NCBI GenBank assembly: GCA_012520575.1
Contig: JAAYOB010000017.1
Location: 22,832 to 86,831, forward strand
DNA length: 64,000 bases
From: Candidatus Stramentimicrobium fermentans
GTDB taxonomy: Bacteria > Atribacterota > Phoenicimicrobiia > Phoenicimicrobiales > Stramentimicrobiaceae
Reading direction: 5' to 3'
Below the pieces are notes generated by a model, which was not told where the DNA came from, ran no database searches, and worked only from the letters and a program-made list of their open reading frames with translations. The translations under genes were made by a program, and so were the position numbers. How positions within the stretch are numbered: the first letter of the stretch is position 1; each line of letters opens with the position of its first letter. Below, piece by piece: positions 1-64,000 of this stretch.

Positions 1-1
1 T

Positions 2-409
2 GGAAGAGTTATGAAGGTTGGGAAAGAAGATATCATCGGCTTACTGACCGCTCTTCAGATTTATTTGAAAAAAGATTTTAAAAAAGAACATCAGGAATGG
101 AAGAATAAAATTCACTACCTGGTAGCAAATTTAAATAAATTACCATATTTGAAAGCAGTACAAACCGAATTTGACGAAGTTGACCGGCCAGTTCCCAGGG
201 TTCAGTTATGGGTTGATGAAAAGGATGTAAAATATACCGCTTATGAAATTGTTGCTAATCTTAAGAATAATAACCCGCCAATATGGGTTCAGGAGTTTAG
301 CTTACATGAAAGTATAATTCTCTTAAATCCAGTCTGTCTTGCGGATGGAGAAGAGAAACTTATTGTTGAGGGATTTCAAAATCTCTGGAAGTTATGGAAT
401 TTAATCTAG
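2..409 (+). CDS. SelA-like / DgaE-like PLP-dependent enzyme, C-terminal fragment (5' end outside window)
   Basis: Frame is open to the window edge (GRVMKVGKEDIIGLLTALQIYLKKD...) and matches the C-terminal part of the paralog at 1720-2874 (GRPMKLDKETIMGLVRAIELYLKED... / LNPHMLASGEEKLV vs LNPVCLADGEEKLI). Confidence 0.75.
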   Translation, partial: GRVMKVGKEDIIGLLTALQIYLKKDFKKEHQEWKNKIHYLVANLNKLPYLKAVQTEFDEVDRPVPRVQLWVDEKDVKYTAYEIVANLKNNNPPIWVQEFSLHESIILLNPVCLADGEEKLIVEGFQNLWKLWNLI

Positions 410-484
410 TTATCAGATGCTGTATAGATAGTACTGGTATAACAGCAATGCTTATTTCTAAAAAGAGTAACAGGTAATAATTTA

Positions 485-1687
485 GTGGTAAAAAGAAACG
501 CAATTGTAGGACAGTTAGGTGGACCAACCTCCGTAATCAATGCCAGCCTTTCTGGACTTATTCAAGAAGGATTTAAGTCCAAAAAGATAAAACATATCCT
601 TGGCATGAGGGATGGAATTACCGGTTTATTAAGAGATAGGATTGTAGATTTAGGAAAGGAAAGTCCAGAAGCAGTCCGTTCACTGAAATATATACCGTCA
701 TCTATTTTAGGTTCTTCCAGGTATATATTGAAAAAGAAAGACTTCCAGAAAATTATTAGACAACTTCAAAGATACAATATTGGTTACCTTTTCCTTATTG
801 GGGGAAATGGTACCATGGAGATTAGCCGACAAATAGAGCAATACTGCAAAAAAAATGATTATCAGATAAATGTAATCGGGATACCAAAAACAGTTGATAA
901 CGACCTTTGTTCTACTGACCATGCTCCCGGCTTTGCTTCTGCAGCCAGATATATCTGTCTTTCAGTTTTACAGGGTGGAAGATTGGCCAGGGATATGCAG
1001 AGCATTGATAAATTTGTTATTCTACAAACGGTAGGCAGAAGCACAGGGTGGCTAGCTGCCTCTTCGATAATGGCAAAACGTAAGGAAGAAGAAGCCCCAC
1101 ACCTTATTTACATACCAGAGCGACCTCTAAACCGAAGGAAATTTTTGTCAAGTGTAAAAGAGTGTATCGAGAAGTATGGGTGGGTTTATATTGTGTGTGG
1201 TGAAGGTATTGTTTGGGAGGATAATAGTTTTGTAGCCAGTCACTATTCCCCGGATACTAGCGAGAAAGAATTCGGAGCGATGGGAGGAGGAAGTGCAGCA
1301 CTTAATCTGCATAGGGCTATCTATCAAGAAATGAATTTAAGAGGAGAGTTTCAAATTACGGAATCTTTGCCAATGTGTGCAATGGACCGCGCAAGTGAAA
1401 TTGATATTGAAGAAGCATATGCCTGTGGGGTAAAAGCTGTTAAATTAGCCGAAGAAGGATTTTCTGGAGGAATGGTTTCAATTACGCGTACCAGCAACAA
1501 TCCTTATAAAATAGAGCTGAACTCAGTTCCCTTTGGAGAAGTAGCCCTCAAGGTTAGATTAATGGATGATGTATTTATTAATAAGCAAGGCAATTTTGTA
1601 ACAGATGAATTCATAAAATATATAAAACCCTTGGTGGGTAAAATTCCTGAATATGGTGAACTGAGATTAGAAAAAGTAGATTTTTGA
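485..1687 (+). CDS. 6-phosphofructokinase family protein (PPi-PFK-like, altered nucleotide motif)
   Basis: GQLGGPTSVINASL N-terminus, GGNGTMEIS, PKTVDND and VGRSTGWLA motifs of the PfkA family. Confidence 0.85.
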   Translation: MVKRNAIVGQLGGPTSVINASLSGLIQEGFKSKKIKHILGMRDGITGLLRDRIVDLGKESPEAVRSLKYIPSSILGSSRYILKKKDFQKIIRQLQRYNIGYLFLIGGNGTMEISRQIEQYCKKNDYQINVIGIPKTVDNDLCSTDHAPGFASAARYICLSVLQGGRLARDMQSIDKFVILQTVGRSTGWLAASSIMAKRKEEEAPHLIYIPERPLNRRKFLSSVKECIEKYGWVYIVCGEGIVWEDNSFVASHYSPDTSEKEFGAMGGGSAALNLHRAIYQEMNLRGEFQITESLPMCAMDRASEIDIEEAYACGVKAVKLAEEGFSGGMVSITRTSNNPYKIELNSVPFGEVALKVRLMDDVFINKQGNFVTDEFIKYIKPLVGKIPEYGELRLEKVDF

Positions 1688-1719
1688 GATGAAATAATAG
1701 TATTGGATTGAAATAATAG

Positions 1720-2874
1720 TTGTTGGTTCTTTGTTTGGAGAGGAGAAAATCAATGGCCAACTATGAGGATTTAGGCGTAAAGAGGATTATCAATGCAGCA
1801 GGTACCTATACCAAATTTGGTGGTTCTTTAATTCCTTCTGAAATAATAGAAGCAATGGAGGATGCTTCGCATTCTTTCGTGGATATAGATGAGTTATTGC
1901 AAAAATCTGGTGAGTATATTGCCAGATGTCTTAATGTGGAAGCTGCGTTGGTTACAGCCGGAGCAGCTGCCGGATTAACTTTATCAGCAGCAGCCTGTAT
2001 AGCTGGGTCTGAACCTAAATGTATAAAAGCACTCCCCAATTCAGAAGGGATGAAAAATGAGTTCATAATTATGCGTTGTCATCGTAATCCGTATGATCAA
2101 GCTTTAATAATGGCTGGTGCAAAACTAATTGAAGTTGGCAATGCCATTGAAACCCACCTATATGAGGTAGAGGGTGCTATTAATGAAAAGACAGTTGGGA
2201 TAGTATTTTTTATACAGTCAGAGATGTTGGAAGCCTCTCTTTCTTTAAAAGAAATTATTACTATAGCTCAAGATAAAAATATTAAGGTTATTGTTGATGC
2301 GGCTGGTGAACTACCCCCCATTGAAAATCTCGTTAAATTTGTGAAAATGGGCGCAGATATCGTGCTGTTTAGTGGAGGAAAAGATATACGTGGTCCTCAA
2401 TCTTCCGGGCTGATGGTGGGGAAAAAGGATATTGTTGAAATTTGCCGTTTGCATGGTTACCCGCATCATGCCATTGGGAGGCCTATGAAATTAGACAAGG
2501 AAACAATTATGGGTTTGGTAAGAGCAATTGAGTTATACTTAAAAGAGGATCATCAGCAGAGAATAAAAAAATGGGAAGAACAGGTTGAATATCTTAAAAA
2601 AGGATTGGATAATATTCCTTATATCCAGGTCTTTTCTGGATATCCGACACAACCGTTAACCCAGCCTGCTACAATTCCCCGGGTTTATGTTAAATTTAAT
2701 GAAAAAACCTTAGGTATGACCAAAGAAGATATTGCTCAAAAGCTATATGAAGGCAATCCACGCATTGCGACTGTTGTGGAAAAAAATTATTTAACACTTA
2801 ATCCTCATATGCTTGCCAGTGGAGAAGAGAAATTAGTGTTAGAGAAGATTAAAGAAATTATAAAGAAGAATTAA
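1720..2874 (+). CDS. SelA-like PLP-dependent enzyme (L-seryl-tRNA selenium transferase / D-glucosaminate-6-P ammonia-lyase family)
   Basis: INAAGTYTKFGGSL, VDAAGELPP and the PLP-lysine segment SGGKDIRGPQSSGLMVG. Likely true start at the internal ATG ~1753 (MANYEDLGVKRIINAAG). Confidence 0.85.
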   Translation: MLVLCLERRKSMANYEDLGVKRIINAAGTYTKFGGSLIPSEIIEAMEDASHSFVDIDELLQKSGEYIARCLNVEAALVTAGAAAGLTLSAAACIAGSEPKCIKALPNSEGMKNEFIIMRCHRNPYDQALIMAGAKLIEVGNAIETHLYEVEGAINEKTVGIVFFIQSEMLEASLSLKEIITIAQDKNIKVIVDAAGELPPIENLVKFVKMGADIVLFSGGKDIRGPQSSGLMVGKKDIVEICRLHGYPHHAIGRPMKLDKETIMGLVRAIELYLKEDHQQRIKKWEEQVEYLKKGLDNIPYIQVFSGYPTQPLTQPATIPRVYVKFNEKTLGMTKEDIAQKLYEGNPRIATVVEKNYLTLNPHMLASGEEKLVLEKIKEIIKKN

Positions 2875-2896
2875 TTAACACATTTTAATTACAAGA

Positions 2897-4009
2897 ATGG
2901 ATACGGAGGAATTGATTGTGATTAAATACCAGTTGTCAATACCAGGACCTACGGAATGTGACCCTGAAGTATTGAATGAACTTAACCGTCCCAGTATTCC
3001 ACATTATGGTAATCTCTGGATGGATTATTATCTGGAAACGCTCCAGAAATTACAGAAAGTTTATCAAACCGAGAATAGTGTCTTTATTATGCCATCTTCA
3101 GGCTCAGGAGCACTGGATGCCACCATGGCTAGTTTAAATGGTAAAAAGGGGCTGATTTTAAATAACGGCACTTTCGGAGAACGTTTATACGAAATTGCCT
3201 CTCATTATTTAAAAGAAATAACTGTTATTAAAAAGGATCCTGGAGAATGGTTTTTAATAGAGGAGGTCGAAAAATATTTAAAAAAGAATAGGTATGATTT
3301 ATTGGCAGTGGTGCATGGTGAAACTTCTACTGGTATGGTAAATCATTTGGAAGAGCTATCAAAATTGTGTGCAAAGAAAGATGTCTTGTTCGTGGTCGAT
3401 GCCATCTCTTCATTAGGGGGAGTTGAGTTATCGGTTGATAAACTAGGAATTGATTTTTGCGTATCTGCCAGCCAGAAGGCCTTAGGCTCAGTCCCCGGTT
3501 TATCTACCATAGCTATCAGTGCCAAAGGATGGGAAAGAATGGCATCAGAATCTGATATTCCAGGCTGGTATCTCAATCTAAGAACATGGCAAAGGTATGA
3601 GAAAGAATGGGGAGATTGGCACCCCTTTCCGATTACTTTACCGGTACACCTCTTTTTTGCTTTACACAAAGCTCTGGACCAGATTTTTGAAGAAGGCCTG
3701 GAACAAAGATGGACAAGGCATAAAAGGATTACTGAAATGCTATGCACTGCTTTAGAGCAAGAAGGGATATCTTTATTCATAAAAAATAAAGAGTTTCTCC
3801 TACCTACAGTTACCTCGGCAGTCTTACCGGGAGAAAGGACCTCCGAAGGATTGCAAACATATTTGAAAGAGGAGTATGGAATACTGGTAGCAGGGGGCGT
3901 TGGACCATTAAGAAAAAAAGTTTTTAGAATAGGACATATGGCTTATTCTGCACAGGAACATTTAATTAAAAGAGTGATAGCAGGCATTAAGGCTTTCATG
4001 AAGATATAA
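2897..4009 (+). CDS. Class V aminotransferase (alanine/serine-glyoxylate aminotransferase-like)
   Basis: IPGPTECDPEVL, SSGSGALDA, VVHGETSTGM, VDAISSLGG and SASQKALGSVPGLS (PLP lysine). Confidence 0.88.
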   Translation: MDTEELIVIKYQLSIPGPTECDPEVLNELNRPSIPHYGNLWMDYYLETLQKLQKVYQTENSVFIMPSSGSGALDATMASLNGKKGLILNNGTFGERLYEIASHYLKEITVIKKDPGEWFLIEEVEKYLKKNRYDLLAVVHGETSTGMVNHLEELSKLCAKKDVLFVVDAISSLGGVELSVDKLGIDFCVSASQKALGSVPGLSTIAISAKGWERMASESDIPGWYLNLRTWQRYEKEWGDWHPFPITLPVHLFFALHKALDQIFEEGLEQRWTRHKRITEMLCTALEQEGISLFIKNKEFLLPTVTSAVLPGERTSEGLQTYLKEEYGILVAGGVGPLRKKVFRIGHMAYSAQEHLIKRVIAGIKAFMKI

Positions 4010-4428
4010 TAGCTACCGGTGAAAATTAGATAACTTGTATCTGGCCGCCAGAATTTGCAAAATGTATCATGATTTAAAGTAATAGTTTATCAGTTCCTTA
4101 GGGCAGAAAACCATGGGTTTACCTATGATAAATGAATAAGCGACGATATAATGCACTGACGGAGGAGTATCCTAGCAAGTACGGAGGATATAAGAACTAG
4201 TCCCCATATCAAATATCAAATCTTGACGGCAAAGAATACCCACTTTGTAAAAAGTATTTCTTGCAAAAATATATTTATTAGATTATTATTTTGCTCAGTT
4301 ATATTTTCCAACTGTTCTTTTATTAATACATTATGATGGCACCTTTGTAGGTATATATAGAATGTTTATTTGACAGCATTAATTCAATTTAACGTAGTTT
4401 TAAAATTTTGATGTGTAGGAGTTAATAT

Positions 4429-5394
4429 ATGAAAATTGTAGTATTAAATGGATACGTGTTGAACCCTGGCGATCTTAAATGGGATAACTTAAAGGCATTA
4501 GGAGATGTAATAATATATGAACACACTTCATTAACAGATGAAGAAGAAATTATCTCACATATAAATGATGCTGAAATTGTTTTTACAAGTATGTCACCAA
4601 TTAAAGCCAAAGCTTTAAACGAATGTCCAAATATAAAATTTATTTGTACATTACACACCGGATACGACAATATTGATATAGATCTCGCAAAAGAAAAGGG
4701 CATACTAGTTGCTAATATTCCTAATTACGGATCTGAAGCTGTTGCCCAACATGCTATTGCTCTACTATTAGAAATAACTAATCAGGTCGGTCATCATAAC
4801 ATGGCTGTGCATAAAGGTCGGTGGGAATCTACTAATGAATGGAGTTTTTGGGATTTTCCACTAGTTGAGCTTAATAGTAAGACCATTGGTATTATTGGAT
4901 TTGGGAGAATAGGTCAAAAAACTGGCATGATTGCAAAAGCAATAGGTATGAAAGTAATAGCAAATGACTATGTTCAGAATGACTCTGGAAGAGAAATAGG
5001 GGCATATGTGGAGTTAGATGAATTATTAAGATCATCTGATATCATAGCATTACATTGCCCGTTACTACCTTCAACAACAGGGATTATAAATAGGAATAAT
5101 ATTGCCAAGATGAAAGATGGAGTTATCATTATAAACAATAGCCGCGGACAGCTTGTAGTTGAGCAAGATCTTGCAGATGCTTTAAATAGTGGGAAGGTTC
5201 TTGCTGCAGGTTTAGATGTGGTAAGCTCGGAACCTATAAAAAAAGATAATCCTCTCTTAAAGGCTAAAAATTGTTTCATTACCCCACACATTTCCTGGGC
5301 ACCAAGAGAAAGTAGGGAGAGATTACTAGATATCGCTATTAATAATTTGGTTAAATATATTGAAGGTACTCCAGTAAATTTGGTTAATAGTTAA
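4429..5394 (+). CDS. D-isomer-specific 2-hydroxyacid dehydrogenase (hydroxypyruvate/glycerate dehydrogenase-like)
   Basis: GIIGFGRIGQKTG Rossmann motif, NNSRGQLVVEQDLADAL, AAGLDVVSSEP, FITPHISWA. Confidence 0.9.
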   Translation: MKIVVLNGYVLNPGDLKWDNLKALGDVIIYEHTSLTDEEEIISHINDAEIVFTSMSPIKAKALNECPNIKFICTLHTGYDNIDIDLAKEKGILVANIPNYGSEAVAQHAIALLLEITNQVGHHNMAVHKGRWESTNEWSFWDFPLVELNSKTIGIIGFGRIGQKTGMIAKAIGMKVIANDYVQNDSGREIGAYVELDELLRSSDIIALHCPLLPSTTGIINRNNIAKMKDGVIIINNSRGQLVVEQDLADALNSGKVLAAGLDVVSSEPIKKDNPLLKAKNCFITPHISWAPRESRERLLDIAINNLVKYIEGTPVNLVNS

Positions 5395-5730
5395 TATTGT
5401 CTTTAGTTATATCGACATATTGGTATTGCTTACTGTCTCATAAAATTGTATTTATACCATACGGATATCTATTGCAGCACTCAATCATGGTACCGGCAGA
5501 GTTTAAAATAAGGAAGGTCGGTTAAATTAAGGGAACCATCCGAGCTGATGAGTTTGATGATTAGATGGACCGCCCTTCTTAAATCTTGGACAGTATCAGA
5601 AGCTGAACAGATTAAATCTTGTTTTAGCTTGGGTTGTCACAAGTAAAAGCTGCAAGAGGGGCATCCTAGGCAAACTCCCAATTAAAAAATCATAGACTTC
5701 ATATTGTTCTAAATCTTCCATAATTTGATT

Positions 5731-5760
5731 CTAGCCCCGCTCTACAAAGCGGGGAGTTAG
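5731..5760 (-). repeat. Solo hairpin resembling an IS200/IS605-type element end
   Basis: ccccgc-tctacaaa-gcgggg hairpin. Its reverse complement, aactccccgctttgtagagcgggg, resembles aactccccacctgtaaaggtgggg at 28092-28115. Confidence 0.4.
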
Positions 5761-6344
5761 TTATTATAAGAGTGAAACAAATACAAATAAGACAATATAA
5801 TTAATAGTTCATTAAATCCACCATTATTATTGATGAGCATGATACGCGGATATAGCAATAATATATTTTCTATTCCGGCTTAAGAACTCTCAGGTAACTT
5901 TAATTAGTTTTTACTCGAACGATTGCTTTAGCTAAAGCTAGTAATGAAAAAGTGGTTATTTGGACAACTGCAATAAATCAAAAGAAATTCTCTATCTACC
6001 TTTAAATTGTTTTCTTCCTAATATTGTTTTAAGGGAAAATCTCTAAGCAGATTTGGCATAAGATGGTTTATATCGTATCGGAAGAAAACATTGTTTCCAC
6101 TAGTAATTATAAAATAGCTAAACTGGTTAAATTATCAAATTTCTTTTAATGATTTTATTATTACAATTGCAATCTTACTACCCCCCTACATAGGAATAAT
6201 CTTAAAATAAATAGTAATGAGTTAAAGTTTTTCTATTTAAGATTTCCTAAAAATAATTTAACTTTTATACTTCCTTGCTCTGATTAAGCCGATATTTTTC
6301 AAAATAAGTTTCATAAAAACTTAGTAAAATGTTTAAAAAAATCC

Positions 6345-6374
6345 TTGACACTCTGTAATACAATGTTCTACTAT
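6345..6374 (+). promoter_or_regulatory. Predicted sigma70-type promoter upstream of the SDR/OADH operon
   Basis: TTGACA (6345-6350), 18-nt spacer, TACTAT (6369-6374), about 50 nt before the SDR start. Confidence 0.5.
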
Positions 6375-6423
6375 GATATAAAATGATATTTATATTAAAT
6401 TATAACGTATCGAGGGGTTAATA

Positions 6424-7209
6424 TTGATGAATCCATCAGAAATGTTTGACTTAAGTGGCAAAATAGCATTGGTAACTGGAGGAGGCTCAGGCCTTGGGCA
6501 ATCTAATGCAGTTGCTTTGGCAAAGGCTGGGGCTTCAATTATGTTAGCAGATATTGATTTTGAAAAAGCGGAAGATACAAGAAAAATAATATCAAAATTT
6601 AGTAATCGGGTAGATTGCTTTAAATGTGATGTTAGGTCTGCTATTGAGGTAAATAATTTGGTAGAAAAAACTATTCAGGAGTTTGGCAAGATAGATATAC
6701 TGTTAAACAGTGCAGGAATTATGCCCAAGCAAGAACCAATTTTAGAAATGAGTGAAGATAATTGGAATAGAGTAATAGATGTTAATCTAAAGGGTACTTT
6801 CCTAACTTGCCAGGCTGTTTTAAAGAAAATGATTCCCCAGAAAAAAGGAAGGATAATAAATATGGCTTCAGCTTCTGGGTTGGTGGTCAATTACAAAAGT
6901 TCACATGTTGCTCCATACTGCGCTTCGAAAGCCGGTGTAATTCTTTTAACTAAAGCTCTGGCTGTAGAAGTAGCTCCTTATGGAATCACAGTGAATGCAA
7001 TTAGTCCGGCATATATGAAAACTCAAATGACAGCATTGAAATGGGAAAAAGATAAAAATGATTATCTTAAAAAAGTGTCTATGCTTCCAGTCGGCAGAAT
7101 AGGCATTCCAGAAGAATTGAGCGGTCTCGTTATTTATCTGGCTTCCGATTGCTCTGCTTTTATGACCGGATCAAATGTAGTTATTGATGGTGGGCTTACA
7201 TGTTGGTAG
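6424..7209 (+). CDS. SDR-family oxidoreductase
   Basis: ALVTGGGSGLGQSNA, LLNSAGIM, YCASKAG and C-terminal GSNVVIDGGLTCW. Confidence 0.9.
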   Translation: MMNPSEMFDLSGKIALVTGGGSGLGQSNAVALAKAGASIMLADIDFEKAEDTRKIISKFSNRVDCFKCDVRSAIEVNNLVEKTIQEFGKIDILLNSAGIMPKQEPILEMSEDNWNRVIDVNLKGTFLTCQAVLKKMIPQKKGRIINMASASGLVVNYKSSHVAPYCASKAGVILLTKALAVEVAPYGITVNAISPAYMKTQMTALKWEKDKNDYLKKVSMLPVGRIGIPEELSGLVIYLASDCSAFMTGSNVVIDGGLTCW

Positions 7210-7245
7210 GAATTATTAAACAATATTACAGGGGGGATAGTTTTA

Positions 7246-8199
7246 ATGAATTATAGCGGTGGTTTTTTGCAAAATATGTACGTTAATTTACTTAAAGCTA
7301 GAATGTTAGAAGAAAAAATTGTTGAGCTATATCATCAGGGCAGAGTTCCTGGCTCAGTACATTCAGGTGTTGGAGAGGAAGCTACTTTTGTTGGAGGGTG
7401 CTTAGCTCTCAACGAAGATGATTATATGATGACTACTCACAGAGCAGTTTGTGCTAATTGGACAAAGGGAATCGAAATAAATAAAATATTTTGCGATTTA
7501 TTTGGGAAAAAAGAAGGTACTAATTGCGGGAAAGGAGCTGCAATTCGTATTTGTAGTGAAAAAGTATTGGGGATGAGCGGAACACAGGGAGGGGTTTTTG
7601 TAATTGCCACAGGAGCAGCTCTATCTTTAAAATTGTTAAATAAAAAAAGTGTAGTTTTGGCTTTTTTCGGGGACAATACATCAAATAGGGGAACCTTTCA
7701 TGAATCTTTAAATATAGCCTCTCTTTGGAAACTACCAGTAATATTTTTGTGTGATAATAATCAATACGGTATCTCAATTAACATAAAAGACTCTACATCA
7801 GTTGAAAATATAGCTGATCGTGGTGTTGCGTATAATATACCTACAAAAATTGTTGATGGTAATTCGATTCTCGCTGTATATGAAGCGACAAAAGAAGCTG
7901 TAAACCACGCAAAATCTGGAAATGGGCCATACTTAATTGAGGCTAAAACTTATCGTTTTAGAGGCCATATGGAAGGGGATCAGCGCTCTTATAGAACAAG
8001 AGAAGAAGAAAGTCAATGGATGGAAAAATGTCCCCTTCGTAGATTTGAAAATAAATTGCTCGAACAAGGGGTAATAACAGATACATGGATAGTTACAGAG
8101 AAGAATAAAATTGAGAAAGAAATTGAAAATGCTATCAGTTTTGCTGAAAATAGCATAGATCCCGGTAAGGAAGATTTGTTCAAAGATATTTATGCTTAG
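7246..8199 (+). CDS. 2-oxoacid (acetoin/pyruvate-type) dehydrogenase E1 alpha subunit
   Basis: RMLEEKIVELYHQGRVPGSVHSGVGEEA, ThDP motif GDNTSNRGTFHESLNIASLWKLPVIFLCDNNQYGIS, YRFRGHMEGD. Confidence 0.92.
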   Translation: MNYSGGFLQNMYVNLLKARMLEEKIVELYHQGRVPGSVHSGVGEEATFVGGCLALNEDDYMMTTHRAVCANWTKGIEINKIFCDLFGKKEGTNCGKGAAIRICSEKVLGMSGTQGGVFVIATGAALSLKLLNKKSVVLAFFGDNTSNRGTFHESLNIASLWKLPVIFLCDNNQYGISINIKDSTSVENIADRGVAYNIPTKIVDGNSILAVYEATKEAVNHAKSGNGPYLIEAKTYRFRGHMEGDQRSYRTREEESQWMEKCPLRRFENKLLEQGVITDTWIVTEKNKIEKEIENAISFAENSIDPGKEDLFKDIYA

Positions 8200-8272
8200 T
8201 ACCACAATTTGCAGATCGTTCCTCAAAAAATGTATTTAAAAAATTTAAAATAAACAATGATGGAGTATTAAA

Positions 8273-9250
8273 ATGAGGAAAATAACATTTGCCCAAGCCT
8301 TAAATGAGGCCTTACACGAAGAAATGATGAGAGATGAGAAGGTTTTTATTTATGGTCAAGATGTGGCAGTTGTGGGTGGACTTTGGAAAGTAACAACAGG
8401 GCTGTTGGATAAATTTGGTCCAGATAGGGTTAAGGACACACCGCTTTCTGAAGCAGCAATGGCAGGTATGGCAGTGGGTGCTGCTATTACCGGCACTAGA
8501 CCCATAGTTGAAATAATGTTCGCAGATTTTTTAGCAGTATGTTTTGATGAAGTTTATAATAAAGCAGCAAAATGGCGTTATGTTCATGGTGGGATGTTTG
8601 AAGTGCCACTAGTAATCAGGTCTTCCATGGGAGCAACCTTTGGAGGCAGTGCTGAGCATGCCCAGTGCAATGAAGCATTATTTATGCATACTCCTGGCAT
8701 AAAAATTGTTCTTCCTTCAACTCCTTATGATGCAAAGGGCTTGTTAAAAACAGCAATACGTGACAATAATCCAGTACTCTTTTTTGAGCACCGAGCTTTG
8801 TATAATACAAAAGGAGAGGTTCCAGAAGAAGAATATACTATTCCATTCGGAAAAGCTGAGATTAAAAAACAAGGAGAAGATATCACAGTAGTAGCAACTT
8901 CCAGAATGGTAAGCAGATCTTTAAGTGCAGCAGAAGATTTAAAAAAAGAAGGAATCAATATCGAAGTTATTGATCCAAAAACCATTGTACCACTTGACAT
9001 CGAAGCAATCAACCAATCGGTTAAAAAAACCGGTCACTTAGTTATAGTAGAAGAAGGGAATAGAACAGGAGGGGTTGGTGCAGAAATAACTGCTTTAGTT
9101 CAAGAAAATGTTTTCGACTTTCTCAAAAAACCTATATTGAGAATTTCTAGCTTAGATGTACCAATACCCTTTAATGACAATCTGAAAAATATGGTTATTC
9201 CAAGCACAACCAAGATTGTCGAAGAAATTAAAACATTAATTAAAAAATAA
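8273..9250 (+). CDS. 2-oxoacid (acetoin/pyruvate-type) dehydrogenase E1 beta subunit
   Basis: TFAQALNEALHEEMMRDEKVFIYGQDVAVVGG, DTPLSEAAMAGMAVGAA, EVIDPKTIVPLD. Confidence 0.92.
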   Translation: MRKITFAQALNEALHEEMMRDEKVFIYGQDVAVVGGLWKVTTGLLDKFGPDRVKDTPLSEAAMAGMAVGAAITGTRPIVEIMFADFLAVCFDEVYNKAAKWRYVHGGMFEVPLVIRSSMGATFGGSAEHAQCNEALFMHTPGIKIVLPSTPYDAKGLLKTAIRDNNPVLFFEHRALYNTKGEVPEEEYTIPFGKAEIKKQGEDITVVATSRMVSRSLSAAEDLKKEGINIEVIDPKTIVPLDIEAINQSVKKTGHLVIVEEGNRTGGVGAEITALVQENVFDFLKKPILRISSLDVPIPFNDNLKNMVIPSTTKIVEEIKTLIKK

Positions 9251-9282
9251 ATATTTTTGAAAACTAAAAAGGAGGAAAGAAA

Positions 9283-9546
9283 ATGTTTACCGAAGTGTTA
9301 ATGCCTAAGGGTTCTCCAGATATGGAGACAGGTGTCATAATTAAATGGGAAAAAAAGGAAGGTGCAGCAGTAGAAAAAGCTGAAGAAATTGCCAATGTAG
9401 AAACAGACAAAGCAGTAGTTGTTGTAGAGGCGCCTTGTTCTGGAATATTAAATATTTTAGCGCAAGAAGGGGAAGAGGTGCCAGTTGGCAATGTTATTGG
9501 AGCAATTTATGATTCTAAAGATGAGTATGAGAAAAGCTTGAGATAA
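9283..9546 (+). CDS. Stand-alone lipoyl-domain protein (detached E2 lipoyl domain)
   Basis: 87 aa; PKGSPDMETGVIIKWEKKEGAAVEKAEEIANVETDKAVVVVEAPCSG with the lipoyl-lysine ETDKA motif. No catalytic domain in the same ORF. Confidence 0.9.
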   Translation: MFTEVLMPKGSPDMETGVIIKWEKKEGAAVEKAEEIANVETDKAVVVVEAPCSGILNILAQEGEEVPVGNVIGAIYDSKDEYEKSLR

Positions 9547-9602
9547 TCAATAAATAACATAATAAAATAGAATGAAAATATACTGCAGGAGTATTAATAA
9601 GG

Positions 9603-10325
9603 ATGGAAGCAGAGTCTAAGGAAGTAAAGTTAAGCCCTCTTAGAAAAGCAATGATAAGAAATTTTCATTGGAGTAATCAAGTTGCAGCTCAGTCCACTGT
9701 TGGTATCGAAATAAATATGTCGAATTTTTTAAATGTTAAAAAAGAACTGGATCCTTTATGTCTAAACAATTATCATTTAAAACTTACGTTTCTACCCCTT
9801 TTGGTTTATTCAATAGCTAGAACGCTAAACAAACACCCTGCTCTTAATGTAGCATTAGATTTAGAAAATAATTCTATAATCCGTCATGCAGATATTAACA
9901 TTGGCTTTGCCGTGGCTATTCAAAGAAGAGGAATGTCAGGTATTTTGGTACCAGTAATAACCCAAGCTAACAAAAAAACATTAAGAGAAATGATTTCTTT
10001 GATCAAAGATTTGAGCGAAAAGGCGATTCAGGGCTCTATCACACCTGAAGAAATGAAAGGAGGAACGTTCTCTGTTTCAAGTGTAGGCAGCTATGCTGTA
10101 GACTTCATCCAACCACTCTTAACTTATCCGGAAGGAGCTATTCTGGGAATTACGCGCGCTAAAGATAAGCCAATAGTCGAAAAAGGGAAAATAATCATTG
10201 CTCCAATGGCTAATTTCATTATTACAGTTGACCATAGGATAATAGACGGTGTTCCCACCTATGAATTTTTGACAGATCTTAAGAACTACATTGAAAATTT
10301 CAATAAAGTGGAAATTGTTTTTTAA
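9603..10325 (+). CDS. 2-oxoacid dehydrogenase acyltransferase (E2), catalytic domain only
   Basis: GTFSVSSVGSYAVDFIQPLLTYPEGAILGI and catalytic DHRIIDG. No N-terminal lipoyl domain and no recognisable E3/E1-binding domain. Confidence 0.88.
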   Translation: MEAESKEVKLSPLRKAMIRNFHWSNQVAAQSTVGIEINMSNFLNVKKELDPLCLNNYHLKLTFLPLLVYSIARTLNKHPALNVALDLENNSIIRHADINIGFAVAIQRRGMSGILVPVITQANKKTLREMISLIKDLSEKAIQGSITPEEMKGGTFSVSSVGSYAVDFIQPLLTYPEGAILGITRAKDKPIVEKGKIIIAPMANFIITVDHRIIDGVPTYEFLTDLKNYIENFNKVEIVF

Positions 10326-10462
10326 TCTAGCTGGAATTCTGCATTTTTTAGAGTGTAGGAATCAATAAGAGAATATATTAGAGTAGCAAGTATAGGATTT
10401 TTAGGAAGGAGAGAAATAATATTCTAAAAAGATTTTTACCAAAAATCATAAATAAAAGAGAA

Positions 10463-11806
10463 TTGTCAAGCCATGGCTGTAAAAGTGGTAGAAAAATAGC
10501 CCTTGATATTATAGAGAAGACTCTGAATGAGATAAATCCATATAATGAAGTTTTGGAAAATATTAGATTTCAGGATAATATCCTTGCCGTCGATACGGAG
10601 CTAGAAACTATTACATTTGATTTAAAAAAGATAAATAATATTTTTGTGTTAGGTGGTGGCAAAGGTTCCCTATTAAGTGCATTAGCCCTAAATAAGGTTC
10701 TGGGAGATAAAATTACTGAAAGTATTATTGCAGTTAAAGGTATTGAATCGCAAAAAATTGATAAAATAGATATTATTAAAACTGGGCATCCCTTGCCAGA
10801 TGATGGAAGTATTAAAGCTGCAAAAGAAATAATAAGAATAGCCAATTTAGCAACAGAGAATGATTTAGTATTTTTTATTGGCTCTAGCGGTACGTCTTCA
10901 ATGATTAGCCTCCCTGTAGAAAGTGTTTCTTTGAAAGATATGCAAATCCTATATAATTTATTGCTTAATAATATCAATAATATACAAGAAATAAACTGTG
11001 TGCGTAAGCATATTTCTTTAATTTCAGGCGGTCGCTTAGGTCAGTACATTTCTCCGGGAATTATTTTAAATTTTCAGCCTGGGAATAAAAAGGAACAATT
11101 TAAAACAATGCCATGGCCCGACTTAATTTGGGAAGATCCTACTACTTTTCAGGATGCAATCTTTGTTTTAAAAAAATATCATATTTGGGAAGATACACCT
11201 ATTTCAATAAAAAAGCACTTGTCCGAAGGAGTAGAAGGAAAACAACAGGAAACTGTTAAAAATATAGGTCCACTTAAAGTATATAATATTCCAATGAGCT
11301 ATAGATATAGTGCTTGCATTGCGGCAAAAAGGATTGCCGAGGAACTTGGCTACAATGCAATGATTTTATCAACAATGTTAGAGGGCGAAAGTAAAGAAGT
11401 AGGAATAGCTTTAGCCAGTATTGCTAAAGACATTGTGAAGTTCAATCATCCTATAAAGCCACCCTGTGTATTAATTGCAGGTGGAGAAACATCGGTTAAA
11501 GTTACTAATAAAGATGGTAAAGGTGGCAGAAACCAAGAATTTGTTTTAGGGTTAGCTGGTAATATTTCCGGTTACAACATAACTGTTGCGGCAATTGATT
11601 CTGAAGGAACTGACGGTCCCACTCAAGTTGCTGGTGGAATTGCCGATGGTGGCACTGCAAAAACATGTCTAGAAAAAAATATAGATCTTTTTGGGCAGTT
11701 AAATAAGAATAACTCTTTTTATGTATTAGATAGTTTGCAAGACCATATAATAACAGGGCCCACAAATGTTGCTGTGCAAAGCATAAAAATAGTGGTTGTG
11801 CAGTAA
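10463..11806 (+). CDS. Glycerate 2-kinase family protein (MOFRL family)
   Basis: VLGGGKGSL, KTGHPLPDDGS, FIGSSGTSSM and the MOFRL segment CVLIAGGETSVKVTNKDGKGGRNQEFVLGLA. TTG start in the ORF track; the frame is open upstream to ~10421 (ATT) behind an AGGAG, so the start is uncertain. Confidence 0.85.
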   Translation: MSSHGCKSGRKIALDIIEKTLNEINPYNEVLENIRFQDNILAVDTELETITFDLKKINNIFVLGGGKGSLLSALALNKVLGDKITESIIAVKGIESQKIDKIDIIKTGHPLPDDGSIKAAKEIIRIANLATENDLVFFIGSSGTSSMISLPVESVSLKDMQILYNLLLNNINNIQEINCVRKHISLISGGRLGQYISPGIILNFQPGNKKEQFKTMPWPDLIWEDPTTFQDAIFVLKKYHIWEDTPISIKKHLSEGVEGKQQETVKNIGPLKVYNIPMSYRYSACIAAKRIAEELGYNAMILSTMLEGESKEVGIALASIAKDIVKFNHPIKPPCVLIAGGETSVKVTNKDGKGGRNQEFVLGLAGNISGYNITVAAIDSEGTDGPTQVAGGIADGGTAKTCLEKNIDLFGQLNKNNSFYVLDSLQDHIITGPTNVAVQSIKIVVVQ

Positions 11807-11843
11807 AAGTATTTATTTGAAACAATGTAAAAAGGTTTTTTAA

Positions 11844-13106
11844 ATGGATAAAATAAAAAAAGTAACGGCTAGAGAGATACTATCTTTAATGGCATTACCG
11901 ACAATTGAGGTTGAAATTGAAACAGAAAGTGGAACCATTGGCAGGGCAGCTGTCGATATCGGAACCTCAATAGGTAAGTATGAAGCTCTAACGCTATTTG
12001 ATGGCGGAAAAAGGCTTTTTGGTCAAGGAAATCTTAAAGCGGTTCAAGCTGTCAATGAAAAAATTGCTCCTCAATTAATCGGATTGGAAATTACGGAACA
12101 AAAGACTATTGATAGTATAATGCTCGAATTGGATGGTACACCCAACAAAAATAATTTAGGTGGAAATTCATTGCTAGGTGTGTCTATGGCAATAGCAAAA
12201 ACGGCAGCCATGTCATTACGAGTACCTCTGCACAAGTACTTATGCCCTGATAATAAAGAGTATATGATCCCTGTTCCTATTTTTGTTATGATTCACGGTG
12301 GCGTTGGATTTGCTAATCAACTTGCATTGGAAGATTTTTGTATAATTCCCACAGGTTTTAATACTTTTAAAGAAGCTATAGAAAGTGGAATTGAAATATA
12401 CTATAAACTTTATGATTTGTTGAAGGATAAACATTTGGTAGCCCCGGGGATTACTTTTGTGCCACAAATGAGTAAAACACGGGAAGTTTTAGACTGTTTA
12501 TTAAAGTCTATCAAACTATGTGGGTATCAGGAAAACTATACTTTAGGTTTAGACGCCGCAGCAACAGAATGTTTTAATGCTAACCAGGGAACGTATAATA
12601 TAGACCAAGAGGAAATGGATAAGTCGCAAACAGTAGATTTTTATAAGAAAATAATAAAGGAATATCCAATTTTTTATTTAGAGGACCCTTTTGATGAAGA
12701 AGACATTGAAAGTTACCAAAAAATACAGCATAACGGTATTCAAATTGTTGGAGATGATTTAATTGCCTCTAATAAACAAAGATTAAAGATGTCTTCTGAT
12801 TTAAAATTAATAAACAGTACTGTATTAAAGCCAAATCAAATTGGAACAATTACAGAATTATTGGAAATTGCTAAATATGCAAACCAGAATAATATTGACA
12901 TTATTTCATCAATCAGAAGTAAAAGTACAAATGAACTTTTTTTGGCTGATTTTTCCATTGCAGTAAATGCTGTCCAAATTAAGGCAGGGTGTGTAGTTGG
13001 ATACCCTGCAACGGGGATATACAATAGATTCCTTGAAATAGAAGATAAAAATAAATATAAATATCAAGGACCATTTTTAAAAAATAAATATTCATTATTA
13101 ACATAG
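11844..13106 (+). CDS. Divergent enolase-like protein 1
   Basis: Enolase fold signature throughout (MLELDGTPNKNNLGGNSLLGVSMAIAKTAA, LGLDAAATE, YLEDPFDEED, IVGDDL, LKPNQIGTITE, QIKAGC), but DSRGNPT, GGSHADN, GDEGGFAP and SHRSGET are replaced. Confidence 0.85.
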   Translation: MDKIKKVTAREILSLMALPTIEVEIETESGTIGRAAVDIGTSIGKYEALTLFDGGKRLFGQGNLKAVQAVNEKIAPQLIGLEITEQKTIDSIMLELDGTPNKNNLGGNSLLGVSMAIAKTAAMSLRVPLHKYLCPDNKEYMIPVPIFVMIHGGVGFANQLALEDFCIIPTGFNTFKEAIESGIEIYYKLYDLLKDKHLVAPGITFVPQMSKTREVLDCLLKSIKLCGYQENYTLGLDAAATECFNANQGTYNIDQEEMDKSQTVDFYKKIIKEYPIFYLEDPFDEEDIESYQKIQHNGIQIVGDDLIASNKQRLKMSSDLKLINSTVLKPNQIGTITELLEIAKYANQNNIDIISSIRSKSTNELFLADFSIAVNAVQIKAGCVVGYPATGIYNRFLEIEDKNKYKYQGPFLKNKYSLLT

Positions 13107-13121
13107 ATAAAGGGGGACTGT

Positions 13122-13943
13122 ATGAGACTACTTGAGGGGAAAGTTGCCATCATAACTGGCGGGGGAAGTGGAATTGGTAAAGGTATTGCTGAGGTGTTTG
13201 CACGTGAAAATGCAAGCTTAGTTATTACAGGGATTGATTTCCTGGACACATCTGATAATCATTGCGAAAGCAAACAAATTGATGGCTATAAAAATGCTGT
13301 TAGCTTTGTTCAAGAATTAACAGAAATGGGTATTAAAGCCATAGCGCTAGAATCGAATGTTACTTTATGGAATGATGTTCAAAAAATGGTAGATGAAACT
13401 ATGAATACTTTTGGGAAAATAGATATTTTAGTTAACAATGCCGGGATTGCTACTAGAAACAGACTAGAGGATTTAAGTGAACAGGAATGGGATAATTTAA
13501 TGGAAGTTAATAGTAAGGGTGTTTTTCTATGTTGCAAAGCGGTTGTTCCAATTATGAAAAAAAATCGAACTGGAAAAATAATAAACATAGCCTCTGTTTC
13601 TGGAAAAAGAGGTTATCCCGGACAAAGCCACTATTGCGCATCAAAGTTCGCAGTAGTCGGATTTACTAATGCCATAGCAATGGAATTGGCGCCGGATAAT
13701 ATTAATGTGAATGCTATTTGTCCTGGCATTGTAGCAACAAGAATGTGGGAATATTCAAGAAAAAAGAAAGCATTGCCTGGTGAAGATGGAGAGGCTGCCT
13801 TTCAAAGAACCGTGAAAGAGGGAATCCCTCTAGGTGTACCGCAAACGCCTGCAGCTATTGGTGAAACTGCATTATTTTTGGCTTTATCAGAGCACATTAC
13901 TGGCCAGGCTATAAATGTTGATGGGGGAATGGTTTTTCCATAA
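13122..13943 (+). CDS. SDR-family oxidoreductase
   Basis: AIITGGGSGIGKGIA, LVNNAGIA, SHYCASKFAV, GQAINVDGGMVFP. Confidence 0.9.
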   Translation: MRLLEGKVAIITGGGSGIGKGIAEVFARENASLVITGIDFLDTSDNHCESKQIDGYKNAVSFVQELTEMGIKAIALESNVTLWNDVQKMVDETMNTFGKIDILVNNAGIATRNRLEDLSEQEWDNLMEVNSKGVFLCCKAVVPIMKKNRTGKIINIASVSGKRGYPGQSHYCASKFAVVGFTNAIAMELAPDNINVNAICPGIVATRMWEYSRKKKALPGEDGEAAFQRTVKEGIPLGVPQTPAAIGETALFLALSEHITGQAINVDGGMVFP

Positions 13944-13973
13944 AATAAAAAAATAAAAAGGACTTTAGGAAAT

Positions 13974-15029
13974 ATGTTGAAAATATTAACTATAAATCCC
14001 GGTTCAACTTCCACTAAAATAGCAATCTATGAAAATAAAAATTGCATTGAGAATCACTCTATTTTACATAATCAAAAAGTACTTGATATGCCCCTATTCC
14101 CAGATCAACTAATTTATCGGCAAAAAGAAATTACGGAGTACCTACAAAAAAGATCACATGCAATCGAAACAATTGATGCATTAGCTGTCAGAGGGGGACG
14201 ATTAAAACCTTTGAGCTCCGGAGTGTACTCTGTTAATGAAGCAATGGTCAAAGATGCAGAAGCTGGTTTACAAGGTTCACATCCCGCAAATTTAGCCGTA
14301 GTGATGGCATGGGACTTATTTAAAAAATATAAAATACCAGCTTATACTGTTGATCCAATTAGTGTTGATGAATTAGAAGATTTTGTTAGAATAACAGGGA
14401 TAAAAGGTATACAGAGGAACTGTCTTTCCCACGCCTTGAATATGAAAGCTGTTGCCAAAAAGGCTGCATACGATATAGGTAAGCCATATGAAGAATCTAA
14501 TTTTATCATTGCTCATTTGGGTGGAGGAGGCTCCATTGGTGCCCATAAAAAAGGCAGGATGGTAGATGTCTATAACAGTGATAAAGAGGGTCCTTTTTCA
14601 GTTGAAAGAGCAGGAAACCTACCTTCGTTAGACCTTATTAGCTATCTTAATGAAGGAAAGCGATCTTTTGCACAATCTATAGATGAAATTACTCATAAAT
14701 CAGGATTGTACAGCTATTTTGAGTCGCGTGATATGGCACATATTGAAGTCCAGTCTAAAAATGATAAAAAGTTAGCCATTATACTGCAGGCGTATATCTA
14801 TAATATTTCTAAGTACGTTTGCAGTCTTCTACCCATACTTAATGGTGACTTAGATGCTGTGATTCTGACAGGGGGAGTTTGTCACTCTAGCTTTATCCAA
14901 GAAATGTTGAATGAAAAACTCAGTTTTTTGGGGAAAATTATGTTTTATCCTGGTGAGTTTGAAAACGAATCACTAGCTCACAATGTTTTTTTAGCCATAA
15001 AAGGAGATATTATAATAAATGAATATTAA
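13974..15029 (+). CDS. buk: Butyrate kinase family (short-chain carboxylate kinase)
   Basis: LTINPGSTSTKIAIYENK, AVRGGRLKPLSSGVYSVN, HLGGGGSIGAHKKGRMVDV. Confidence 0.9.
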   Translation: MLKILTINPGSTSTKIAIYENKNCIENHSILHNQKVLDMPLFPDQLIYRQKEITEYLQKRSHAIETIDALAVRGGRLKPLSSGVYSVNEAMVKDAEAGLQGSHPANLAVVMAWDLFKKYKIPAYTVDPISVDELEDFVRITGIKGIQRNCLSHALNMKAVAKKAAYDIGKPYEESNFIIAHLGGGGSIGAHKKGRMVDVYNSDKEGPFSVERAGNLPSLDLISYLNEGKRSFAQSIDEITHKSGLYSYFESRDMAHIEVQSKNDKKLAIILQAYIYNISKYVCSLLPILNGDLDAVILTGGVCHSSFIQEMLNEKLSFLGKIMFYPGEFENESLAHNVFLAIKGDIIINEY

Positions 15030-15897
15030 CACCATCTCTTTTGATTTTATTAAAAAACAAGCAGAAAAAAAACAATCAAATATTAGAATTATTCTTGTTT
15101 GTCCAGATGATTCATTACTAAATGCTGCAGAGCTTGCAAAGAAAAATAACATAGCCCAATTTATTGTTATTGACACTAAAAAAAACAAACTGAGAGATAC
15201 AATAATTGCTGAAAACTATGAAGAAGTAATGCGAAAAGTAGCTAGTCTTATTCTAAAAGGGGAAGCAGACACCATGGCTAAGGGCTTAATTAATACATCA
15301 ATATTTCTGAAGGAAATAATTCATTCAAAAATTAGCAACCAACTTTTAACTCATACCTCTATTGTTGAACTTAAAGATTCAAAAAAAATTTTCATTATTT
15401 CTGACGGCACCGTTATTCCTAATCCAACGCTGGAGCAAAAAGTTACAATTATAGAAAATTCAATTAAATGTGCCAATATCATGGGGATAGAAACCCCAAA
15501 GATTGCTCTCTTAAGTGCAAATGAATTAATTTTAAGAGGAATAGAATCAGGTTATGACTGTGCTATATTGAGCAAGATGGCTGAGAGGGGACAGATAAAT
15601 AAAAAGAAAATTGTTTTAGATGGACCAATGTCTTTAGATACTGCAGTATCAGAGGAGGCAGCAAACAATAAGAAACTTTCGTTTGCATTTAAACCACCTG
15701 CCGATATTCTAATAACCCCTAATTTGGAAAACGGAGCTTTTTTGATCAAGGCAGCTGTCTATATGGGAGGGGCTAAAGTAGCTGGGTTGCTGTGGGGAGC
15801 AAGCTATCCAATAATATTAACTTCGAGAGCAGATTCTGAGGAAGCTAAATATATATCTATTTGTTTATGTAGTTTAGCAAAAAGTAAAATTCAATGA
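15019..15897 (+). CDS. ptb: Phosphate butyryl/acetyltransferase
   Basis: GEADTMAKGLINTSIFLKE, ISDGTVIPNPTLEQK, DGPMSLDTAVSEEAA. Overlaps the buk 3' end by 11 nt. Confidence 0.85.
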   Translation: MNINTISFDFIKKQAEKKQSNIRIILVCPDDSLLNAAELAKKNNIAQFIVIDTKKNKLRDTIIAENYEEVMRKVASLILKGEADTMAKGLINTSIFLKEIIHSKISNQLLTHTSIVELKDSKKIFIISDGTVIPNPTLEQKVTIIENSIKCANIMGIETPKIALLSANELILRGIESGYDCAILSKMAERGQINKKKIVLDGPMSLDTAVSEEAANNKKLSFAFKPPADILITPNLENGAFLIKAAVYMGGAKVAGLLWGASYPIILTSRADSEEAKYISICLCSLAKSKIQ

Positions 15898-16011
15898 TTA
15901 ATAGAATTCTTAAGTTAATATTAAGAAAATTGACAATATTGATATAAAATGATAGATTATATTGTAATATATTAAAAGATAACAATTTTATAGATATAAT
16001 TGGAGTTAAAA

Positions 16012-16776
16012 TTGATTCCTTTTGAAAGAAGAGAAAAGATATTAGCATTATTAAAAAAAGAAAAATTTTGTAAAATTAGTTATCTTAGTAAACGCCTGAA
16101 TGCATCTTACATGACAGTGCATAGAATGTTAAATGAGCTAGAGAGAGAAGGGCTTGTTAAGAAAGTGCATGGAGGGGTTAGGCTAAATGAATCTACTTCT
16201 GCAAAAATAATGTTTGAGTTACGCATGAATGTTAACTTGCCCCAAAAAAGAGAGATTGCAAAGAAAGCAATAGATTTTATAGAAGAAGATGATATTATTT
16301 TTTTAGATTCTTCTACCACTTGTTATGTATTAGCAAAAGAATTGTCTGCTCGTGACATAAATAATATAACGCTTGTTACAACTTCCCCATTTATTATACA
16401 TGAGCTTTCTGATTGTATAAATATGAATATAATTTCTACTGGAGGACAATTGGATACTAGAACTAAAGGCTTTGTAGGGCCATTGGCTATTAATACGCTG
16501 GACCAGGTACACATAAGCACAGCCTTTATTTCATCCGGAGCAATTAGTGTTGAACAAGGAATTAAAAGTTCATTCCCGTTTATAGTTGAGATAAGGAAAA
16601 GAGTAATTGAAAAAGCTAACAAGGTTATTTTTATTGGTGACAACTCAAAGTTTCATAATAACAGTCTGCTAACAATAGCACCGTTAAGTAAGATTGACTT
16701 AATAATAACAGATTCACAATTAGATCAAAAAATACTTAATTATTTTTTGGAAAAGGGTATTAAAATAATTAATTAG
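16012..16776 (+). CDS. DeoR/GlpR-family transcriptional regulator
   Basis: N-terminal HTH (ERREKILALLKKEKFCKISYLSKRLNASYMTVHRMLNELEREGLVKKVHGGVRL) and sugar-phosphate-sensor C-terminal domain. TTG at 16012 preceded by GGAG is preferred over the track start at 16000. Confidence 0.88.
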   Translation: MIPFERREKILALLKKEKFCKISYLSKRLNASYMTVHRMLNELEREGLVKKVHGGVRLNESTSAKIMFELRMNVNLPQKREIAKKAIDFIEEDDIIFLDSSTTCYVLAKELSARDINNITLVTTSPFIIHELSDCINMNIISTGGQLDTRTKGFVGPLAINTLDQVHISTAFISSGAISVEQGIKSSFPFIVEIRKRVIEKANKVIFIGDNSKFHNNSLLTIAPLSKIDLIITDSQLDQKILNYFLEKGIKIIN

Positions 16777-16906
16777 AATAAATGAAGAGCATAATCGAGC
16801 AAGAAAATAGTAAATATGCAAGGAGGTGAAGTGTTTTTATATCTTCTACCTGACTGTGCCGGTAGTTATAGTAAAAAATTAGATTTAATAAAAGGAGAAA
16901 AAAGAC

Positions 16907-17902
16907 ATGAATAAAAAATTTAGATTAGTAATGTTAGGATTAGTACTTGCAATTTTCGCATTAACGATGTCAGCATTTGGAGCTCCGAAAGTAATGAAAA
17001 TTGGTCATGAAATGAACCCCGAACACCCCGAACATCAAGCATTACTAAAATTCGAAGAATTGTTTGAAGAAAGAACTAATGGAGAATTTGATGTACAGAT
17101 ATTCCCATCTAATCAATTGGGAAGTTTTTTTGTACAGATTCAAAATATGAAGCAGAATATTCAGCAAGGACACTTAAATGGTTTAGGCTGGCCGGGACAT
17201 TTTGTTCCAGAATTTTTCTTATTTAATACCGCCTTTGCCTTCAAAAATTTTGATGAATATGCGAAAGCAATCAATTCCCCGGTAGGTCTGGAAATTAGAC
17301 AGAAATTGATTGATGAGCATGGGATAAGATTAGTGTCTGTGTCTGAATGGAGAAGAGGTGTTAGAAACCTTTTATGCAAGCATCCGATAAATTCAGTTGA
17401 TGAGGTGGTAGGTTTAAAGATAAGAGTTCCTGAAACTCCTTCTTATATTGAATCTTGGAAAGCATTAGGTGCATCCCCAACCCCAGTTGCTTTTGGAGAA
17501 GTGTATCTTGCCCTACAACAGGGTGTTGTTGATGCAATGGAATGCCCTTTAGATCTGATATATTCTCAGAAATTCTATGAACCTGCTAAATACATTTCTC
17601 TTACCGGGCACCTACCTGAATTAGTTGCCTTAGGTGTAACGGAAAAATTTTATCAAAGTTTAACTGATGAACAAAAGGTAATTCTCGAAGAATGTGTTAC
17701 AGAAGCCGGCATCTACAATCGTGAAATAGTAGCAAACAGCGAAGCAGATATAAAAGCAAAGATGGCAGAAGCTGGTGTTAAATATATCGAAGTTGATCAG
17801 AATGCTTTTTGGGAAAAAGGTAAGAATGCAGCATACAATTTAGAAGAGCTGGAAATTTGGCCAAAAGGTTTCTACGATAGAATTGCCGAATCAATAAAAT
17901 AA
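16907..17902 (+). CDS. dctP: TRAP transporter solute-binding protein
   Basis: Signal peptide, KIGHEMNPEHPEHQALLKFEELFEERTNGEFDVQIFPSNQLG, LKIRVPETPSYIESWKALGASPTPVAFGEVYLALQQGVVDAME. Confidence 0.92.
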   Translation: MNKKFRLVMLGLVLAIFALTMSAFGAPKVMKIGHEMNPEHPEHQALLKFEELFEERTNGEFDVQIFPSNQLGSFFVQIQNMKQNIQQGHLNGLGWPGHFVPEFFLFNTAFAFKNFDEYAKAINSPVGLEIRQKLIDEHGIRLVSVSEWRRGVRNLLCKHPINSVDEVVGLKIRVPETPSYIESWKALGASPTPVAFGEVYLALQQGVVDAMECPLDLIYSQKFYEPAKYISLTGHLPELVALGVTEKFYQSLTDEQKVILEECVTEAGIYNREIVANSEADIKAKMAEAGVKYIEVDQNAFWEKGKNAAYNLEELEIWPKGFYDRIAESIK

Positions 17903-17948
17903 TTAAATTACTTTATGACTGAAACACCTAAAACAATGCAATAAAAAC

Positions 17949-17983
17949 AAAGCAGGCAGTTTTTGCAACTAACTGCCTGCTTT
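17949..17983 (+). promoter_or_regulatory. Perfect hairpin between dctP and dctQ
   Basis: aaagcaggcagtt (17949-17961) / aactgcctgcttt (17971-17983): 13-bp perfect inverted repeat with 9-nt loop. Confidence 0.8.
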
Positions 17984-18068
17984 AAAAATACAATATACCT
18001 AAGTCAGTCAAATGTAATAATTGCTGGTATTGGACTAATACAATTATTTGGTTATAACATAATCATAA

Positions 18069-18568
18069 TGGGGGTGATGTTTGTGGAATTACTAAGACAT
18101 AAATTAAATAGAACAGTTGTAATAATTGCTCAAATAATTCTTGTAGTTATGGTATTCACAGTGTTTTCCCAAGTAATAATGCGCTATATTTTTCAGAAAC
18201 CGTTAATGTGGAGTGAAGAATTATCTAGATATCTGTATGCATACTTATGTTTTTTTGGAATCTCAATATCAACATATGAAAAAACACACTTAGATGTTAC
18301 CTTTTTAGTTAAAAAATTTCCTAAAACTATACAGCATTATTTAAAGATATTTTCAATGTTGCTAATGTTATTGATTTTTATTATCGTATCTCGAAATGCT
18401 TTATTACTTCCAAAAGTAGGAGGCACTATTAGAGCATATAGTCTTGGGATACCATTTTGGGTGTTAAGTATATCAATGGTTCCAGGGTTTATTATATCTT
18501 CAATATATATTATTACTTATCTATATGAAAGCATCATTAATCGGGGTCAGAAAGGGTTAGAAATATGA
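18069..18568 (+). CDS. dctQ: TRAP transporter small permease
   Basis: VMRYIFQKPLMWSEELSRYLYAYLCFFGIS. Start set at the internal ATG 18069 behind a gggg-type RBS, because the ORF-track start at 17963 lies inside the hairpin. Confidence 0.85.
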
Positions 18569-19842
18569 GTGGAACAGTTCTTATAATATGTTTTCTTTTA
18601 TTGATGTTAGTAGGTGTGCCTATTGGGTTTAGTATGGGGGCTACTTGTTTACTTTTTTTTGCTTTTAGTGATATTCCTTTTACAGCGATACCGCAAATTA
18701 TGGTAAGTCTCTTTGAAAATTTTCCTTTTTTAGCGATTCCGTTTTTCGCTTTGGCGGGTCAACTAATGAATACAGGGGGGGTCACTGACAGAATATTTGG
18801 CTTTGCTAAGACTCTGGTAGGTCATATACCCGGTGGTTTGGGCCATGCTAATGTTGTAGCAAGTATGATTTTTGCGGGGATGAGTGGTTCTGCCGTTGCA
18901 GACAGTGCAGGGTTAGGAGTCATAGAAATAAAAGCTATGGTTGAAGATGGATATGATAGAGACTTCTCAGCCGCTGTTACTGCCTCTTCTTCAACCATTG
19001 GCCCCATTATACCTCCCAGCATTCCTTTTATTCTTTATGGGGCTATGGCGAATGTTTCAGTTGGTGCACTTTTTATTGCTGGTGCAATACCAGGAATATT
19101 AATGGGATTAGGCTTAATGGTAGGTGTATACTTAATTGCTATAAAGAAAAATTATAAAGTATATAAAAAGGCCACGCTGAAAGAGTTATGGAATGATTTT
19201 AAAGACGCTTTTTTATCACTACTAACTCCGGTTATTATTATGGGCGGCATAATATTGGGTATAGCAACCCCGACAGAAGCTGCGGTTATTGCCGTGGTAT
19301 ACGCCTTTATACTACAGACCTTTATATACAATCAATTTACTTTTAAAGGTTTGCTTGAAAGTTTGGAAAATGTGGCTAAAAGTATAGGCATGATTGCTTT
19401 TCTAAGTTGTACTGCATACTTATTCGGGTGGGTTCTCAGTTATGAGATGATACCGCAGCAATTTACTAATCTGATTTTATCCGTAACTTCTAATAAATAT
19501 ATAGTGTTATTAATCATTAATTTATTGTTACTTTTAGTTGGATGTTTTATGGATACTACCGCAGCCATTGTTGTTTTAGTACCAGTTCTCTTACCAGTAA
19601 TAGATCTTTTTGGAATAAACAGGGTCCATTTTGGTGTATTGTTGACTATAAATTTAATGATTGGTCTTCTTACTCCTCCCGTTGGTATGTGTGCATATTT
19701 AGTTGCAGACATAGCGAAAGTATCTTTTGAACAAGTAGTAAAAGCTTGCGTGCCTTTCATAATCATATTAATAGTAGTATTAATGTTAGTTACCTATTTC
19801 CCCCAAATTACTCTATTTCTACCGAATTTATTACTAAAATAA
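18565..19842 (+). CDS. dctM: TRAP transporter large permease
   Basis: MLVGVPIGFSMG, FAGMSGSAVADSAGLG, SSSTIGPIIPPSIPFILYG, LTPPVGMCAYLVADIAKV. Confidence 0.93.
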   Translation: MSGTVLIICFLLLMLVGVPIGFSMGATCLLFFAFSDIPFTAIPQIMVSLFENFPFLAIPFFALAGQLMNTGGVTDRIFGFAKTLVGHIPGGLGHANVVASMIFAGMSGSAVADSAGLGVIEIKAMVEDGYDRDFSAAVTASSSTIGPIIPPSIPFILYGAMANVSVGALFIAGAIPGILMGLGLMVGVYLIAIKKNYKVYKKATLKELWNDFKDAFLSLLTPVIIMGGIILGIATPTEAAVIAVVYAFILQTFIYNQFTFKGLLESLENVAKSIGMIAFLSCTAYLFGWVLSYEMIPQQFTNLILSVTSNKYIVLLIINLLLLLVGCFMDTTAAIVVLVPVLLPVIDLFGINRVHFGVLLTINLMIGLLTPPVGMCAYLVADIAKVSFEQVVKACVPFIIILIVVLMLVTYFPQITLFLPNLLLK

Positions 19843-19963
19843 AAGCAACTCAGAAAACTTTGAACGAAAAGATATTGAAGGTAGTGGTAGGTCAGCATGT
19901 GATGCAAAGTGGTAGGATTAATAAATATTTAATTACATTCTATTCGAAATAAGGAGTCGTATT

Positions 19964-20929
19964 ATGAAAAAAATTTCAAGAAAAATAGTAATGTTTACCG
20001 CGTTTGCAATTCTGATTTCATCTGTAGGAGTTTTTGCTAATGATTATCCCGATAAACCAATAGAGATGGTCGTACCTTACGCACCGGGAGGCCGTAGCGA
20101 TATCGCCGCAAGAATCCTGGGTAAATATTTTCCAAAATATTTAGATCAGCCCACAGTAATAGTCAATATTGCTGGAGCTTCGGGAACTGTGGGATCTCAA
20201 AATGTTTTAGAATCAAGGCCGGATGGGTATAGATTACTTAACCATCACGAATCCATGTTGTCAAGCTTTGAAACTGGTCTTGTTAATTTTACCTGGAATG
20301 ACTTTACTGTAATTTGTACCACAGTGGCTACTGACAATGTTGTTGTTGCTATGCCCGATGCACCCTATAGTAACTGGCAAGAATTAAAGGAGTATTCACA
20401 GAAAAATCCGAATGCTTTAACCATGGGTGTCTCAGTTGGGTCAAATGCACATTTAGCTGGAATTGTAATGAATAAGGATGCTGGTGGCACATTAGATATT
20501 GCTCTTGGTGGCGGAGGAGATACCGATAGAATTACTAAGCTGCTAGGGGGCCATTTGGATCTTACCACGGCGAGTGTCCCTTCTGTGATGGGCTTCATTG
20601 AAGCGGGCCAACTCAAACCAATAGTATTGCAGTCAAGAGATAAAAGTAAATTTTTACCAAATGTTCAAACATGGGAAGAAGCAAATCTAAAAGGGAATTT
20701 CGGCTATTATCAGGTCATATATGCACCACCCGGAACCCCAGACAATGTTGTGAGAATAATATCTGAAGCGATCAAAGAAATTAGTAGCAACTCTGAATAT
20801 ATAGAAGAAATTGAAAAAAATGGCATTGAAGTAACATATCTAGATACAAAAGAATCTATAGAATTCTTAAAACAAGAAGAAGATTATTTTAGACCTTTAT
20901 TCGAAGAAGCAGGTTTAGTGAAAAAGTAA
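19964..20929 (+). CDS. tctC: Tripartite tricarboxylate transporter (TTT) substrate-binding protein, Bug family
   Basis: DYPDKPIEMVVPYAPGGRSDIAARILGKYF, NIAGASGTVGSQNV, YAPPGTPDNVVRIISEAIKEI. Confidence 0.9.
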   Translation: MKKISRKIVMFTAFAILISSVGVFANDYPDKPIEMVVPYAPGGRSDIAARILGKYFPKYLDQPTVIVNIAGASGTVGSQNVLESRPDGYRLLNHHESMLSSFETGLVNFTWNDFTVICTTVATDNVVVAMPDAPYSNWQELKEYSQKNPNALTMGVSVGSNAHLAGIVMNKDAGGTLDIALGGGGDTDRITKLLGGHLDLTTASVPSVMGFIEAGQLKPIVLQSRDKSKFLPNVQTWEEANLKGNFGYYQVIYAPPGTPDNVVRIISEAIKEISSNSEYIEEIEKNGIEVTYLDTKESIEFLKQEEDYFRPLFEEAGLVKK

Positions 20930-20961
20930 GCACACTAAATTTAAAGCATAATTATTTAAAT

Positions 20962-21001
20962 GGTATTTGAGAAGGAGTTTATATTGTCCTTCTCAAATAC
21001 C
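20962..21001 (+). promoter_or_regulatory. Perfect hairpin between tctC and tctB
   Basis: ggtatttgagaagga (20962-20976) / tccttctcaaatacc (20987-21001): 15-bp perfect inverted repeat. Confidence 0.8.
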
Positions 21002-21149
21002 CTGAACAAAAGAAGCAAATAATCGGGCCACAGTTAAAAGCTGCGGACAGTAGTATAAAAAAGCATTTCAAAGATCATATGTATATTCTTACAATACTTT
21101 TACGAAGGATATTAAAAATAGATATATCGAAACAATAGGGAGAGGAAAA

Positions 21150-21620
21150 TTGAAATTAACAAAGGATTCAGTAATCGGGTTAATTGGAATGTTAGTTGGT
21201 TCAATATTATTTTTAAGTACCCAACGAATTAGAGATTGGCATTTAGATAGATTGGGAACTTCATTTTTCCCCAAAGTTTCCGCTATTTTAATAGTATTAT
21301 GTAGTTTGATGATTTTATTATCCAGTTTAAAGAAGAACACTCTTATTACTGCAAGTGATAGGGAAAATAGCTTATCTGTGAAAATAGAGTTAGGCTTTTA
21401 TAGTTATGTTTTCATTTTTATTTCGCTAATATTATATGTAATAGTTCTTCCTATATTAGGTTTTGTTATTTCAAGTACTATGTTAATGTTATTCATTTAT
21501 TTATTCATCGTTAAAGAAATTTCTATGCAGAACTTATTAAGTGGATTGGGATTTTCAGTGTTAAGTACATTCATACTATGGTATCTTTTTACTAAACAAC
21601 TTTATGTAATTTTACCTTAA
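21150..21620 (+). CDS. tctB: TTT transporter small membrane subunit
   Basis: ~156 aa, four predicted TM helices, located between tctC and tctA. Confidence 0.78.
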   Translation: MKLTKDSVIGLIGMLVGSILFLSTQRIRDWHLDRLGTSFFPKVSAILIVLCSLMILLSSLKKNTLITASDRENSLSVKIELGFYSYVFIFISLILYVIVLPILGFVISSTMLMLFIYLFIVKEISMQNLLSGLGFSVLSTFILWYLFTKQLYVILP

Positions 21621-21649
21621 ATTAAAGAATATAATAAAATGCTGGAGAT

Positions 21650-23182
21650 TTGTTTATGGAAGCATCTTCTTTTAGTAATGTTATAAGCAGTTTTCAAATA
21701 GTACTATCTCCTATTTCACTTATTCTAGCAACTATAGGTGTATTTGGGGGGATGGTTTTTGGGGCAATGCCAGGTCTTACAGCAGTTATGGCTATTACTA
21801 TTGCCTTACCATTTACCTTTTTTATGAGCCCCAGTCATGCAATCATATTACTTATAGCAATTGATATTGGAGCTATTTCTGGAGGTTTTATCTCAGCTTG
21901 TTCATTAAATATGCCTGGCACTCCTTCCTCAGTCGCAACCACCTTTGATGGTTATCCAATGGGCCAAAAAGGTAAACTTGCGGAAGCTTTTGGAATTAGC
22001 ATTATTTCTTCAGGAACAGCTGGGTTAGTAAGTGGTGTCATTCTTATTTTTGCAGCACCTGTATTGGCAAAAATAGCTTTAAAGTTTGGTCCTTTCGAAT
22101 ATTTTTCACTAGGTATTTTCACATTTTTAGCCATATCTGGGTTAATGTCTGGGGACCTATGGAAAAACCTATTAGGTGTTGCAGTTGGATTGGTTATTGC
22201 TAGTATTGGTTCTGATCCCATTACAGGGCTTCATCGTTTTACTTTTAATATTAGTAATTTATCAGGGGGAATAGCTTTACTACCTTTTATGGTTGGAATC
22301 TTTGTTTTACCACAACTTATTGATGATATTACAAGTTTTTCTGATGTTATGATTCCCCAAAATGCGCATAATATTCAATTAAAACACATGTTGCCTGATT
22401 TAAAATTTTATAAAGATCAGGCTATAAACTACATACGTTCTTTCTTAATTGGAATTGGTATTGGTATTATGCCAGGGATAGGGGGGACTACTAGTAATGT
22501 CATCAGTTATGAAGTGGCTAGATCTTATTCTAAGTATCCGGAGAAGTTTGGTACAGGAATACCTGATGGTGTTGTTGCGAGTGAAACAGCTAATAATGCA
22601 TCAATTGGGGGAGCATTTATTACCTGGCTGGGATTAGGAATACCTGGTGATGCAGTAACTGCTATTTTATTAGGTGCTTTAATGATTCATGGCATACAGC
22701 CTGGTCCACTTCTTTTTAAAAATCACCCTGTTCTCGTGAATGTAATTTTTACAACTAATTTAATTAGTAATATTATTATGATTTTAATGGGATTTTTCCT
22801 AATCAAATGGTTCATTAAAATATTAGGTTTACATAAAAAGTTTCTTTTGCCCATTATTACAATATTTTGCATATTAGGTGCCTACTCTACAAATAATCGG
22901 ATTTTTGATATCTGGGTAGTAATATTCTTTGGCATATTTGGTTTTATATGGAAAAAATTAGGGCTTTCCTTAGTGCCGGTTTTGATTGCCTATATTCTTC
23001 AGCCAATTGTTGAAAAAGGAATAAGAGAGGGAATATCTATCAGCAAGGGCAGCTTTTTACCATTAGTTAGTAGACCAATCTCTCTAACATTACTTATTAT
23101 GGGCTTTTTATCGGTGTTGCTGGGAACTTATATGAAGCATAAAGTCAATGAGAGAAACAAGGATCAAGTACTTGATGATTAA
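21650..23182 (+). CDS. tctA: TTT transporter large membrane subunit
   Basis: GMVFGAMPGLTAVMAITIALPFTF, GSDPITGLHRFTF, GIGIGIMPGIGGTTSNVISYEVARSYSKYPEKFGTGIPDGVVASETANNASIGGAFI. Confidence 0.93.
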   Translation: MFMEASSFSNVISSFQIVLSPISLILATIGVFGGMVFGAMPGLTAVMAITIALPFTFFMSPSHAIILLIAIDIGAISGGFISACSLNMPGTPSSVATTFDGYPMGQKGKLAEAFGISIISSGTAGLVSGVILIFAAPVLAKIALKFGPFEYFSLGIFTFLAISGLMSGDLWKNLLGVAVGLVIASIGSDPITGLHRFTFNISNLSGGIALLPFMVGIFVLPQLIDDITSFSDVMIPQNAHNIQLKHMLPDLKFYKDQAINYIRSFLIGIGIGIMPGIGGTTSNVISYEVARSYSKYPEKFGTGIPDGVVASETANNASIGGAFITWLGLGIPGDAVTAILLGALMIHGIQPGPLLFKNHPVLVNVIFTTNLISNIIMILMGFFLIKWFIKILGLHKKFLLPIITIFCILGAYSTNNRIFDIWVVIFFGIFGFIWKKLGLSLVPVLIAYILQPIVEKGIREGISISKGSFLPLVSRPISLTLLIMGFLSVLLGTYMKHKVNERNKDQVLDD

Positions 23183-23627
23183 TCAATAGTGAATTTCGAA
23201 ATTATACTATTAGACTGTTAATAGGTGGATCCTTATAAAGGGTCGTATAATAACGTTTTTTTAGAATATAATACTTTTTACTAAAGAGATTTGTTGTCAG
23301 GAGCAAAGCTATAGCTAACATATAAATAAAAATGTGAATTATGGAGAAAATTTGGCTAAGGGTTTGTTAATCTGCAAGCTGCGGGCTAAGAAATGTATGG
23401 AAATAAATAAACGTATTTTTTGATATGTTCAAAAAGAATCTCACATCAATCAATATGGCTTGTGTGACGGCTTAAACCCTCGCTCCAAAAAAATAGTAAT
23501 TTAAAATTACAATATTTAAAGGCAAAAACTGTCTTTTTAAAAGAAAATCCTAAACAATTAGCCCAATTACACATTACTAATAAATACGATTGGCTACAAA
23601 GATTGTTTAATTAAAGAAATACAAGTA

Positions 23628-23641
23628 ATTTAGCGCTAAAT
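23628..23641. promoter_or_regulatory. Perfect palindrome upstream of enolase-like 2 (candidate operator)
   Basis: atttagcgctaaat, 14-bp perfect palindrome about 30 nt before the start codon. Confidence 0.4.
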
Positions 23642-23671
23642 ATAACTTAATATATTTTCTAGGAGGATGTT

Positions 23672-24910
23672 TTGTTAAATAATATCAAGTCTGTAAGAGG
23701 TTTAGAAATTATTATTAGCCCAGGTATTCCCACTATAAAAGCAGTTGTTGAAACAGAAGGTAACCATAAAGGAGTCGCCACAATTCCTATAGGGACATCT
23801 CGGGGGAAGTACGAAGCTAACTATTTATACGACAATGAAGCAAGATTTAATGGTAAGGGTATGAGGAAGGCAGTAAAAAATATCAATGATGTTATTTCAA
23901 AGAGATTAAGAGGTGTAGAAGTATCCAATCAAAGAACTATCGATGAAATAATGCTTGAGCTTGATGGAACTGAAGATAAATCTAAGTTAGGAGCTAATGC
24001 AATACTTGCAGTTTCTCTCGCTGCTGCAAGGGCAGGGGCAGAAACTGCAGGCCTACCACTATTTCGCTATTTAGGTGGATTGTATGCCTATAGAATTCCG
24101 GATATTTCAACTACTGTGATTGCAGGAAGTAAATTTTCTCCATCACAAATAGATTTTGAGGATTATACTTATGTATTTTCCGGTTTCAGTTCGATAATGG
24201 ATTCTATAGAAGCCCTCGCTAAAGTGTTTGGAAAACTTGAAGAAAATATTAGAAAAAAATATGGACCAATCCCATCAGTAGTCGGGGGAGCACTTGCACC
24301 ACCATTAAAGAGTAACGAAGAAGCCCTAGATTATATGATGGAGAGCGTATCTTTTTTTAACCTTGAAAAGCATATAGGAATAGGAATCGATATAGTTGGT
24401 GAGGAACTCTGCTCATCCCAGCCATTCACCTATTCTGTTAATGGGGGAAATTTATCAAAAGAGGAATATATAGAATACCTTAAGAATTTGACTAAGATAT
24501 ATCCAATTGTTTTCTTAGAAGACCCTTTTGGAGAGGATGATTTTGAGGGGTTTTCTCAACTAACTAATCAAATAGGAGATAGAATAAATATTGTTGGAGA
24601 TGATCTGTTTGTAACAAATTATAGAAGAATTGAGGAAGGTATTAAAAAAACTGCGGGGAATGCAATTATTTTTAAAATTAATCAAGCTGGTACTCTGACT
24701 GAAGCCCTTGAAGCTGCCCGGATAGCTAAGGAAAATAATTTTAAAATTATTGCTTCTGGCCGTTCAAGTGATTCTAATGATGATTTTGTATCCGACATAG
24801 CCGTAGCGCTTTCTGCCAATATAATGAAAAGTGGACCACTTGTCAGTGGCGAGAGAATTTCAAAATTTAATAGATTGATTGAAATCGAGGAAATTATTAA
24901 TAAAACCTAA
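23672..24910 (+). CDS. Divergent enolase-like protein 2
   Basis: IMLELDGTEDKSKLGANAILAVSLAAARAGAETAGLPLFRYLGG, VFLEDPFGEDDFEGF, IVGDDLFVTN, IFKINQAGTLTEALEAARIAKEN. Canonical GDEGGFAP and SHRSGET are lost. TTG start behind AGGAGG. Confidence 0.88.
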   Translation: MLNNIKSVRGLEIIISPGIPTIKAVVETEGNHKGVATIPIGTSRGKYEANYLYDNEARFNGKGMRKAVKNINDVISKRLRGVEVSNQRTIDEIMLELDGTEDKSKLGANAILAVSLAAARAGAETAGLPLFRYLGGLYAYRIPDISTTVIAGSKFSPSQIDFEDYTYVFSGFSSIMDSIEALAKVFGKLEENIRKKYGPIPSVVGGALAPPLKSNEEALDYMMESVSFFNLEKHIGIGIDIVGEELCSSQPFTYSVNGGNLSKEEYIEYLKNLTKIYPIVFLEDPFGEDDFEGFSQLTNQIGDRINIVGDDLFVTNYRRIEEGIKKTAGNAIIFKINQAGTLTEALEAARIAKENNFKIIASGRSSDSNDDFVSDIAVALSANIMKSGPLVSGERISKFNRLIEIEEIINKT

Positions 24911-25066
24911 AAACACACATAATATATTATATTTATATTATTAAATTTACAAAACGAAATTTTCTATCATAAAAAACTAAAGAAAATTGAAATTTTATAT
25001 ATTTTAAAATTTCTAACCAAATAAAGACAAAATTATTTTTAAAGTCAGGGGAAGGAGGTATTAGTA

Positions 25067-26197
25067 TTGAAAATCACACATATTGAGGCATATGATTTAA
25101 ATATTCCTTGTGATATCAAATATAGTGCTGCATGGGCACCTGGGGTAAGTGAAGAATTCCGTAAATTCACATTAGTAATAGTACGAACAGATGAGGGTCT
25201 GAGTGGGTATGGCGGTGGTAATGGACATTTTGCTGCAAGGATTGTCAAAATAGTCAAACCTTTCTTGCTTGGTGAAAATCCCTTTTTTGTAGAAAAATAT
25301 ATCAGAATTCTCCGTGATATTGGAGGAGTTTGGGCAATAGAAATAGCATTGTGGGATATAATAGGCAAAGCAGCTAATCTTCCGTTATATATGCTATGGG
25401 GGGCCTCTCGTACAAAGATTCCAGCCTACGCTAGCACTTGTGTTAGTGGACTACCAGGTAATTTTGACGAAAGAATCCAGCAAGTTAAAAGATATTATAA
25501 TGAAGGATTTCAAGCAATCAAAATCCGACTTCACTTTGATACAATAGAGGAAGATTTGCAATATGTTGATACCGTTATCGAGGCTGTAGGGGGAAAAGTA
25601 GATATAATGGTAGATGCAAATCAAGCCACATTAATGATTCCTTCCGCCGTTAAGAGCCCCAGATGGGATTACCGCAGAGCCTTGAGAACCGCCAAAGAAT
25701 TAGAAAAAAGAGGGGTTCTGTGGTTGGAAGAACCATTAGGTCGTTGGGACTTTGACGAATTAGCTCGCCTTAGAGAGAATACGGAAATATATATTGCCGG
25801 TGGAGAAATGAATAATGCTTTGCATGATTTCCGGTTAATGGTAGAGAAAAAATCTTATGACATAATTCAACCGGATGTAGTAAATCAATCACTAACAGAG
25901 GTTATGAAAATAAAAGGTCTGTGCGAAACATTCAATATTCATTTTGTTCCACATCATGGTGTTAGTGCAATTGGCTTAGCAGCAACTATTCATATCTTAT
26001 GTACATATGATCATTGGACTTTTATGGAATATATATATGACCCCCCTTACCGTACAATTGAAAATTATCAATGTTTGGGTGGAATTGTAAGAACACCAAT
26101 ATTAGTAGATGGAACAGGCTCTATTTCCCCACCACTTGGACCAGGTCTTGGGATAGTAATCGATGAAGGCAAGATTAAAGAATATAAAGTGGACTGA
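25067..26197 (+). CDS. Mandelate racemase/muconate lactonizing enzyme (MR/MLE) family, probable sugar-acid dehydratase or epimerase
   Basis: AIKIRLH (K-x-R), MVDANQ, WLEEPL, AGGEMN, QPDVVNQ, VPHHGVSAIG. Confidence 0.9.
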   Translation: MKITHIEAYDLNIPCDIKYSAAWAPGVSEEFRKFTLVIVRTDEGLSGYGGGNGHFAARIVKIVKPFLLGENPFFVEKYIRILRDIGGVWAIEIALWDIIGKAANLPLYMLWGASRTKIPAYASTCVSGLPGNFDERIQQVKRYYNEGFQAIKIRLHFDTIEEDLQYVDTVIEAVGGKVDIMVDANQATLMIPSAVKSPRWDYRRALRTAKELEKRGVLWLEEPLGRWDFDELARLRENTEIYIAGGEMNNALHDFRLMVEKKSYDIIQPDVVNQSLTEVMKIKGLCETFNIHFVPHHGVSAIGLAATIHILCTYDHWTFMEYIYDPPYRTIENYQCLGGIVRTPILVDGTGSISPPLGPGLGIVIDEGKIKEYKVD

Positions 26198-26357
26198 TAT
26201 ATGTAAATGATTAGTGCTGCTATAGTATCGAGGCACATATTTTAAAAAATTTAAATTTATTTGCAACTGACAATATTGAATACCTGGATTGCTATATAGA
26301 TTAAGATTAACTATTTAAAGAATTAATAAATGGTTGAAACTATAACCGGAGAATATC

Positions 26358-27722
26358 ATGAATACCGCTCATTGGAAAAAAATTAAAATAGATTATTTAG
26401 ATAGCAATCTTGTGGTGGAAGTACCTCAAACCTGTGATATTTTGCAAATGAACCCGGTTTCACCGCTACCGAATATACCTGAAGCAATTGAATATTCATT
26501 TCAAAACCCTATTCACAGTGAAACTATTGACGAGATAGTTTCTTATCATCCTAAGCCTGCTGAAGAAATTACAGTTGCTATTGCTGTGTCTGACAATACA
26601 CGTCCTGTTCCTTATAATTGCACTAATAAGAAGAATATACTATCGCCTGTAATAAACCGGTTGGAAAGGTCTGGTATTAATAGGCAGAATATCAGGATTA
26701 TTATAGCAACCGGAACCCATGCCCCTACATCTATACAATGGAAGAAGGAAGCCTTTGGAGACGATATTTGTGAAAATTACATTATATTGGACCATGATTG
26801 CCGTAGTGAGGATTTAATCCCCATAGGGCTGATTAAAGGGGTGCCGGTAAAGATAAACCGAGACTTTATTCAATCAGATATACATATTGTTACTGGTCTA
26901 GTTGAAGCTCATTTTATGGCCGGAGTTTCAGGAGGCCGTAAAGCCATTTGTCCCGGTCTTGTTAACTTAGAAGCTACACAAGTATTTCACGGGCCAGAAT
27001 TCATGGCTGATACCAATGCTGATAATCTAGTCCTTTACCGTAATCCCTGCCATGAATTTGCTCTAGAAGTAGCTTTAAGGACGAGAGTGGACTTTACAGT
27101 AAATGTTTTGCTTAATGGCGACATGGATATTTGTGGTATTACCACTGGAGATTTAGAGATATCCCATCAGAAAGCATTAGCCCAGCTAAAGTCATTTTCT
27201 GAATTAAAACTTGATAAGAAGTATGATATTGTTTTAACCCATGGTGGAAAAGGTGCTGTAAATCACTATCAGGCTGTCAAAGGAGCTTGGGCTGCACTAC
27301 CAGCAGTTGATAGAGGTGGTCACATTATTTTATTAGCACACAACCAGGATAATGAACCAATTGGCAGCCCGCATTATAAAAATTTAATTAAAAAACTCAA
27401 AAAAGTAGGGATAGGTAATTTTTCTCCTTTGCTTTCTAAGCCAGATTGGGTTTTTACTCATGATCAATGGGAAGTACAAAAATGGGAACAAGTCTTTATG
27501 AGAATAGGTGGGGAACAACAATTAATATATTGCACAACAAATATTCCCCCTGAAATTTTAGCAGCTTTGCCTGGACTAAATGGTTATCAGTTTGTAGAAG
27601 ATTCCTCAACTAATATCACAAATATGTTACAACAAGTAATTTACTATTGTGTTAAACAAAAAGGAAACGCATCCATGGCTTTTTTAAAGGAAGGACCCTA
27701 TATAGTTTTAAAAAATCAATAA
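26358..27722 (+). CDS. LarA-family (nickel-pincer, lactate racemase-like) protein
   Basis: VSDNTRPVP, IATGTHAPT, GLVEAHFMAGVSGGRKAICPGLV (cofactor lysine context). Confidence 0.88.
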   Translation: MNTAHWKKIKIDYLDSNLVVEVPQTCDILQMNPVSPLPNIPEAIEYSFQNPIHSETIDEIVSYHPKPAEEITVAIAVSDNTRPVPYNCTNKKNILSPVINRLERSGINRQNIRIIIATGTHAPTSIQWKKEAFGDDICENYIILDHDCRSEDLIPIGLIKGVPVKINRDFIQSDIHIVTGLVEAHFMAGVSGGRKAICPGLVNLEATQVFHGPEFMADTNADNLVLYRNPCHEFALEVALRTRVDFTVNVLLNGDMDICGITTGDLEISHQKALAQLKSFSELKLDKKYDIVLTHGGKGAVNHYQAVKGAWAALPAVDRGGHIILLAHNQDNEPIGSPHYKNLIKKLKKVGIGNFSPLLSKPDWVFTHDQWEVQKWEQVFMRIGGEQQLIYCTTNIPPEILAALPGLNGYQFVEDSSTNITNMLQQVIYYCVKQKGNASMAFLKEGPYIVLKNQ

Positions 27723-28047
27723 AATATAGTATATTTTCTTTTACTTGTATTGCGTTTGTACAATACAACTCTGGTATTGCCCACACCATAAATTATATTG
27801 TTTCTGCAATAGAATATACTGATGTTGCAAGTTACTGAAAGCATATTGTCACCTCTCTCCTCACTTTTTCTCCATTAAGTGTTGCTAGCGATGAACATGT
27901 CTATAGTAGGTATAATATTAGGACAGAAATCAGGAAGCCTATGTAGTATTTAACAAAGCGGCACAGGGTACTTTCTTTTAAAATAGCTTAATAATACACA
28001 TTTTACGCTAACAGCTCTAAATATATCGATGCTTAATATATTATAGA

Positions 28048-28077
28048 AGATACCCGCGGGCAAACCCGTGGGTATCT
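28048..28077 (+). terminator. Hairpin, possible terminator or element boundary
   Basis: agatacccgcggg-caaa-cccgtgggtatct inverted repeat. No long T-run. Confidence 0.4.
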
Positions 28078-28089
28078 ATTAATCCACCA

Positions 28090-28575
28090 AGAACTCCCCA
28101 CCTGTAAAGGTGGGGATGAGAGCTCTTTCCTGTTTCTTCTGGTCGTTCTTTGATAGAATAAAGAGTATGAAATTATACAAGTCAGCCCATAGCATATACC
28201 AGACCCAGTATCATATCGTATGGATAACCCGTTATCGGAGAAAGATTCTGGTTCCAGGGGTAAAAAGTTATCTCAAGATCAAACTATTAAGAAATTAGAA
28301 AGTTCTATCCTGATTGGGATTACATAGAGATAGGAATTAAACCGGATTATGTGTACCCGTATATAGTGATTCCTTTGAAATAAGCGGTAAGTGTGGTAGC
28401 AAAAACCATCAGGAAAAATACCAGTTCCTGCAAAAAGTCTACTGGGATCAAAAAGGTATCTGGAGCAGAGGTTATTTTGTTTCAACAGCAAATACGTTCA
28501 ACACCAAGCCGAAGAAGAAACAGGACAAGCACAGCTTGAGTTTTAACCGTACCACGCCTGTAAAGGCGTGGGAAT
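28090..28575 (+). mobile_element. Decayed IS200/IS605-family element
   Basis: Flanking hairpins with the same core: ccccacctgtaaaggtgggg (28096-28115) and ccacgcctgtaaaggcgtgg (28552-28571), enclosing a tnpA (Y1 transposase) pseudogene. Confidence 0.75.
28167..28530 (+). pseudogene. tnpA: IS200-like transposase tnpA, frameshifted and with mutated HUH motif
   Basis: MKLYKSAHSIYQTQYHIVWITRYRRKILVPGVK, then in other frames YPDWDYIEIGIKPDYVYPYIVIPLK and KYQFLQKVYWDQKGIWSRGYFVST. The usual HLH is replaced by YPY. Confidence 0.82.
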
Positions 28576-28726
28576 CGATGAGCAAAATAGGTTTCTATAA
28601 TATAATGATTAATCTATTGTTATAAATAATAATTTAAAAATAGTATTTTTACGGTTTTTAGTAGAAATTCCATATTATAATGGATATAATCATCGAATGA
28701 CCCATATAATTTAAGAGGTTATAAAA

Positions 28727-29371
28727 ATGATTGAAAATAAGAAGGAATTCGTTATTATAAAAAGTCCCAATAAAAATTTTAGTTTAAGTCTGAGAATACC
28801 AAATACAGATAAGTTTTTAAGGGTAACCTGCCCAAGTTGTGGAACAGAATTTCTATGTCCCCAAAAAATTTCTTGGATAAAAAATGCTATAAAAAACCAT
28901 CCTTTTTTCTTTGGACTGATTATAACTTTGTATTTAGCAACATTAACAGATGAATATTTAGCCAAAACGTTATTTATAAAAGATATTATCTTTATTCATG
29001 GAATATATTTAGCAATATGGTTAGTGGGTAATTGGATATTGAATAGTCTTGTAGACAAGAACACAAAATGGTATTTTCAAAAGTGGTTTGTCTTAATAAT
29101 GCTTTTTATATTGCCCCCTGTTGGCATAACTATTTTATGGGTAGGCTCCAATTTTTCTAAATTTTTTAAAATCGTGTTTTCAATACTTTTTAGCTTCTGG
29201 TTTGGTTACAGTCTTTTCACTATTAATCAGAAATATTTTTTAACATCTCCTCAGGAGTATATTATTGAGCTGATCTCCTCAAAAAAGGGAGATATTTTGT
29301 TTGATTCAGCAAGTTATCAGGCAAAAGAGCGGTTTCAAGAGTTTATTTTGAGTACCGGCTCGCCCTTATGA
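28727..29371 (+). CDS. Hypothetical membrane protein with N-terminal zinc-ribbon-like motif
   Basis: CPSCGTEFLCPQ followed by several hydrophobic segments. No family recognised. Confidence 0.6.
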   Translation: MIENKKEFVIIKSPNKNFSLSLRIPNTDKFLRVTCPSCGTEFLCPQKISWIKNAIKNHPFFFGLIITLYLATLTDEYLAKTLFIKDIIFIHGIYLAIWLVGNWILNSLVDKNTKWYFQKWFVLIMLFILPPVGITILWVGSNFSKFFKIVFSILFSFWFGYSLFTINQKYFLTSPQEYIIELISSKKGDILFDSASYQAKERFQEFILSTGSPL

Positions 29372-29634
29372 GCAATTAAGGAAACCCTTGGCTGCATTCC
29401 GGAAAATAAGAATCCTTCACCCTAGGAATAAGAGAAAGATTATTTGCCCACATTTTAACTTAACGGTTAACTTAGTTTTTTAAGTAATTAATAACTTATA
29501 TTCAAAGTCATTTTTTCTAAGAGATTAATACCCTACGGATGTTTATGAGGTAAATATGTTAGGATTTGACATATCAATCCTATTATGATATAATAAAATA
29601 AAAGAATATAGCAAGAAAAGAAAGGAGGTTTTTA

Positions 29635-30930
29635 ATGGGGTTACGGATCAAAGGAGTATTTTTCAACCAGCATGGTGTTGAATTTCTTATCGGTTATGCC
29701 CGAGCAGCGGATATTTTGAAGCAGATTAAGGTAGATGAATGGAGCCCGAAAAATCCATCCGGATATCAGAGGAGAGTGAACGAAAGAAGAGCAAGGGAGT
29801 TTGGGCATTTTATAGCCAAAGAGGGGATTTTCCCTAATGCAGTGATTTTAAATATTAGAGAACAAGACAAATATAATTTCAGAAAAACTGATGACTCAGA
29901 GTACGAAATAGCTGATAGGGTTACGCTTTGGGTTTTAGACGGACAGCACCGCTTAAAGGGATTAGAATATATCGGAATAAACCACCCTGCCATCCTCAAT
30001 ATAGATATACCGGTAACTATTATAAACTTAAAATCCCGCAATCCGGAGGAAGCACGGGAAAAAGAGGCAGCCCAGTTTTTGATAATAAATAAGACCCATA
30101 GAGGTTTTCGTACCGATTTAGCCGAGCGTATTTTAATAGAGGCAGAAGAAAAAAGGAAGAAATATGAACATTGCCAAGTGTGTCAGCACCAACTCCTGGA
30201 AGAATCGGATTTTTCTGTTGCTTACCACAACCAAGTCGTGACACGTAAAAAAGAGTTCATGGTTCTTTCCTGCGAAGAGTCTGCTCCTTTCCATGATAGG
30301 AAAATTTCTAGATACAATGATACAAAAACTGTACTTCCCAGTAGCCTTAAAAGAGAAATGCGCTGGAAACCAAGGGCAGTCCGTATTTCCGACCTTTTGA
30401 ATGAGCGTTGCGATTCTCCGCTTTTCGGAAAAATGAAATTACCCAATGTTCGTCCTAAAGGGGCTACCTTTAGTCAGGTTGCTATGGTAAATTCACTGAA
30501 AAATATTTTAAATACCGCTCCCTTTGACCAATTAACAGATGAGGAGATAGCATCCATTTTAATTAATTTTTGGCAGGCGGTAAAAGACCTTTGTCCGCAA
30601 CCTTTCCGGGAAGTGGAAAAGAAAATGAGGGCTGATGATTATGTGCTGCTCAAAACAACCGGCATTTATGTCATTCCTAAGGTTTTAGAAGGATTAAATA
30701 CATATCTGCCTCGCAGAAACGGCACTTCTTTTTATACTGTGGAAATATTCAGGCGATTTTTGTCACGTGCCGGCGAGCTGATGCAGCCATACTTCTGGCG
30801 AACTTCCGGTTCGGGAACTGCCGGTGCCATGGGTACCGGTCAGAAGAGTTTTTCCAAGATAGCGGAAATGATTATCAGCCGCATTATCGGGAGGGGGGAT
30901 GAGCGAGGAGAGCAAAAGATAATACTTTAG
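29635..30930 (+). CDS. DGQHR-domain (DndB-like) protein
   Basis: LWVLDGQHRLKGLEYI, INKTHRGFRTDLAERIL, RWKPRAVRISDLLNERCDSPLFGKM. Good RBS (AAAGGAGG). Confidence 0.85.
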   Translation: MGLRIKGVFFNQHGVEFLIGYARAADILKQIKVDEWSPKNPSGYQRRVNERRAREFGHFIAKEGIFPNAVILNIREQDKYNFRKTDDSEYEIADRVTLWVLDGQHRLKGLEYIGINHPAILNIDIPVTIINLKSRNPEEAREKEAAQFLIINKTHRGFRTDLAERILIEAEEKRKKYEHCQVCQHQLLEESDFSVAYHNQVVTRKKEFMVLSCEESAPFHDRKISRYNDTKTVLPSSLKREMRWKPRAVRISDLLNERCDSPLFGKMKLPNVRPKGATFSQVAMVNSLKNILNTAPFDQLTDEEIASILINFWQAVKDLCPQPFREVEKKMRADDYVLLKTTGIYVIPKVLEGLNTYLPRRNGTSFYTVEIFRRFLSRAGELMQPYFWRTSGSGTAGAMGTGQKSFSKIAEMIISRIIGRGDERGEQKIIL

Positions 30931-30963
30931 TATATTTCGTTATTTAGTGAGGAGGAAAGAATA

Positions 30964-31950
30964 ATGAAAATTGAAATAAGTAGCTTTATTGCACAAATCC
31001 GTTTGGGAGAGGTACAGAGTTTTCAGAATATGCAGGTTATTCCTCTCTTTTCGGACCAAGAAGAAGAGCTGGTTTATTGGACTTTAAAAGAGGCATTGGA
31101 TAAAGGATTATTGTTAATACAGGAGGTTAGTTCGGGAGGTTCAGTGCCGGAATTGAAAGTGATTAACCAGGGAGATATCCCCGTCTTGCTGCTCGATGGA
31201 GAGGAAGTGGCCGGGGCAAAACAGAATAGGATATTGAATACTACTATTCTGGTGAAGGAAAAATCTGAAATTATTATACCGGTCAGCTGTACTGAACAGG
31301 GAAGATGGTCTTACCGCACCAAACATTTTTACGATTCCGGAGTAGTGTCTCCTTCTTTTATGCGGGCGCAAAAAACTTCAGCTGTCAATGCCTCTCTGGT
31401 ACAGTACCGGACCTATGATTCTGACCAGGGGGCGGTCTGGAAAGATGTGAGATGCTTAAGCAAGCAAATGGAAGTGGAATCACCTACCGGGGCAATGAGG
31501 GATGTTTTTGAACAAAAAAGGGATACCTTGGAAGATTATATTAAGGCATTCAATGTAGTACCTTCACAAAAGGGAATCTTGGTTTTCGTGGACGGCGAAA
31601 TTGCCGGATGTGATATTTTTTCCCGCACAGATGTTTTTGAGCAAATATTTCCTAAATTGATAAAAAGCTATGCCATGGATTCACTGATAGGGGATAGGAG
31701 GAAGATTACCGTTTCCAGTAACCCACAGGGGGAAGCCGCACAATTTTTAGAGGAGATAAAGTACTGCGAAGAAAAGAGATATTTTTCACCGGGATGGGGA
31801 GCAGACTATCGTTTTGAAGGTCCGGATAAAGTGGGAACAGCATTAGTAGTGGAAGATCAGGTAATTCACATGGCTGTTTTCAAGACTAAGAAAGAGGAGA
31901 AAATCGACCCGATGCCCGGTTACCGAACCAGGAGAGGCCACCGCATTTAA
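30964..31950 (+). CDS. ARPP-1 family protein
   Basis: VPELKVINQGDIPVLLLDGEEVAGAKQNRILNTTILVKEKSEIIIPVSCTEQGRWSYRTKHF is the hallmark segment of the family. Confidence 0.8.
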   Translation: MKIEISSFIAQIRLGEVQSFQNMQVIPLFSDQEEELVYWTLKEALDKGLLLIQEVSSGGSVPELKVINQGDIPVLLLDGEEVAGAKQNRILNTTILVKEKSEIIIPVSCTEQGRWSYRTKHFYDSGVVSPSFMRAQKTSAVNASLVQYRTYDSDQGAVWKDVRCLSKQMEVESPTGAMRDVFEQKRDTLEDYIKAFNVVPSQKGILVFVDGEIAGCDIFSRTDVFEQIFPKLIKSYAMDSLIGDRRKITVSSNPQGEAAQFLEEIKYCEEKRYFSPGWGADYRFEGPDKVGTALVVEDQVIHMAVFKTKKEEKIDPMPGYRTRRGHRI

Positions 31951-32021
31951 CTAAACGGCTTAGCCTAAAACAAGTTAATAAAATTATAGGATAAATAATT
32001 TTTAAATAAAGGATTAGAAAA

Positions 32022-32627
32022 ATGTCTAAACATAATTACACCGAGATCGTCTGTATCATAGACCGTTCCGGCTCAATGGGTGCTATTAAAGATGATGCCA
32101 TTGGAGGGTTCAATAATTTTCTGGAGTCACAGAAGAAATTACCCGGTGAGGCTTCTATCTCTTTAATACTTTTTGACCATGAATATCTGATGCCTATTCA
32201 GAATACAGATTTAATGTCAGTCGAACCTCTTACCGAAAAGACCTATGTTCCCCGAGGCACAACGGCATTATTAGATGCAGTAGGTAAAACCATAAACAAT
32301 TTATGGAATAGGCTGGCAAATATGACCGAACAGGAACGCCCGGACCGGGTTATCGTCTGCATTCTGACTGACGGATATGAAAATGCCTCCCATGAGTTCT
32401 CACGTTCCAAAATCAAAGAAATGATTGAATACCACCAGGAGAAGTACCAATGGCAATTTCTATTTTTAGCCGCAAATCAAGATGCCTTTGCCGAAGGTGC
32501 AAAAATAGGTATTCCCCGAAGGATGGCATACCAATTCGAATCGACAGAAGAGCTTGCAGCCGAAGCTTATGTATGTATGAATAAAGCGGTAGCTAGCATA
32601 AGAATGGATGGAAGAGAGAAAGAATAA
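32022..32627 (+). CDS. vWA (von Willebrand factor A) domain protein
   Basis: MIDAS motif CIIDRSGSMGAI, RGTTALLDAVG, CILTDGYENAS. Confidence 0.9.
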   Translation: MSKHNYTEIVCIIDRSGSMGAIKDDAIGGFNNFLESQKKLPGEASISLILFDHEYLMPIQNTDLMSVEPLTEKTYVPRGTTALLDAVGKTINNLWNRLANMTEQERPDRVIVCILTDGYENASHEFSRSKIKEMIEYHQEKYQWQFLFLAANQDAFAEGAKIGIPRRMAYQFESTEELAAEAYVCMNKAVASIRMDGREKE

Positions 32628-32750
32628 TAAGAATTAAGCCGCTATAAGGAGCTATACGGTTTTCAATAGTATTATGAGATTGCAGAAACCATCAAATTTT
32701 TCTTATATAGGCAAAGGTAATAGTTCAGAATAAGAGTAATGTTATAAACA

Positions 32751-32812
32751 AACAGGGGTCAGTAATGTGAGTTAGCCTGAAAGTTGACTAACCACAATTA
32801 CTGACCCCTGTT
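32751..32812. repeat. Palindromic repeat unit (REP/MITE-like)
   Basis: aacaggggtcagtaat ... attactgacccctgtt, 16-nt perfect outer arms with inner imperfect gttag/ctaac pairing. Confidence 0.7.
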
Positions 32813-32940
32813 ATTTGTGCAGGTGAGATTGTTACTTTTTTATTTTTTAAAATGTTTATATGTTATAATGAATATGAAATAGTATTAGCTAGAAAATGAT
32901 TCGTCTTCTGAAAGCTTTAAATATACGGAGGTAATCAATA

Positions 32941-33735
32941 GTGAAAAGATATTCTCTTACCAGTAAAAGTAATTTAGTATTGTTCTTTTTTATTTCGACG
33001 GTATTTTTACTCAGCTTTTTAATCTGCGGTATTTCAACTAATGCCCAGCAGATAAAGATTGGCGGACTTTTTATTGACTCTAACCCAAGAGGTGCCCGGG
33101 TTTATCTGGACAATGCCTATAAGGGAGAAACACCTTTAGATTTAAAAAATGTTAATCCCGGCCAATATAGCATTAGACTTTCTTTGCCCGGTTATCAGGA
33201 CTGGTCTACTACCGTAATTGCTTTACCGATACTGACCGTAAAAGTTACCGCAGATTTGACACCAAAAGAGGAAAGAGGACTCGGTTCAATCTCTATTAAC
33301 TCTAATCCACAGGGAGCCGATGTTTATTTAGACGGAAAGTATGTCGGGTTAACACCTCTTAATTTACAGAATATCTCTACCGGCAGACATAGAATCGAGC
33401 TGTCTTTACCCGATTATGACGAATGGGCAGACGTGATAGAAGTGGCGGCATCTAAAACAGAGAGAGTATTTGTTGAATTATTGCCTCAATTAAAGTATGG
33501 TTCTCTGTCAATTTATTGCGAACAAGAAGATGCCAAAGTCTTTTTAAACGGTTCTTATCAGGCAGATACCAAAGAAGGTCCCACCGTATTGGAGGATTTA
33601 GAGGTTGGAGATTATGAGTTGGTGATAATCAAAGAGGAATTCAGAGCATGGGTAGGAGATATGGAGATTTATCCTGATGAGGTTACCTCAGTTGATATAA
33701 TAATGACCCCCATCTCCGGCAAGACACTACTATAG
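32941..33735 (+). CDS. Exported PEGA-domain repeat protein
   Basis: Signal peptide plus three PEGA-like repeats (IDSNPRGARVYLDNAYKGETPLDL, INSNPQGADVYLDGKYVGLTPLNL, IYCEQEDAKVFLNGSYQADT). Confidence 0.85.
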   Translation: MKRYSLTSKSNLVLFFFISTVFLLSFLICGISTNAQQIKIGGLFIDSNPRGARVYLDNAYKGETPLDLKNVNPGQYSIRLSLPGYQDWSTTVIALPILTVKVTADLTPKEERGLGSISINSNPQGADVYLDGKYVGLTPLNLQNISTGRHRIELSLPDYDEWADVIEVAASKTERVFVELLPQLKYGSLSIYCEQEDAKVFLNGSYQADTKEGPTVLEDLEVGDYELVIIKEEFRAWVGDMEIYPDEVTSVDIIMTPISGKTLL

Positions 33736-33833
33736 TTTTTAAAAAATATTTTATTGAAAGGAAAATAAAGCCAATTTATCTTGATGGGAGCAGACGCCCT
33801 AAATCTGTAAAGTTATTACTTTAAAATCAGGGT

Positions 33834-35090
33834 TTAGGTGATTTCTTCTTTTTTGTTGCGTGTTGCCACATCGAATACTACAGCAGCTACCAGAACCAGC
33901 GCGCGAACAACATATTGATAGGAAATATCAATACCCATCAAGTTCATACCACTGGTCAGGGACATCATGACAAAGGCACCTACAATAGAGCCGCTGATTT
34001 TTCCAATGCCGCCGGATGGTGAGGCACCTCCCACAAAAGCTGCGGCAACAGCATCCAGTTCAAATAATGTTCCGGCTGTGGTTGTAGCTGATTTAAAACG
34101 TGATGCATAAAGTATTCCAGATAACGCGGCAAGTATACCCATAGAGCAAAATACAGTATAAGTTATTCTTTTAACACTGATTCCGGTAAGCTGTGCAGCT
34201 TCGGGATTACCACCAACCGCATAGATATGCCGACCTAAATTAGTTCTGTTCATAATAAAATGGTAGAACAGAACCACCACTATCACAGTTACTGCCGTCC
34301 AGGATAGCCCTCTATAACCTGAAAGTATCCAGGTTATTACGCCTATTAAGGCTGACATGAGAACCAGTTTTACAATAAAAAGGTGAATAGGGGAGACCTT
34401 GAAATTGTGGTAGAGCATCCTATTCCGTCTATTAATTTCGCTTAAAATATAAAAAATGATTACTAAAATTCCCAGGAGAAAAGTCAGTTTATGTATTCCC
34501 CTTAAAAATCCTACATCGGGAATAAAAGAAAGGTCAGGAATATAACCATTACCAATAGCATTAAAAAAATTATTGGTTATAACAATGGTGCCCCGGTGCA
34601 TGGTTACCAGTTGTAATGCCCCGCGGTAACCTAACCAACCTGCAAGCGTTGCCACAAAAGCCGGGATTTTCATCTGACCAACCAGAAACCCGGTTAAAAA
34701 TCCTGCCAGTATTCCTAAAGCGAATATTAAAGCAATGCTAAGAGGTGCCGACCAATGCCAGAATTCCATAGCAGTTGCTGCCACCGCTCCTAAGAAACCG
34801 GAAAGATAGCCCACTGAAAGGTCAATATGAGAAATAATAATTACCAGGGTCATTCCTATGGCTAATACCGCAATATAACCGGTCTGGTTTATAAGATTGC
34901 TGATGTTTCGGGAGGAAAGGAAGACACCTTTGGTAGTGATAGTAAAGATTATTATAATAACTAAGAGAGCAATATACATACCCCATTCACGTATGTTTTC
35001 CTGCAATATCTTATTGGCACTTTTTATTAAAGCAGTTTCTTCCGGATTATTTATAAGCGGCATAATCCTTTTTACCTCTTTCTTAAGCAT
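33834..35090 (-). CDS. Monosaccharide ABC transporter permease (XylH-like)
   Basis: [67 protein letters not shown]. Start trimmed to the internal ATG (MLKKEVKR); the ORF track runs to 35120. Confidence 0.92.
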
Positions 35091-35853
35091 AATCGTCTCT
35101 TGCACCAATAATATAGGCAACTACGTGTTCGCGAAAGGTGTCGATATCACCGGTCACTCTTGTGTCGCAAACTTTACGTCCCTGACGCAGTACAATCATA
35201 CGGTCACTTACCTGATAGATATCTTCGATGCGGTGGCTGATAATAATAATAGAATTGCCCTGTTTCTTTAGTTCTTTTACTAAATCTAAAACTTTCTTGA
35301 TAGCAGCAACACTGAGTGCGGCGGTGGGTTCGTCCATTATGGTAACCCGGGCATTAAAAGCAGTAGCCCGGGCAATTGCTATAGCTTGTCTTTGTCCACC
35401 GGAGAGGCTTTCTACTTTTAGACGTACGGAGGCAAGATCGATTTTGAGTCTATCCAGGAGTCGCTCTGTTTCTCTTTCCATATAGTGTTCATCCAGTATC
35501 CCTATATCACCAATCTTAAAATTCATCTTTTCTCTGCCCATAAATACATTAGCGACCACATCCAAGTTATTGGCTAATGCCAGGTCTTGGTATAGCATCT
35601 CTATTCCATAGTGATGTGCATCACGGGAGCTGGCCATATTTATCTTCTTACCTTCTATAAATATTTCCCCTTCGTCAGGAATGTAAGCCCCGCTAAGTAT
35701 TTTCATCAAAGTGGATTTTCCGGCAGCATTATCACCCACCAGTCCCAATATCTCATTATGATGTAATACCAAATCCACGCCTTTTAAAGCCTGTACACCG
35801 CCAAAATTTTTCTTAATATTACACATCTTCACAACCGGTACTCTGTCTATCAT
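35083..35853 (-). CDS. Monosaccharide ABC transporter ATPase, single-NBD type
   Basis: [42 protein letters not shown]. Only one ATPase domain. Confidence 0.92.
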
Positions 35854-35984
35854 TAGTCTTCCCCAGTCTTCCTCTTGGTATCTTGTTTTGAGAATTTATA
35901 GAAACATAAAATTAAATAAAGACTTATGATCTTCAATTCATTTCTAGGCTAGATTTTATTTGCCTTATCTATCGGCCGTCAGTT

Positions 35985-36037
35985 AAAATGAGCGAAGTGA
36001 AACATTTTTAATTTAAAAGCCTCACTCCGCTCATTTT
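35985..36037 (-). promoter_or_regulatory. Hairpin between the binding-protein gene and the ABC ATPase gene
   Basis: aaaatgagcgaagtga (35985-36000) / tcactccgctcatttt (36022-36037): 16-bp arms with one mismatch (G:U capable). Confidence 0.75.
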
Positions 36038-36092
36038 GTCAATTTAAAACAGGAAAGAACTATTTAATATTCTGAATTAGTCCCTGTTTCTT

Positions 36093-37181
36093 CTAATCTA
36101 AGCCGGTAAACTCGGAGGCATCCCAGTAACCGGAGTCAATTATTGCTGCCTTAACGTTACCCTTATCTACTGAAATAACCTGAGAGGGTTTGGCCGGAAC
36201 ATCTATTCTGCCATTATTGTAGGTATGCGTTGCCTCAGGTACCCCGCCTTCCAGGAAAGTAACTGCTGCATCGCTGGCATCTTTTACTAAAGTTCTGACG
36301 TCTTTCAAAACTGTCATAGATTGTTTTCCATCGATGATGTACTGTACTGAGGGTATTTCGGCATCCTGACCACTGATAACATAGCTCTTTATATCTTTAT
36401 CATCGGCAAACGCATCTGCAATAGCACGGGAAGTACCATCATTAGGGGCAAGTATAAATACATCACCCTTGTCTGCCACTTCAGCAACGGTTAAATTTGC
36501 TTCAGCTAAATTTTTTGCAGTAGTAAAATCCCATTCAGTGGTAACTTGACCAAGGATATCTCCCATTTCAGCACGAGTTAATTCAGCTTTACCCTGTAAA
36601 TCGATGGCTTTGCTGGAATTCTTAATTACAAAAGTACCGTCAGCTATCTTGGGCTGCAGAACATTCCAGGCACCTTCAAAGAACAGGAAAGAGTTATTAT
36701 CGGTTGCGGCACCCGCATAGAGATAAAGCGGATTTCCAGTGCCGGAAGCCTTGTCAACGAGATATTGCGCCTGGGCAGCTCCCACGGCAATGCTGTCAAA
36801 GGTTACATAATAATCGACCGATTCGGTTTCCAGAATCAAGCGGTCATAAGAGATAACCTTTAAACCCGCTTCCCTTGCCTCATCGGCAGAGGCGGCAGCA
36901 GCAGTAGCATCATGAGGGCAAATAATTAATATTTTGGCACCTTTGGTAATTAATGCTTCAACATTTTCTTTTTCTCGGGCAGAAGAACCTTGACTGAAGA
37001 GAATTTCGGCACTGTAACCGGCAGTTTTAAGGGCATCATTGAAACGAGCTTCATCTTGTATCCAGCGAGGCTCATCTTTGGTGGGGAGAACTATACCAAC
37101 TTCGATGGTTTGGGCAAAGGAATAGCTGATGGCTGTTGCCACAAAAAATAGAACTAAAATCCATACAATTGACCTTCTCAT
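36093..37181 (-). CDS. Sugar ABC transporter substrate-binding protein (ChvE/XylF-like)
   Basis: Signal peptide, VGIVLPTKDEPRWIQDEARF, NVEALITKGAKILIICPHDA, SYDRLIL, ISGQDAEIPSVQYIIDGKQSMTVLKD. Confidence 0.92.
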   Translation of the reverse strand: MRRSIVWILVLFFVATAISYSFAQTIEVGIVLPTKDEPRWIQDEARFNDALKTAGYSAEILFSQGSSAREKENVEALITKGAKILIICPHDATAAAASADEAREAGLKVISYDRLILETESVDYYVTFDSIAVGAAQAQYLVDKASGTGNPLYLYAGAATDNNSFLFFEGAWNVLQPKIADGTFVIKNSSKAIDLQGKAELTRAEMGDILGQVTTEWDFTTAKNLAEANLTVAEVADKGDVFILAPNDGTSRAIADAFADDKDIKSYVISGQDAEIPSVQYIIDGKQSMTVLKDVRTLVKDASDAAVTFLEGGVPEATHTYNNGRIDVPAKPSQVISVDKGNVKAAIIDSGYWDASEFTGLD

Positions 37182-37333
37182 TATTTTATCACTCCTTTAA
37201 AATTTTTAAACTGTGGTTAATAATACTGATATACTTTTATTCTAATGAATCACCGCCTTTCAAGGTTTAGGTATTTTAAAAGCTTCTGTAAAAGTGAACC
37301 CTATTGTTATAATATATTTCTATACTTTTAATG

Positions 37334-38515
37334 TCAAATTGCTATCCATTTTTCAGAGGATTGATTGCTCTTTAGAATTGCCTCCACAAAGGCAAGTCCT
37401 GCTATCCCTTCTTCTATTCCGGGAAAATTCCAGCCGCTTTCGCCACCGGGACAGGGCTGCTGCTTATTCCTTAAGCAGTGTATTGCCTTAAAGAAGGAGG
37501 AATAGATATTGGCGAAGGCACAGAGAAAGCCCTCCGGGTGTCCGGGAGGGAAGTTTGATGCCTTTCGAGCATCCTCACTCAATACCGGAACACCCTTTTT
37601 AAATATTGTGCTGGTTCCGTCTGAATTCATCATTTCCAATGTTTCTGGAAATTCCTGGTCCCAGGATAAACCGGCAATATCTCCATAAATTTTAATACGC
37701 AAGGCATTTCCTTCACCGGTAGAAACCTGAGAGGCATGGAGAAGGCCATTAATCCCATTATTAAATTTAAGGAGTACCGTACCATTATCGTCCAGACAAT
37801 TTCCCGGAATTGTCGAGTTGAGGTTGGCACATACTTTTTCAGGAACTAAACCGGTAATAGTTTGAACTAAGTTTAAGGCATGGATTCCGATATCGAGCAT
37901 AGTACAGGAGGGTCCTGAGATGGCCGGGTCAAGATGCCAGGTTTTAAATTCCTCCGGGTTTTTAATGAGGGGAGAAAGCCATCCCTGACTGTAACTTACT
38001 AAAATATTGATCAAATTTCCTAATTTTCCGGACTTAATCAGATATCTGGCTTGTTTTACCATAGGATAGCCGGTATACCCATGAGTAAGAGCAAGGACCA
38101 TTTCGGTCTTTTTCTGGACGTCCTTTATTTCCAGCGCCTCAGCGAGGGATATAGCTATCGGTTTATCAGCTATTACGTGAAATCCATTTTCCAGAAAAGC
38201 TTTTATCATCTTACAATGCAGGTAATTAGGGGTGGCAATTATAACAAAGTCAATTCTCTCTTCAGCGGGGAGAGTATTTTCTTTTTCAATCATTTCAGTA
38301 CAATTACAATAGATTCGGCATCGTTCTATTCCCAGTTCCAATCCCCGCTTGATACATCGGTCAGGGTCACTGGAAAATACACCGGCTATTATCTCAGCTT
38401 CATTATAAAGAGCAGCGGCTGCGTAATGGGCAAAGCCAATAAAGGAATCTTTACCCGCTCCTATTATTCCTCCCTTTAACTTGTCCATAAGGAACTGCCT
38501 AAATTTAATTGCCAA
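37334..38515 (-). CDS. Gfo/Idh/MocA family oxidoreductase
   Basis: GIIGAGKDSFIGFAHYAAA, FVIIATPNYLHCKMIKAFLENGFHVIADKPIA, MLDIGIHALNLVQTITG. Start probably the internal ATG (MDKLKGG). Confidence 0.9.
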   Translation of the reverse strand: MAIKFRQFLMDKLKGGIIGAGKDSFIGFAHYAAAALYNEAEIIAGVFSSDPDRCIKRGLELGIERCRIYCNCTEMIEKENTLPAEERIDFVIIATPNYLHCKMIKAFLENGFHVIADKPIAISLAEALEIKDVQKKTEMVLALTHGYTGYPMVKQARYLIKSGKLGNLINILVSYSQGWLSPLIKNPEEFKTWHLDPAISGPSCTMLDIGIHALNLVQTITGLVPEKVCANLNSTIPGNCLDDNGTVLLKFNNGINGLLHASQVSTGEGNALRIKIYGDIAGLSWDQEFPETLEMMNSDGTSTIFKKGVPVLSEDARKASNFPPGHPEGFLCAFANIYSSFFKAIHCLRNKQQPCPGGESGWNFPGIEEGIAGLAFVEAILKSNQSSEKWIAI

Positions 38516-38796
38516 TTTTTAACAGTTTGAACAATTCTTTGACCAACAAATGGCTCTCTTTTTATTTTAGCACAAAAATAATTCTTTTTCTATAAGGCTG
38601 CCTTACGCTTTATGATATGTTGTTAAAAAATCCGCCTTCAGAGTAATATAAATAAAGTCATAGAAAAAATATTCCATTTATTTTATATTATATTATGAAT
38701 AAAAAAACAATTTTTTTGTATAATTAGATTTGTTATTATCATTAAAATTGTGCAAAATAGACAGACATACAGACACAGAAATGGGAGTCCTCAAGA

Positions 38797-40575
38797 TTGT
38801 TTAAAATATTAAAAAAGTTAAAACCCTATCGGTTATCGATTGTCGGGGTAGTATTTTTTGTTTTTTTACAGGCTATTTCGGAGTTATTCTTGCCTACTCT
38901 GATGTCCAATATTGTAGATACGGGGGTAGTACAAGGAGATATAGGCTATATTCTGCGAATCGGGGGCATAATGCTGCTCATTACCCTTATAGCCATGTTC
39001 GGTTCTGTTATCGGTAGTTTTTTATCTTCCCGGGTGGCTATAGGATTTGCCAGAGACTTAAGGGCACAGGTTTTTAGGAAAGTGGAAAGTTTTTCCTTGG
39101 AAGAATTCAGTGAGATTGGGGCTGCCTCTTTAATTGTAAGAACAACTAACGATGTTACTCAGATTCAGCAGTTAACAGTCGTTTTATTGAGGATGTTTTT
39201 ACGAGCCCCCATGCTCTTTATCGGGGGTATTGTTATGGCTATCACCAAGAATATCGAATTGGCTATGCTGTTGGTGGCAATTTTGCCTATCCTGGTGATT
39301 ATTGTCTTTTTTGTGGCCAAGAAGAGTACGGCACTCTTTCAGGCGATGCAAAAGAGAATAGATAGACTGAATATGATATTTCGGGACTATCTTACCGGTA
39401 TCAGGGTTATAAGAGCCTTTAACAGGGAGAATTATGAACAGCAGAGATTCGATAAGAGTAACTTAGAGTTAACCGATACCTCTAAAAGAGTTAACGCACT
39501 TCTGGCTCTCTTGATGCCGCTTATGGTTCTGATTCTCAATCTGACTATTGTAGCTATAGTTTGGCTGGGGAGTATCAGAGTGGAGCATAGGGGTATGCAG
39601 GTAGGAGACCTGATGGCCTTCGTGCAATATGCCTCACAAATCATGTTCTCCTTAATTATGTTTTCCATGATGTTCATGATGATTCCCAGAGCCTCCGTCT
39701 CGGCGGTCAGAATTAATGAGGTTTTAGATATTGAGCCGAATATTGAGGACCCGGCCATATCATTGCTACAAACTCTATTAGAAAAGGATAAAGAAAAACA
39801 ACTTCCGGATGCACCGGATAAAAAAAGAACCGGTTATTTAAAGTTTGACAAGGTAAGCTTCTGTTACCAAAATGCTGCAGAACAAGTTCTGAAAGACATC
39901 TCCTTCCAAGCCAATCCCGGTGAGACTACTGCTATTATCGGAAGCACCGGCTCAGGGAAATCAACTTTAATCAATCTCATTCCCAGATTTTATGATGTTT
40001 CAAAGGGTAGTATTTCCATTAATGGTGTGGATATCAGAAATATTTCTCAGGAAGAACTACGCAATATGATTGGTTTAGTCCCGCAAAAGGCCATCCTTTT
40101 TACCGGAACTATTGCGGAAAATATCAGTTTTGGTAATAATACCTTGAATATAGATGAAATTAAGAGGGCGGCAAAGATAGCACAGGCGGCGAGATTTATT
40201 GAGAGGATGCCTAATGGGTATAATTCTTTGATTGCCCAAGGCGGCACTAATCTGTCGGGAGGAGAAAAGCAGCGTATGTCCATTGCCCGGGCCATTGCCC
40301 GGCATCCTGATATCTTTATCTTTGACGATAGCTTCTCTGCGCTTGATTTTAAGACCGAAGCCGGACTGAGGGAAGCTTTAAAGGATGAGATAAAAGATAA
40401 GACAGTATTAATAGTTGCCCAAAGGGTAACCACAGTAATGGGGGCAGATCAGATTATTGTTTTGGATAAAGGTGAAATTGTAGGTATTGGAAAACACCAT
40501 GAACTGATTAAGACTAGTCCGGTATATAAGGAAATCGTAGTTTCACAACTGGCAGAAGAGGGTTTACATGAATAA
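38797..40575 (+). CDS. ABC exporter half-transporter, degenerate-site partner
   Basis: GSTGSGKSTLINLIPRFYD, LSGGEKQRMSIARA, Walker B IFIFDDSFSALD (no catalytic Glu), Q in place of H-loop His (VLIVAQRVTTV). TTG start. Confidence 0.93.
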   Translation: MFKILKKLKPYRLSIVGVVFFVFLQAISELFLPTLMSNIVDTGVVQGDIGYILRIGGIMLLITLIAMFGSVIGSFLSSRVAIGFARDLRAQVFRKVESFSLEEFSEIGAASLIVRTTNDVTQIQQLTVVLLRMFLRAPMLFIGGIVMAITKNIELAMLLVAILPILVIIVFFVAKKSTALFQAMQKRIDRLNMIFRDYLTGIRVIRAFNRENYEQQRFDKSNLELTDTSKRVNALLALLMPLMVLILNLTIVAIVWLGSIRVEHRGMQVGDLMAFVQYASQIMFSLIMFSMMFMMIPRASVSAVRINEVLDIEPNIEDPAISLLQTLLEKDKEKQLPDAPDKKRTGYLKFDKVSFCYQNAAEQVLKDISFQANPGETTAIIGSTGSGKSTLINLIPRFYDVSKGSISINGVDIRNISQEELRNMIGLVPQKAILFTGTIAENISFGNNTLNIDEIKRAAKIAQAARFIERMPNGYNSLIAQGGTNLSGGEKQRMSIARAIARHPDIFIFDDSFSALDFKTEAGLREALKDEIKDKTVLIVAQRVTTVMGADQIIVLDKGEIVGIGKHHELIKTSPVYKEIVVSQLAEEGLHE

Positions 40576-42451
40576 AAAAGAAGACAGACCAACCATACAG
40601 ATGGGAGGATTTGGCAGAGGACCGGGCAGTCGTCGTGGTTTAACGACCTTAGTAGAAAAACCGAAGGATTTTAAAGGGAGCCTATGGCGGCTGATTGCTT
40701 ATTTAAAACCACATTGGGTTAAGATTATATTTACCTTCTTAGCAGCTATTACCGGTTCTATCTTTGTTATTATAAGTCCCAAGGTAATGGGTCTTGCTAC
40801 CACTAAATTATTTGAGGGCTATCTTTTAAAAATAAGGCAGGTTCCGGGGGCAGCTATCGATTTTGACTATATCTTTAATATTATTGCTATTTTGATCGGG
40901 TTATATATCTTCAATGCATTATTTGCCTATCTGCAGAATTATATTATGGTCGGAGTTACCCAGCAAATCGTCTACGAGCTGCGCAAAGGTATCAGTGCTA
41001 AACTGATCAGATTGCCTCTCAGTTATTTTGATGGCAGAACACATGGGGAAATTATGAGCCGTGTGACCAATGATATAGATACCGTGAGTAATACCTTGCA
41101 GCAGAGCATTACCCAATTTATTACTGCTGTAGTAACTTTAACGGGCACTATGATCATGATGCTGACCATCAGTCCTCTTCTCTCTCTGGTAATCTTCATC
41201 ACACTCCCTTTAAGTATTCTCGTTACCAGAATCGTGGCTCGCCAATCCCAGAAATATTTTGCACGGCAGCAGAGTCTGCTGGGACATTTAAATGGCCATG
41301 TGGAAGAGATGTACACCGGCCATAAGATAGTAAAGGCTTTCAATTATGAAAAAAAATCTATGGCACAATTTGACAAACTCAATGAACAGCTCTTTGAAAC
41401 CGGTTGGAAAGCTCAGTTCATTTCGGGAATTATTATGCCGCTTATGATGGCTATCGGCAATCTCAGCTATGTTTTTGTCGTTATTCTGGGAGGCATTTCT
41501 GTAGCCAGAGGAACAATCACTATAGGCGATGTACAGGCCTTTATCAATTATTCAAGGCATTTTACTCAACCCATTGTGCAAACCGCCAATATTGCCAATA
41601 TAATCCAATCTACTATCGCAGCAGCTGAGCGGGTTTTTGAGGTCTTTGATGAGCCTGAAATGGCCCCGGATAATGATACTTTGACTTTAATATCAAAACC
41701 GGAGGGTAATATTAATTTTGACCACATTAATTTCGGCTATACTCCGGAAAAAATAGTTATCAAAGACGTAAGCATAGAAGTTGAAAAAGGGCAGACTATT
41801 GCTATAGTTGGTCCCACCGGAGCAGGAAAGACTACTTTAATAAATCTCCTGATGCGTTTTTATGAAATAAATAGCGGAAAAATAACTCTGGACGGTATTA
41901 ATATTCATGACCTGAAACGCGCAGAGCTGAGGAGTTTTTTTGGAATGGTTTTACAGGATACCTGGCTGTTTAAAGGCACTATCAGGGAGAATATTGCCTA
42001 TGGTAAAGAAAAAGCTACTGAAGAGGAAATTATTGAGGCAGCGAAGATGGCTTACGCCGACCATTTTATTAATACCCTTCCTGCGGGATATGAGACTGTC
42101 ATAGATGAGGAGGCAACTAATATTTCACAGGGGCAAAAACAATTGCTGACCATTGCCCGTGCCATCCTGGCTAATCCCCCCATCTTAATTTTAGATGAGG
42201 CAACCAGCAATGTTGACACCAGAACAGAAATATTAATTCAAAACGCCATGTTGGGATTGATGGAAGGTAAGACCAGTTTTGTCATAGCTCATCGTTTATC
42301 CACTATTCAGGGGGCAGACTTGATACTGGTTATGCGCAAGGGTGAGATTATAGAAAAGGGCAGCCATAAAGAATTGTTAGAACAGAAAGGTTTTTATGCC
42401 GATTTATACAACAGTCAGTTTGTGGGATTAAATTTCGTTAAAACCGCTTAG
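40568..42451 (+). CDS. ABC exporter half-transporter, canonical-site partner
   Basis: GPTGAGKTTLINLLMRFYE, ISQGQKQLLTIARAIL, ILILDEATSNVD, FVIAHRLSTI. Overlaps the upstream gene by 8 nt. Confidence 0.93.
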   Translation: MNKKEDRPTIQMGGFGRGPGSRRGLTTLVEKPKDFKGSLWRLIAYLKPHWVKIIFTFLAAITGSIFVIISPKVMGLATTKLFEGYLLKIRQVPGAAIDFDYIFNIIAILIGLYIFNALFAYLQNYIMVGVTQQIVYELRKGISAKLIRLPLSYFDGRTHGEIMSRVTNDIDTVSNTLQQSITQFITAVVTLTGTMIMMLTISPLLSLVIFITLPLSILVTRIVARQSQKYFARQQSLLGHLNGHVEEMYTGHKIVKAFNYEKKSMAQFDKLNEQLFETGWKAQFISGIIMPLMMAIGNLSYVFVVILGGISVARGTITIGDVQAFINYSRHFTQPIVQTANIANIIQSTIAAAERVFEVFDEPEMAPDNDTLTLISKPEGNINFDHINFGYTPEKIVIKDVSIEVEKGQTIAIVGPTGAGKTTLINLLMRFYEINSGKITLDGINIHDLKRAELRSFFGMVLQDTWLFKGTIRENIAYGKEKATEEEIIEAAKMAYADHFINTLPAGYETVIDEEATNISQGQKQLLTIARAILANPPILILDEATSNVDTRTEILIQNAMLGLMEGKTSFVIAHRLSTIQGADLILVMRKGEIIEKGSHKELLEQKGFYADLYNSQFVGLNFVKTA

Positions 42452-42597
42452 CGCAAAAAAACCGGACAGTATTCCGTTAATTATTTAAAAATTAGGATAT
42501 TTTTTCATTAGTATAATCCGCATTGTTTTAATGGATTTCTGAATAATTTTATTAATATTAATTACCTATTACAGTAAGAAAGCATAACAAGAAAGTC

Positions 42598-44691
42598 ATG
42601 AAAAAATACGCAATTTGTGTATCCTTATTCTTATTTGTGATACTCATAGTATTTTCTATAAGCATAAAATCTTTTTCTGCCGAAGTATCTGTTCAGGAAT
42701 ATCTGAAAGGGAAATTGCCGGCGATATTTAATATCTATTTGGCTTCTTTAGAGGATTTAGATGAACAAGAGGTAGAATTTATAGACCTTCTGGCAAACCT
42801 TCCTGTAGAGGAACAGAGAACTTTTGCCCGAGAAGTGTACGAGGAGGGTTTTTCTCCGGAGCTTCTGGAAAGATTGAGGGATCTTCAGGGAAAGTTAGAA
42901 AAGCCCTATTTAAAGGTCGCCTTTCCCGGGACTGACCGCCAAAAAATTAGCGGAAATCCCATTTTTGTTTTTGGTTGTACCCTGCCTTCACAGAATACAA
43001 AGGTTACAGTCAATGGGGAAGAAGTAGAAAGATACGATGAGCTTACCGGGAATTTTCTTACCTTAGTTGAGATACCGGAAAAAACAGAATTTCCCATTAA
43101 AGTTACCGCTACTTTGGGGGAAGAAGAGACTTCTTTGGAAAGAACAGTAGTTTATGAACCAACATGGCAAGAGATGCCGGAAGAACCGCTGGCCATTCAT
43201 TCTGCTAATGTACAACCCAGGGAGGACCAGATACTTGGTGAGGGTGAGCTCTTGAGGGTGATAGTGCAGGGCAGCCCCGGGGCAGAGGCGGCATTTAAAA
43301 TAGGTAACTCCGGGGCAGAAGTAGCTATGGAAGAACTAAGCATACTGCCTGCTTCTCTAAATGGCAGGGGCATTTATCTGGGGAGTTATCCGGTAAAAGA
43401 GTCGGATATATCGATTAAAGGAAAAGAAGAATGGCAATTTATAACTGTTCTGCTGCGCAGAGGAGGAAAAGAAATAAGCAGGAGACTACCGGGCAAGGTT
43501 TCCCTTACTACCGGGGATACACCCCATATCTTTAAGACTATTAATGAAAGAACAAGGTTTTACCGGATTAATAGAGAATCTTTTAATCTTCAGGGTGTAA
43601 CTTTGGGTGGTGATGGCTGGCTCACTCAGGTTGTGGGTTATGACCTTTTACCGGAGACTTATTTTAAGGTGACGGGCAAAGCAGGGGAATACTTTAGGAT
43701 AAGATTAGGCGCAAATGATTATTTGATACATCAGAGCGATATGGCAGAATACCAGGATGAAGGAGGAGAATTAAATTCAACCCTTTCCGGAATAACCATA
43801 AAGCAGAAAGAGGGAAAATCAGAGGTACGCTTAAATTTTAGCAATAGTAGACATATTCCTTTTCTGATAGAAGATAAATCCGAGCAGCTTTCTATTACTT
43901 TTTATGGAATTGGCCGAAGTGAAAATTTCTCCATCACCGGCTCATCATCCTCTGTCAAAACAATTGAATTAGTGCCTCAAGTAACAGGATTATCAGCTAT
44001 CGAATCAGCTGCGGTTTTGAATATCAAGTTATACCATCCTTTAGTCGGGTATGATTATTTTTGGGATAAATCGGAGCTGGTAATTAGTTTAAGAAAACCC
44101 CCTGCCATTTCTCCGGATAACCCATTGCAGAACAGGATAATAGTGCTTGATCCCGGACATGGTGGAGACGCGGTTGGGGCTATTGGGCCGGGGGATGTAC
44201 CGGAAAAAGTAGTGGTATTGGAAATCAGCAGGTATCTCAAACAGTTATTAGTTGAAAAAGGGGCCCGGGTAATAATGACCCGTTCCGAAGATAGAAATCT
44301 TAGTATTCGAGAAAGAATAGAAAAAGCTGTTGAAGAAGAGGCAGATCTCTTTATCAGTATTCACGCCAACGCTCATGCCCAAGGGGCAGATGCGGTAAGC
44401 TATCACGGTCATATGACTCTTTACAATTATAACTATAATAAGCAATTGGCAGAAATTATTTTAAATAATTTAGCAAAAAAGACGGGCTTACCGAAAACGA
44501 GAGTATGGAAAAGGCCGGATATAGGAGTGTTAAGACGTCCTCAAGTACCCTCTGTTCTGGTGGAGACGGCTTATCTGATGCACCCGAAGGATAATCGTTA
44601 TCTTTTACTGCCGGAGTATCAACATGAATTGGCATTGAGTATCAGAGACGGAATTAGCGATTATTTTCTGAATATAAACTCCTCTAATTAA
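42598..44691 (+). CDS. N-acetylmuramoyl-L-alanine amidase (Amidase_3) with large N-terminal extension
   Basis: IIVLDPGHGGDAVGAIGPGDVPEKVVVLEISRYLKQLLVEKGARVIMTRSED, LFISIHANAH, VPSVLVETAYLMHPKDN. Signal anchor at the N-terminus. Confidence 0.9.
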   Translation: MKKYAICVSLFLFVILIVFSISIKSFSAEVSVQEYLKGKLPAIFNIYLASLEDLDEQEVEFIDLLANLPVEEQRTFAREVYEEGFSPELLERLRDLQGKLEKPYLKVAFPGTDRQKISGNPIFVFGCTLPSQNTKVTVNGEEVERYDELTGNFLTLVEIPEKTEFPIKVTATLGEEETSLERTVVYEPTWQEMPEEPLAIHSANVQPREDQILGEGELLRVIVQGSPGAEAAFKIGNSGAEVAMEELSILPASLNGRGIYLGSYPVKESDISIKGKEEWQFITVLLRRGGKEISRRLPGKVSLTTGDTPHIFKTINERTRFYRINRESFNLQGVTLGGDGWLTQVVGYDLLPETYFKVTGKAGEYFRIRLGANDYLIHQSDMAEYQDEGGELNSTLSGITIKQKEGKSEVRLNFSNSRHIPFLIEDKSEQLSITFYGIGRSENFSITGSSSSVKTIELVPQVTGLSAIESAAVLNIKLYHPLVGYDYFWDKSELVISLRKPPAISPDNPLQNRIIVLDPGHGGDAVGAIGPGDVPEKVVVLEISRYLKQLLVEKGARVIMTRSEDRNLSIRERIEKAVEEEADLFISIHANAHAQGADAVSYHGHMTLYNYNYNKQLAEIILNNLAKKTGLPKTRVWKRPDIGVLRRPQVPSVLVETAYLMHPKDNRYLLLPEYQHELALSIRDGISDYFLNINSSN

Positions 44692-44993
44692 AGAGGAACT
44701 ATCCCCCATTTTACTGTACCAGGAAGTGGAAAAAAATATTTTTAATCACTCTCCAATCAAAAATTGTTATCAAAAATAGAATAGTAAAATAGCAATAACC
44801 CCTAAAATGTTCTATAATAAAAGAAGATAAATATTTAGCCGTTGCAACTTTCAGTTAAATAGCTAGGCGGAGGAGGTTGAAGAATAAAAAAAGAAAGGAG
44901 GTTAGTTGTTTTACTTTTTTGCCGAATAGGAAGTTTTTCAAAAAATCATTGATAACTTGGTAAATAATTTGAATATAGGAGGTATTTTAGTAA

Positions 44994-46667
44994 ATGTTTA
45001 GAAATAAAAATGTCCGAAATCTAATCACAACATCACTGCTAACTCTCTTGATTATTTTTAGTGCCACATTCCTTATCTATTCTGCCGAAAAAGAAATAGT
45101 AGTACTCTCTTTTAATGATTTTCATGGCAGTTTAGCCTCTTCCGGGAAAAATGTGGGGGCAGCGAAATTTGTGGATGCCTTAAAAACAGAAAGGGCTAAA
45201 AACCCGGAAGGCACCATTATAGTTTCAGCCGGTGACAGCTATCAGGGGAGTGCCATGTCTAACCTGCTCTATGGTGAGCCGGTTTCAGCCATGTTTAAAG
45301 AAGCAGGAGTGGAATTATCAGCAGTGGGAAACCATGAATTCGATTGGGGAATTGAAAAAATCGGAAAATGGGCTGAAGATGGTAACCTTACTTTCGTCTG
45401 TGCCAATGTTTATGATAAGAGAACAGATGAACCGGTGGATTGGGCAGAGCCCTATGTAATTATTGAAAGGGAAGGGGTAAAGGTTGGATTTATAGGGCTG
45501 GCTACACCGGAGACTGCTTATAAGACCTCGAAAGAAAATGTAGAAAATTATGAGTTTAGAGACCCGGTAGAGAGTTTATCCGAATGGGTACCCGAAGTCC
45601 AATCTAAGGGCGCTGATATAATTGTCGCCCTAACCCATTTAGGTTCTAATCAAGACAAAGATGGAAATATCACCGGGGAAGCAACTGATTTGAGCCGGGT
45701 AGACGGGGTTGATGCCGTTATTTCGGCACATACCCATGCACTTGTTTCAGGAATGGTTAATGGCAAACCATTAGTGCAGGCAAGGAACAATGGAAGAGCG
45801 ATTGCCAAGATCGTCTTCATCGTAGACGATGATAATCGGTTGGTAAGCGCAGAACCATCCGTCGATACCCTCTACGAAAGAGAAGATACCTTGAAGGACG
45901 ACCCCAATATGTTGGCCATATTTCAGAAGTACGAGACAGATTTAGAACCGATTCTAGGCAGAGTATTGGGTGAGACTACCGAAGAGTTAGACCATGACCG
46001 CTGGGCCGGACCCTCCCTCTTAGGAGAATGGTCTTGTCAGGTTATGCAGGATAAAGTCGGTGCCCAGATTGGTATGACCAATGGCGGAGGGCTAAGAACT
46101 CCCATACCGGCCGGTAAAATTACCGCGGGCAAACTTTACGAGGTAATGCCCTTTGATAATACACTCTACGTGTTAAAAATATCCGGGGCTGATGTGAAAG
46201 CCAATATTGAACACGGGATAATGAATGAAGACATCGGGTGGATTCAAATTTCAGGGGTAAAGGTTACCTATGATAAAGATGCCGAACCGGGTAGCCGAAT
46301 TACCAATATGGTTTTAGCAGATGGAACTCCGGTAGAGATGGATAAATACTATACTGTGGTGACCAATGACTTTATGGCTACCGGTGGAGATAACTATGAC
46401 TTCTCCCGTGCTATAGAGACTGAAGATACCTTCTTACCTGTCAGAGATGCTCTAATGGAAGCGGTGGAAAAAGCAGGTACCATTTCACCGGTAAGGCAGA
46501 ATTGGTTAGCCGAGGCAAAAGAACTAAAAACCTATGTGGTAATTTCCGGGGATTCAATCTGGAAAATTGCCCGGAAATTTGGCACTACCATGGAACAGAT
46601 TATCGAGCTGAATGAATTGGTAAATCCGAGATTTATACTGCCCGGACAGGAGTTAATAGTTCCATAG
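44994..46667 (+). CDS. Secreted 5'-nucleotidase / 2',3'-cyclic phosphodiesterase with C-terminal LysM
   Basis: VVLSFNDFHGSL, SAGDSYQGS, VGNHEFDWG, TNGGGLRTPIPAG; LysM YVVISGDSIWKIARKFGTTMEQIIELNELVNPRFILPGQELIVP. Confidence 0.93.
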   Translation: MFRNKNVRNLITTSLLTLLIIFSATFLIYSAEKEIVVLSFNDFHGSLASSGKNVGAAKFVDALKTERAKNPEGTIIVSAGDSYQGSAMSNLLYGEPVSAMFKEAGVELSAVGNHEFDWGIEKIGKWAEDGNLTFVCANVYDKRTDEPVDWAEPYVIIEREGVKVGFIGLATPETAYKTSKENVENYEFRDPVESLSEWVPEVQSKGADIIVALTHLGSNQDKDGNITGEATDLSRVDGVDAVISAHTHALVSGMVNGKPLVQARNNGRAIAKIVFIVDDDNRLVSAEPSVDTLYEREDTLKDDPNMLAIFQKYETDLEPILGRVLGETTEELDHDRWAGPSLLGEWSCQVMQDKVGAQIGMTNGGGLRTPIPAGKITAGKLYEVMPFDNTLYVLKISGADVKANIEHGIMNEDIGWIQISGVKVTYDKDAEPGSRITNMVLADGTPVEMDKYYTVVTNDFMATGGDNYDFSRAIETEDTFLPVRDALMEAVEKAGTISPVRQNWLAEAKELKTYVVISGDSIWKIARKFGTTMEQIIELNELVNPRFILPGQELIVP

Positions 46668-46688
46668 GACTGTTTCAGAATAAAATGA

Positions 46689-46736
46689 GGCGGGTGATCT
46701 TTTGTTAAATCTAAACGGATTACCCGCTTTTTTTAT
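46689..46736 (+). terminator. Rho-independent terminator
   Basis: gcgggtgat ... attacccgc stem followed by ttttttt. Confidence 0.75.
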
Positions 46737-46896
46737 TTACTATTCTTTCATAACTTCTTCCATAAACCATATACTGCCAAATAAACCATCTTCCTCTCTA
46801 TTAATCTAAAGGCAGATAAGAACAAATATTCAAAATAAAGATGAAAAAATTTACAGGTGTGGTATGCTATAAAATAAAAAAGCGAGATGCTCTGTT

Positions 46897-47496
46897 ATGA
46901 GTTTAAAATTATTTCAGATTGTAGCAATCATGCTATTACTGTTTTTTTCTATCTATATCTCTGATTTTCGAAATAAAAAAGGGATGCGTCCACTCCTAAA
47001 CTCCAGGATCCTGTTTATTTTAAAGATTTTTTACTTCATTCCAATTTTTATTTATCTCTATGTAATTTTTAATTTAACACAGATTCTGCCATTTAGTTAT
47101 TTTGGCCTTATTTTTACCTTTGTCGGCACTTTATTAGTAGTAAAGGCGAAGTTTGATTTAGGGAAATATCATACCTGGGCAGGGCAAATACTATTTTCTA
47201 CCAGGGTTATTACCGGGGGGATCTATTCTTTTATCAGACATCCCATCTATACCGGTATTGGGGTATTCATGTTAGGCGGTGTCATGATTGGAATTCACAA
47301 TAATCCCTTTTCTGCTTTAGAGACAGCAGTAATAATCTTTTTTGTAATTTTAATTCAGCTTTTTCTGATTATATCAGCGGCGAAAGAAAGTATTTTTTTA
47401 CAGGACAAATTTGGAAAGCAGTTTATGGAATATAAAAAACAGGTACATGCTTTTCTGCCTTTTAGAAAATACAATCCGGCCGAGGATTTTAATTAA
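46897..47496 (+). CDS. Isoprenylcysteine carboxyl methyltransferase (ICMT/PEMT)-like membrane protein
   Basis: ITGGIYSFIRHPIYTGIGVFMLG and multiple TM segments. Confidence 0.82.
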   Translation: MSLKLFQIVAIMLLLFFSIYISDFRNKKGMRPLLNSRILFILKIFYFIPIFIYLYVIFNLTQILPFSYFGLIFTFVGTLLVVKAKFDLGKYHTWAGQILFSTRVITGGIYSFIRHPIYTGIGVFMLGGVMIGIHNNPFSALETAVIIFFVILIQLFLIISAAKESIFLQDKFGKQFMEYKKQVHAFLPFRKYNPAEDFN

Positions 47497-47572
47497 ACAT
47501 TGCTGAAATAATTATTACTATATAAAACGGAAACAGTATCTTCATAGAAAATAATAAATAAAAAAGAAAAAA

Positions 47573-48043
47573 ATGATTCTTGTTTTAGGAATTATCTTAA
47601 ATATAGTTGGTATTATTGGTGTGGTTATGCCGGCTATGCCCGGTATTGTGCTGAACTTTGCTGCATTAATTCTACTCTATATAGACAGAGGAGAACAGGC
47701 AGTCGGCTTAAATGTCCTTATAATGTTCGGTCTCCTATCATTTCTGGCCAGTACCCTAGATTACATTCTTCCCCTCCTAGGAGCTAAAAAATTTGGAGCA
47801 TCACGTTCAGGTATTGGAGGCGCTGTGGTGGGAATGATAATAGGTATATTATTCTTCCCTCCTATTGGTCTTTTTGCCGGGCTCTTGCTGGGCGCTTTTG
47901 CGGGAGAGCTGTTAGCGGGTAAGGATTATTCCCGAGCCTTTAAAGCAGGCTTCGCCACCTTTTTGGGTAGCCTTACCTCTATTGCCGTTAAACTCACCTT
48001 AGCACTGGTGATGACTTTCTATTACCTCTGGCATCTCTTTTAA
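47573..48043 (+). CDS. DUF456-family membrane protein
   Basis: LNIVGIIGVVMPAMPGIVLNFAALILLY, LDYILPLLGAKKFGASRSGIGGAVVGMIIGILFFPPIGLFAGLLLGAFAGEL. Confidence 0.85.
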   Translation: MILVLGIILNIVGIIGVVMPAMPGIVLNFAALILLYIDRGEQAVGLNVLIMFGLLSFLASTLDYILPLLGAKKFGASRSGIGGAVVGMIIGILFFPPIGLFAGLLLGAFAGELLAGKDYSRAFKAGFATFLGSLTSIAVKLTLALVMTFYYLWHLF

Positions 48044-48233
48044 TAATTGGGAAAATGCAGTATTAAAAGAACCGGCAAATGAAAATCTTATCAATATAGA
48101 CGAAATGACGGTCTAATTCTTTTCTTTTTTGAAACGATTTCCGGTAAGAGGGCTATTTATAAAATAACTGTGTCAGGAACCGCTCACCGGTCTGTTGAAG
48201 GTAAAACTTTATTAATGAACAAAGGAGAAAACA

Positions 48234-48773
48234 ATGCTATCTGTAATTAAAAAAAGGAGAAGCATCCGACTGTTTCAGGATAAGAGAGTGGAGCAGGAAA
48301 AAATTAAACAACTTATAGAGTCGGCATTGCTCGCCCCCTCTTCTAAGGGCAATAATCCCTGGCAGTTCATTGTGGTAGAGGACCGGAATATTATAAACAA
48401 ATTATCAGTGTCAAAAGAGAATGGCGCGAAGTTTTTAGTCGGAGCACCGCTGGCTATAGCGGTACTGGCAGATCCTCAACAGTCTGATGTTTGGGTTGAG
48501 GATGCCTCTATTGCCACTACCTTCCTTATTTTAACTGCTCAGTCCCTGGATTTAGGAAGCTGCTGGATACAGCTCAGAAAGAGGTATTGTACTGATGACC
48601 AGGATTCCGAAGAATATGTAAAAAAATTACTTGCTGTACCTGATAATTTACGTGTTTTATGTTTAATTGCAATAGGATATCCTGCTGAAATCAAACCGGA
48701 AAAGACCCTCCCGGAGCAGAAATTAAAGGAAGTCTTCCTCAACCTTTATGGGAAACAGTGCAATTTTGATTGA
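48234..48773 (+). CDS. Nitroreductase family protein
   Basis: MLSVIKKRRSIRLFQDKRV, ALLAPSSKGNNPWQFIVVED. Confidence 0.9.
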   Translation: MLSVIKKRRSIRLFQDKRVEQEKIKQLIESALLAPSSKGNNPWQFIVVEDRNIINKLSVSKENGAKFLVGAPLAIAVLADPQQSDVWVEDASIATTFLILTAQSLDLGSCWIQLRKRYCTDDQDSEEYVKKLLAVPDNLRVLCLIAIGYPAEIKPEKTLPEQKLKEVFLNLYGKQCNFD

Positions 48774-48808
48774 ATAAAATCTAAGACAGAGAAATAAGAA
48801 GGTATGGT

Positions 48809-50077
48809 ATGGCAGAAAAAATCGGATTAGTTTTAGAGGGCGGAGGTGCTAAAGGTGCCTATGAAATAGGTGCCTGTAAAGCCTTAGAGGAGATAGGGAT
48901 CAACATTACCGCTGTAACCGGAACCTCGGTAGGAGCTTTAAATGGTGCTCTGGTTGCCCAGCATGAAATAGATAAAGCTTATCGGCTCTGGTCTAATATA
49001 GAACCATCACAAGTTATGAATATTGAACGGGAAAAAATAGATAAATTATTCCGCTTAGAAATAAATCCTACTGATATCCGTTATTATCTAAGAAAGTTGA
49101 GAGAAATTATCACAGAGGGTGGTATCGATGTTTCTCCCCTACAGAAGCTAATCAAAGAGAATATTAACGAAGAAAAACTTCGTAAATCAGATATCGACTT
49201 TGGAATGGTGACCGTCTCTTTAACCAATCGACGGGCTCTGGAGCTTTTTGTAGAGGATATTCCCAAAGGTCAGATAGCTGATTATCTTTTTGCCAGCGCC
49301 AATTTTCCTCTTTTTCGGTCAGCAAAAATTGATGATAAAGTCTATCTGGATGGGGGAATTTATGACAATCTGCCCATGCGTATGCTGGTAGAACGTGGTT
49401 ATAAATCCCTCATCACCATACAGGTAGGAGGATTAAGTAGAAAGAGGAAGGTAAATACCGAAAAATTACATATTATCGATGTTAAGGCTAAAGAGCATCT
49501 GGGCGGGACCTTAAATTTTAGTGGTGATCAGGCTCAGCGGAATTTAAAGCTAGGTTATTTTGACGCCTATCGGGTTTTAAAAAATTTGGCAGGCCAACAT
49601 TATTATGTTGAATTGGAACACGAGGAAGATTATTTTCTTGATTATTTCAGCAATCTGAACCCTGAAGTAATTATTACAGTTGCGAAAACCCTGGGACTGG
49701 AGCGGAATATGTCTGAGCGCAGGCTCCTCTTTGAAAAAATATTGCCTAAATTAGTGGAGATATTTAAATTACCGGAAAATTGCGGCTATCAGGATATAGC
49801 TCTGACTTTGGTAGAGAAGTTGGCGCAAGAGGTAGAGGTGGATCGATTTCAAATTTATTCTTTTTCCGATTTAATCGATGCCGTTTTGAAAGCTTATAGC
49901 CGGAATAGGAATAAAAAAAGAGATAACAAAAAAGAAGAGAGCATCGTCTCTTATTTTGGATTTCTTTCCCTCTTCAGCGGGAACCAAATGTTAAAAAGAA
50001 TAACCCGGGATTTACTCAATGAAGATGTCATTCACTCCTGGCATGGGGCTCGCGACAAGACAGAAAGCTCAGAATAA
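48809..50077 (+). CDS. Patatin-like phospholipase
   Basis: GLVLEGGGAKGAYEIGACKAL, GTSVGALNG, VYLDGGIYDNLP. Confidence 0.92.
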   Translation: MAEKIGLVLEGGGAKGAYEIGACKALEEIGINITAVTGTSVGALNGALVAQHEIDKAYRLWSNIEPSQVMNIEREKIDKLFRLEINPTDIRYYLRKLREIITEGGIDVSPLQKLIKENINEEKLRKSDIDFGMVTVSLTNRRALELFVEDIPKGQIADYLFASANFPLFRSAKIDDKVYLDGGIYDNLPMRMLVERGYKSLITIQVGGLSRKRKVNTEKLHIIDVKAKEHLGGTLNFSGDQAQRNLKLGYFDAYRVLKNLAGQHYYVELEHEEDYFLDYFSNLNPEVIITVAKTLGLERNMSERRLLFEKILPKLVEIFKLPENCGYQDIALTLVEKLAQEVEVDRFQIYSFSDLIDAVLKAYSRNRNKKRDNKKEESIVSYFGFLSLFSGNQMLKRITRDLLNEDVIHSWHGARDKTESSE

Positions 50078-50165
50078 TAAAAATAACCCGGCTTATACGA
50101 TTAAATACTCCTATTTTTGTTTTGTTTATTCTTTGTGTGTCTTGCGTGTGGAACCCGGAGGAATC

Positions 50166-50804
50166 TTACAAGGAAAAGGAACATCCGCAATAGTTCTGAC
50201 GATAGAGCCCATACCGTTTGGATAAAAGTACAGAATGCCGAAAGCCGTCTTTCTTTTTAAAATCGCTGAACAGGTAGTTTAGATTATAAGCTGAGGCAAT
50301 CTTTCCGCCTAGCTCGTTAATCGTCTCAGAGTTTTTATGAGGACTGATGGTCAAGGTTGTAGTAAAGTAAGGGCACCCCAGCTCAACCGCCTTTTGAGCA
50401 GTCTTTTCCAATCGTAGTTCATAGCACTTAACGCAGCGTGCCTGTCCTTCTTTTTCTTGCTCTAATCCTTCCACTCTTTGATAGAAAACCTCAGGTTCAT
50501 AATTACCTATAATTAAATCAACTTCCTCGTTTAGCGGTAATTCTTTTAAAAGTCTAATCTGGTCTTTCAATCTTTTTTCATATTCATCTTCAGGATAAAT
50601 ATTAGGATTATAAAAAAATACAGTTATCAGAAAATAAGGGGATAAATACTCTAAGACATAACTGCTGCAAGAGGCACAACAGCTATGCAGTAAGAGACGG
50701 GGGAGAGAGCCGCTTTCTCTTATCTCCTTTATTTTTAAATCTAACCATTGTTGAAATGTATTAGATGGAGTGAGTTCTATAATAGTGTCTACCTCCCTAT
50801 CCAT
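50166..50804 (-). CDS. queH: Epoxyqueuosine reductase QueH
   Basis: LLLHSCCASCSSYVLEYL, YNPNIYPEDEYEKR, RCVKCYELRLEKTAQKA, TTLTISPHKN, LYRQNYCGCSFS. Confidence 0.92.
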   Translation of the reverse strand: MDREVDTIIELTPSNTFQQWLDLKIKEIRESGSLPRLLLHSCCASCSSYVLEYLSPYFLITVFFYNPNIYPEDEYEKRLKDQIRLLKELPLNEEVDLIIGNYEPEVFYQRVEGLEQEKEGQARCVKCYELRLEKTAQKAVELGCPYFTTTLTISPHKNSETINELGGKIASAYNLNYLFSDFKKKDGFRHSVLLSKRYGLYRQNYCGCSFSL

Positions 50805-51673
50805 ACCATAAAAAGAGCGTAGACGGTAGTAAAAATTGCGCCTGGCAATGATGCCACCTGATCGAATAAGAGCAGAGCCAGTGCGGAAGAAAAGGCAGAA
50901 TTTTTTATAGTCCCTAACAATATCAAAGTAATCGCTTCATCCTCTTTAATACCGAATTTTTTAAAAAGGAATTGGAGCAAATAGAATAAAGGGAAGGTAG
51001 TAAGTAAAGCTATGACCATAATTAGAAATAAGTCATTAAAGTTCTTTAAAAATATGTTTTTATTTAAACCGATTAAATTAAAAATAAACACAAAGAAGCT
51101 CCAATTAATAATGTAATCTTTAATCGGTCTGATAATGGTATCTATTTTTTTCAGTAATAATACTCGGGAAACCAAAATAGGTAAAATGATGAGGTAGAAC
51201 AAGTTGAGTAATAAAAAAGAGAAAGGGAAGGTTTTAGCTTCGGGAACCAGCAATAAGAGCAGCGGAGTAATGATTAAGGCGGCAAGATAGGCACCGAAAG
51301 AGGCCAACAATGCCAAAAAAAGGTTGCCCGAGAGGATTGCAGCGAAGGGAATAACGGCTGCTCCGGGCGGCCCGGCAGCAACTAAAATCATTCCGGTTCT
51401 TAGTTTAATCTCCGGAACAAAAAGATAAGTGAGAATCAAAATAAGTGAGCCCAACACAAAATAACACATCAGTGTTCCAAGGGCAAGCGGTTTGGGCAAC
51501 TTTCGCCAATCCAACATATTTTTGTTGGATATATCGGTAAGGGACAAGGTCATAATGACTACTAAAGAAGGAATAGTCAAAGACTTGGTATATTGTGCTA
51601 TATCAGAGATTAAGAACCCTAATACTAAGGATAGTGACAGGACCAAATTACGATTTTTGAACAATTTTAGCAT
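50789..51673 (-). CDS. Bile acid:sodium symporter (SBF)/auxin efflux-like membrane transporter
   Basis: About nine TM segments, GMILVAAGPPGAAVIPFAAILSGNLFLALLAS. Confidence 0.7.
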   Translation of the reverse strand: MLKLFKNRNLVLSLSLVLGFLISDIAQYTKSLTIPSLVVIMTLSLTDISNKNMLDWRKLPKPLALGTLMCYFVLGSLILILTYLFVPEIKLRTGMILVAAGPPGAAVIPFAAILSGNLFLALLASFGAYLAALIITPLLLLLVPEAKTFPFSFLLLNLFYLIILPILVSRVLLLKKIDTIIRPIKDYIINWSFFVFIFNLIGLNKNIFLKNFNDLFLIMVIALLTTFPLFYLLQFLFKKFGIKEDEAITLILLGTIKNSAFSSALALLLFDQVASLPGAIFTTVYALFMVWIGR

Positions 51674-51970
51674 ATTAATCAGAATCTTTCTTAGGATTAT
51701 TTTGAACTATAATCGAGACTGCTATTTTAATTTAAGAGTTTTGGAGTAAACTTTTACTATTATAAGCCATTAATCTTATAATACAAGATGAGATAGATAC
51801 TTTTTTATTAATGGTGAAAGTAGGTCATTTTAATATCGACAGAGATAAACAGGTAAAGAGCCCAATGTGGATGGAAAAGTTTTTGGATAACCCATTGTGA
51901 GGAAAAGGCAGTAACAACATTTCTATGGTTTTTATGCTACCGTTTAAGTTTTAATATTTTTTTATCTATA

Positions 51971-52708
51971 TTATTTAGACCATTCTTCCAACAATTCGTT
52001 AGCCCTCTTACTGAAATAAGGATGGCCGCTCTGTGCTGCCTGCTTTAACAGTTCGATAGCCCGGTCTTTTTTCTTACGGTCTTTTAAAAGCTCAGCATAG
52101 TAGACCAGCCCTTCGGGATTGTCGGGAAAAAGAGCATAGTATTCTTCGAAGTATTTTTCGGAAGTCTTTTCCTTTTGATAGGGCCAGGGTAATTGATGCC
52201 ACATTCTGGCTAATGACAGGATCGGAGCGGCATCATCGTACATTTTATCAATCTCATAGGCTCTTTCAAATGCTTTTTCGGTTTTAGTTCTCAGACCTTC
52301 TTTAATAGCTTTCAATATACTGATACCATCAGAGTAAGTAGCGGCACTTAAACCATAAAATAGATTCCCTTCCACCCGGTCCGGTTCCATGTCTCTTGCT
52401 ACCTCTGCGTACTTTAAACCCTCCTTCCCGTACGTTTTACAGATATTTTTCCAGTCATCAACCTCTGCCTGCAGAGATAAATCAGCATATCTCCTTAGGG
52501 CACGAGCCATCTTCCAGTTAGCCTCATAACTGTCCGGATTTTCTTCTACCGCTTTACGATAAAGGGAGAGAGATTTTATGGCACTCTCTAAGCTATCTTC
52601 TTCATAAATAGCCTCTGCCTGAGTAAGATAGTCTGCTGCCATTGCCATAACCGGGATTGTTAAAAATAATACTAACAGCCAGAATAAGGAAGCTGCTCTT
52701 TTCCTCAT
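51971..52708 (-). CDS. Exported TPR-repeat protein
   Basis: Signal peptide and TPR-like repeats (LYRKAVEENPDSYEANWKMARALRRYADLS, AFERAYEIDKMYDDAAPILSLARM). Confidence 0.75.
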   Translation of the reverse strand: MRKRAASLFWLLVLFLTIPVMAMAADYLTQAEAIYEEDSLESAIKSLSLYRKAVEENPDSYEANWKMARALRRYADLSLQAEVDDWKNICKTYGKEGLKYAEVARDMEPDRVEGNLFYGLSAATYSDGISILKAIKEGLRTKTEKAFERAYEIDKMYDDAAPILSLARMWHQLPWPYQKEKTSEKYFEEYYALFPDNPEGLVYYAELLKDRKKKDRAIELLKQAAQSGHPYFSKRANELLEEWSK

Positions 52709-52988
52709 GAAACCCTCCTTTTAAGATATCATTTAATATAATAGTATTAGCTATCAATGCTATGTATTATAATAAAAAAATGGTACCGGTCAAATTAATC
52801 ATTAAGAAAAAATTAAATTTTTTTGCTTACGGTTTAGGTAAAAGTTCCAAACTCCGTCAATCCGTGAATACTTTGAATACCCTAAAAAAATATGATAGAC
52901 TAAAATAGATTTTTAACAGAAGAATTAATATGTTTAGAGCCCTGTAAGCTCAAGTTGTAAAGTATTGTAAAAATAGAAGGAGAAGCAA

Positions 52989-53384
52989 ATGCTACACACC
53001 ATTACCGTTAGTACTCATAAACGAACTGAGATCTTGGATATTACCTCTGAAGTACAAAAATTGGTTCAGGAGAGTAAACTAAAAGAGGGGCTTTGCCTAG
53101 TCTTTGTACCTCATACTACCGCTGCTATTACCATCAACGAAAACGCCGACCCCTGTGTCTTGGAGGACATACTGCAGGAGCTGGAAAAGACAATTCCTTT
53201 TGATGATAATTACCAGCATTTAGAGGGAAATTCAGCAGCCCATGTAAAATCCAGTCTGATGGGTTCTTCTATTTCCGTTATTATAGAGAATGGTCAATTG
53301 AAATTAGGAACCTGGCAGGGGATTTGTTTCTGTGAATTTGACGGCCCCCGCACCCGCCAGGTCTGGATAAAAATGATTAGCTGA
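52989..53384 (+). CDS. YjbQ family (UPF0047) protein
   Basis: GLCLVFVPHTTAAITINENADPCVLEDI, EGNSAAHVKSSLMGSS, LGTWQGICFCEFDGPRTRQVWIKM. Confidence 0.93.
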   Translation: MLHTITVSTHKRTEILDITSEVQKLVQESKLKEGLCLVFVPHTTAAITINENADPCVLEDILQELEKTIPFDDNYQHLEGNSAAHVKSSLMGSSISVIIENGQLKLGTWQGICFCEFDGPRTRQVWIKMIS

Positions 53385-53515
53385 AGAGATTGCGGGCTGA
53401 AAGTTTGGTAAGGTTATCGGTTGTCCGTTTACAGTTTACAGACAAATACCAAACAATTAAAACTCTTTTTCGAGAATCATTTTAATTAACAAATTAACCA
53501 ATTAACGAATCAGTA

Positions 53516-55693
53516 ATGGACAAAGAAACAGAATTAAAAGAAGAAGAAGTCCTGATCAAAGGGACCGTAAAAAGATTAGTCTACCAGAATGAGTCTGATG
53601 GTTTTGTGATTGCCCGCATAGATATGCTGGAGCCGGAAAAGAAAGAAATGGTAGTGGTAGGCAAAATTGCTGCCATTAGTGTTGGTGAGACCTATCAATT
53701 TAAGGGAAAATGGAGTGTAGACCCACGCTATGGGCTGCAGTTCAACTTTGATGATTATCAGATAATTTTACCCACTACCTTAGAAGGTGTACGGCGTTAT
53801 CTCGGTTCAGGGCTGATTAAAGGGGTGGGGCCGGCTACCGCTAACAGAATAGTTGACCATTTCGGAGAAAAAACCTTAGAAATAATTGAGGATTACCCGG
53901 ATAGACTCAACGAGGTAGAGGGAATCGCCCAAAAAAGGATTGAATTAATTAAAAAATCCTGGCAGGAACAGAAAGAGATTAAAAGGGTTATGCTTTTTCT
54001 GCAATCCTATCAGGTCACTACCGGCTATGCCGTAAAAATATTTAAAGAGTACGGTAACAAGGCGATTGAGAAGTTAAAAGAGAATCCCTACTGTATGATC
54101 GATGATATCTTCGGGATTGGTTTTAAAATTGCTGATAAAATCGCTCAAAACTTAGGCATTAGCAGTGATTCACCGGCCCGAATAAGAGCAGGTATAAAAT
54201 ACTGTTTAGAGGAACATGCCAAGCAGGGCCATTGTTTCGTCTATGAGGATGACTTACGGCAGATGGCTGCTGAATTACTGGATACCAACGAAGAGCCGGT
54301 AGAAAAAGAATTTGCCCTATTAAATAACAGTAAAGAGATAATAATACTGCAGAAACAGGTCTGGCTGCCGGCCTATTTTAATGCTGAGGAGGAAATAAGT
54401 CAGAAAATTATCAGCCTTATTCGTTTCCCTCAGCAATTGGCCCAGCTCAATATCGAGGAGAAGATAGCAGAGCTGGAAAAAAAATATAAGATTGATTTTG
54501 CTGAAGAACAAAAGCAAGCCATGAAAGAGGTTTTACTGCACCGGGTTTTAATCCTTACCGGTGGTCCCGGTACCGGAAAGACCACCACCACTATCGGTTT
54601 AATAGAATTATTTGAAGAACTGGGCTTAAAGATTATGCTGGCAGCGCCTACCGGCAGGGCGGCCAAAAAGCTGAGCGAAGCAACCCGTCGGTCAGCCCGC
54701 ACTATTCATCGGCTATTGGCTTACAATCCCAAAGAAAAACGCTTTACCAAAAATGAACAGAATCCCCTCAGGACTGATGTGGTTATTTTGGATGAAGTTT
54801 CTATGATAGATGTTCTTTTAATGCAAAGTCTCTTGAAGGCGGTTACCGAAGGTACCTTTTTGATTTTAATCGGCGATATAGACCAGTTACCCTCAGTCGG
54901 ACCCGGCAATTTATTGAAAGATTTGATCGATTCTGAGGTAATACCGGTGATTCGGCTGACCCGTATCTTTCGGCAGAAAGCCAAAAGTCTGATTATCGTA
55001 AACGCACACCGTATCAACAAAGGTGAATTCCCTATTTTAAAGAGTAAACAGGAACGGGATTTTTACTTTCTGAAAGAGGAAAATCCCGAACTTGCCGCTC
55101 AAAAGATAGTGCAGCTTTGCACCTATCGTCTTCCGCAAACCTATGGTTTTGACCCTATACAGGACATACAGATTTTAACCCCCATGTATAAGAGCGCTGT
55201 AGGAGCAGATCAATTGAATAGCATGCTCCGAAATGCCTTGAATCCTGCCGGAAAGAGTTTAAAATACGGCCATCAGCAATTTAAAATTAATGACAAAGTG
55301 ATGCAGATTCGCAATAATTATGATAAAGAGGTCTTTAATGGGGACATAGGCAGTATTAAAGAGATCGACCATGAAGAACAGATAGTCAAGGTACTTTTCT
55401 ACCGCCGTCTGGTGGAATATGATTTCTCTGAATTGAATGAGATAGTGCTGGCTTATGCTATCACCGTACACAAAAGCCAGGGCAGTGAATATCCTGCCGT
55501 TGTTATTCCGCTTTTGACCCAACATTTTCTGTTATTGCAACGAAATTTGTTGTATACTGCCATTACCAGAGCCAAAAGGCTGGTAGTTATGGTGGGTACT
55601 ATGAAGGCGTTGTGGATTGCTATCAAAAATGATAAAACAGTGCAAAGGAACACCTTTCTGAGAGAAAGACTGCAGAGTCTGATTTCCCCATAG
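53516..55693 (+). CDS. recD2: RecD2-type ATP-dependent DNA helicase
   Basis: GTVKRLVYQNESDGFVIARI, LTGGPGTGKTTTTIGLIELFEELG, APTGRAAKKLSEAT, LDEVSMIDVLLMQSLL, ITVHKSQGSEYPAVVIPL. Confidence 0.95.
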   Translation: MDKETELKEEEVLIKGTVKRLVYQNESDGFVIARIDMLEPEKKEMVVVGKIAAISVGETYQFKGKWSVDPRYGLQFNFDDYQIILPTTLEGVRRYLGSGLIKGVGPATANRIVDHFGEKTLEIIEDYPDRLNEVEGIAQKRIELIKKSWQEQKEIKRVMLFLQSYQVTTGYAVKIFKEYGNKAIEKLKENPYCMIDDIFGIGFKIADKIAQNLGISSDSPARIRAGIKYCLEEHAKQGHCFVYEDDLRQMAAELLDTNEEPVEKEFALLNNSKEIIILQKQVWLPAYFNAEEEISQKIISLIRFPQQLAQLNIEEKIAELEKKYKIDFAEEQKQAMKEVLLHRVLILTGGPGTGKTTTTIGLIELFEELGLKIMLAAPTGRAAKKLSEATRRSARTIHRLLAYNPKEKRFTKNEQNPLRTDVVILDEVSMIDVLLMQSLLKAVTEGTFLILIGDIDQLPSVGPGNLLKDLIDSEVIPVIRLTRIFRQKAKSLIIVNAHRINKGEFPILKSKQERDFYFLKEENPELAAQKIVQLCTYRLPQTYGFDPIQDIQILTPMYKSAVGADQLNSMLRNALNPAGKSLKYGHQQFKINDKVMQIRNNYDKEVFNGDIGSIKEIDHEEQIVKVLFYRRLVEYDFSELNEIVLAYAITVHKSQGSEYPAVVIPLLTQHFLLLQRNLLYTAITRAKRLVVMVGTMKALWIAIKNDKTVQRNTFLRERLQSLISP

Positions 55694-55731
55694 AACTAAA
55701 GATTTCATTAGACTGTAAGGAGAATTTTCTT

Positions 55732-56940
55732 ATGGTAGAAGAAAACATTTTAAAAGAGCTTTCTGCCAAGACTGATTCTAAGATTGTATTGGTAGTATTA
55801 GATGGTCTGGGCGACCTGCCCAATGCGGGGGGGAAGACCGCTTTAGATGCGGCGCATATTCCAAATTTGGATCAATTAGCGGCACGCTCTGTCTGCGGTT
55901 TAACCGATCCCATTTCGCGCGGTATAACACCGGGCAGCGGACCGGCACATCTTTCTCTCTTTGGCTATGATCCCATTAAGTATCAGATAGGCAGAGGCGT
56001 TTTAGAAGCTCTGGGTATAGGGCTGGAGCTGACCTGTGATGACCTGGCCTGCCGGGGTAATTTTGCTACCATTGATACGGACGGCATTATCACGGACCGT
56101 AGAGCAGGCCGTATCTCTACCGAAACGAATGAGCAATTATGTGCTCTGTTGCAAAAAGAAATCACCGAAATCGATAAGACAAAGGTCATAATTAAACCGG
56201 GTAAGGAGCACCGTTTTGTAGTGGTCTTCCGCGGAGAAGGATTGGAAGACGGAATCACCGATGCCGACCCCCAACTCGATGGAAAAAAAATAAAATATGC
56301 TGAATCCTTAAGAGCGGAGAGTGAAAAGAGTGTACACATAATAAATAAATTTATAGTCCGATGTCTGGAAGTTCTCAAAGAAGAGCATCCTGCCAATGCT
56401 ATTCTGTTAAGAGGAATTGCCAAGCATCCCAACTTACCCTCTTTGCAGGAGTTATACAAATTAAATCCTGCGGCTATTGCCGCCTATCCCATGTATCGTG
56501 GTTTAGCCCGGTTAGTGGGTATGAGTATATTGGAAACAGGTGAAACTATTGCCGATGAATTCGTCACTTTACGGGACAACTTCCAAAACCATGATTTCTT
56601 TTACCTCCATATCAAAAAGACCGATACTTATGGTGAAGACGGGAACTTTGCAGCGAAGGTAAAGATTATTGAAGAGGCCGATCAGTATATACCGGCCTTG
56701 CTGGAATTGAACCCGGAGGTATTGGTGATTACCGGAGACCATTCTACACCGGCGGCACTTGCCGGGCATAGCTGGCACCCTAATCCATTCCTGCTCTACT
56801 CCCGTTATATTCGGGTCGATGAGGTTAGGCATTTTAGTGAAAAGGAATTTGTAAAAGGTGGGCTGGGAAGATTTCCATCCACCGATGCCATGCCTTTAAT
56901 GTTGGCTAATGCCTTAAAGTTAGATAAATTTGGCGCATAA
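55732..56940 (+). CDS. apgM: Cofactor-independent phosphoglycerate mutase, archaeal-type (ApgM)
   Basis: VVLDGLGDLPNAGGKTALDAAHIPNLDQLA, TPGSGPAHLSLFGYDP, VLVITGDHSTPAALAGHSWHPNPFLL. Confidence 0.93.
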   Translation: MVEENILKELSAKTDSKIVLVVLDGLGDLPNAGGKTALDAAHIPNLDQLAARSVCGLTDPISRGITPGSGPAHLSLFGYDPIKYQIGRGVLEALGIGLELTCDDLACRGNFATIDTDGIITDRRAGRISTETNEQLCALLQKEITEIDKTKVIIKPGKEHRFVVVFRGEGLEDGITDADPQLDGKKIKYAESLRAESEKSVHIINKFIVRCLEVLKEEHPANAILLRGIAKHPNLPSLQELYKLNPAAIAAYPMYRGLARLVGMSILETGETIADEFVTLRDNFQNHDFFYLHIKKTDTYGEDGNFAAKVKIIEEADQYIPALLELNPEVLVITGDHSTPAALAGHSWHPNPFLLYSRYIRVDEVRHFSEKEFVKGGLGRFPSTDAMPLMLANALKLDKFGA

Positions 56941-56991
56941 AATAGAAAACAGCACTAAAAAACTAAGAAAATATTTTTTAGGATTTTACAG

Positions 56992-57738
56992 ATGAATGTC
57001 GAGATAGCTTTATTACCTGATGAAATATTGGACAAGGATATAAGTAATCATCTGGTCGTTATTATTGATATATTAAGGGCAAGCAGCACCATTGTTACTG
57101 CATTATCAGAAGGCGCCAACAGTGTAATACCGGTATATTCAATTGAAAAGGCTATCAAGGTATCTGAAGACCTGTGTTCCGAACAAGTGTTATTATGTGG
57201 AGAAAGGAATGGATTGAAACTACCGGGATTTTATCTTGGGAATTCCCCCCTCGAATATATTGGTAAACATATTAAGAGTAAAATAATTATTTTGTCAACC
57301 ACTAATGGAACCAAGGCACTTCAATTGACGAGAAAGGCAGCCAAGATTATTATAGGTTGTTTTTTAAATATAGGAGCTGTTGTCAGTTATTGTCAAAACT
57401 ACAATAAAGACATTCTTATGGTCTGCGCAGGTGACAGAGGGAATATTTCTTTAGAAGATACTGTGTGTGCGGGCATGATGAAATATTTAATCGAAAATAG
57501 AAACAATGGAAAAACCCCACCTCTTTTTTTCAATGATGATGGACAGATTGCATATTTTTTATACCGGAAATTTAAAGACGATGATGATTTAATAAAAGTT
57601 CTGGAGACCAGTGTTTGGGGCAAAAAACTCAAAGAAAAAGGGTTTGCAAAAGACCTTGTTTTTTGTGCCCAAAAAAATTTGTATAAGACGATACCTGTAT
57701 TAGAAAATGATTGCCTGGTTGTTGCTGATAAGTTTTAG
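56992..57738 (+). CDS. 2-phosphosulfolactate phosphatase family (ComB)
   Basis: VVIIDILRASSTIVTALSEGANSVIPV, CGERNGLKLPGFYLGNSPLEY, STTNGTKAL, VCAGDRGNISLEDTVCAG. Confidence 0.9.
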   Translation: MNVEIALLPDEILDKDISNHLVVIIDILRASSTIVTALSEGANSVIPVYSIEKAIKVSEDLCSEQVLLCGERNGLKLPGFYLGNSPLEYIGKHIKSKIIILSTTNGTKALQLTRKAAKIIIGCFLNIGAVVSYCQNYNKDILMVCAGDRGNISLEDTVCAGMMKYLIENRNNGKTPPLFFNDDGQIAYFLYRKFKDDDDLIKVLETSVWGKKLKEKGFAKDLVFCAQKNLYKTIPVLENDCLVVADKF

Positions 57739-57767
57739 GAAAATATAAATATAATTTAGTTTTAAAT

Positions 57768-58280
57768 TTGTGTAAATCAATGAAAAGACATCTCTTTATT
57801 CCTTCCAAAATAAATTATGTCCGAGGAAAACGGCCGGAGGTTGACTGCATCTTATGTGCCATTACGGCTCACGACAAAAGAGTGGTCGACTCTACAGTCT
57901 TTCATAACGATTTGATGACTATTACCTTAAATATTTATCCCTACAATCCGGGTCATCTGATGATTTTTCCCAATCGGCATATTGAAGATCTAACGGAATT
58001 ATCCGGGGAAGAGGTATCGGAGATGCACCGGCTCACTGTTTTAGCCGTAAATATTTTAAAAAAATTGTACCATCCTCAGGGATTCAATATCGGTTACAAT
58101 TTAGGAGAAAGTTCCGGTGCGAGTGTTAAGCACCTCCATCGCCATATCGTCCCCCGTTATAAAAGTGAATTAGGCTTTGTGGATATACTGGCCGGTTCCA
58201 AGATATATGTAGAAGACCCATTAAGGGTACTTACTATATTAAAAGAGGCCTTTCAAAAAGCAGAGAATAAGAAAGAATAG
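57768..58280 (+). CDS. HIT family hydrolase
   Basis: CILCAI, NPGHLMIFPNRHIEDL, GASVKHLHRHIVPRY (HxHxH). Confidence 0.92.
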   Translation: MCKSMKRHLFIPSKINYVRGKRPEVDCILCAITAHDKRVVDSTVFHNDLMTITLNIYPYNPGHLMIFPNRHIEDLTELSGEEVSEMHRLTVLAVNILKKLYHPQGFNIGYNLGESSGASVKHLHRHIVPRYKSELGFVDILAGSKIYVEDPLRVLTILKEAFQKAENKKE

Positions 58281-58415
58281 ATAGTTGATAGATAATTTTT
58301 AATATAATTTTCTACAGATAGGGTTATATTAATAAAAGTAATAAAAAGGTAATAAAAAGATTAGAATAAATTAGTAAATATTGGAAAGATGGGGAAGAAA
58401 AGAGAGGAGAAGAAA

Positions 58416-59468
58416 ATGCAATTATTAAAGAGACTCTGTGAAGCTCCCGGTATTTCCGGTTATGAAAATCAGATAACCGAACTGGTGCAGGAAGAACTTA
58501 AGGAAATTTGTGATAAGGTAGATCTGGACCGCCTGGGGAATGTTATTGCTCTAAAAAAAGCCACCACCGCAGAAGAGGGTGTTAAGCCGAAAAGGGTTAT
58601 GTTGGCAGCCCATATGGACCAGATCGGCTTTCTGGTAAAGTCTATTGATCAGAACGGATTTATCCGTTTTGCCAAAGTGGGGGGCTTTGACCCTAAAACA
58701 TTGGTTGCCCAGAGGGTAATCGTGCATGGAAAGAAAAAGACCATCGGGGTAATCGGCACTAAACCCATCCATGTCTTAAGCGATGAGGAGCTAAAGAAAG
58801 CGCCCAATATGAAAGACTTTTTTATAGATGTCGGCTTAAGCAAGGAAGAGGTAGAAGCTATCATTCAGCCGGGAGATGCCATTACTTTTGATAGGGATTT
58901 TGTTCAGCTCAATGAGCAGGCGGTAACCTCTTTAGCTCTGGATAATAGAGCGGGGGTCTATGTCCTCATCGAGGCGGTGCGCAGGGTAAAAGAGCATAAA
59001 GTAGATATTTATGCGGTTGCCACTTCTCAGGAGGAGGTAGGATTAAGAGGCGCCATAACCTCATCCTATGCCGTTGAACCGGACTTCGGCATAGCGCTCG
59101 ATGTGACTGTAGCCATGGATACCCCGGGCATTAAAGAAGAAGAAAAGGTATGTGCTTTGGGAAAAGGGACAGCCATTGCGGTAATGAACTCTTCTATGAT
59201 TGCCCACCGCGGAATGTACCTCTTTTTAAAAGAATTGGCGGAAAAATATAATATCAAATACCAGATGGATGTTATGGAAAGAGGCGGAACTGACGCCGGT
59301 GCCATACAGAAGACCCGCAGCGGGGTGATTACCGGCGGTATTTCCGTACCTTCCCGCTATATCCATTCTGTAGTAGAAATGTGCCGTATAGATGATTTGG
59401 AAGCTAGTATACAATTACTGGTTGCTTTTCTGGAAAATGTGCATTTAGCTGATTTCTATAACTCATAA
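58416..59468 (+). CDS. M42 family aminopeptidase
   Basis: LCEAPGISGYENQITELV, AAHMDQIGFLVKSI, LDNRAGVYVLIEAV, SQEEVGLRGA, ERGGTDAGAIQ, RYIHS. Start at the internal ATG 58416 preferred over 58389. Confidence 0.92.
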   Translation: MQLLKRLCEAPGISGYENQITELVQEELKEICDKVDLDRLGNVIALKKATTAEEGVKPKRVMLAAHMDQIGFLVKSIDQNGFIRFAKVGGFDPKTLVAQRVIVHGKKKTIGVIGTKPIHVLSDEELKKAPNMKDFFIDVGLSKEEVEAIIQPGDAITFDRDFVQLNEQAVTSLALDNRAGVYVLIEAVRRVKEHKVDIYAVATSQEEVGLRGAITSSYAVEPDFGIALDVTVAMDTPGIKEEEKVCALGKGTAIAVMNSSMIAHRGMYLFLKELAEKYNIKYQMDVMERGGTDAGAIQKTRSGVITGGISVPSRYIHSVVEMCRIDDLEASIQLLVAFLENVHLADFYNS

Positions 59469-59480
59469 AGATAGCAGATT

Positions 59481-60140
59481 ATGAAAGAACAGGATATCAG
59501 CGACCGGCTCCGGTCTATACACCGGAAGCTGCTGCAATTTTATGGTCCTTTACATTGGTGGCCCGCTGAAACAAAATTAGAAATCATAATCGGCGCAATC
59601 CTGACCCAGAATACCAACTGGCAGAATGTAGTGAAGGCAATAGAGAATTTAAAAAGAGAAGGGCTGCTCAATGTATCAGCCCTTTTTCATATTAAAGAGG
59701 AGTGCCTGGCAGAATTAATCCGCTCCAGCGGATACTATAATCTTAAAGCCAGGCGGCTGAAGAATTTTATCAGGTTTCTCCGCTCTCAATATGGAGGCTC
59801 ACTGAAAGAGCTGTTCAGTGGTGATTGGAGGGCTTTGAGAAAAGAATTGCTCAAGGTAAATGGTATTGGACCGGAGACTGCTGACAGCATTTTACTCTAT
59901 GCCGGTGAAAAACCTGTCTTTGTGGTCGATGCTTATACTTGCCGGATCTTTCAGCGGCATGGCTATTTTACCGGCAAAGATGGTTATGACCGGGTTCAGC
60001 ACTTTTTTATGACCTACCTGCCGCCCCAGGTAAGCCTATACAATGAATTTCATGCCCAGTTGGTCATGGTAGGCAAAGATTACTGTCTGAAGAATAATCC
60101 CAGATGTTCAGAGTGTCCCCTATCTGTCTTTTTAGAGTAA
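59481..60140 (+). CDS. HhH-GPD base-excision DNA glycosylase with [4Fe-4S] motif (EndoIII-like, possibly MagIII-like)
   Basis: IIIGAILTQNTNWQNVVKAI, VNGIGPETADSILLYAGEKPVFVVDAYTCRIF, CLKNNPRCSECPL. Confidence 0.87.
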   Translation: MKEQDISDRLRSIHRKLLQFYGPLHWWPAETKLEIIIGAILTQNTNWQNVVKAIENLKREGLLNVSALFHIKEECLAELIRSSGYYNLKARRLKNFIRFLRSQYGGSLKELFSGDWRALRKELLKVNGIGPETADSILLYAGEKPVFVVDAYTCRIFQRHGYFTGKDGYDRVQHFFMTYLPPQVSLYNEFHAQLVMVGKDYCLKNNPRCSECPLSVFLE

Positions 60141-60283
60141 CGAACCCCGTCTTCTCTTGAGGTTTCCCTTCTAATCATATAGAATACTACTAAATACTTC
60201 TTAACACTTCACAAATAGTGTCCGGTTATTTATTACTTATTTTGAATTTTTATTGTGAATAAAGGTTTATTGTGGTGATATAG

Positions 60284-61426
60284 ATGGATGAAAAAAAATT
60301 TCAAATGGAGATTCTGCAAAAAGAAGATAGCAATCTTTCCCCCTTCGCTGCTAAAAATTGTGATGCTCATCGCAAGATACCTATAGAACATCCCTTGCGA
60401 GGTCCCTTTGCCCGGGACCGTGACCATATTCTCTATTCCGGTTCCTTCCGACGCTATATAGGCAAGACTCAGGTAATTTACAATGCCGCCAGTTTTGATG
60501 AACAGTTAGCCAATCGCAGCATCCATACCTTACAGGTTTCTCAGATTGCCCGCTCCATCGGCAAAGTTTTAGGATTAAATTTAGATCTGATAGAGGCCAT
60601 TGCCTTAGGGCACGACTTGGGGCATTCCCCCTTCGGCCATGATGGGGAAAGATTTTTACAGGAGATTGCACTGGAACACAAACTCAGTCCCTTCTTCCAT
60701 AATATACATAGCTTAAGGGTGGTGGATGTGCTCTCCGATGCCAACAGGGGAATGAATTTAACCTTTCAGGTCCGGGATGGGATTATTTCTCACGACGGTG
60801 AGGTCAATGAAGTAAGCGTGCAGCCGGTAAAGAATAAATCTGAAGAGGATATTCAGGACTACATCAGGCGAAAAAAAGAGGGAGAACATGCACTTACCTT
60901 TCCGGGCACCTTAGAAGGATGTCTGGTCCGCATTACCGATTCTATTTCTTATATCGGTCAGGATTTTGAAGATGCAGTACGTATCGGATTGATAAAAAAG
61001 AAAGATATGCCGGGCAAAGTTAAAAAGACCTTGGGTGAGAATAATAGTGAAATAATCAATACCCTGGTGCAGGATATCATTTTCCAATCCTATGGACGGA
61101 ATGAAATAAAATATTCCCCATCTATTGCCCAATGTGTCTTTCAGCTGAAGAATTTTAATCTGGAAGTGATATACGAAAATAAAATACTGAAAAGAGAAAG
61201 AGGGAAAATCAGAGAAGCCTTCTTCTTTTTGTTTGAGCATTTCAGAAAGGATATCAAAAAGGGCAACTATAATTCCATTGTTTTTCAAGAATGGATTTGG
61301 AACAGAGGAGAGGACCGGGGGAGCAAGTATCTTAGTGATTATTCCCCGGAAGAGGTAGTGATAGACTATCTGGCTTCCATGACCGACCGCTATTTTCTAA
61401 ATGCCTATACTAATTTAGAAAAGTAA
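60284..61426 (+). CDS. dGTPase / HD-domain deoxynucleoside triphosphohydrolase family
   Basis: RDRDHILYSGSFRRYIGKTQV, NRSIHTLQVSQIARSI, ALGHDLGHSPFGHDGE, RITDSISYIGQDFEDAV. Confidence 0.92.
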   Translation: MDEKKFQMEILQKEDSNLSPFAAKNCDAHRKIPIEHPLRGPFARDRDHILYSGSFRRYIGKTQVIYNAASFDEQLANRSIHTLQVSQIARSIGKVLGLNLDLIEAIALGHDLGHSPFGHDGERFLQEIALEHKLSPFFHNIHSLRVVDVLSDANRGMNLTFQVRDGIISHDGEVNEVSVQPVKNKSEEDIQDYIRRKKEGEHALTFPGTLEGCLVRITDSISYIGQDFEDAVRIGLIKKKDMPGKVKKTLGENNSEIINTLVQDIIFQSYGRNEIKYSPSIAQCVFQLKNFNLEVIYENKILKRERGKIREAFFFLFEHFRKDIKKGNYNSIVFQEWIWNRGEDRGSKYLSDYSPEEVVIDYLASMTDRYFLNAYTNLEK

Positions 61427-61632
61427 GCCGGGTAAAATAGAATATTATTAAGATATTTTTTTATCGGCCAAAATCCATAGCTGATTGAGTTTTTTTAATT
61501 TAGCTAAAAATAGCAGCAAAAATATATGGCACTAAAAATGAATTCCATACTATAATAGGATAAAACTGAAAAAGAGTCTTTAGTCTCTATCCTGAAATAA
61601 ATAATTGAAAAATAGGATAAGGAGAAAGCTGC

Positions 61633-63144
61633 TTGTCCATTAAAAAATATAATATCCATTACTTTAACCGTACTACTAACAAAAAGAAAAAAGAAATAAA
61701 AAAGGCCCGAAGATTATTTAATTTTAAAAACATTCTTAATTATAAAAAGGAAGTATCTTTTATTGCAGTTCTAATTTTAGCTCTGGCAGGAGTCAAGCTG
61801 TTCTACAATACCACCAATACCACCGGCACAACCCCGGTACCGGCAGTGGAAGTAGAAAGCGAACAGAATAATAACCGAATTGTTAACAAAATGGCTGAGC
61901 CGGAAGGGAGAAACACCGAAGGACTGAAAAAAGAGAGTTTTAAAGACCCGGCAGGAGAATATAGGGATGAAGCCGGCAGCCTGACAATGGGTTTGGAGCA
62001 ATTGGATTCAGAGAGATTGGCACTGGCCTATCAGGGCTCAGGCAGAAGAGAAGAATCCATAAAAAAAATATCCGGTAAGCTTAACTCCGGGCAAACACTC
62101 TATGAGCTTTTAGTTAAAGAGGGGATTAGTCCTCATGAAATATTAGATTTAGGGGAAAAAGTGAAATCGGTAGTCGATATCGGTCGTTTAAATGAAGGGG
62201 TAAGATTTACTGTTCATTGTAATAGTGAGGGGGAAATTGTGCAATTCGACTATCAGCCCAATAGTTTAGATGCTTATTATATCAAGATTCCCGCTAATGA
62301 ACTAAGTGCCATTGAGGTCAGCAAAGAGGAGATATTCCGGGAAATTGTTTGTATGGAAGGGAGAATTGAGAGCTCACTCTATCAGGCGATGATGAAATAT
62401 GATAATTCCGGACAATTGGCAGTTCAACTGGCGGAAATTTTTGCTTGGGATATAGACTTCCTGACCGAATGCCAGAATGGCGACTCTTATAAAATATTGG
62501 TAGAAAGACAATACCGGGGGGATTTTTACCGTTGGGGTGATATACTGGCAGCGGTGTATGAAGGGGAACTACTCAGTACTCATACCGCTATCCTTTTTGA
62601 AGACCCTAACGGAAATAGCGACTACTATACTCCCGATGGCCATTGTCTGAGAAAGGCGTTTTTAAAGGCACCGCTCAACTACAAATATATAAGCTCAGGG
62701 TATACGGAAAATCGGTATCATCCTATTTTAAGAATCTGGCGTCCCCATCTGGCCATAGACTATGCCGCACCTACCGGCACGCCCGTTGTAACAGTAGGGG
62801 CCGGTACCGTTATTACTAAGCGCTATGATAGCGGTTATGGAAACTACATAGAGGTCAGGCATCCCAATGGTTATGTAACCGGATACGGCCATCTCTCCAA
62901 ATTTGCCCAGGGATTAAAAGCGGGGAAACGAGTGGAGCAGGGCGAAATAATCGGCTATGTCGGTGCTACAGGTTTGGCTACCGGTCCTCATCTTGATTTT
63001 TCTATAAGCAAAGACGGTAAAAGATTAAATTTTTTAAACTTAAATCCACCGCGAGCCAGCTCAGTGAGTGCCGATTACTTACCAAGTTTTGAAAGGGTAA
63101 GGGATAACTACCTTTCGCTTTTAAAAAAAGACCATAGCATTTAA
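61633..63144 (+). CDS. M23 family peptidoglycan metallopeptidase
   Basis: N-terminal TM, RIWRPHLAIDYAAPTGTPVVTVGAGTV, GNYIEVRHPNGYVTGYGHLS, GYVGATGLATGPHLDFSI. Confidence 0.93.
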   Translation: MSIKKYNIHYFNRTTNKKKKEIKKARRLFNFKNILNYKKEVSFIAVLILALAGVKLFYNTTNTTGTTPVPAVEVESEQNNNRIVNKMAEPEGRNTEGLKKESFKDPAGEYRDEAGSLTMGLEQLDSERLALAYQGSGRREESIKKISGKLNSGQTLYELLVKEGISPHEILDLGEKVKSVVDIGRLNEGVRFTVHCNSEGEIVQFDYQPNSLDAYYIKIPANELSAIEVSKEEIFREIVCMEGRIESSLYQAMMKYDNSGQLAVQLAEIFAWDIDFLTECQNGDSYKILVERQYRGDFYRWGDILAAVYEGELLSTHTAILFEDPNGNSDYYTPDGHCLRKAFLKAPLNYKYISSGYTENRYHPILRIWRPHLAIDYAAPTGTPVVTVGAGTVITKRYDSGYGNYIEVRHPNGYVTGYGHLSKFAQGLKAGKRVEQGEIIGYVGATGLATGPHLDFSISKDGKRLNFLNLNPPRASSVSADYLPSFERVRDNYLSLLKKDHSI

Positions 63145-63217
63145 CATTTTCAGTTTATTTTAGTATAATAAATATTAGCAAGTAACATATCGAAGTAGTT
63201 TAAGGAGGGTAATGGAA

Positions 63218-64000
63218 ATGAACGGCAAGAGATTGTCTGTCAAGTGTTCTCTGATCATACTGGTCTTGATTTTATTTTTTCAGTCGGCTATTTTGAGCGG
63301 TTCAGCTCAAGGAATACAAATCTATAGTGATGCTGCGCCGGAAGCAGTAGAGTTGCTGCAGGAAGCAACGGAAAAAATGGAAGAAGCGCTGGCTGCCTAT
63401 CAGGGTGCCAACTACCCGGGGAGAAAACTGTGGGCCGAAGCTATTGAACTGGCAGAAGAAGCTATAGCAATTGACCCTGATTTTGTGGAAGCACACTACT
63501 ATCTGGCTCTCATGTTTCAGCATACCAACTGGTATTACAGAGAAGCGGAACAATGGAACAGATACCTGAGTCTAATTGAGAGGACAGATTTGTCCTCCCC
63601 CCAGGTAAAACAGAATCTGGCTCATGCCTATTACCGTTTGGGCTATAATTCCTATGAGGATGGCGACTATGACCAGAGTCTCATCTATTTTCTGAATTCC
63701 ATTAAGGAATATCCTGATTATATCGATTCCAATTACTGGGCTGCCAGGGTTTTTTATGAAATCGATGATTTGGAAAACTCCCTGTACTATTGGGACAGAG
63801 TTTTGGAATTAGACCGTTTCTACCCCCGGGCACAATACTTTCATGATAAGGTGGAGGCCTCTCTGAAATACGGTAAAGAAGCCTATAGCTGGTATGAACA
63901 GGGTTATAACGAATACGAGAAAAGAAACTACAGCCGTGCTATCGACTCTTATCGGCAGGCAGTGAGATTGAATCCCAAATTTATTGATGCCTACTACTGG
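63218..64000 (+). CDS. Exported TPR-repeat protein (3' end outside window)
   Basis: ATG at 63218 behind AAGGAGG; MNGKRLSVKCSLIILVLILFFQSAILSGSAQ signal peptide and TPR repeats, open to the window end. Absent from the supplied ORF track because it is incomplete. Confidence 0.82.
   Translation, partial: MNGKRLSVKCSLIILVLILFFQSAILSGSAQGIQIYSDAAPEAVELLQEATEKMEEALAAYQGANYPGRKLWAEAIELAEEAIAIDPDFVEAHYYLALMFQHTNWYYREAEQWNRYLSLIERTDLSSPQVKQNLAHAYYRLGYNSYEDGDYDQSLIYFLNSIKEYPDYIDSNYWAARVFYEIDDLENSLYYWDRVLELDRFYPRAQYFHDKVEASLKYGKEAYSWYEQGYNEYEKRNYSRAIDSYRQAVRLNPKFIDAYYW

Follow-up and report, generated by a model that had tools for sequence, protein, structure and literature searches.

What do two enolase-like proteins do in a catabolic gene island when classic catalytic residues of enolase are missing from both of them? 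The question is raised by the window (the whole stretch of 64,000 nucleotides that we analysed) from Candidatus Stramentimicrobium fermentans, which encodes ENO1 (P1; 11844..13106, + strand) and ENO2 (P2; 23672..24910, + strand, with a TTG start). An earlier note gave these coordinates and reading frames, which are correct, and described homology to enolase along the whole length of both proteins. The latter is borne out by profile, structure and alignment matches: the TIGR01060 'eno' scores are 361 bits for ENO1 and 406 bits for ENO2 (curated cut-off 300), both Pfam enolase domains are matched end to end, and both proteins are collinear with solved enolases (the best being 2pa6). The cut-offs for MR_MLE sugar-acid dehydratases are not met by ENO2, for which the best NCBIfam dehydratase match is 18.7 bits against a cut-off of 393.

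In enolase, K345 is the base and E211 the acid, with further contacts to 2-PGA (PMC4450660; residue numbering is that of yeast enolase unless stated). We compared ENO1 and ENO2 with 34 canonical enolases, in all of which the compared positions are invariant. The metal ligands D246, E295 and D320, the Mg(II) serine S39, the base K345, and R374, S375 and K396 are all kept in both proteins (S42, D237, E280, D304, K329, R358, S359 and K380 in ENO1's own numbering); the earlier note had already found the lysine contexts intact in both proteins, and the metal-ligand contexts seemingly intact in ENO1 and mostly so in ENO2. Its further claim, that the motifs carrying the proton-donor Glu and the two His are lost, is also upheld: ENO1 carries H159G, Q167E, E168D, E211G and H373I (own residues G155, E163-D164, G202 and I357), and ENO2 carries H159F, Q167E, E168D, E211G and H373G (own residues F155, E163-D164, G205 and G363). 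Position 211 of ENO2 is read as G or as a gap, depending on the alignment; in either protein the GDEGGFAP loop is left without an acidic residue (VAPGITFVP in ENO1, VVGGALAP in ENO2). What that residue list missed is the E168D change with its new preceding Glu, and the altered lid loop, IGTSxGKYEA in both proteins. The two are only about 36% identical to each other, and the derived E167, D168, G211 and Y43 are shared by proteins from different genomes that are ~36-52% identical; since independent genomes show the same losses, neither sequencing noise nor simple decay accounts for them. An AlphaFold model of ENO1 (pLDDT 64.5, built on three sequences) was too uncertain for pocket geometry and was left unused.

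Two outcomes had been set beforehand as refuting the non-glycolytic interpretation: restoration of the catalytic Glu and His by careful alignment, and the absence of another canonical eno from the genome. Neither is met; the alignment restores none of these residues, and a separate, bona fide eno (G000:C50:129501-130766; 676 bits) keeps every catalytic residue. These results support the conclusion that ENO1 and ENO2 are not glycolytic enolases, with the caveat that enzyme activity is here inferred, without assay data. Nothing that we have seen conflicts with enolate formation coupled to another substrate or another leaving-group chemistry, again in the absence of activity data.

A key observation is the company that such enolases keep. 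A MOFRL/DUF4147 kinase gene lies within 3 kb of 18 of the 20 distinct non-canonical enolases and of none of 76 canonical ones (Fisher p 1.4e-17); when the comparison is restricted to enolases found by enolase searches, the counts are 6/8 versus 0/76 (p 7e-8). Within a phylum sample of 50 genomes, the MOFRL kinase occurs in only two, which are those with kinase-linked enolases. ENO1 meets the 3-kb criterion, its kinase gene (10463..11806, + strand; a glycerate 2-kinase homologue) lying just 37 bp upstream. ENO2 has no such neighbour within 3 kb; the sole MOFRL gene found in this genome belongs to the same island but is ~12 kb distant.

This kinase contains the DUF4147 and MOFRL domains and aligns with 1x3l and 2b8n. 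At 176 bits it does not reach the cut-off of the glycerate 2-kinase equivalog model (550), which was built for archaeal enzymes, and it is without the SDVxGD...[AG]SGP loop, having NFQPGNKKEQFKTMPWPDL instead. The [AG]SGP loop is absent from all 16 enolase-partner kinases and is kept in all 36 sampled kinases that have no enolase neighbour (24 kinases, plus 12 from an even spread of plasmid matches), as well as in the solved 1x3l. At the level of sequence, this pattern demonstrates that the partner kinases have co-diverged with the non-canonical enolases. SGGGS alone was dropped as a mark of ordinary glycerate kinases: three of the 12 spread-sample kinases have GGA.

The module spans unrelated bacteria and haloarchaea, with several active-site make-ups that we designate types A (which includes ENO2), C, D, E and P1. 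Annotated records contain the kinase-enolase pair in Haladaptatus, Halorubrum, Paraburkholderia, Agrobacterium and Rhizobium, and on a Salmonella plasmid the cluster with the pair also includes a pyruvate kinase gene. Type C enolases keep E211 and E168, yet they sit in the same kind of module. Type E modules adjoin genes for a KDPG-aldolase-type protein, an ALDH and a sugar kinase (read by eye), and Halorubrum type C adjoins genes for mannonate dehydratase, MR_MLE and ALDH; these neighbours point to sugar-type acids. Close relatives of type A or P1 were not found in plasmid records searched with ENO1 and ENO2. What that search did bring to light was the type C pair of haloarchaea. Scans with the lid motif IGTSxGKYEA returned one real relative (L042) and one chance match from GTDB contigs, and a single chance match with no real relative from viral sequences; a search of E. 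coli with the Salmonella locus found nothing. The kinase-linked enolase group is widespread but overlooked: our literature searches, which covered open-licence papers only and so leave novelty unproven, found no paper describing the linkage.

Trees were computed after removal of the active-site columns. ENO1 and ENO2 fall outside the bacterial canonical enolases and group with other kinase-linked variants (support 95/93 and 97/97 in two trees), and the kinase-linked enolases are apart from the bacterial canonical ones with support of 99/97. When the M. jannaschii enolase is added, the bacterial canonical side is recovered at 97/91 with M. jannaschii outside it; a single clade of all kinase-linked types is then absent from the best tree (p-AU 0.485), such that a single origin is not rejected, but not shown either. 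The earlier proposal of a 'neofunctionalised enolase clade' holds insofar as these proteins stand apart from the bacterial canonical enolases, and falls short as to a single clade. Both branches are long, and the sister of ENO1 is unresolved, shifting between type A/E and type C across trees; this weakens the idea of one recent origin for ENO1 and ENO2.

The surrounding genes, all on the + strand, suggest what may be made of the product. The ENO1 operon opens with an SDR dehydrogenase (6424..7209), followed by the E1 alpha (7246..8199) and E1 beta (8273..9250) of a 2-oxoacid dehydrogenase, a stand-alone lipoyl-domain protein of 87 aa with the motif ETDKA (9283..9546; recognised by eye) and an E2 acyltransferase catalytic domain that lacks a lipoyl domain (9603..10325; like the SDR and E1 genes, identified by profile matches). 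The kinase and ENO1 come next, and then a second SDR dehydrogenase (13122..13943), 15 bp after ENO1, a butyrate kinase family protein (Buk; 13974..15029; above the NCBIfam cut-off) and a Ptb-like phosphate acyltransferase (15019..15897; below the equivalog cut-off). A DeoR/GlpR-type regulator (16000..16776) and a TRAP transporter, DctP-DctQ-DctM (16907..19842), precede a tripartite tricarboxylate transporter, TctC-TctB-TctA (19964..23182), which is upstream of ENO2; by eye, two type A relatives (L121 and L122) have a TctCBA-like set downstream of their enolase. Beyond ENO2 are homologues of a mandelate racemase-type (MR_MLE) sugar-acid dehydratase (25067..26197) and of a LarA-like nickel-pincer racemase (26358..27722; below all family cut-offs), and in L036, too, a LarA-like protein is encoded upstream of an enolase, there one of type C. 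We saw no gene resembling pyruvate kinase in the island; the genome's one pyruvate kinase is outside it. Rfam and tRNA scans gave no matches, and hence no riboswitch hint to the ligand.

We consider it probable, although well short of certain, that ENO1 and ENO2 are kinase-linked, non-glycolytic enolases of a route in which a C3-substituted dihydroxy acid is phosphorylated at C2 and then loses its C3 hydroxyl. The MOFRL kinase would place phosphate on the C2 hydroxyl of a 2,3-dihydroxy acid bearing a C3 substituent, rather than on glycerate; R374/S375, K396 and the usual pair of metal ions would hold the resulting 2-phospho acid in the enolase; K345 would take the C2 proton, and the C3 hydroxyl would be eliminated. 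The acid that replaces E211 would have to come from the re-tooled pocket, for which D168/E167 or the lid residues K42/Y43 are candidates. The predicted outcome is a 3-deoxy-2-oxo acid in the form of its enol phosphate, which would yield the 2-oxo acid once the phosphate is transferred (the single pyruvate kinase encoded elsewhere is one candidate for this step); in the ENO1 operon, E1/E2 could turn that acid into an acyl-CoA, from which Ptb/Buk would form a carboxylate and ATP. In favour of this scheme, the replaced residues are those around the leaving group, whereas K345, the metal site and the residues that bind phosphate and carboxylate are all retained. Against it, dehydration without the general acid needs a substitute acid, which cannot be proven from sequence alone; moreover, ENO2 has no adjacent kinase, and the island has no visible pyruvate-kinase-like gene. 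The chemistry and the substrate class are inferred, as is the idea that the acids used by ENO1 and by ENO2 are related but not the same: there are no activity data, and no substrate has been identified.

Known systems offer partial parallels. Phosphopyruvate hydratase (EC 4.2.1.11, TIGR01060) shares with ENO1 and ENO2 the two-domain, full-length homology, the metal triad, S39, K345, R374/S375 and K396; the pair differ from it in lacking E211, H159 and H373, in having D for E168 and in their altered lid, and non-canonical enolases sit with a MOFRL kinase in catabolic operons. In the serine cycle and the branched Entner-Doudoroff pathway, a MOFRL/DUF4147 class II glycerate 2-kinase acts with enolase and pyruvate kinase (PMC2063504). 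That route has the same order of C2 phosphorylation, enolase and phosphate transfer, but it uses glycerate and the cell's ordinary enolase, whereas here kinase and enolase are encoded together and the substrate-facing motifs of both are changed. The MR_MLE dehydratases (galactonate, arabinonate, mannonate) likewise use enolase-superfamily chemistry to convert 2,3-dihydroxy acids to 3-deoxy-2-oxo acids, but they act on unphosphorylated acids with other catalytic residues and form a different subgroup; ENO1 and ENO2 belong to the enolase subgroup, and an MR_MLE homologue adjoins ENO2. That an enolase homologue can catalyse a reaction outside glycolysis has a precedent in carboxyphosphonoenolpyruvate synthase of phosphinothricin biosynthesis, which belongs to a natural-product pathway and is not known to be associated with a MOFRL kinase.

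Other chemistries can be envisaged. Were the leaving group not hydroxide but one that needs no protonation (sulfite from 2-phospho-3-sulfolactate, or phosphate), the general acid would be dispensable; this would account for the joint loss of E211, H373 and H159 while K345 and the phosphate ligands stay, and a basic residue at lid position 40 or 42 (type A, P1) could bind the anion. We nevertheless regard this as unlikely: we recognised no genes for sulfite handling or sulfonates in the vicinity of any member, the contexts (2-oxoacid dehydrogenase, aldolase and MR_MLE genes) resemble those of hydroxy or sugar acids, and type C, whose module is of the same kind, has both E211 and E168. It also seems improbable that the enolate is formed without elimination, the proteins being C2 epimerases or racemases of a phosphorylated hydroxy acid. 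Such an activity would fit a retained base and metal site with lost leaving-group residues, and racemase-type and 2-hydroxyacid dehydrogenase genes are nearby; it would, however, need a second acid/base on the opposite face, exactly what ENO1 and ENO2 miss, and a 2-oxo acid product is suggested by the genes for later steps, those of the 2-oxoacid dehydrogenase and Ptb/Buk.

That these are ordinary, divergent glycolytic isozymes, serving glycerate catabolism via 2-phosphoglycerate, is quite improbable: both exceed the enolase HMM cut-off and a glycerate 2-kinase homologue adjoins, but they lack both histidines and the general acid, E168 is D, the genome has its canonical eno, the partner kinase has itself lost a conserved loop, and the glycerate-type MOFRL loci of the spread sample have no enolase neighbour. 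Catalytically dead proteins kept for structure or regulation, or paralogues in decay, could be proposed from the missing classic residues, and are very improbable given the conserved E167, D168, G211 and Y43, the intact metal, base and phosphate residues, and the operon linkage to metabolic genes and a co-varying kinase.

Returning to kinase-linked elimination, the lost catalytic residues and the matching, altered kinase suggest an uncharacterised breakdown of hydroxy acids in bacteria and archaea. More tentatively, and with rather more doubt than conviction, we propose that enolase proper is not a one-reaction family: cross-domain kinase-enolase pairs, with five or more active-site make-ups among them, would carry out a 'phosphorylative dehydration' of various hydroxy and sugar acids. 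If so, this would be an energy-conserving alternative to the direct sugar-acid dehydratases, by way of an energy-rich enol phosphate, hidden under the name eno. Enolase is regarded as a glycolytic enzyme with one function, and most of these proteins are named phosphopyruvate hydratase by automated annotation; kinase-linked enolase genes should not be counted as evidence of glycolysis. Types A, C, D, E and P1 provide a natural series for the study of enolase chemistry without the general acid, and from a module that co-varies across bacteria and haloarchaea we predict catabolic routes that are so far unknown.

ENO1 (11844-13106) and ENO2 (23672-24910), the two non-canonical enolase-family proteins, are encoded by intact reading frames and match enolase along their whole length, with scores above the NCBI cut-off for phosphopyruvate hydratase; both Pfam enolase domains are found in each, and solved enolases align collinearly with them. 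Judged from sequence, chance is ruled out as an issue for this homology, which the earlier note had read from the sequence alone. We aligned both proteins with canonical enolases and compared positions in yeast numbering: H159, Q167, E168, E211 and H373, invariant in 34 of 34 canonical enolases, read G/E/D/G/I in ENO1 and F/E/D/G/G in ENO2 (in one alignment, position 211 of ENO2 is a gap). The metal triad, S39, K345, R374, S375 and K396 are retained in both. The same note's claims that the proton-donor Glu and both His motifs are lost, that the lysine contexts are intact in both, and that the metal-ligand contexts look intact in ENO1 and mostly so in ENO2, thus hold; as for what would have refuted it, a normal eno is present elsewhere in the genome, and alignment does not restore E211, H159 or H373. 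In enolase, K345 is the base and E211 the acid, and 2-phosphoglycerate is contacted by the equivalents of E168, E211, K345, R374 and S375 (PMC4450660). From these assignments we infer that the enolate-making and -stabilising half of each active site is intact and the leaving-group half replaced: these are enolases by sequence family, but not by the catalytic features that define phosphopyruvate hydratase. Rivals to the functional reading given below include a leaving group other than hydroxide and epimerisation.

A second key observation is linkage to a MOFRL/DUF4147 kinase, a glycerate 2-kinase homologue. Among 96 distinct enolases collected, this kinase lies within 3 kb of 18 of 20 non-canonical versus 0 of 76 canonical enolases. 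Many of the variants were found via the kinase, so this count is biased; restricted to enolase-search finds, the figures are 6/8 versus 0/76. The exceptions are ENO2, which lies about 12 kb from the genome's only MOFRL kinase, and an H373A, E168D enolase without the kinase in genome G007. The latter (L035, 780-2090), a second enolase that keeps E211 and H159, adjoins sugar kinases and groups with canonical enolases. As an independent check, just two members of a 50-genome sample of the phylum have the kinase, and they are the same two that carry kinase-linked enolases. Linkage p-values are indicative only, because related genomes are not independent. In the openly accessible literature available to us, we came across no account of this linkage.

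The kinase itself has diverged. An SDxxx(G)...ASGP loop is present in 24/24 kinases without an enolase neighbour and in solved PH0495 (1x3l); its [AG]SGP part is absent from all 16 enolase-partner kinases, and the replacement is largely specific to each enolase type. In a test sample of 12 kinases, drawn from plasmid hits chosen at an even spread, all keep [AG]SGP and none has an enolase neighbour; several, where annotated, lie in glyoxylate, tartrate or methylotrophy contexts. From this pattern we conclude that kinase and enolase changed together. Ordinary 2-PGA activity is a further rival, and on sequence grounds the joint change would be hard to explain were the substrate still glycerate. 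The last rival, no catalysis at all, has to be set beside the retained metal triad and K345.

Trees were computed with the active-site motifs deleted beforehand. Type A enolases, including ENO2, form a solid group (98/91), and types A and E group with ENO1 (95/93; 97/97 with the M. jannaschii enolase). The separate clade proposed earlier stands in part: kinase-linked enolases fall apart from bacterial canonical ones (99/97), but once the M. jannaschii enolase is included, the analysis neither shows nor rejects one clade uniting every type (p-AU 0.485). The exact placement of ENO1 is unsettled, since a smaller tree puts it beside the type C enolase of G010, a genome from the same order as the one studied here. 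Long branches make all tree results provisional.

In a set of 61 genomes, most of them from this phylum, the type A/P1 make-up (P1 standing for ENO1) occurs only in the genome studied here. A motif scan of GTDB contigs gave one relative (L042; 46% to ENO2), which comes from the MAG of an uncultured Clostridiales member: it lies directly behind a MOFRL kinase, and that genome has a second, higher-scoring enolase gene of ordinary type (residues checked). A second relative (G126/L075) also abuts the kinase; its enolase is type A but the kinase beside it clusters with those of type E, so parts of the module may be exchanged. Searching one genome family with the L042 kinase yielded further pairs of type A (L121, L122), D (L123, L124) and E (L125, L120). 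Annotated plasmid records of Haladaptatus, Halorubrum, Salmonella and Paraburkholderia contain type C enolases (H159L, H373E, A38R; E168 and E211 retained), and those of Agrobacterium and Rhizobium contain type D; here too a DUF4147 gene is adjacent or nearby. In one Salmonella India plasmid cluster (L133, 2143-9554), a pyruvate kinase of its own accompanies the type C enolase, MFS, DUF4147 and GntR; this single locus holds all three steps of the route proposed below. On Agrobacterium and Rhizobium plasmids (L131, L137), a 'tyramine oxidase subunit B' gene comes after the type D pair, and L131 additionally has Glu/Leu dehydrogenase and cupin-type genes there; these loci might serve opine or amino-acid catabolism. 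In a Rhizobium jaguaris plasmid (L130, about 6379-7697) a frameshift breaks the type D enolase gene, of which related plasmids have intact copies.

We consider a two-step kinase-enolase module the simplest reading, with the stand-in acid and the substrates inferred: a substituted 2,3-dihydroxy acid would first be phosphorylated at C2 by the kinase and would then lose its C3 hydroxyl through the enolase, giving an enol phosphate. ENO1 sits in a tight operon in the order SDR, E1 alpha, E1 beta, stand-alone lipoyl domain, E2 catalytic domain, MOFRL kinase, ENO1, SDR, butyrate kinase and Ptb-like enzyme, followed by a DeoR regulator and a TRAP transporter. The expected 2-oxo acid would pass through E1/E2, Ptb and Buk to yield ATP. 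A terminal step of the butyrate-kinase type points to an acyl group that is a short alkyl one. The E2 here is split (9283-10325) into a free-standing 87-aa lipoyl domain and a separate catalytic domain. Upstream genes (485-5394), named by eye, are PFK-like, SelA-like, a class V aminotransferase and a D-2-hydroxyacid dehydrogenase; the last two resemble steps yielding a 2-hydroxy acid for the kinase. ENO2 is preceded by a TctCBA transporter and followed by an MR_MLE dehydratase homologue and a LarA-like nickel-pincer racemase homologue (26358-27722) that is well under every LarA subfamily cut-off (best 231 bits versus 500); a similar protein adjoins a type C enolase in L036 (3185-4474). The genome's one pyruvate kinase gene lies outside the island. 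For other members, type E and Halorubrum gene contexts suggest sugar acids as substrates. The module would work like the known sequence glycerate kinase, enolase, pyruvate kinase (PMC2063504), with both its enzymes apparently re-specified.
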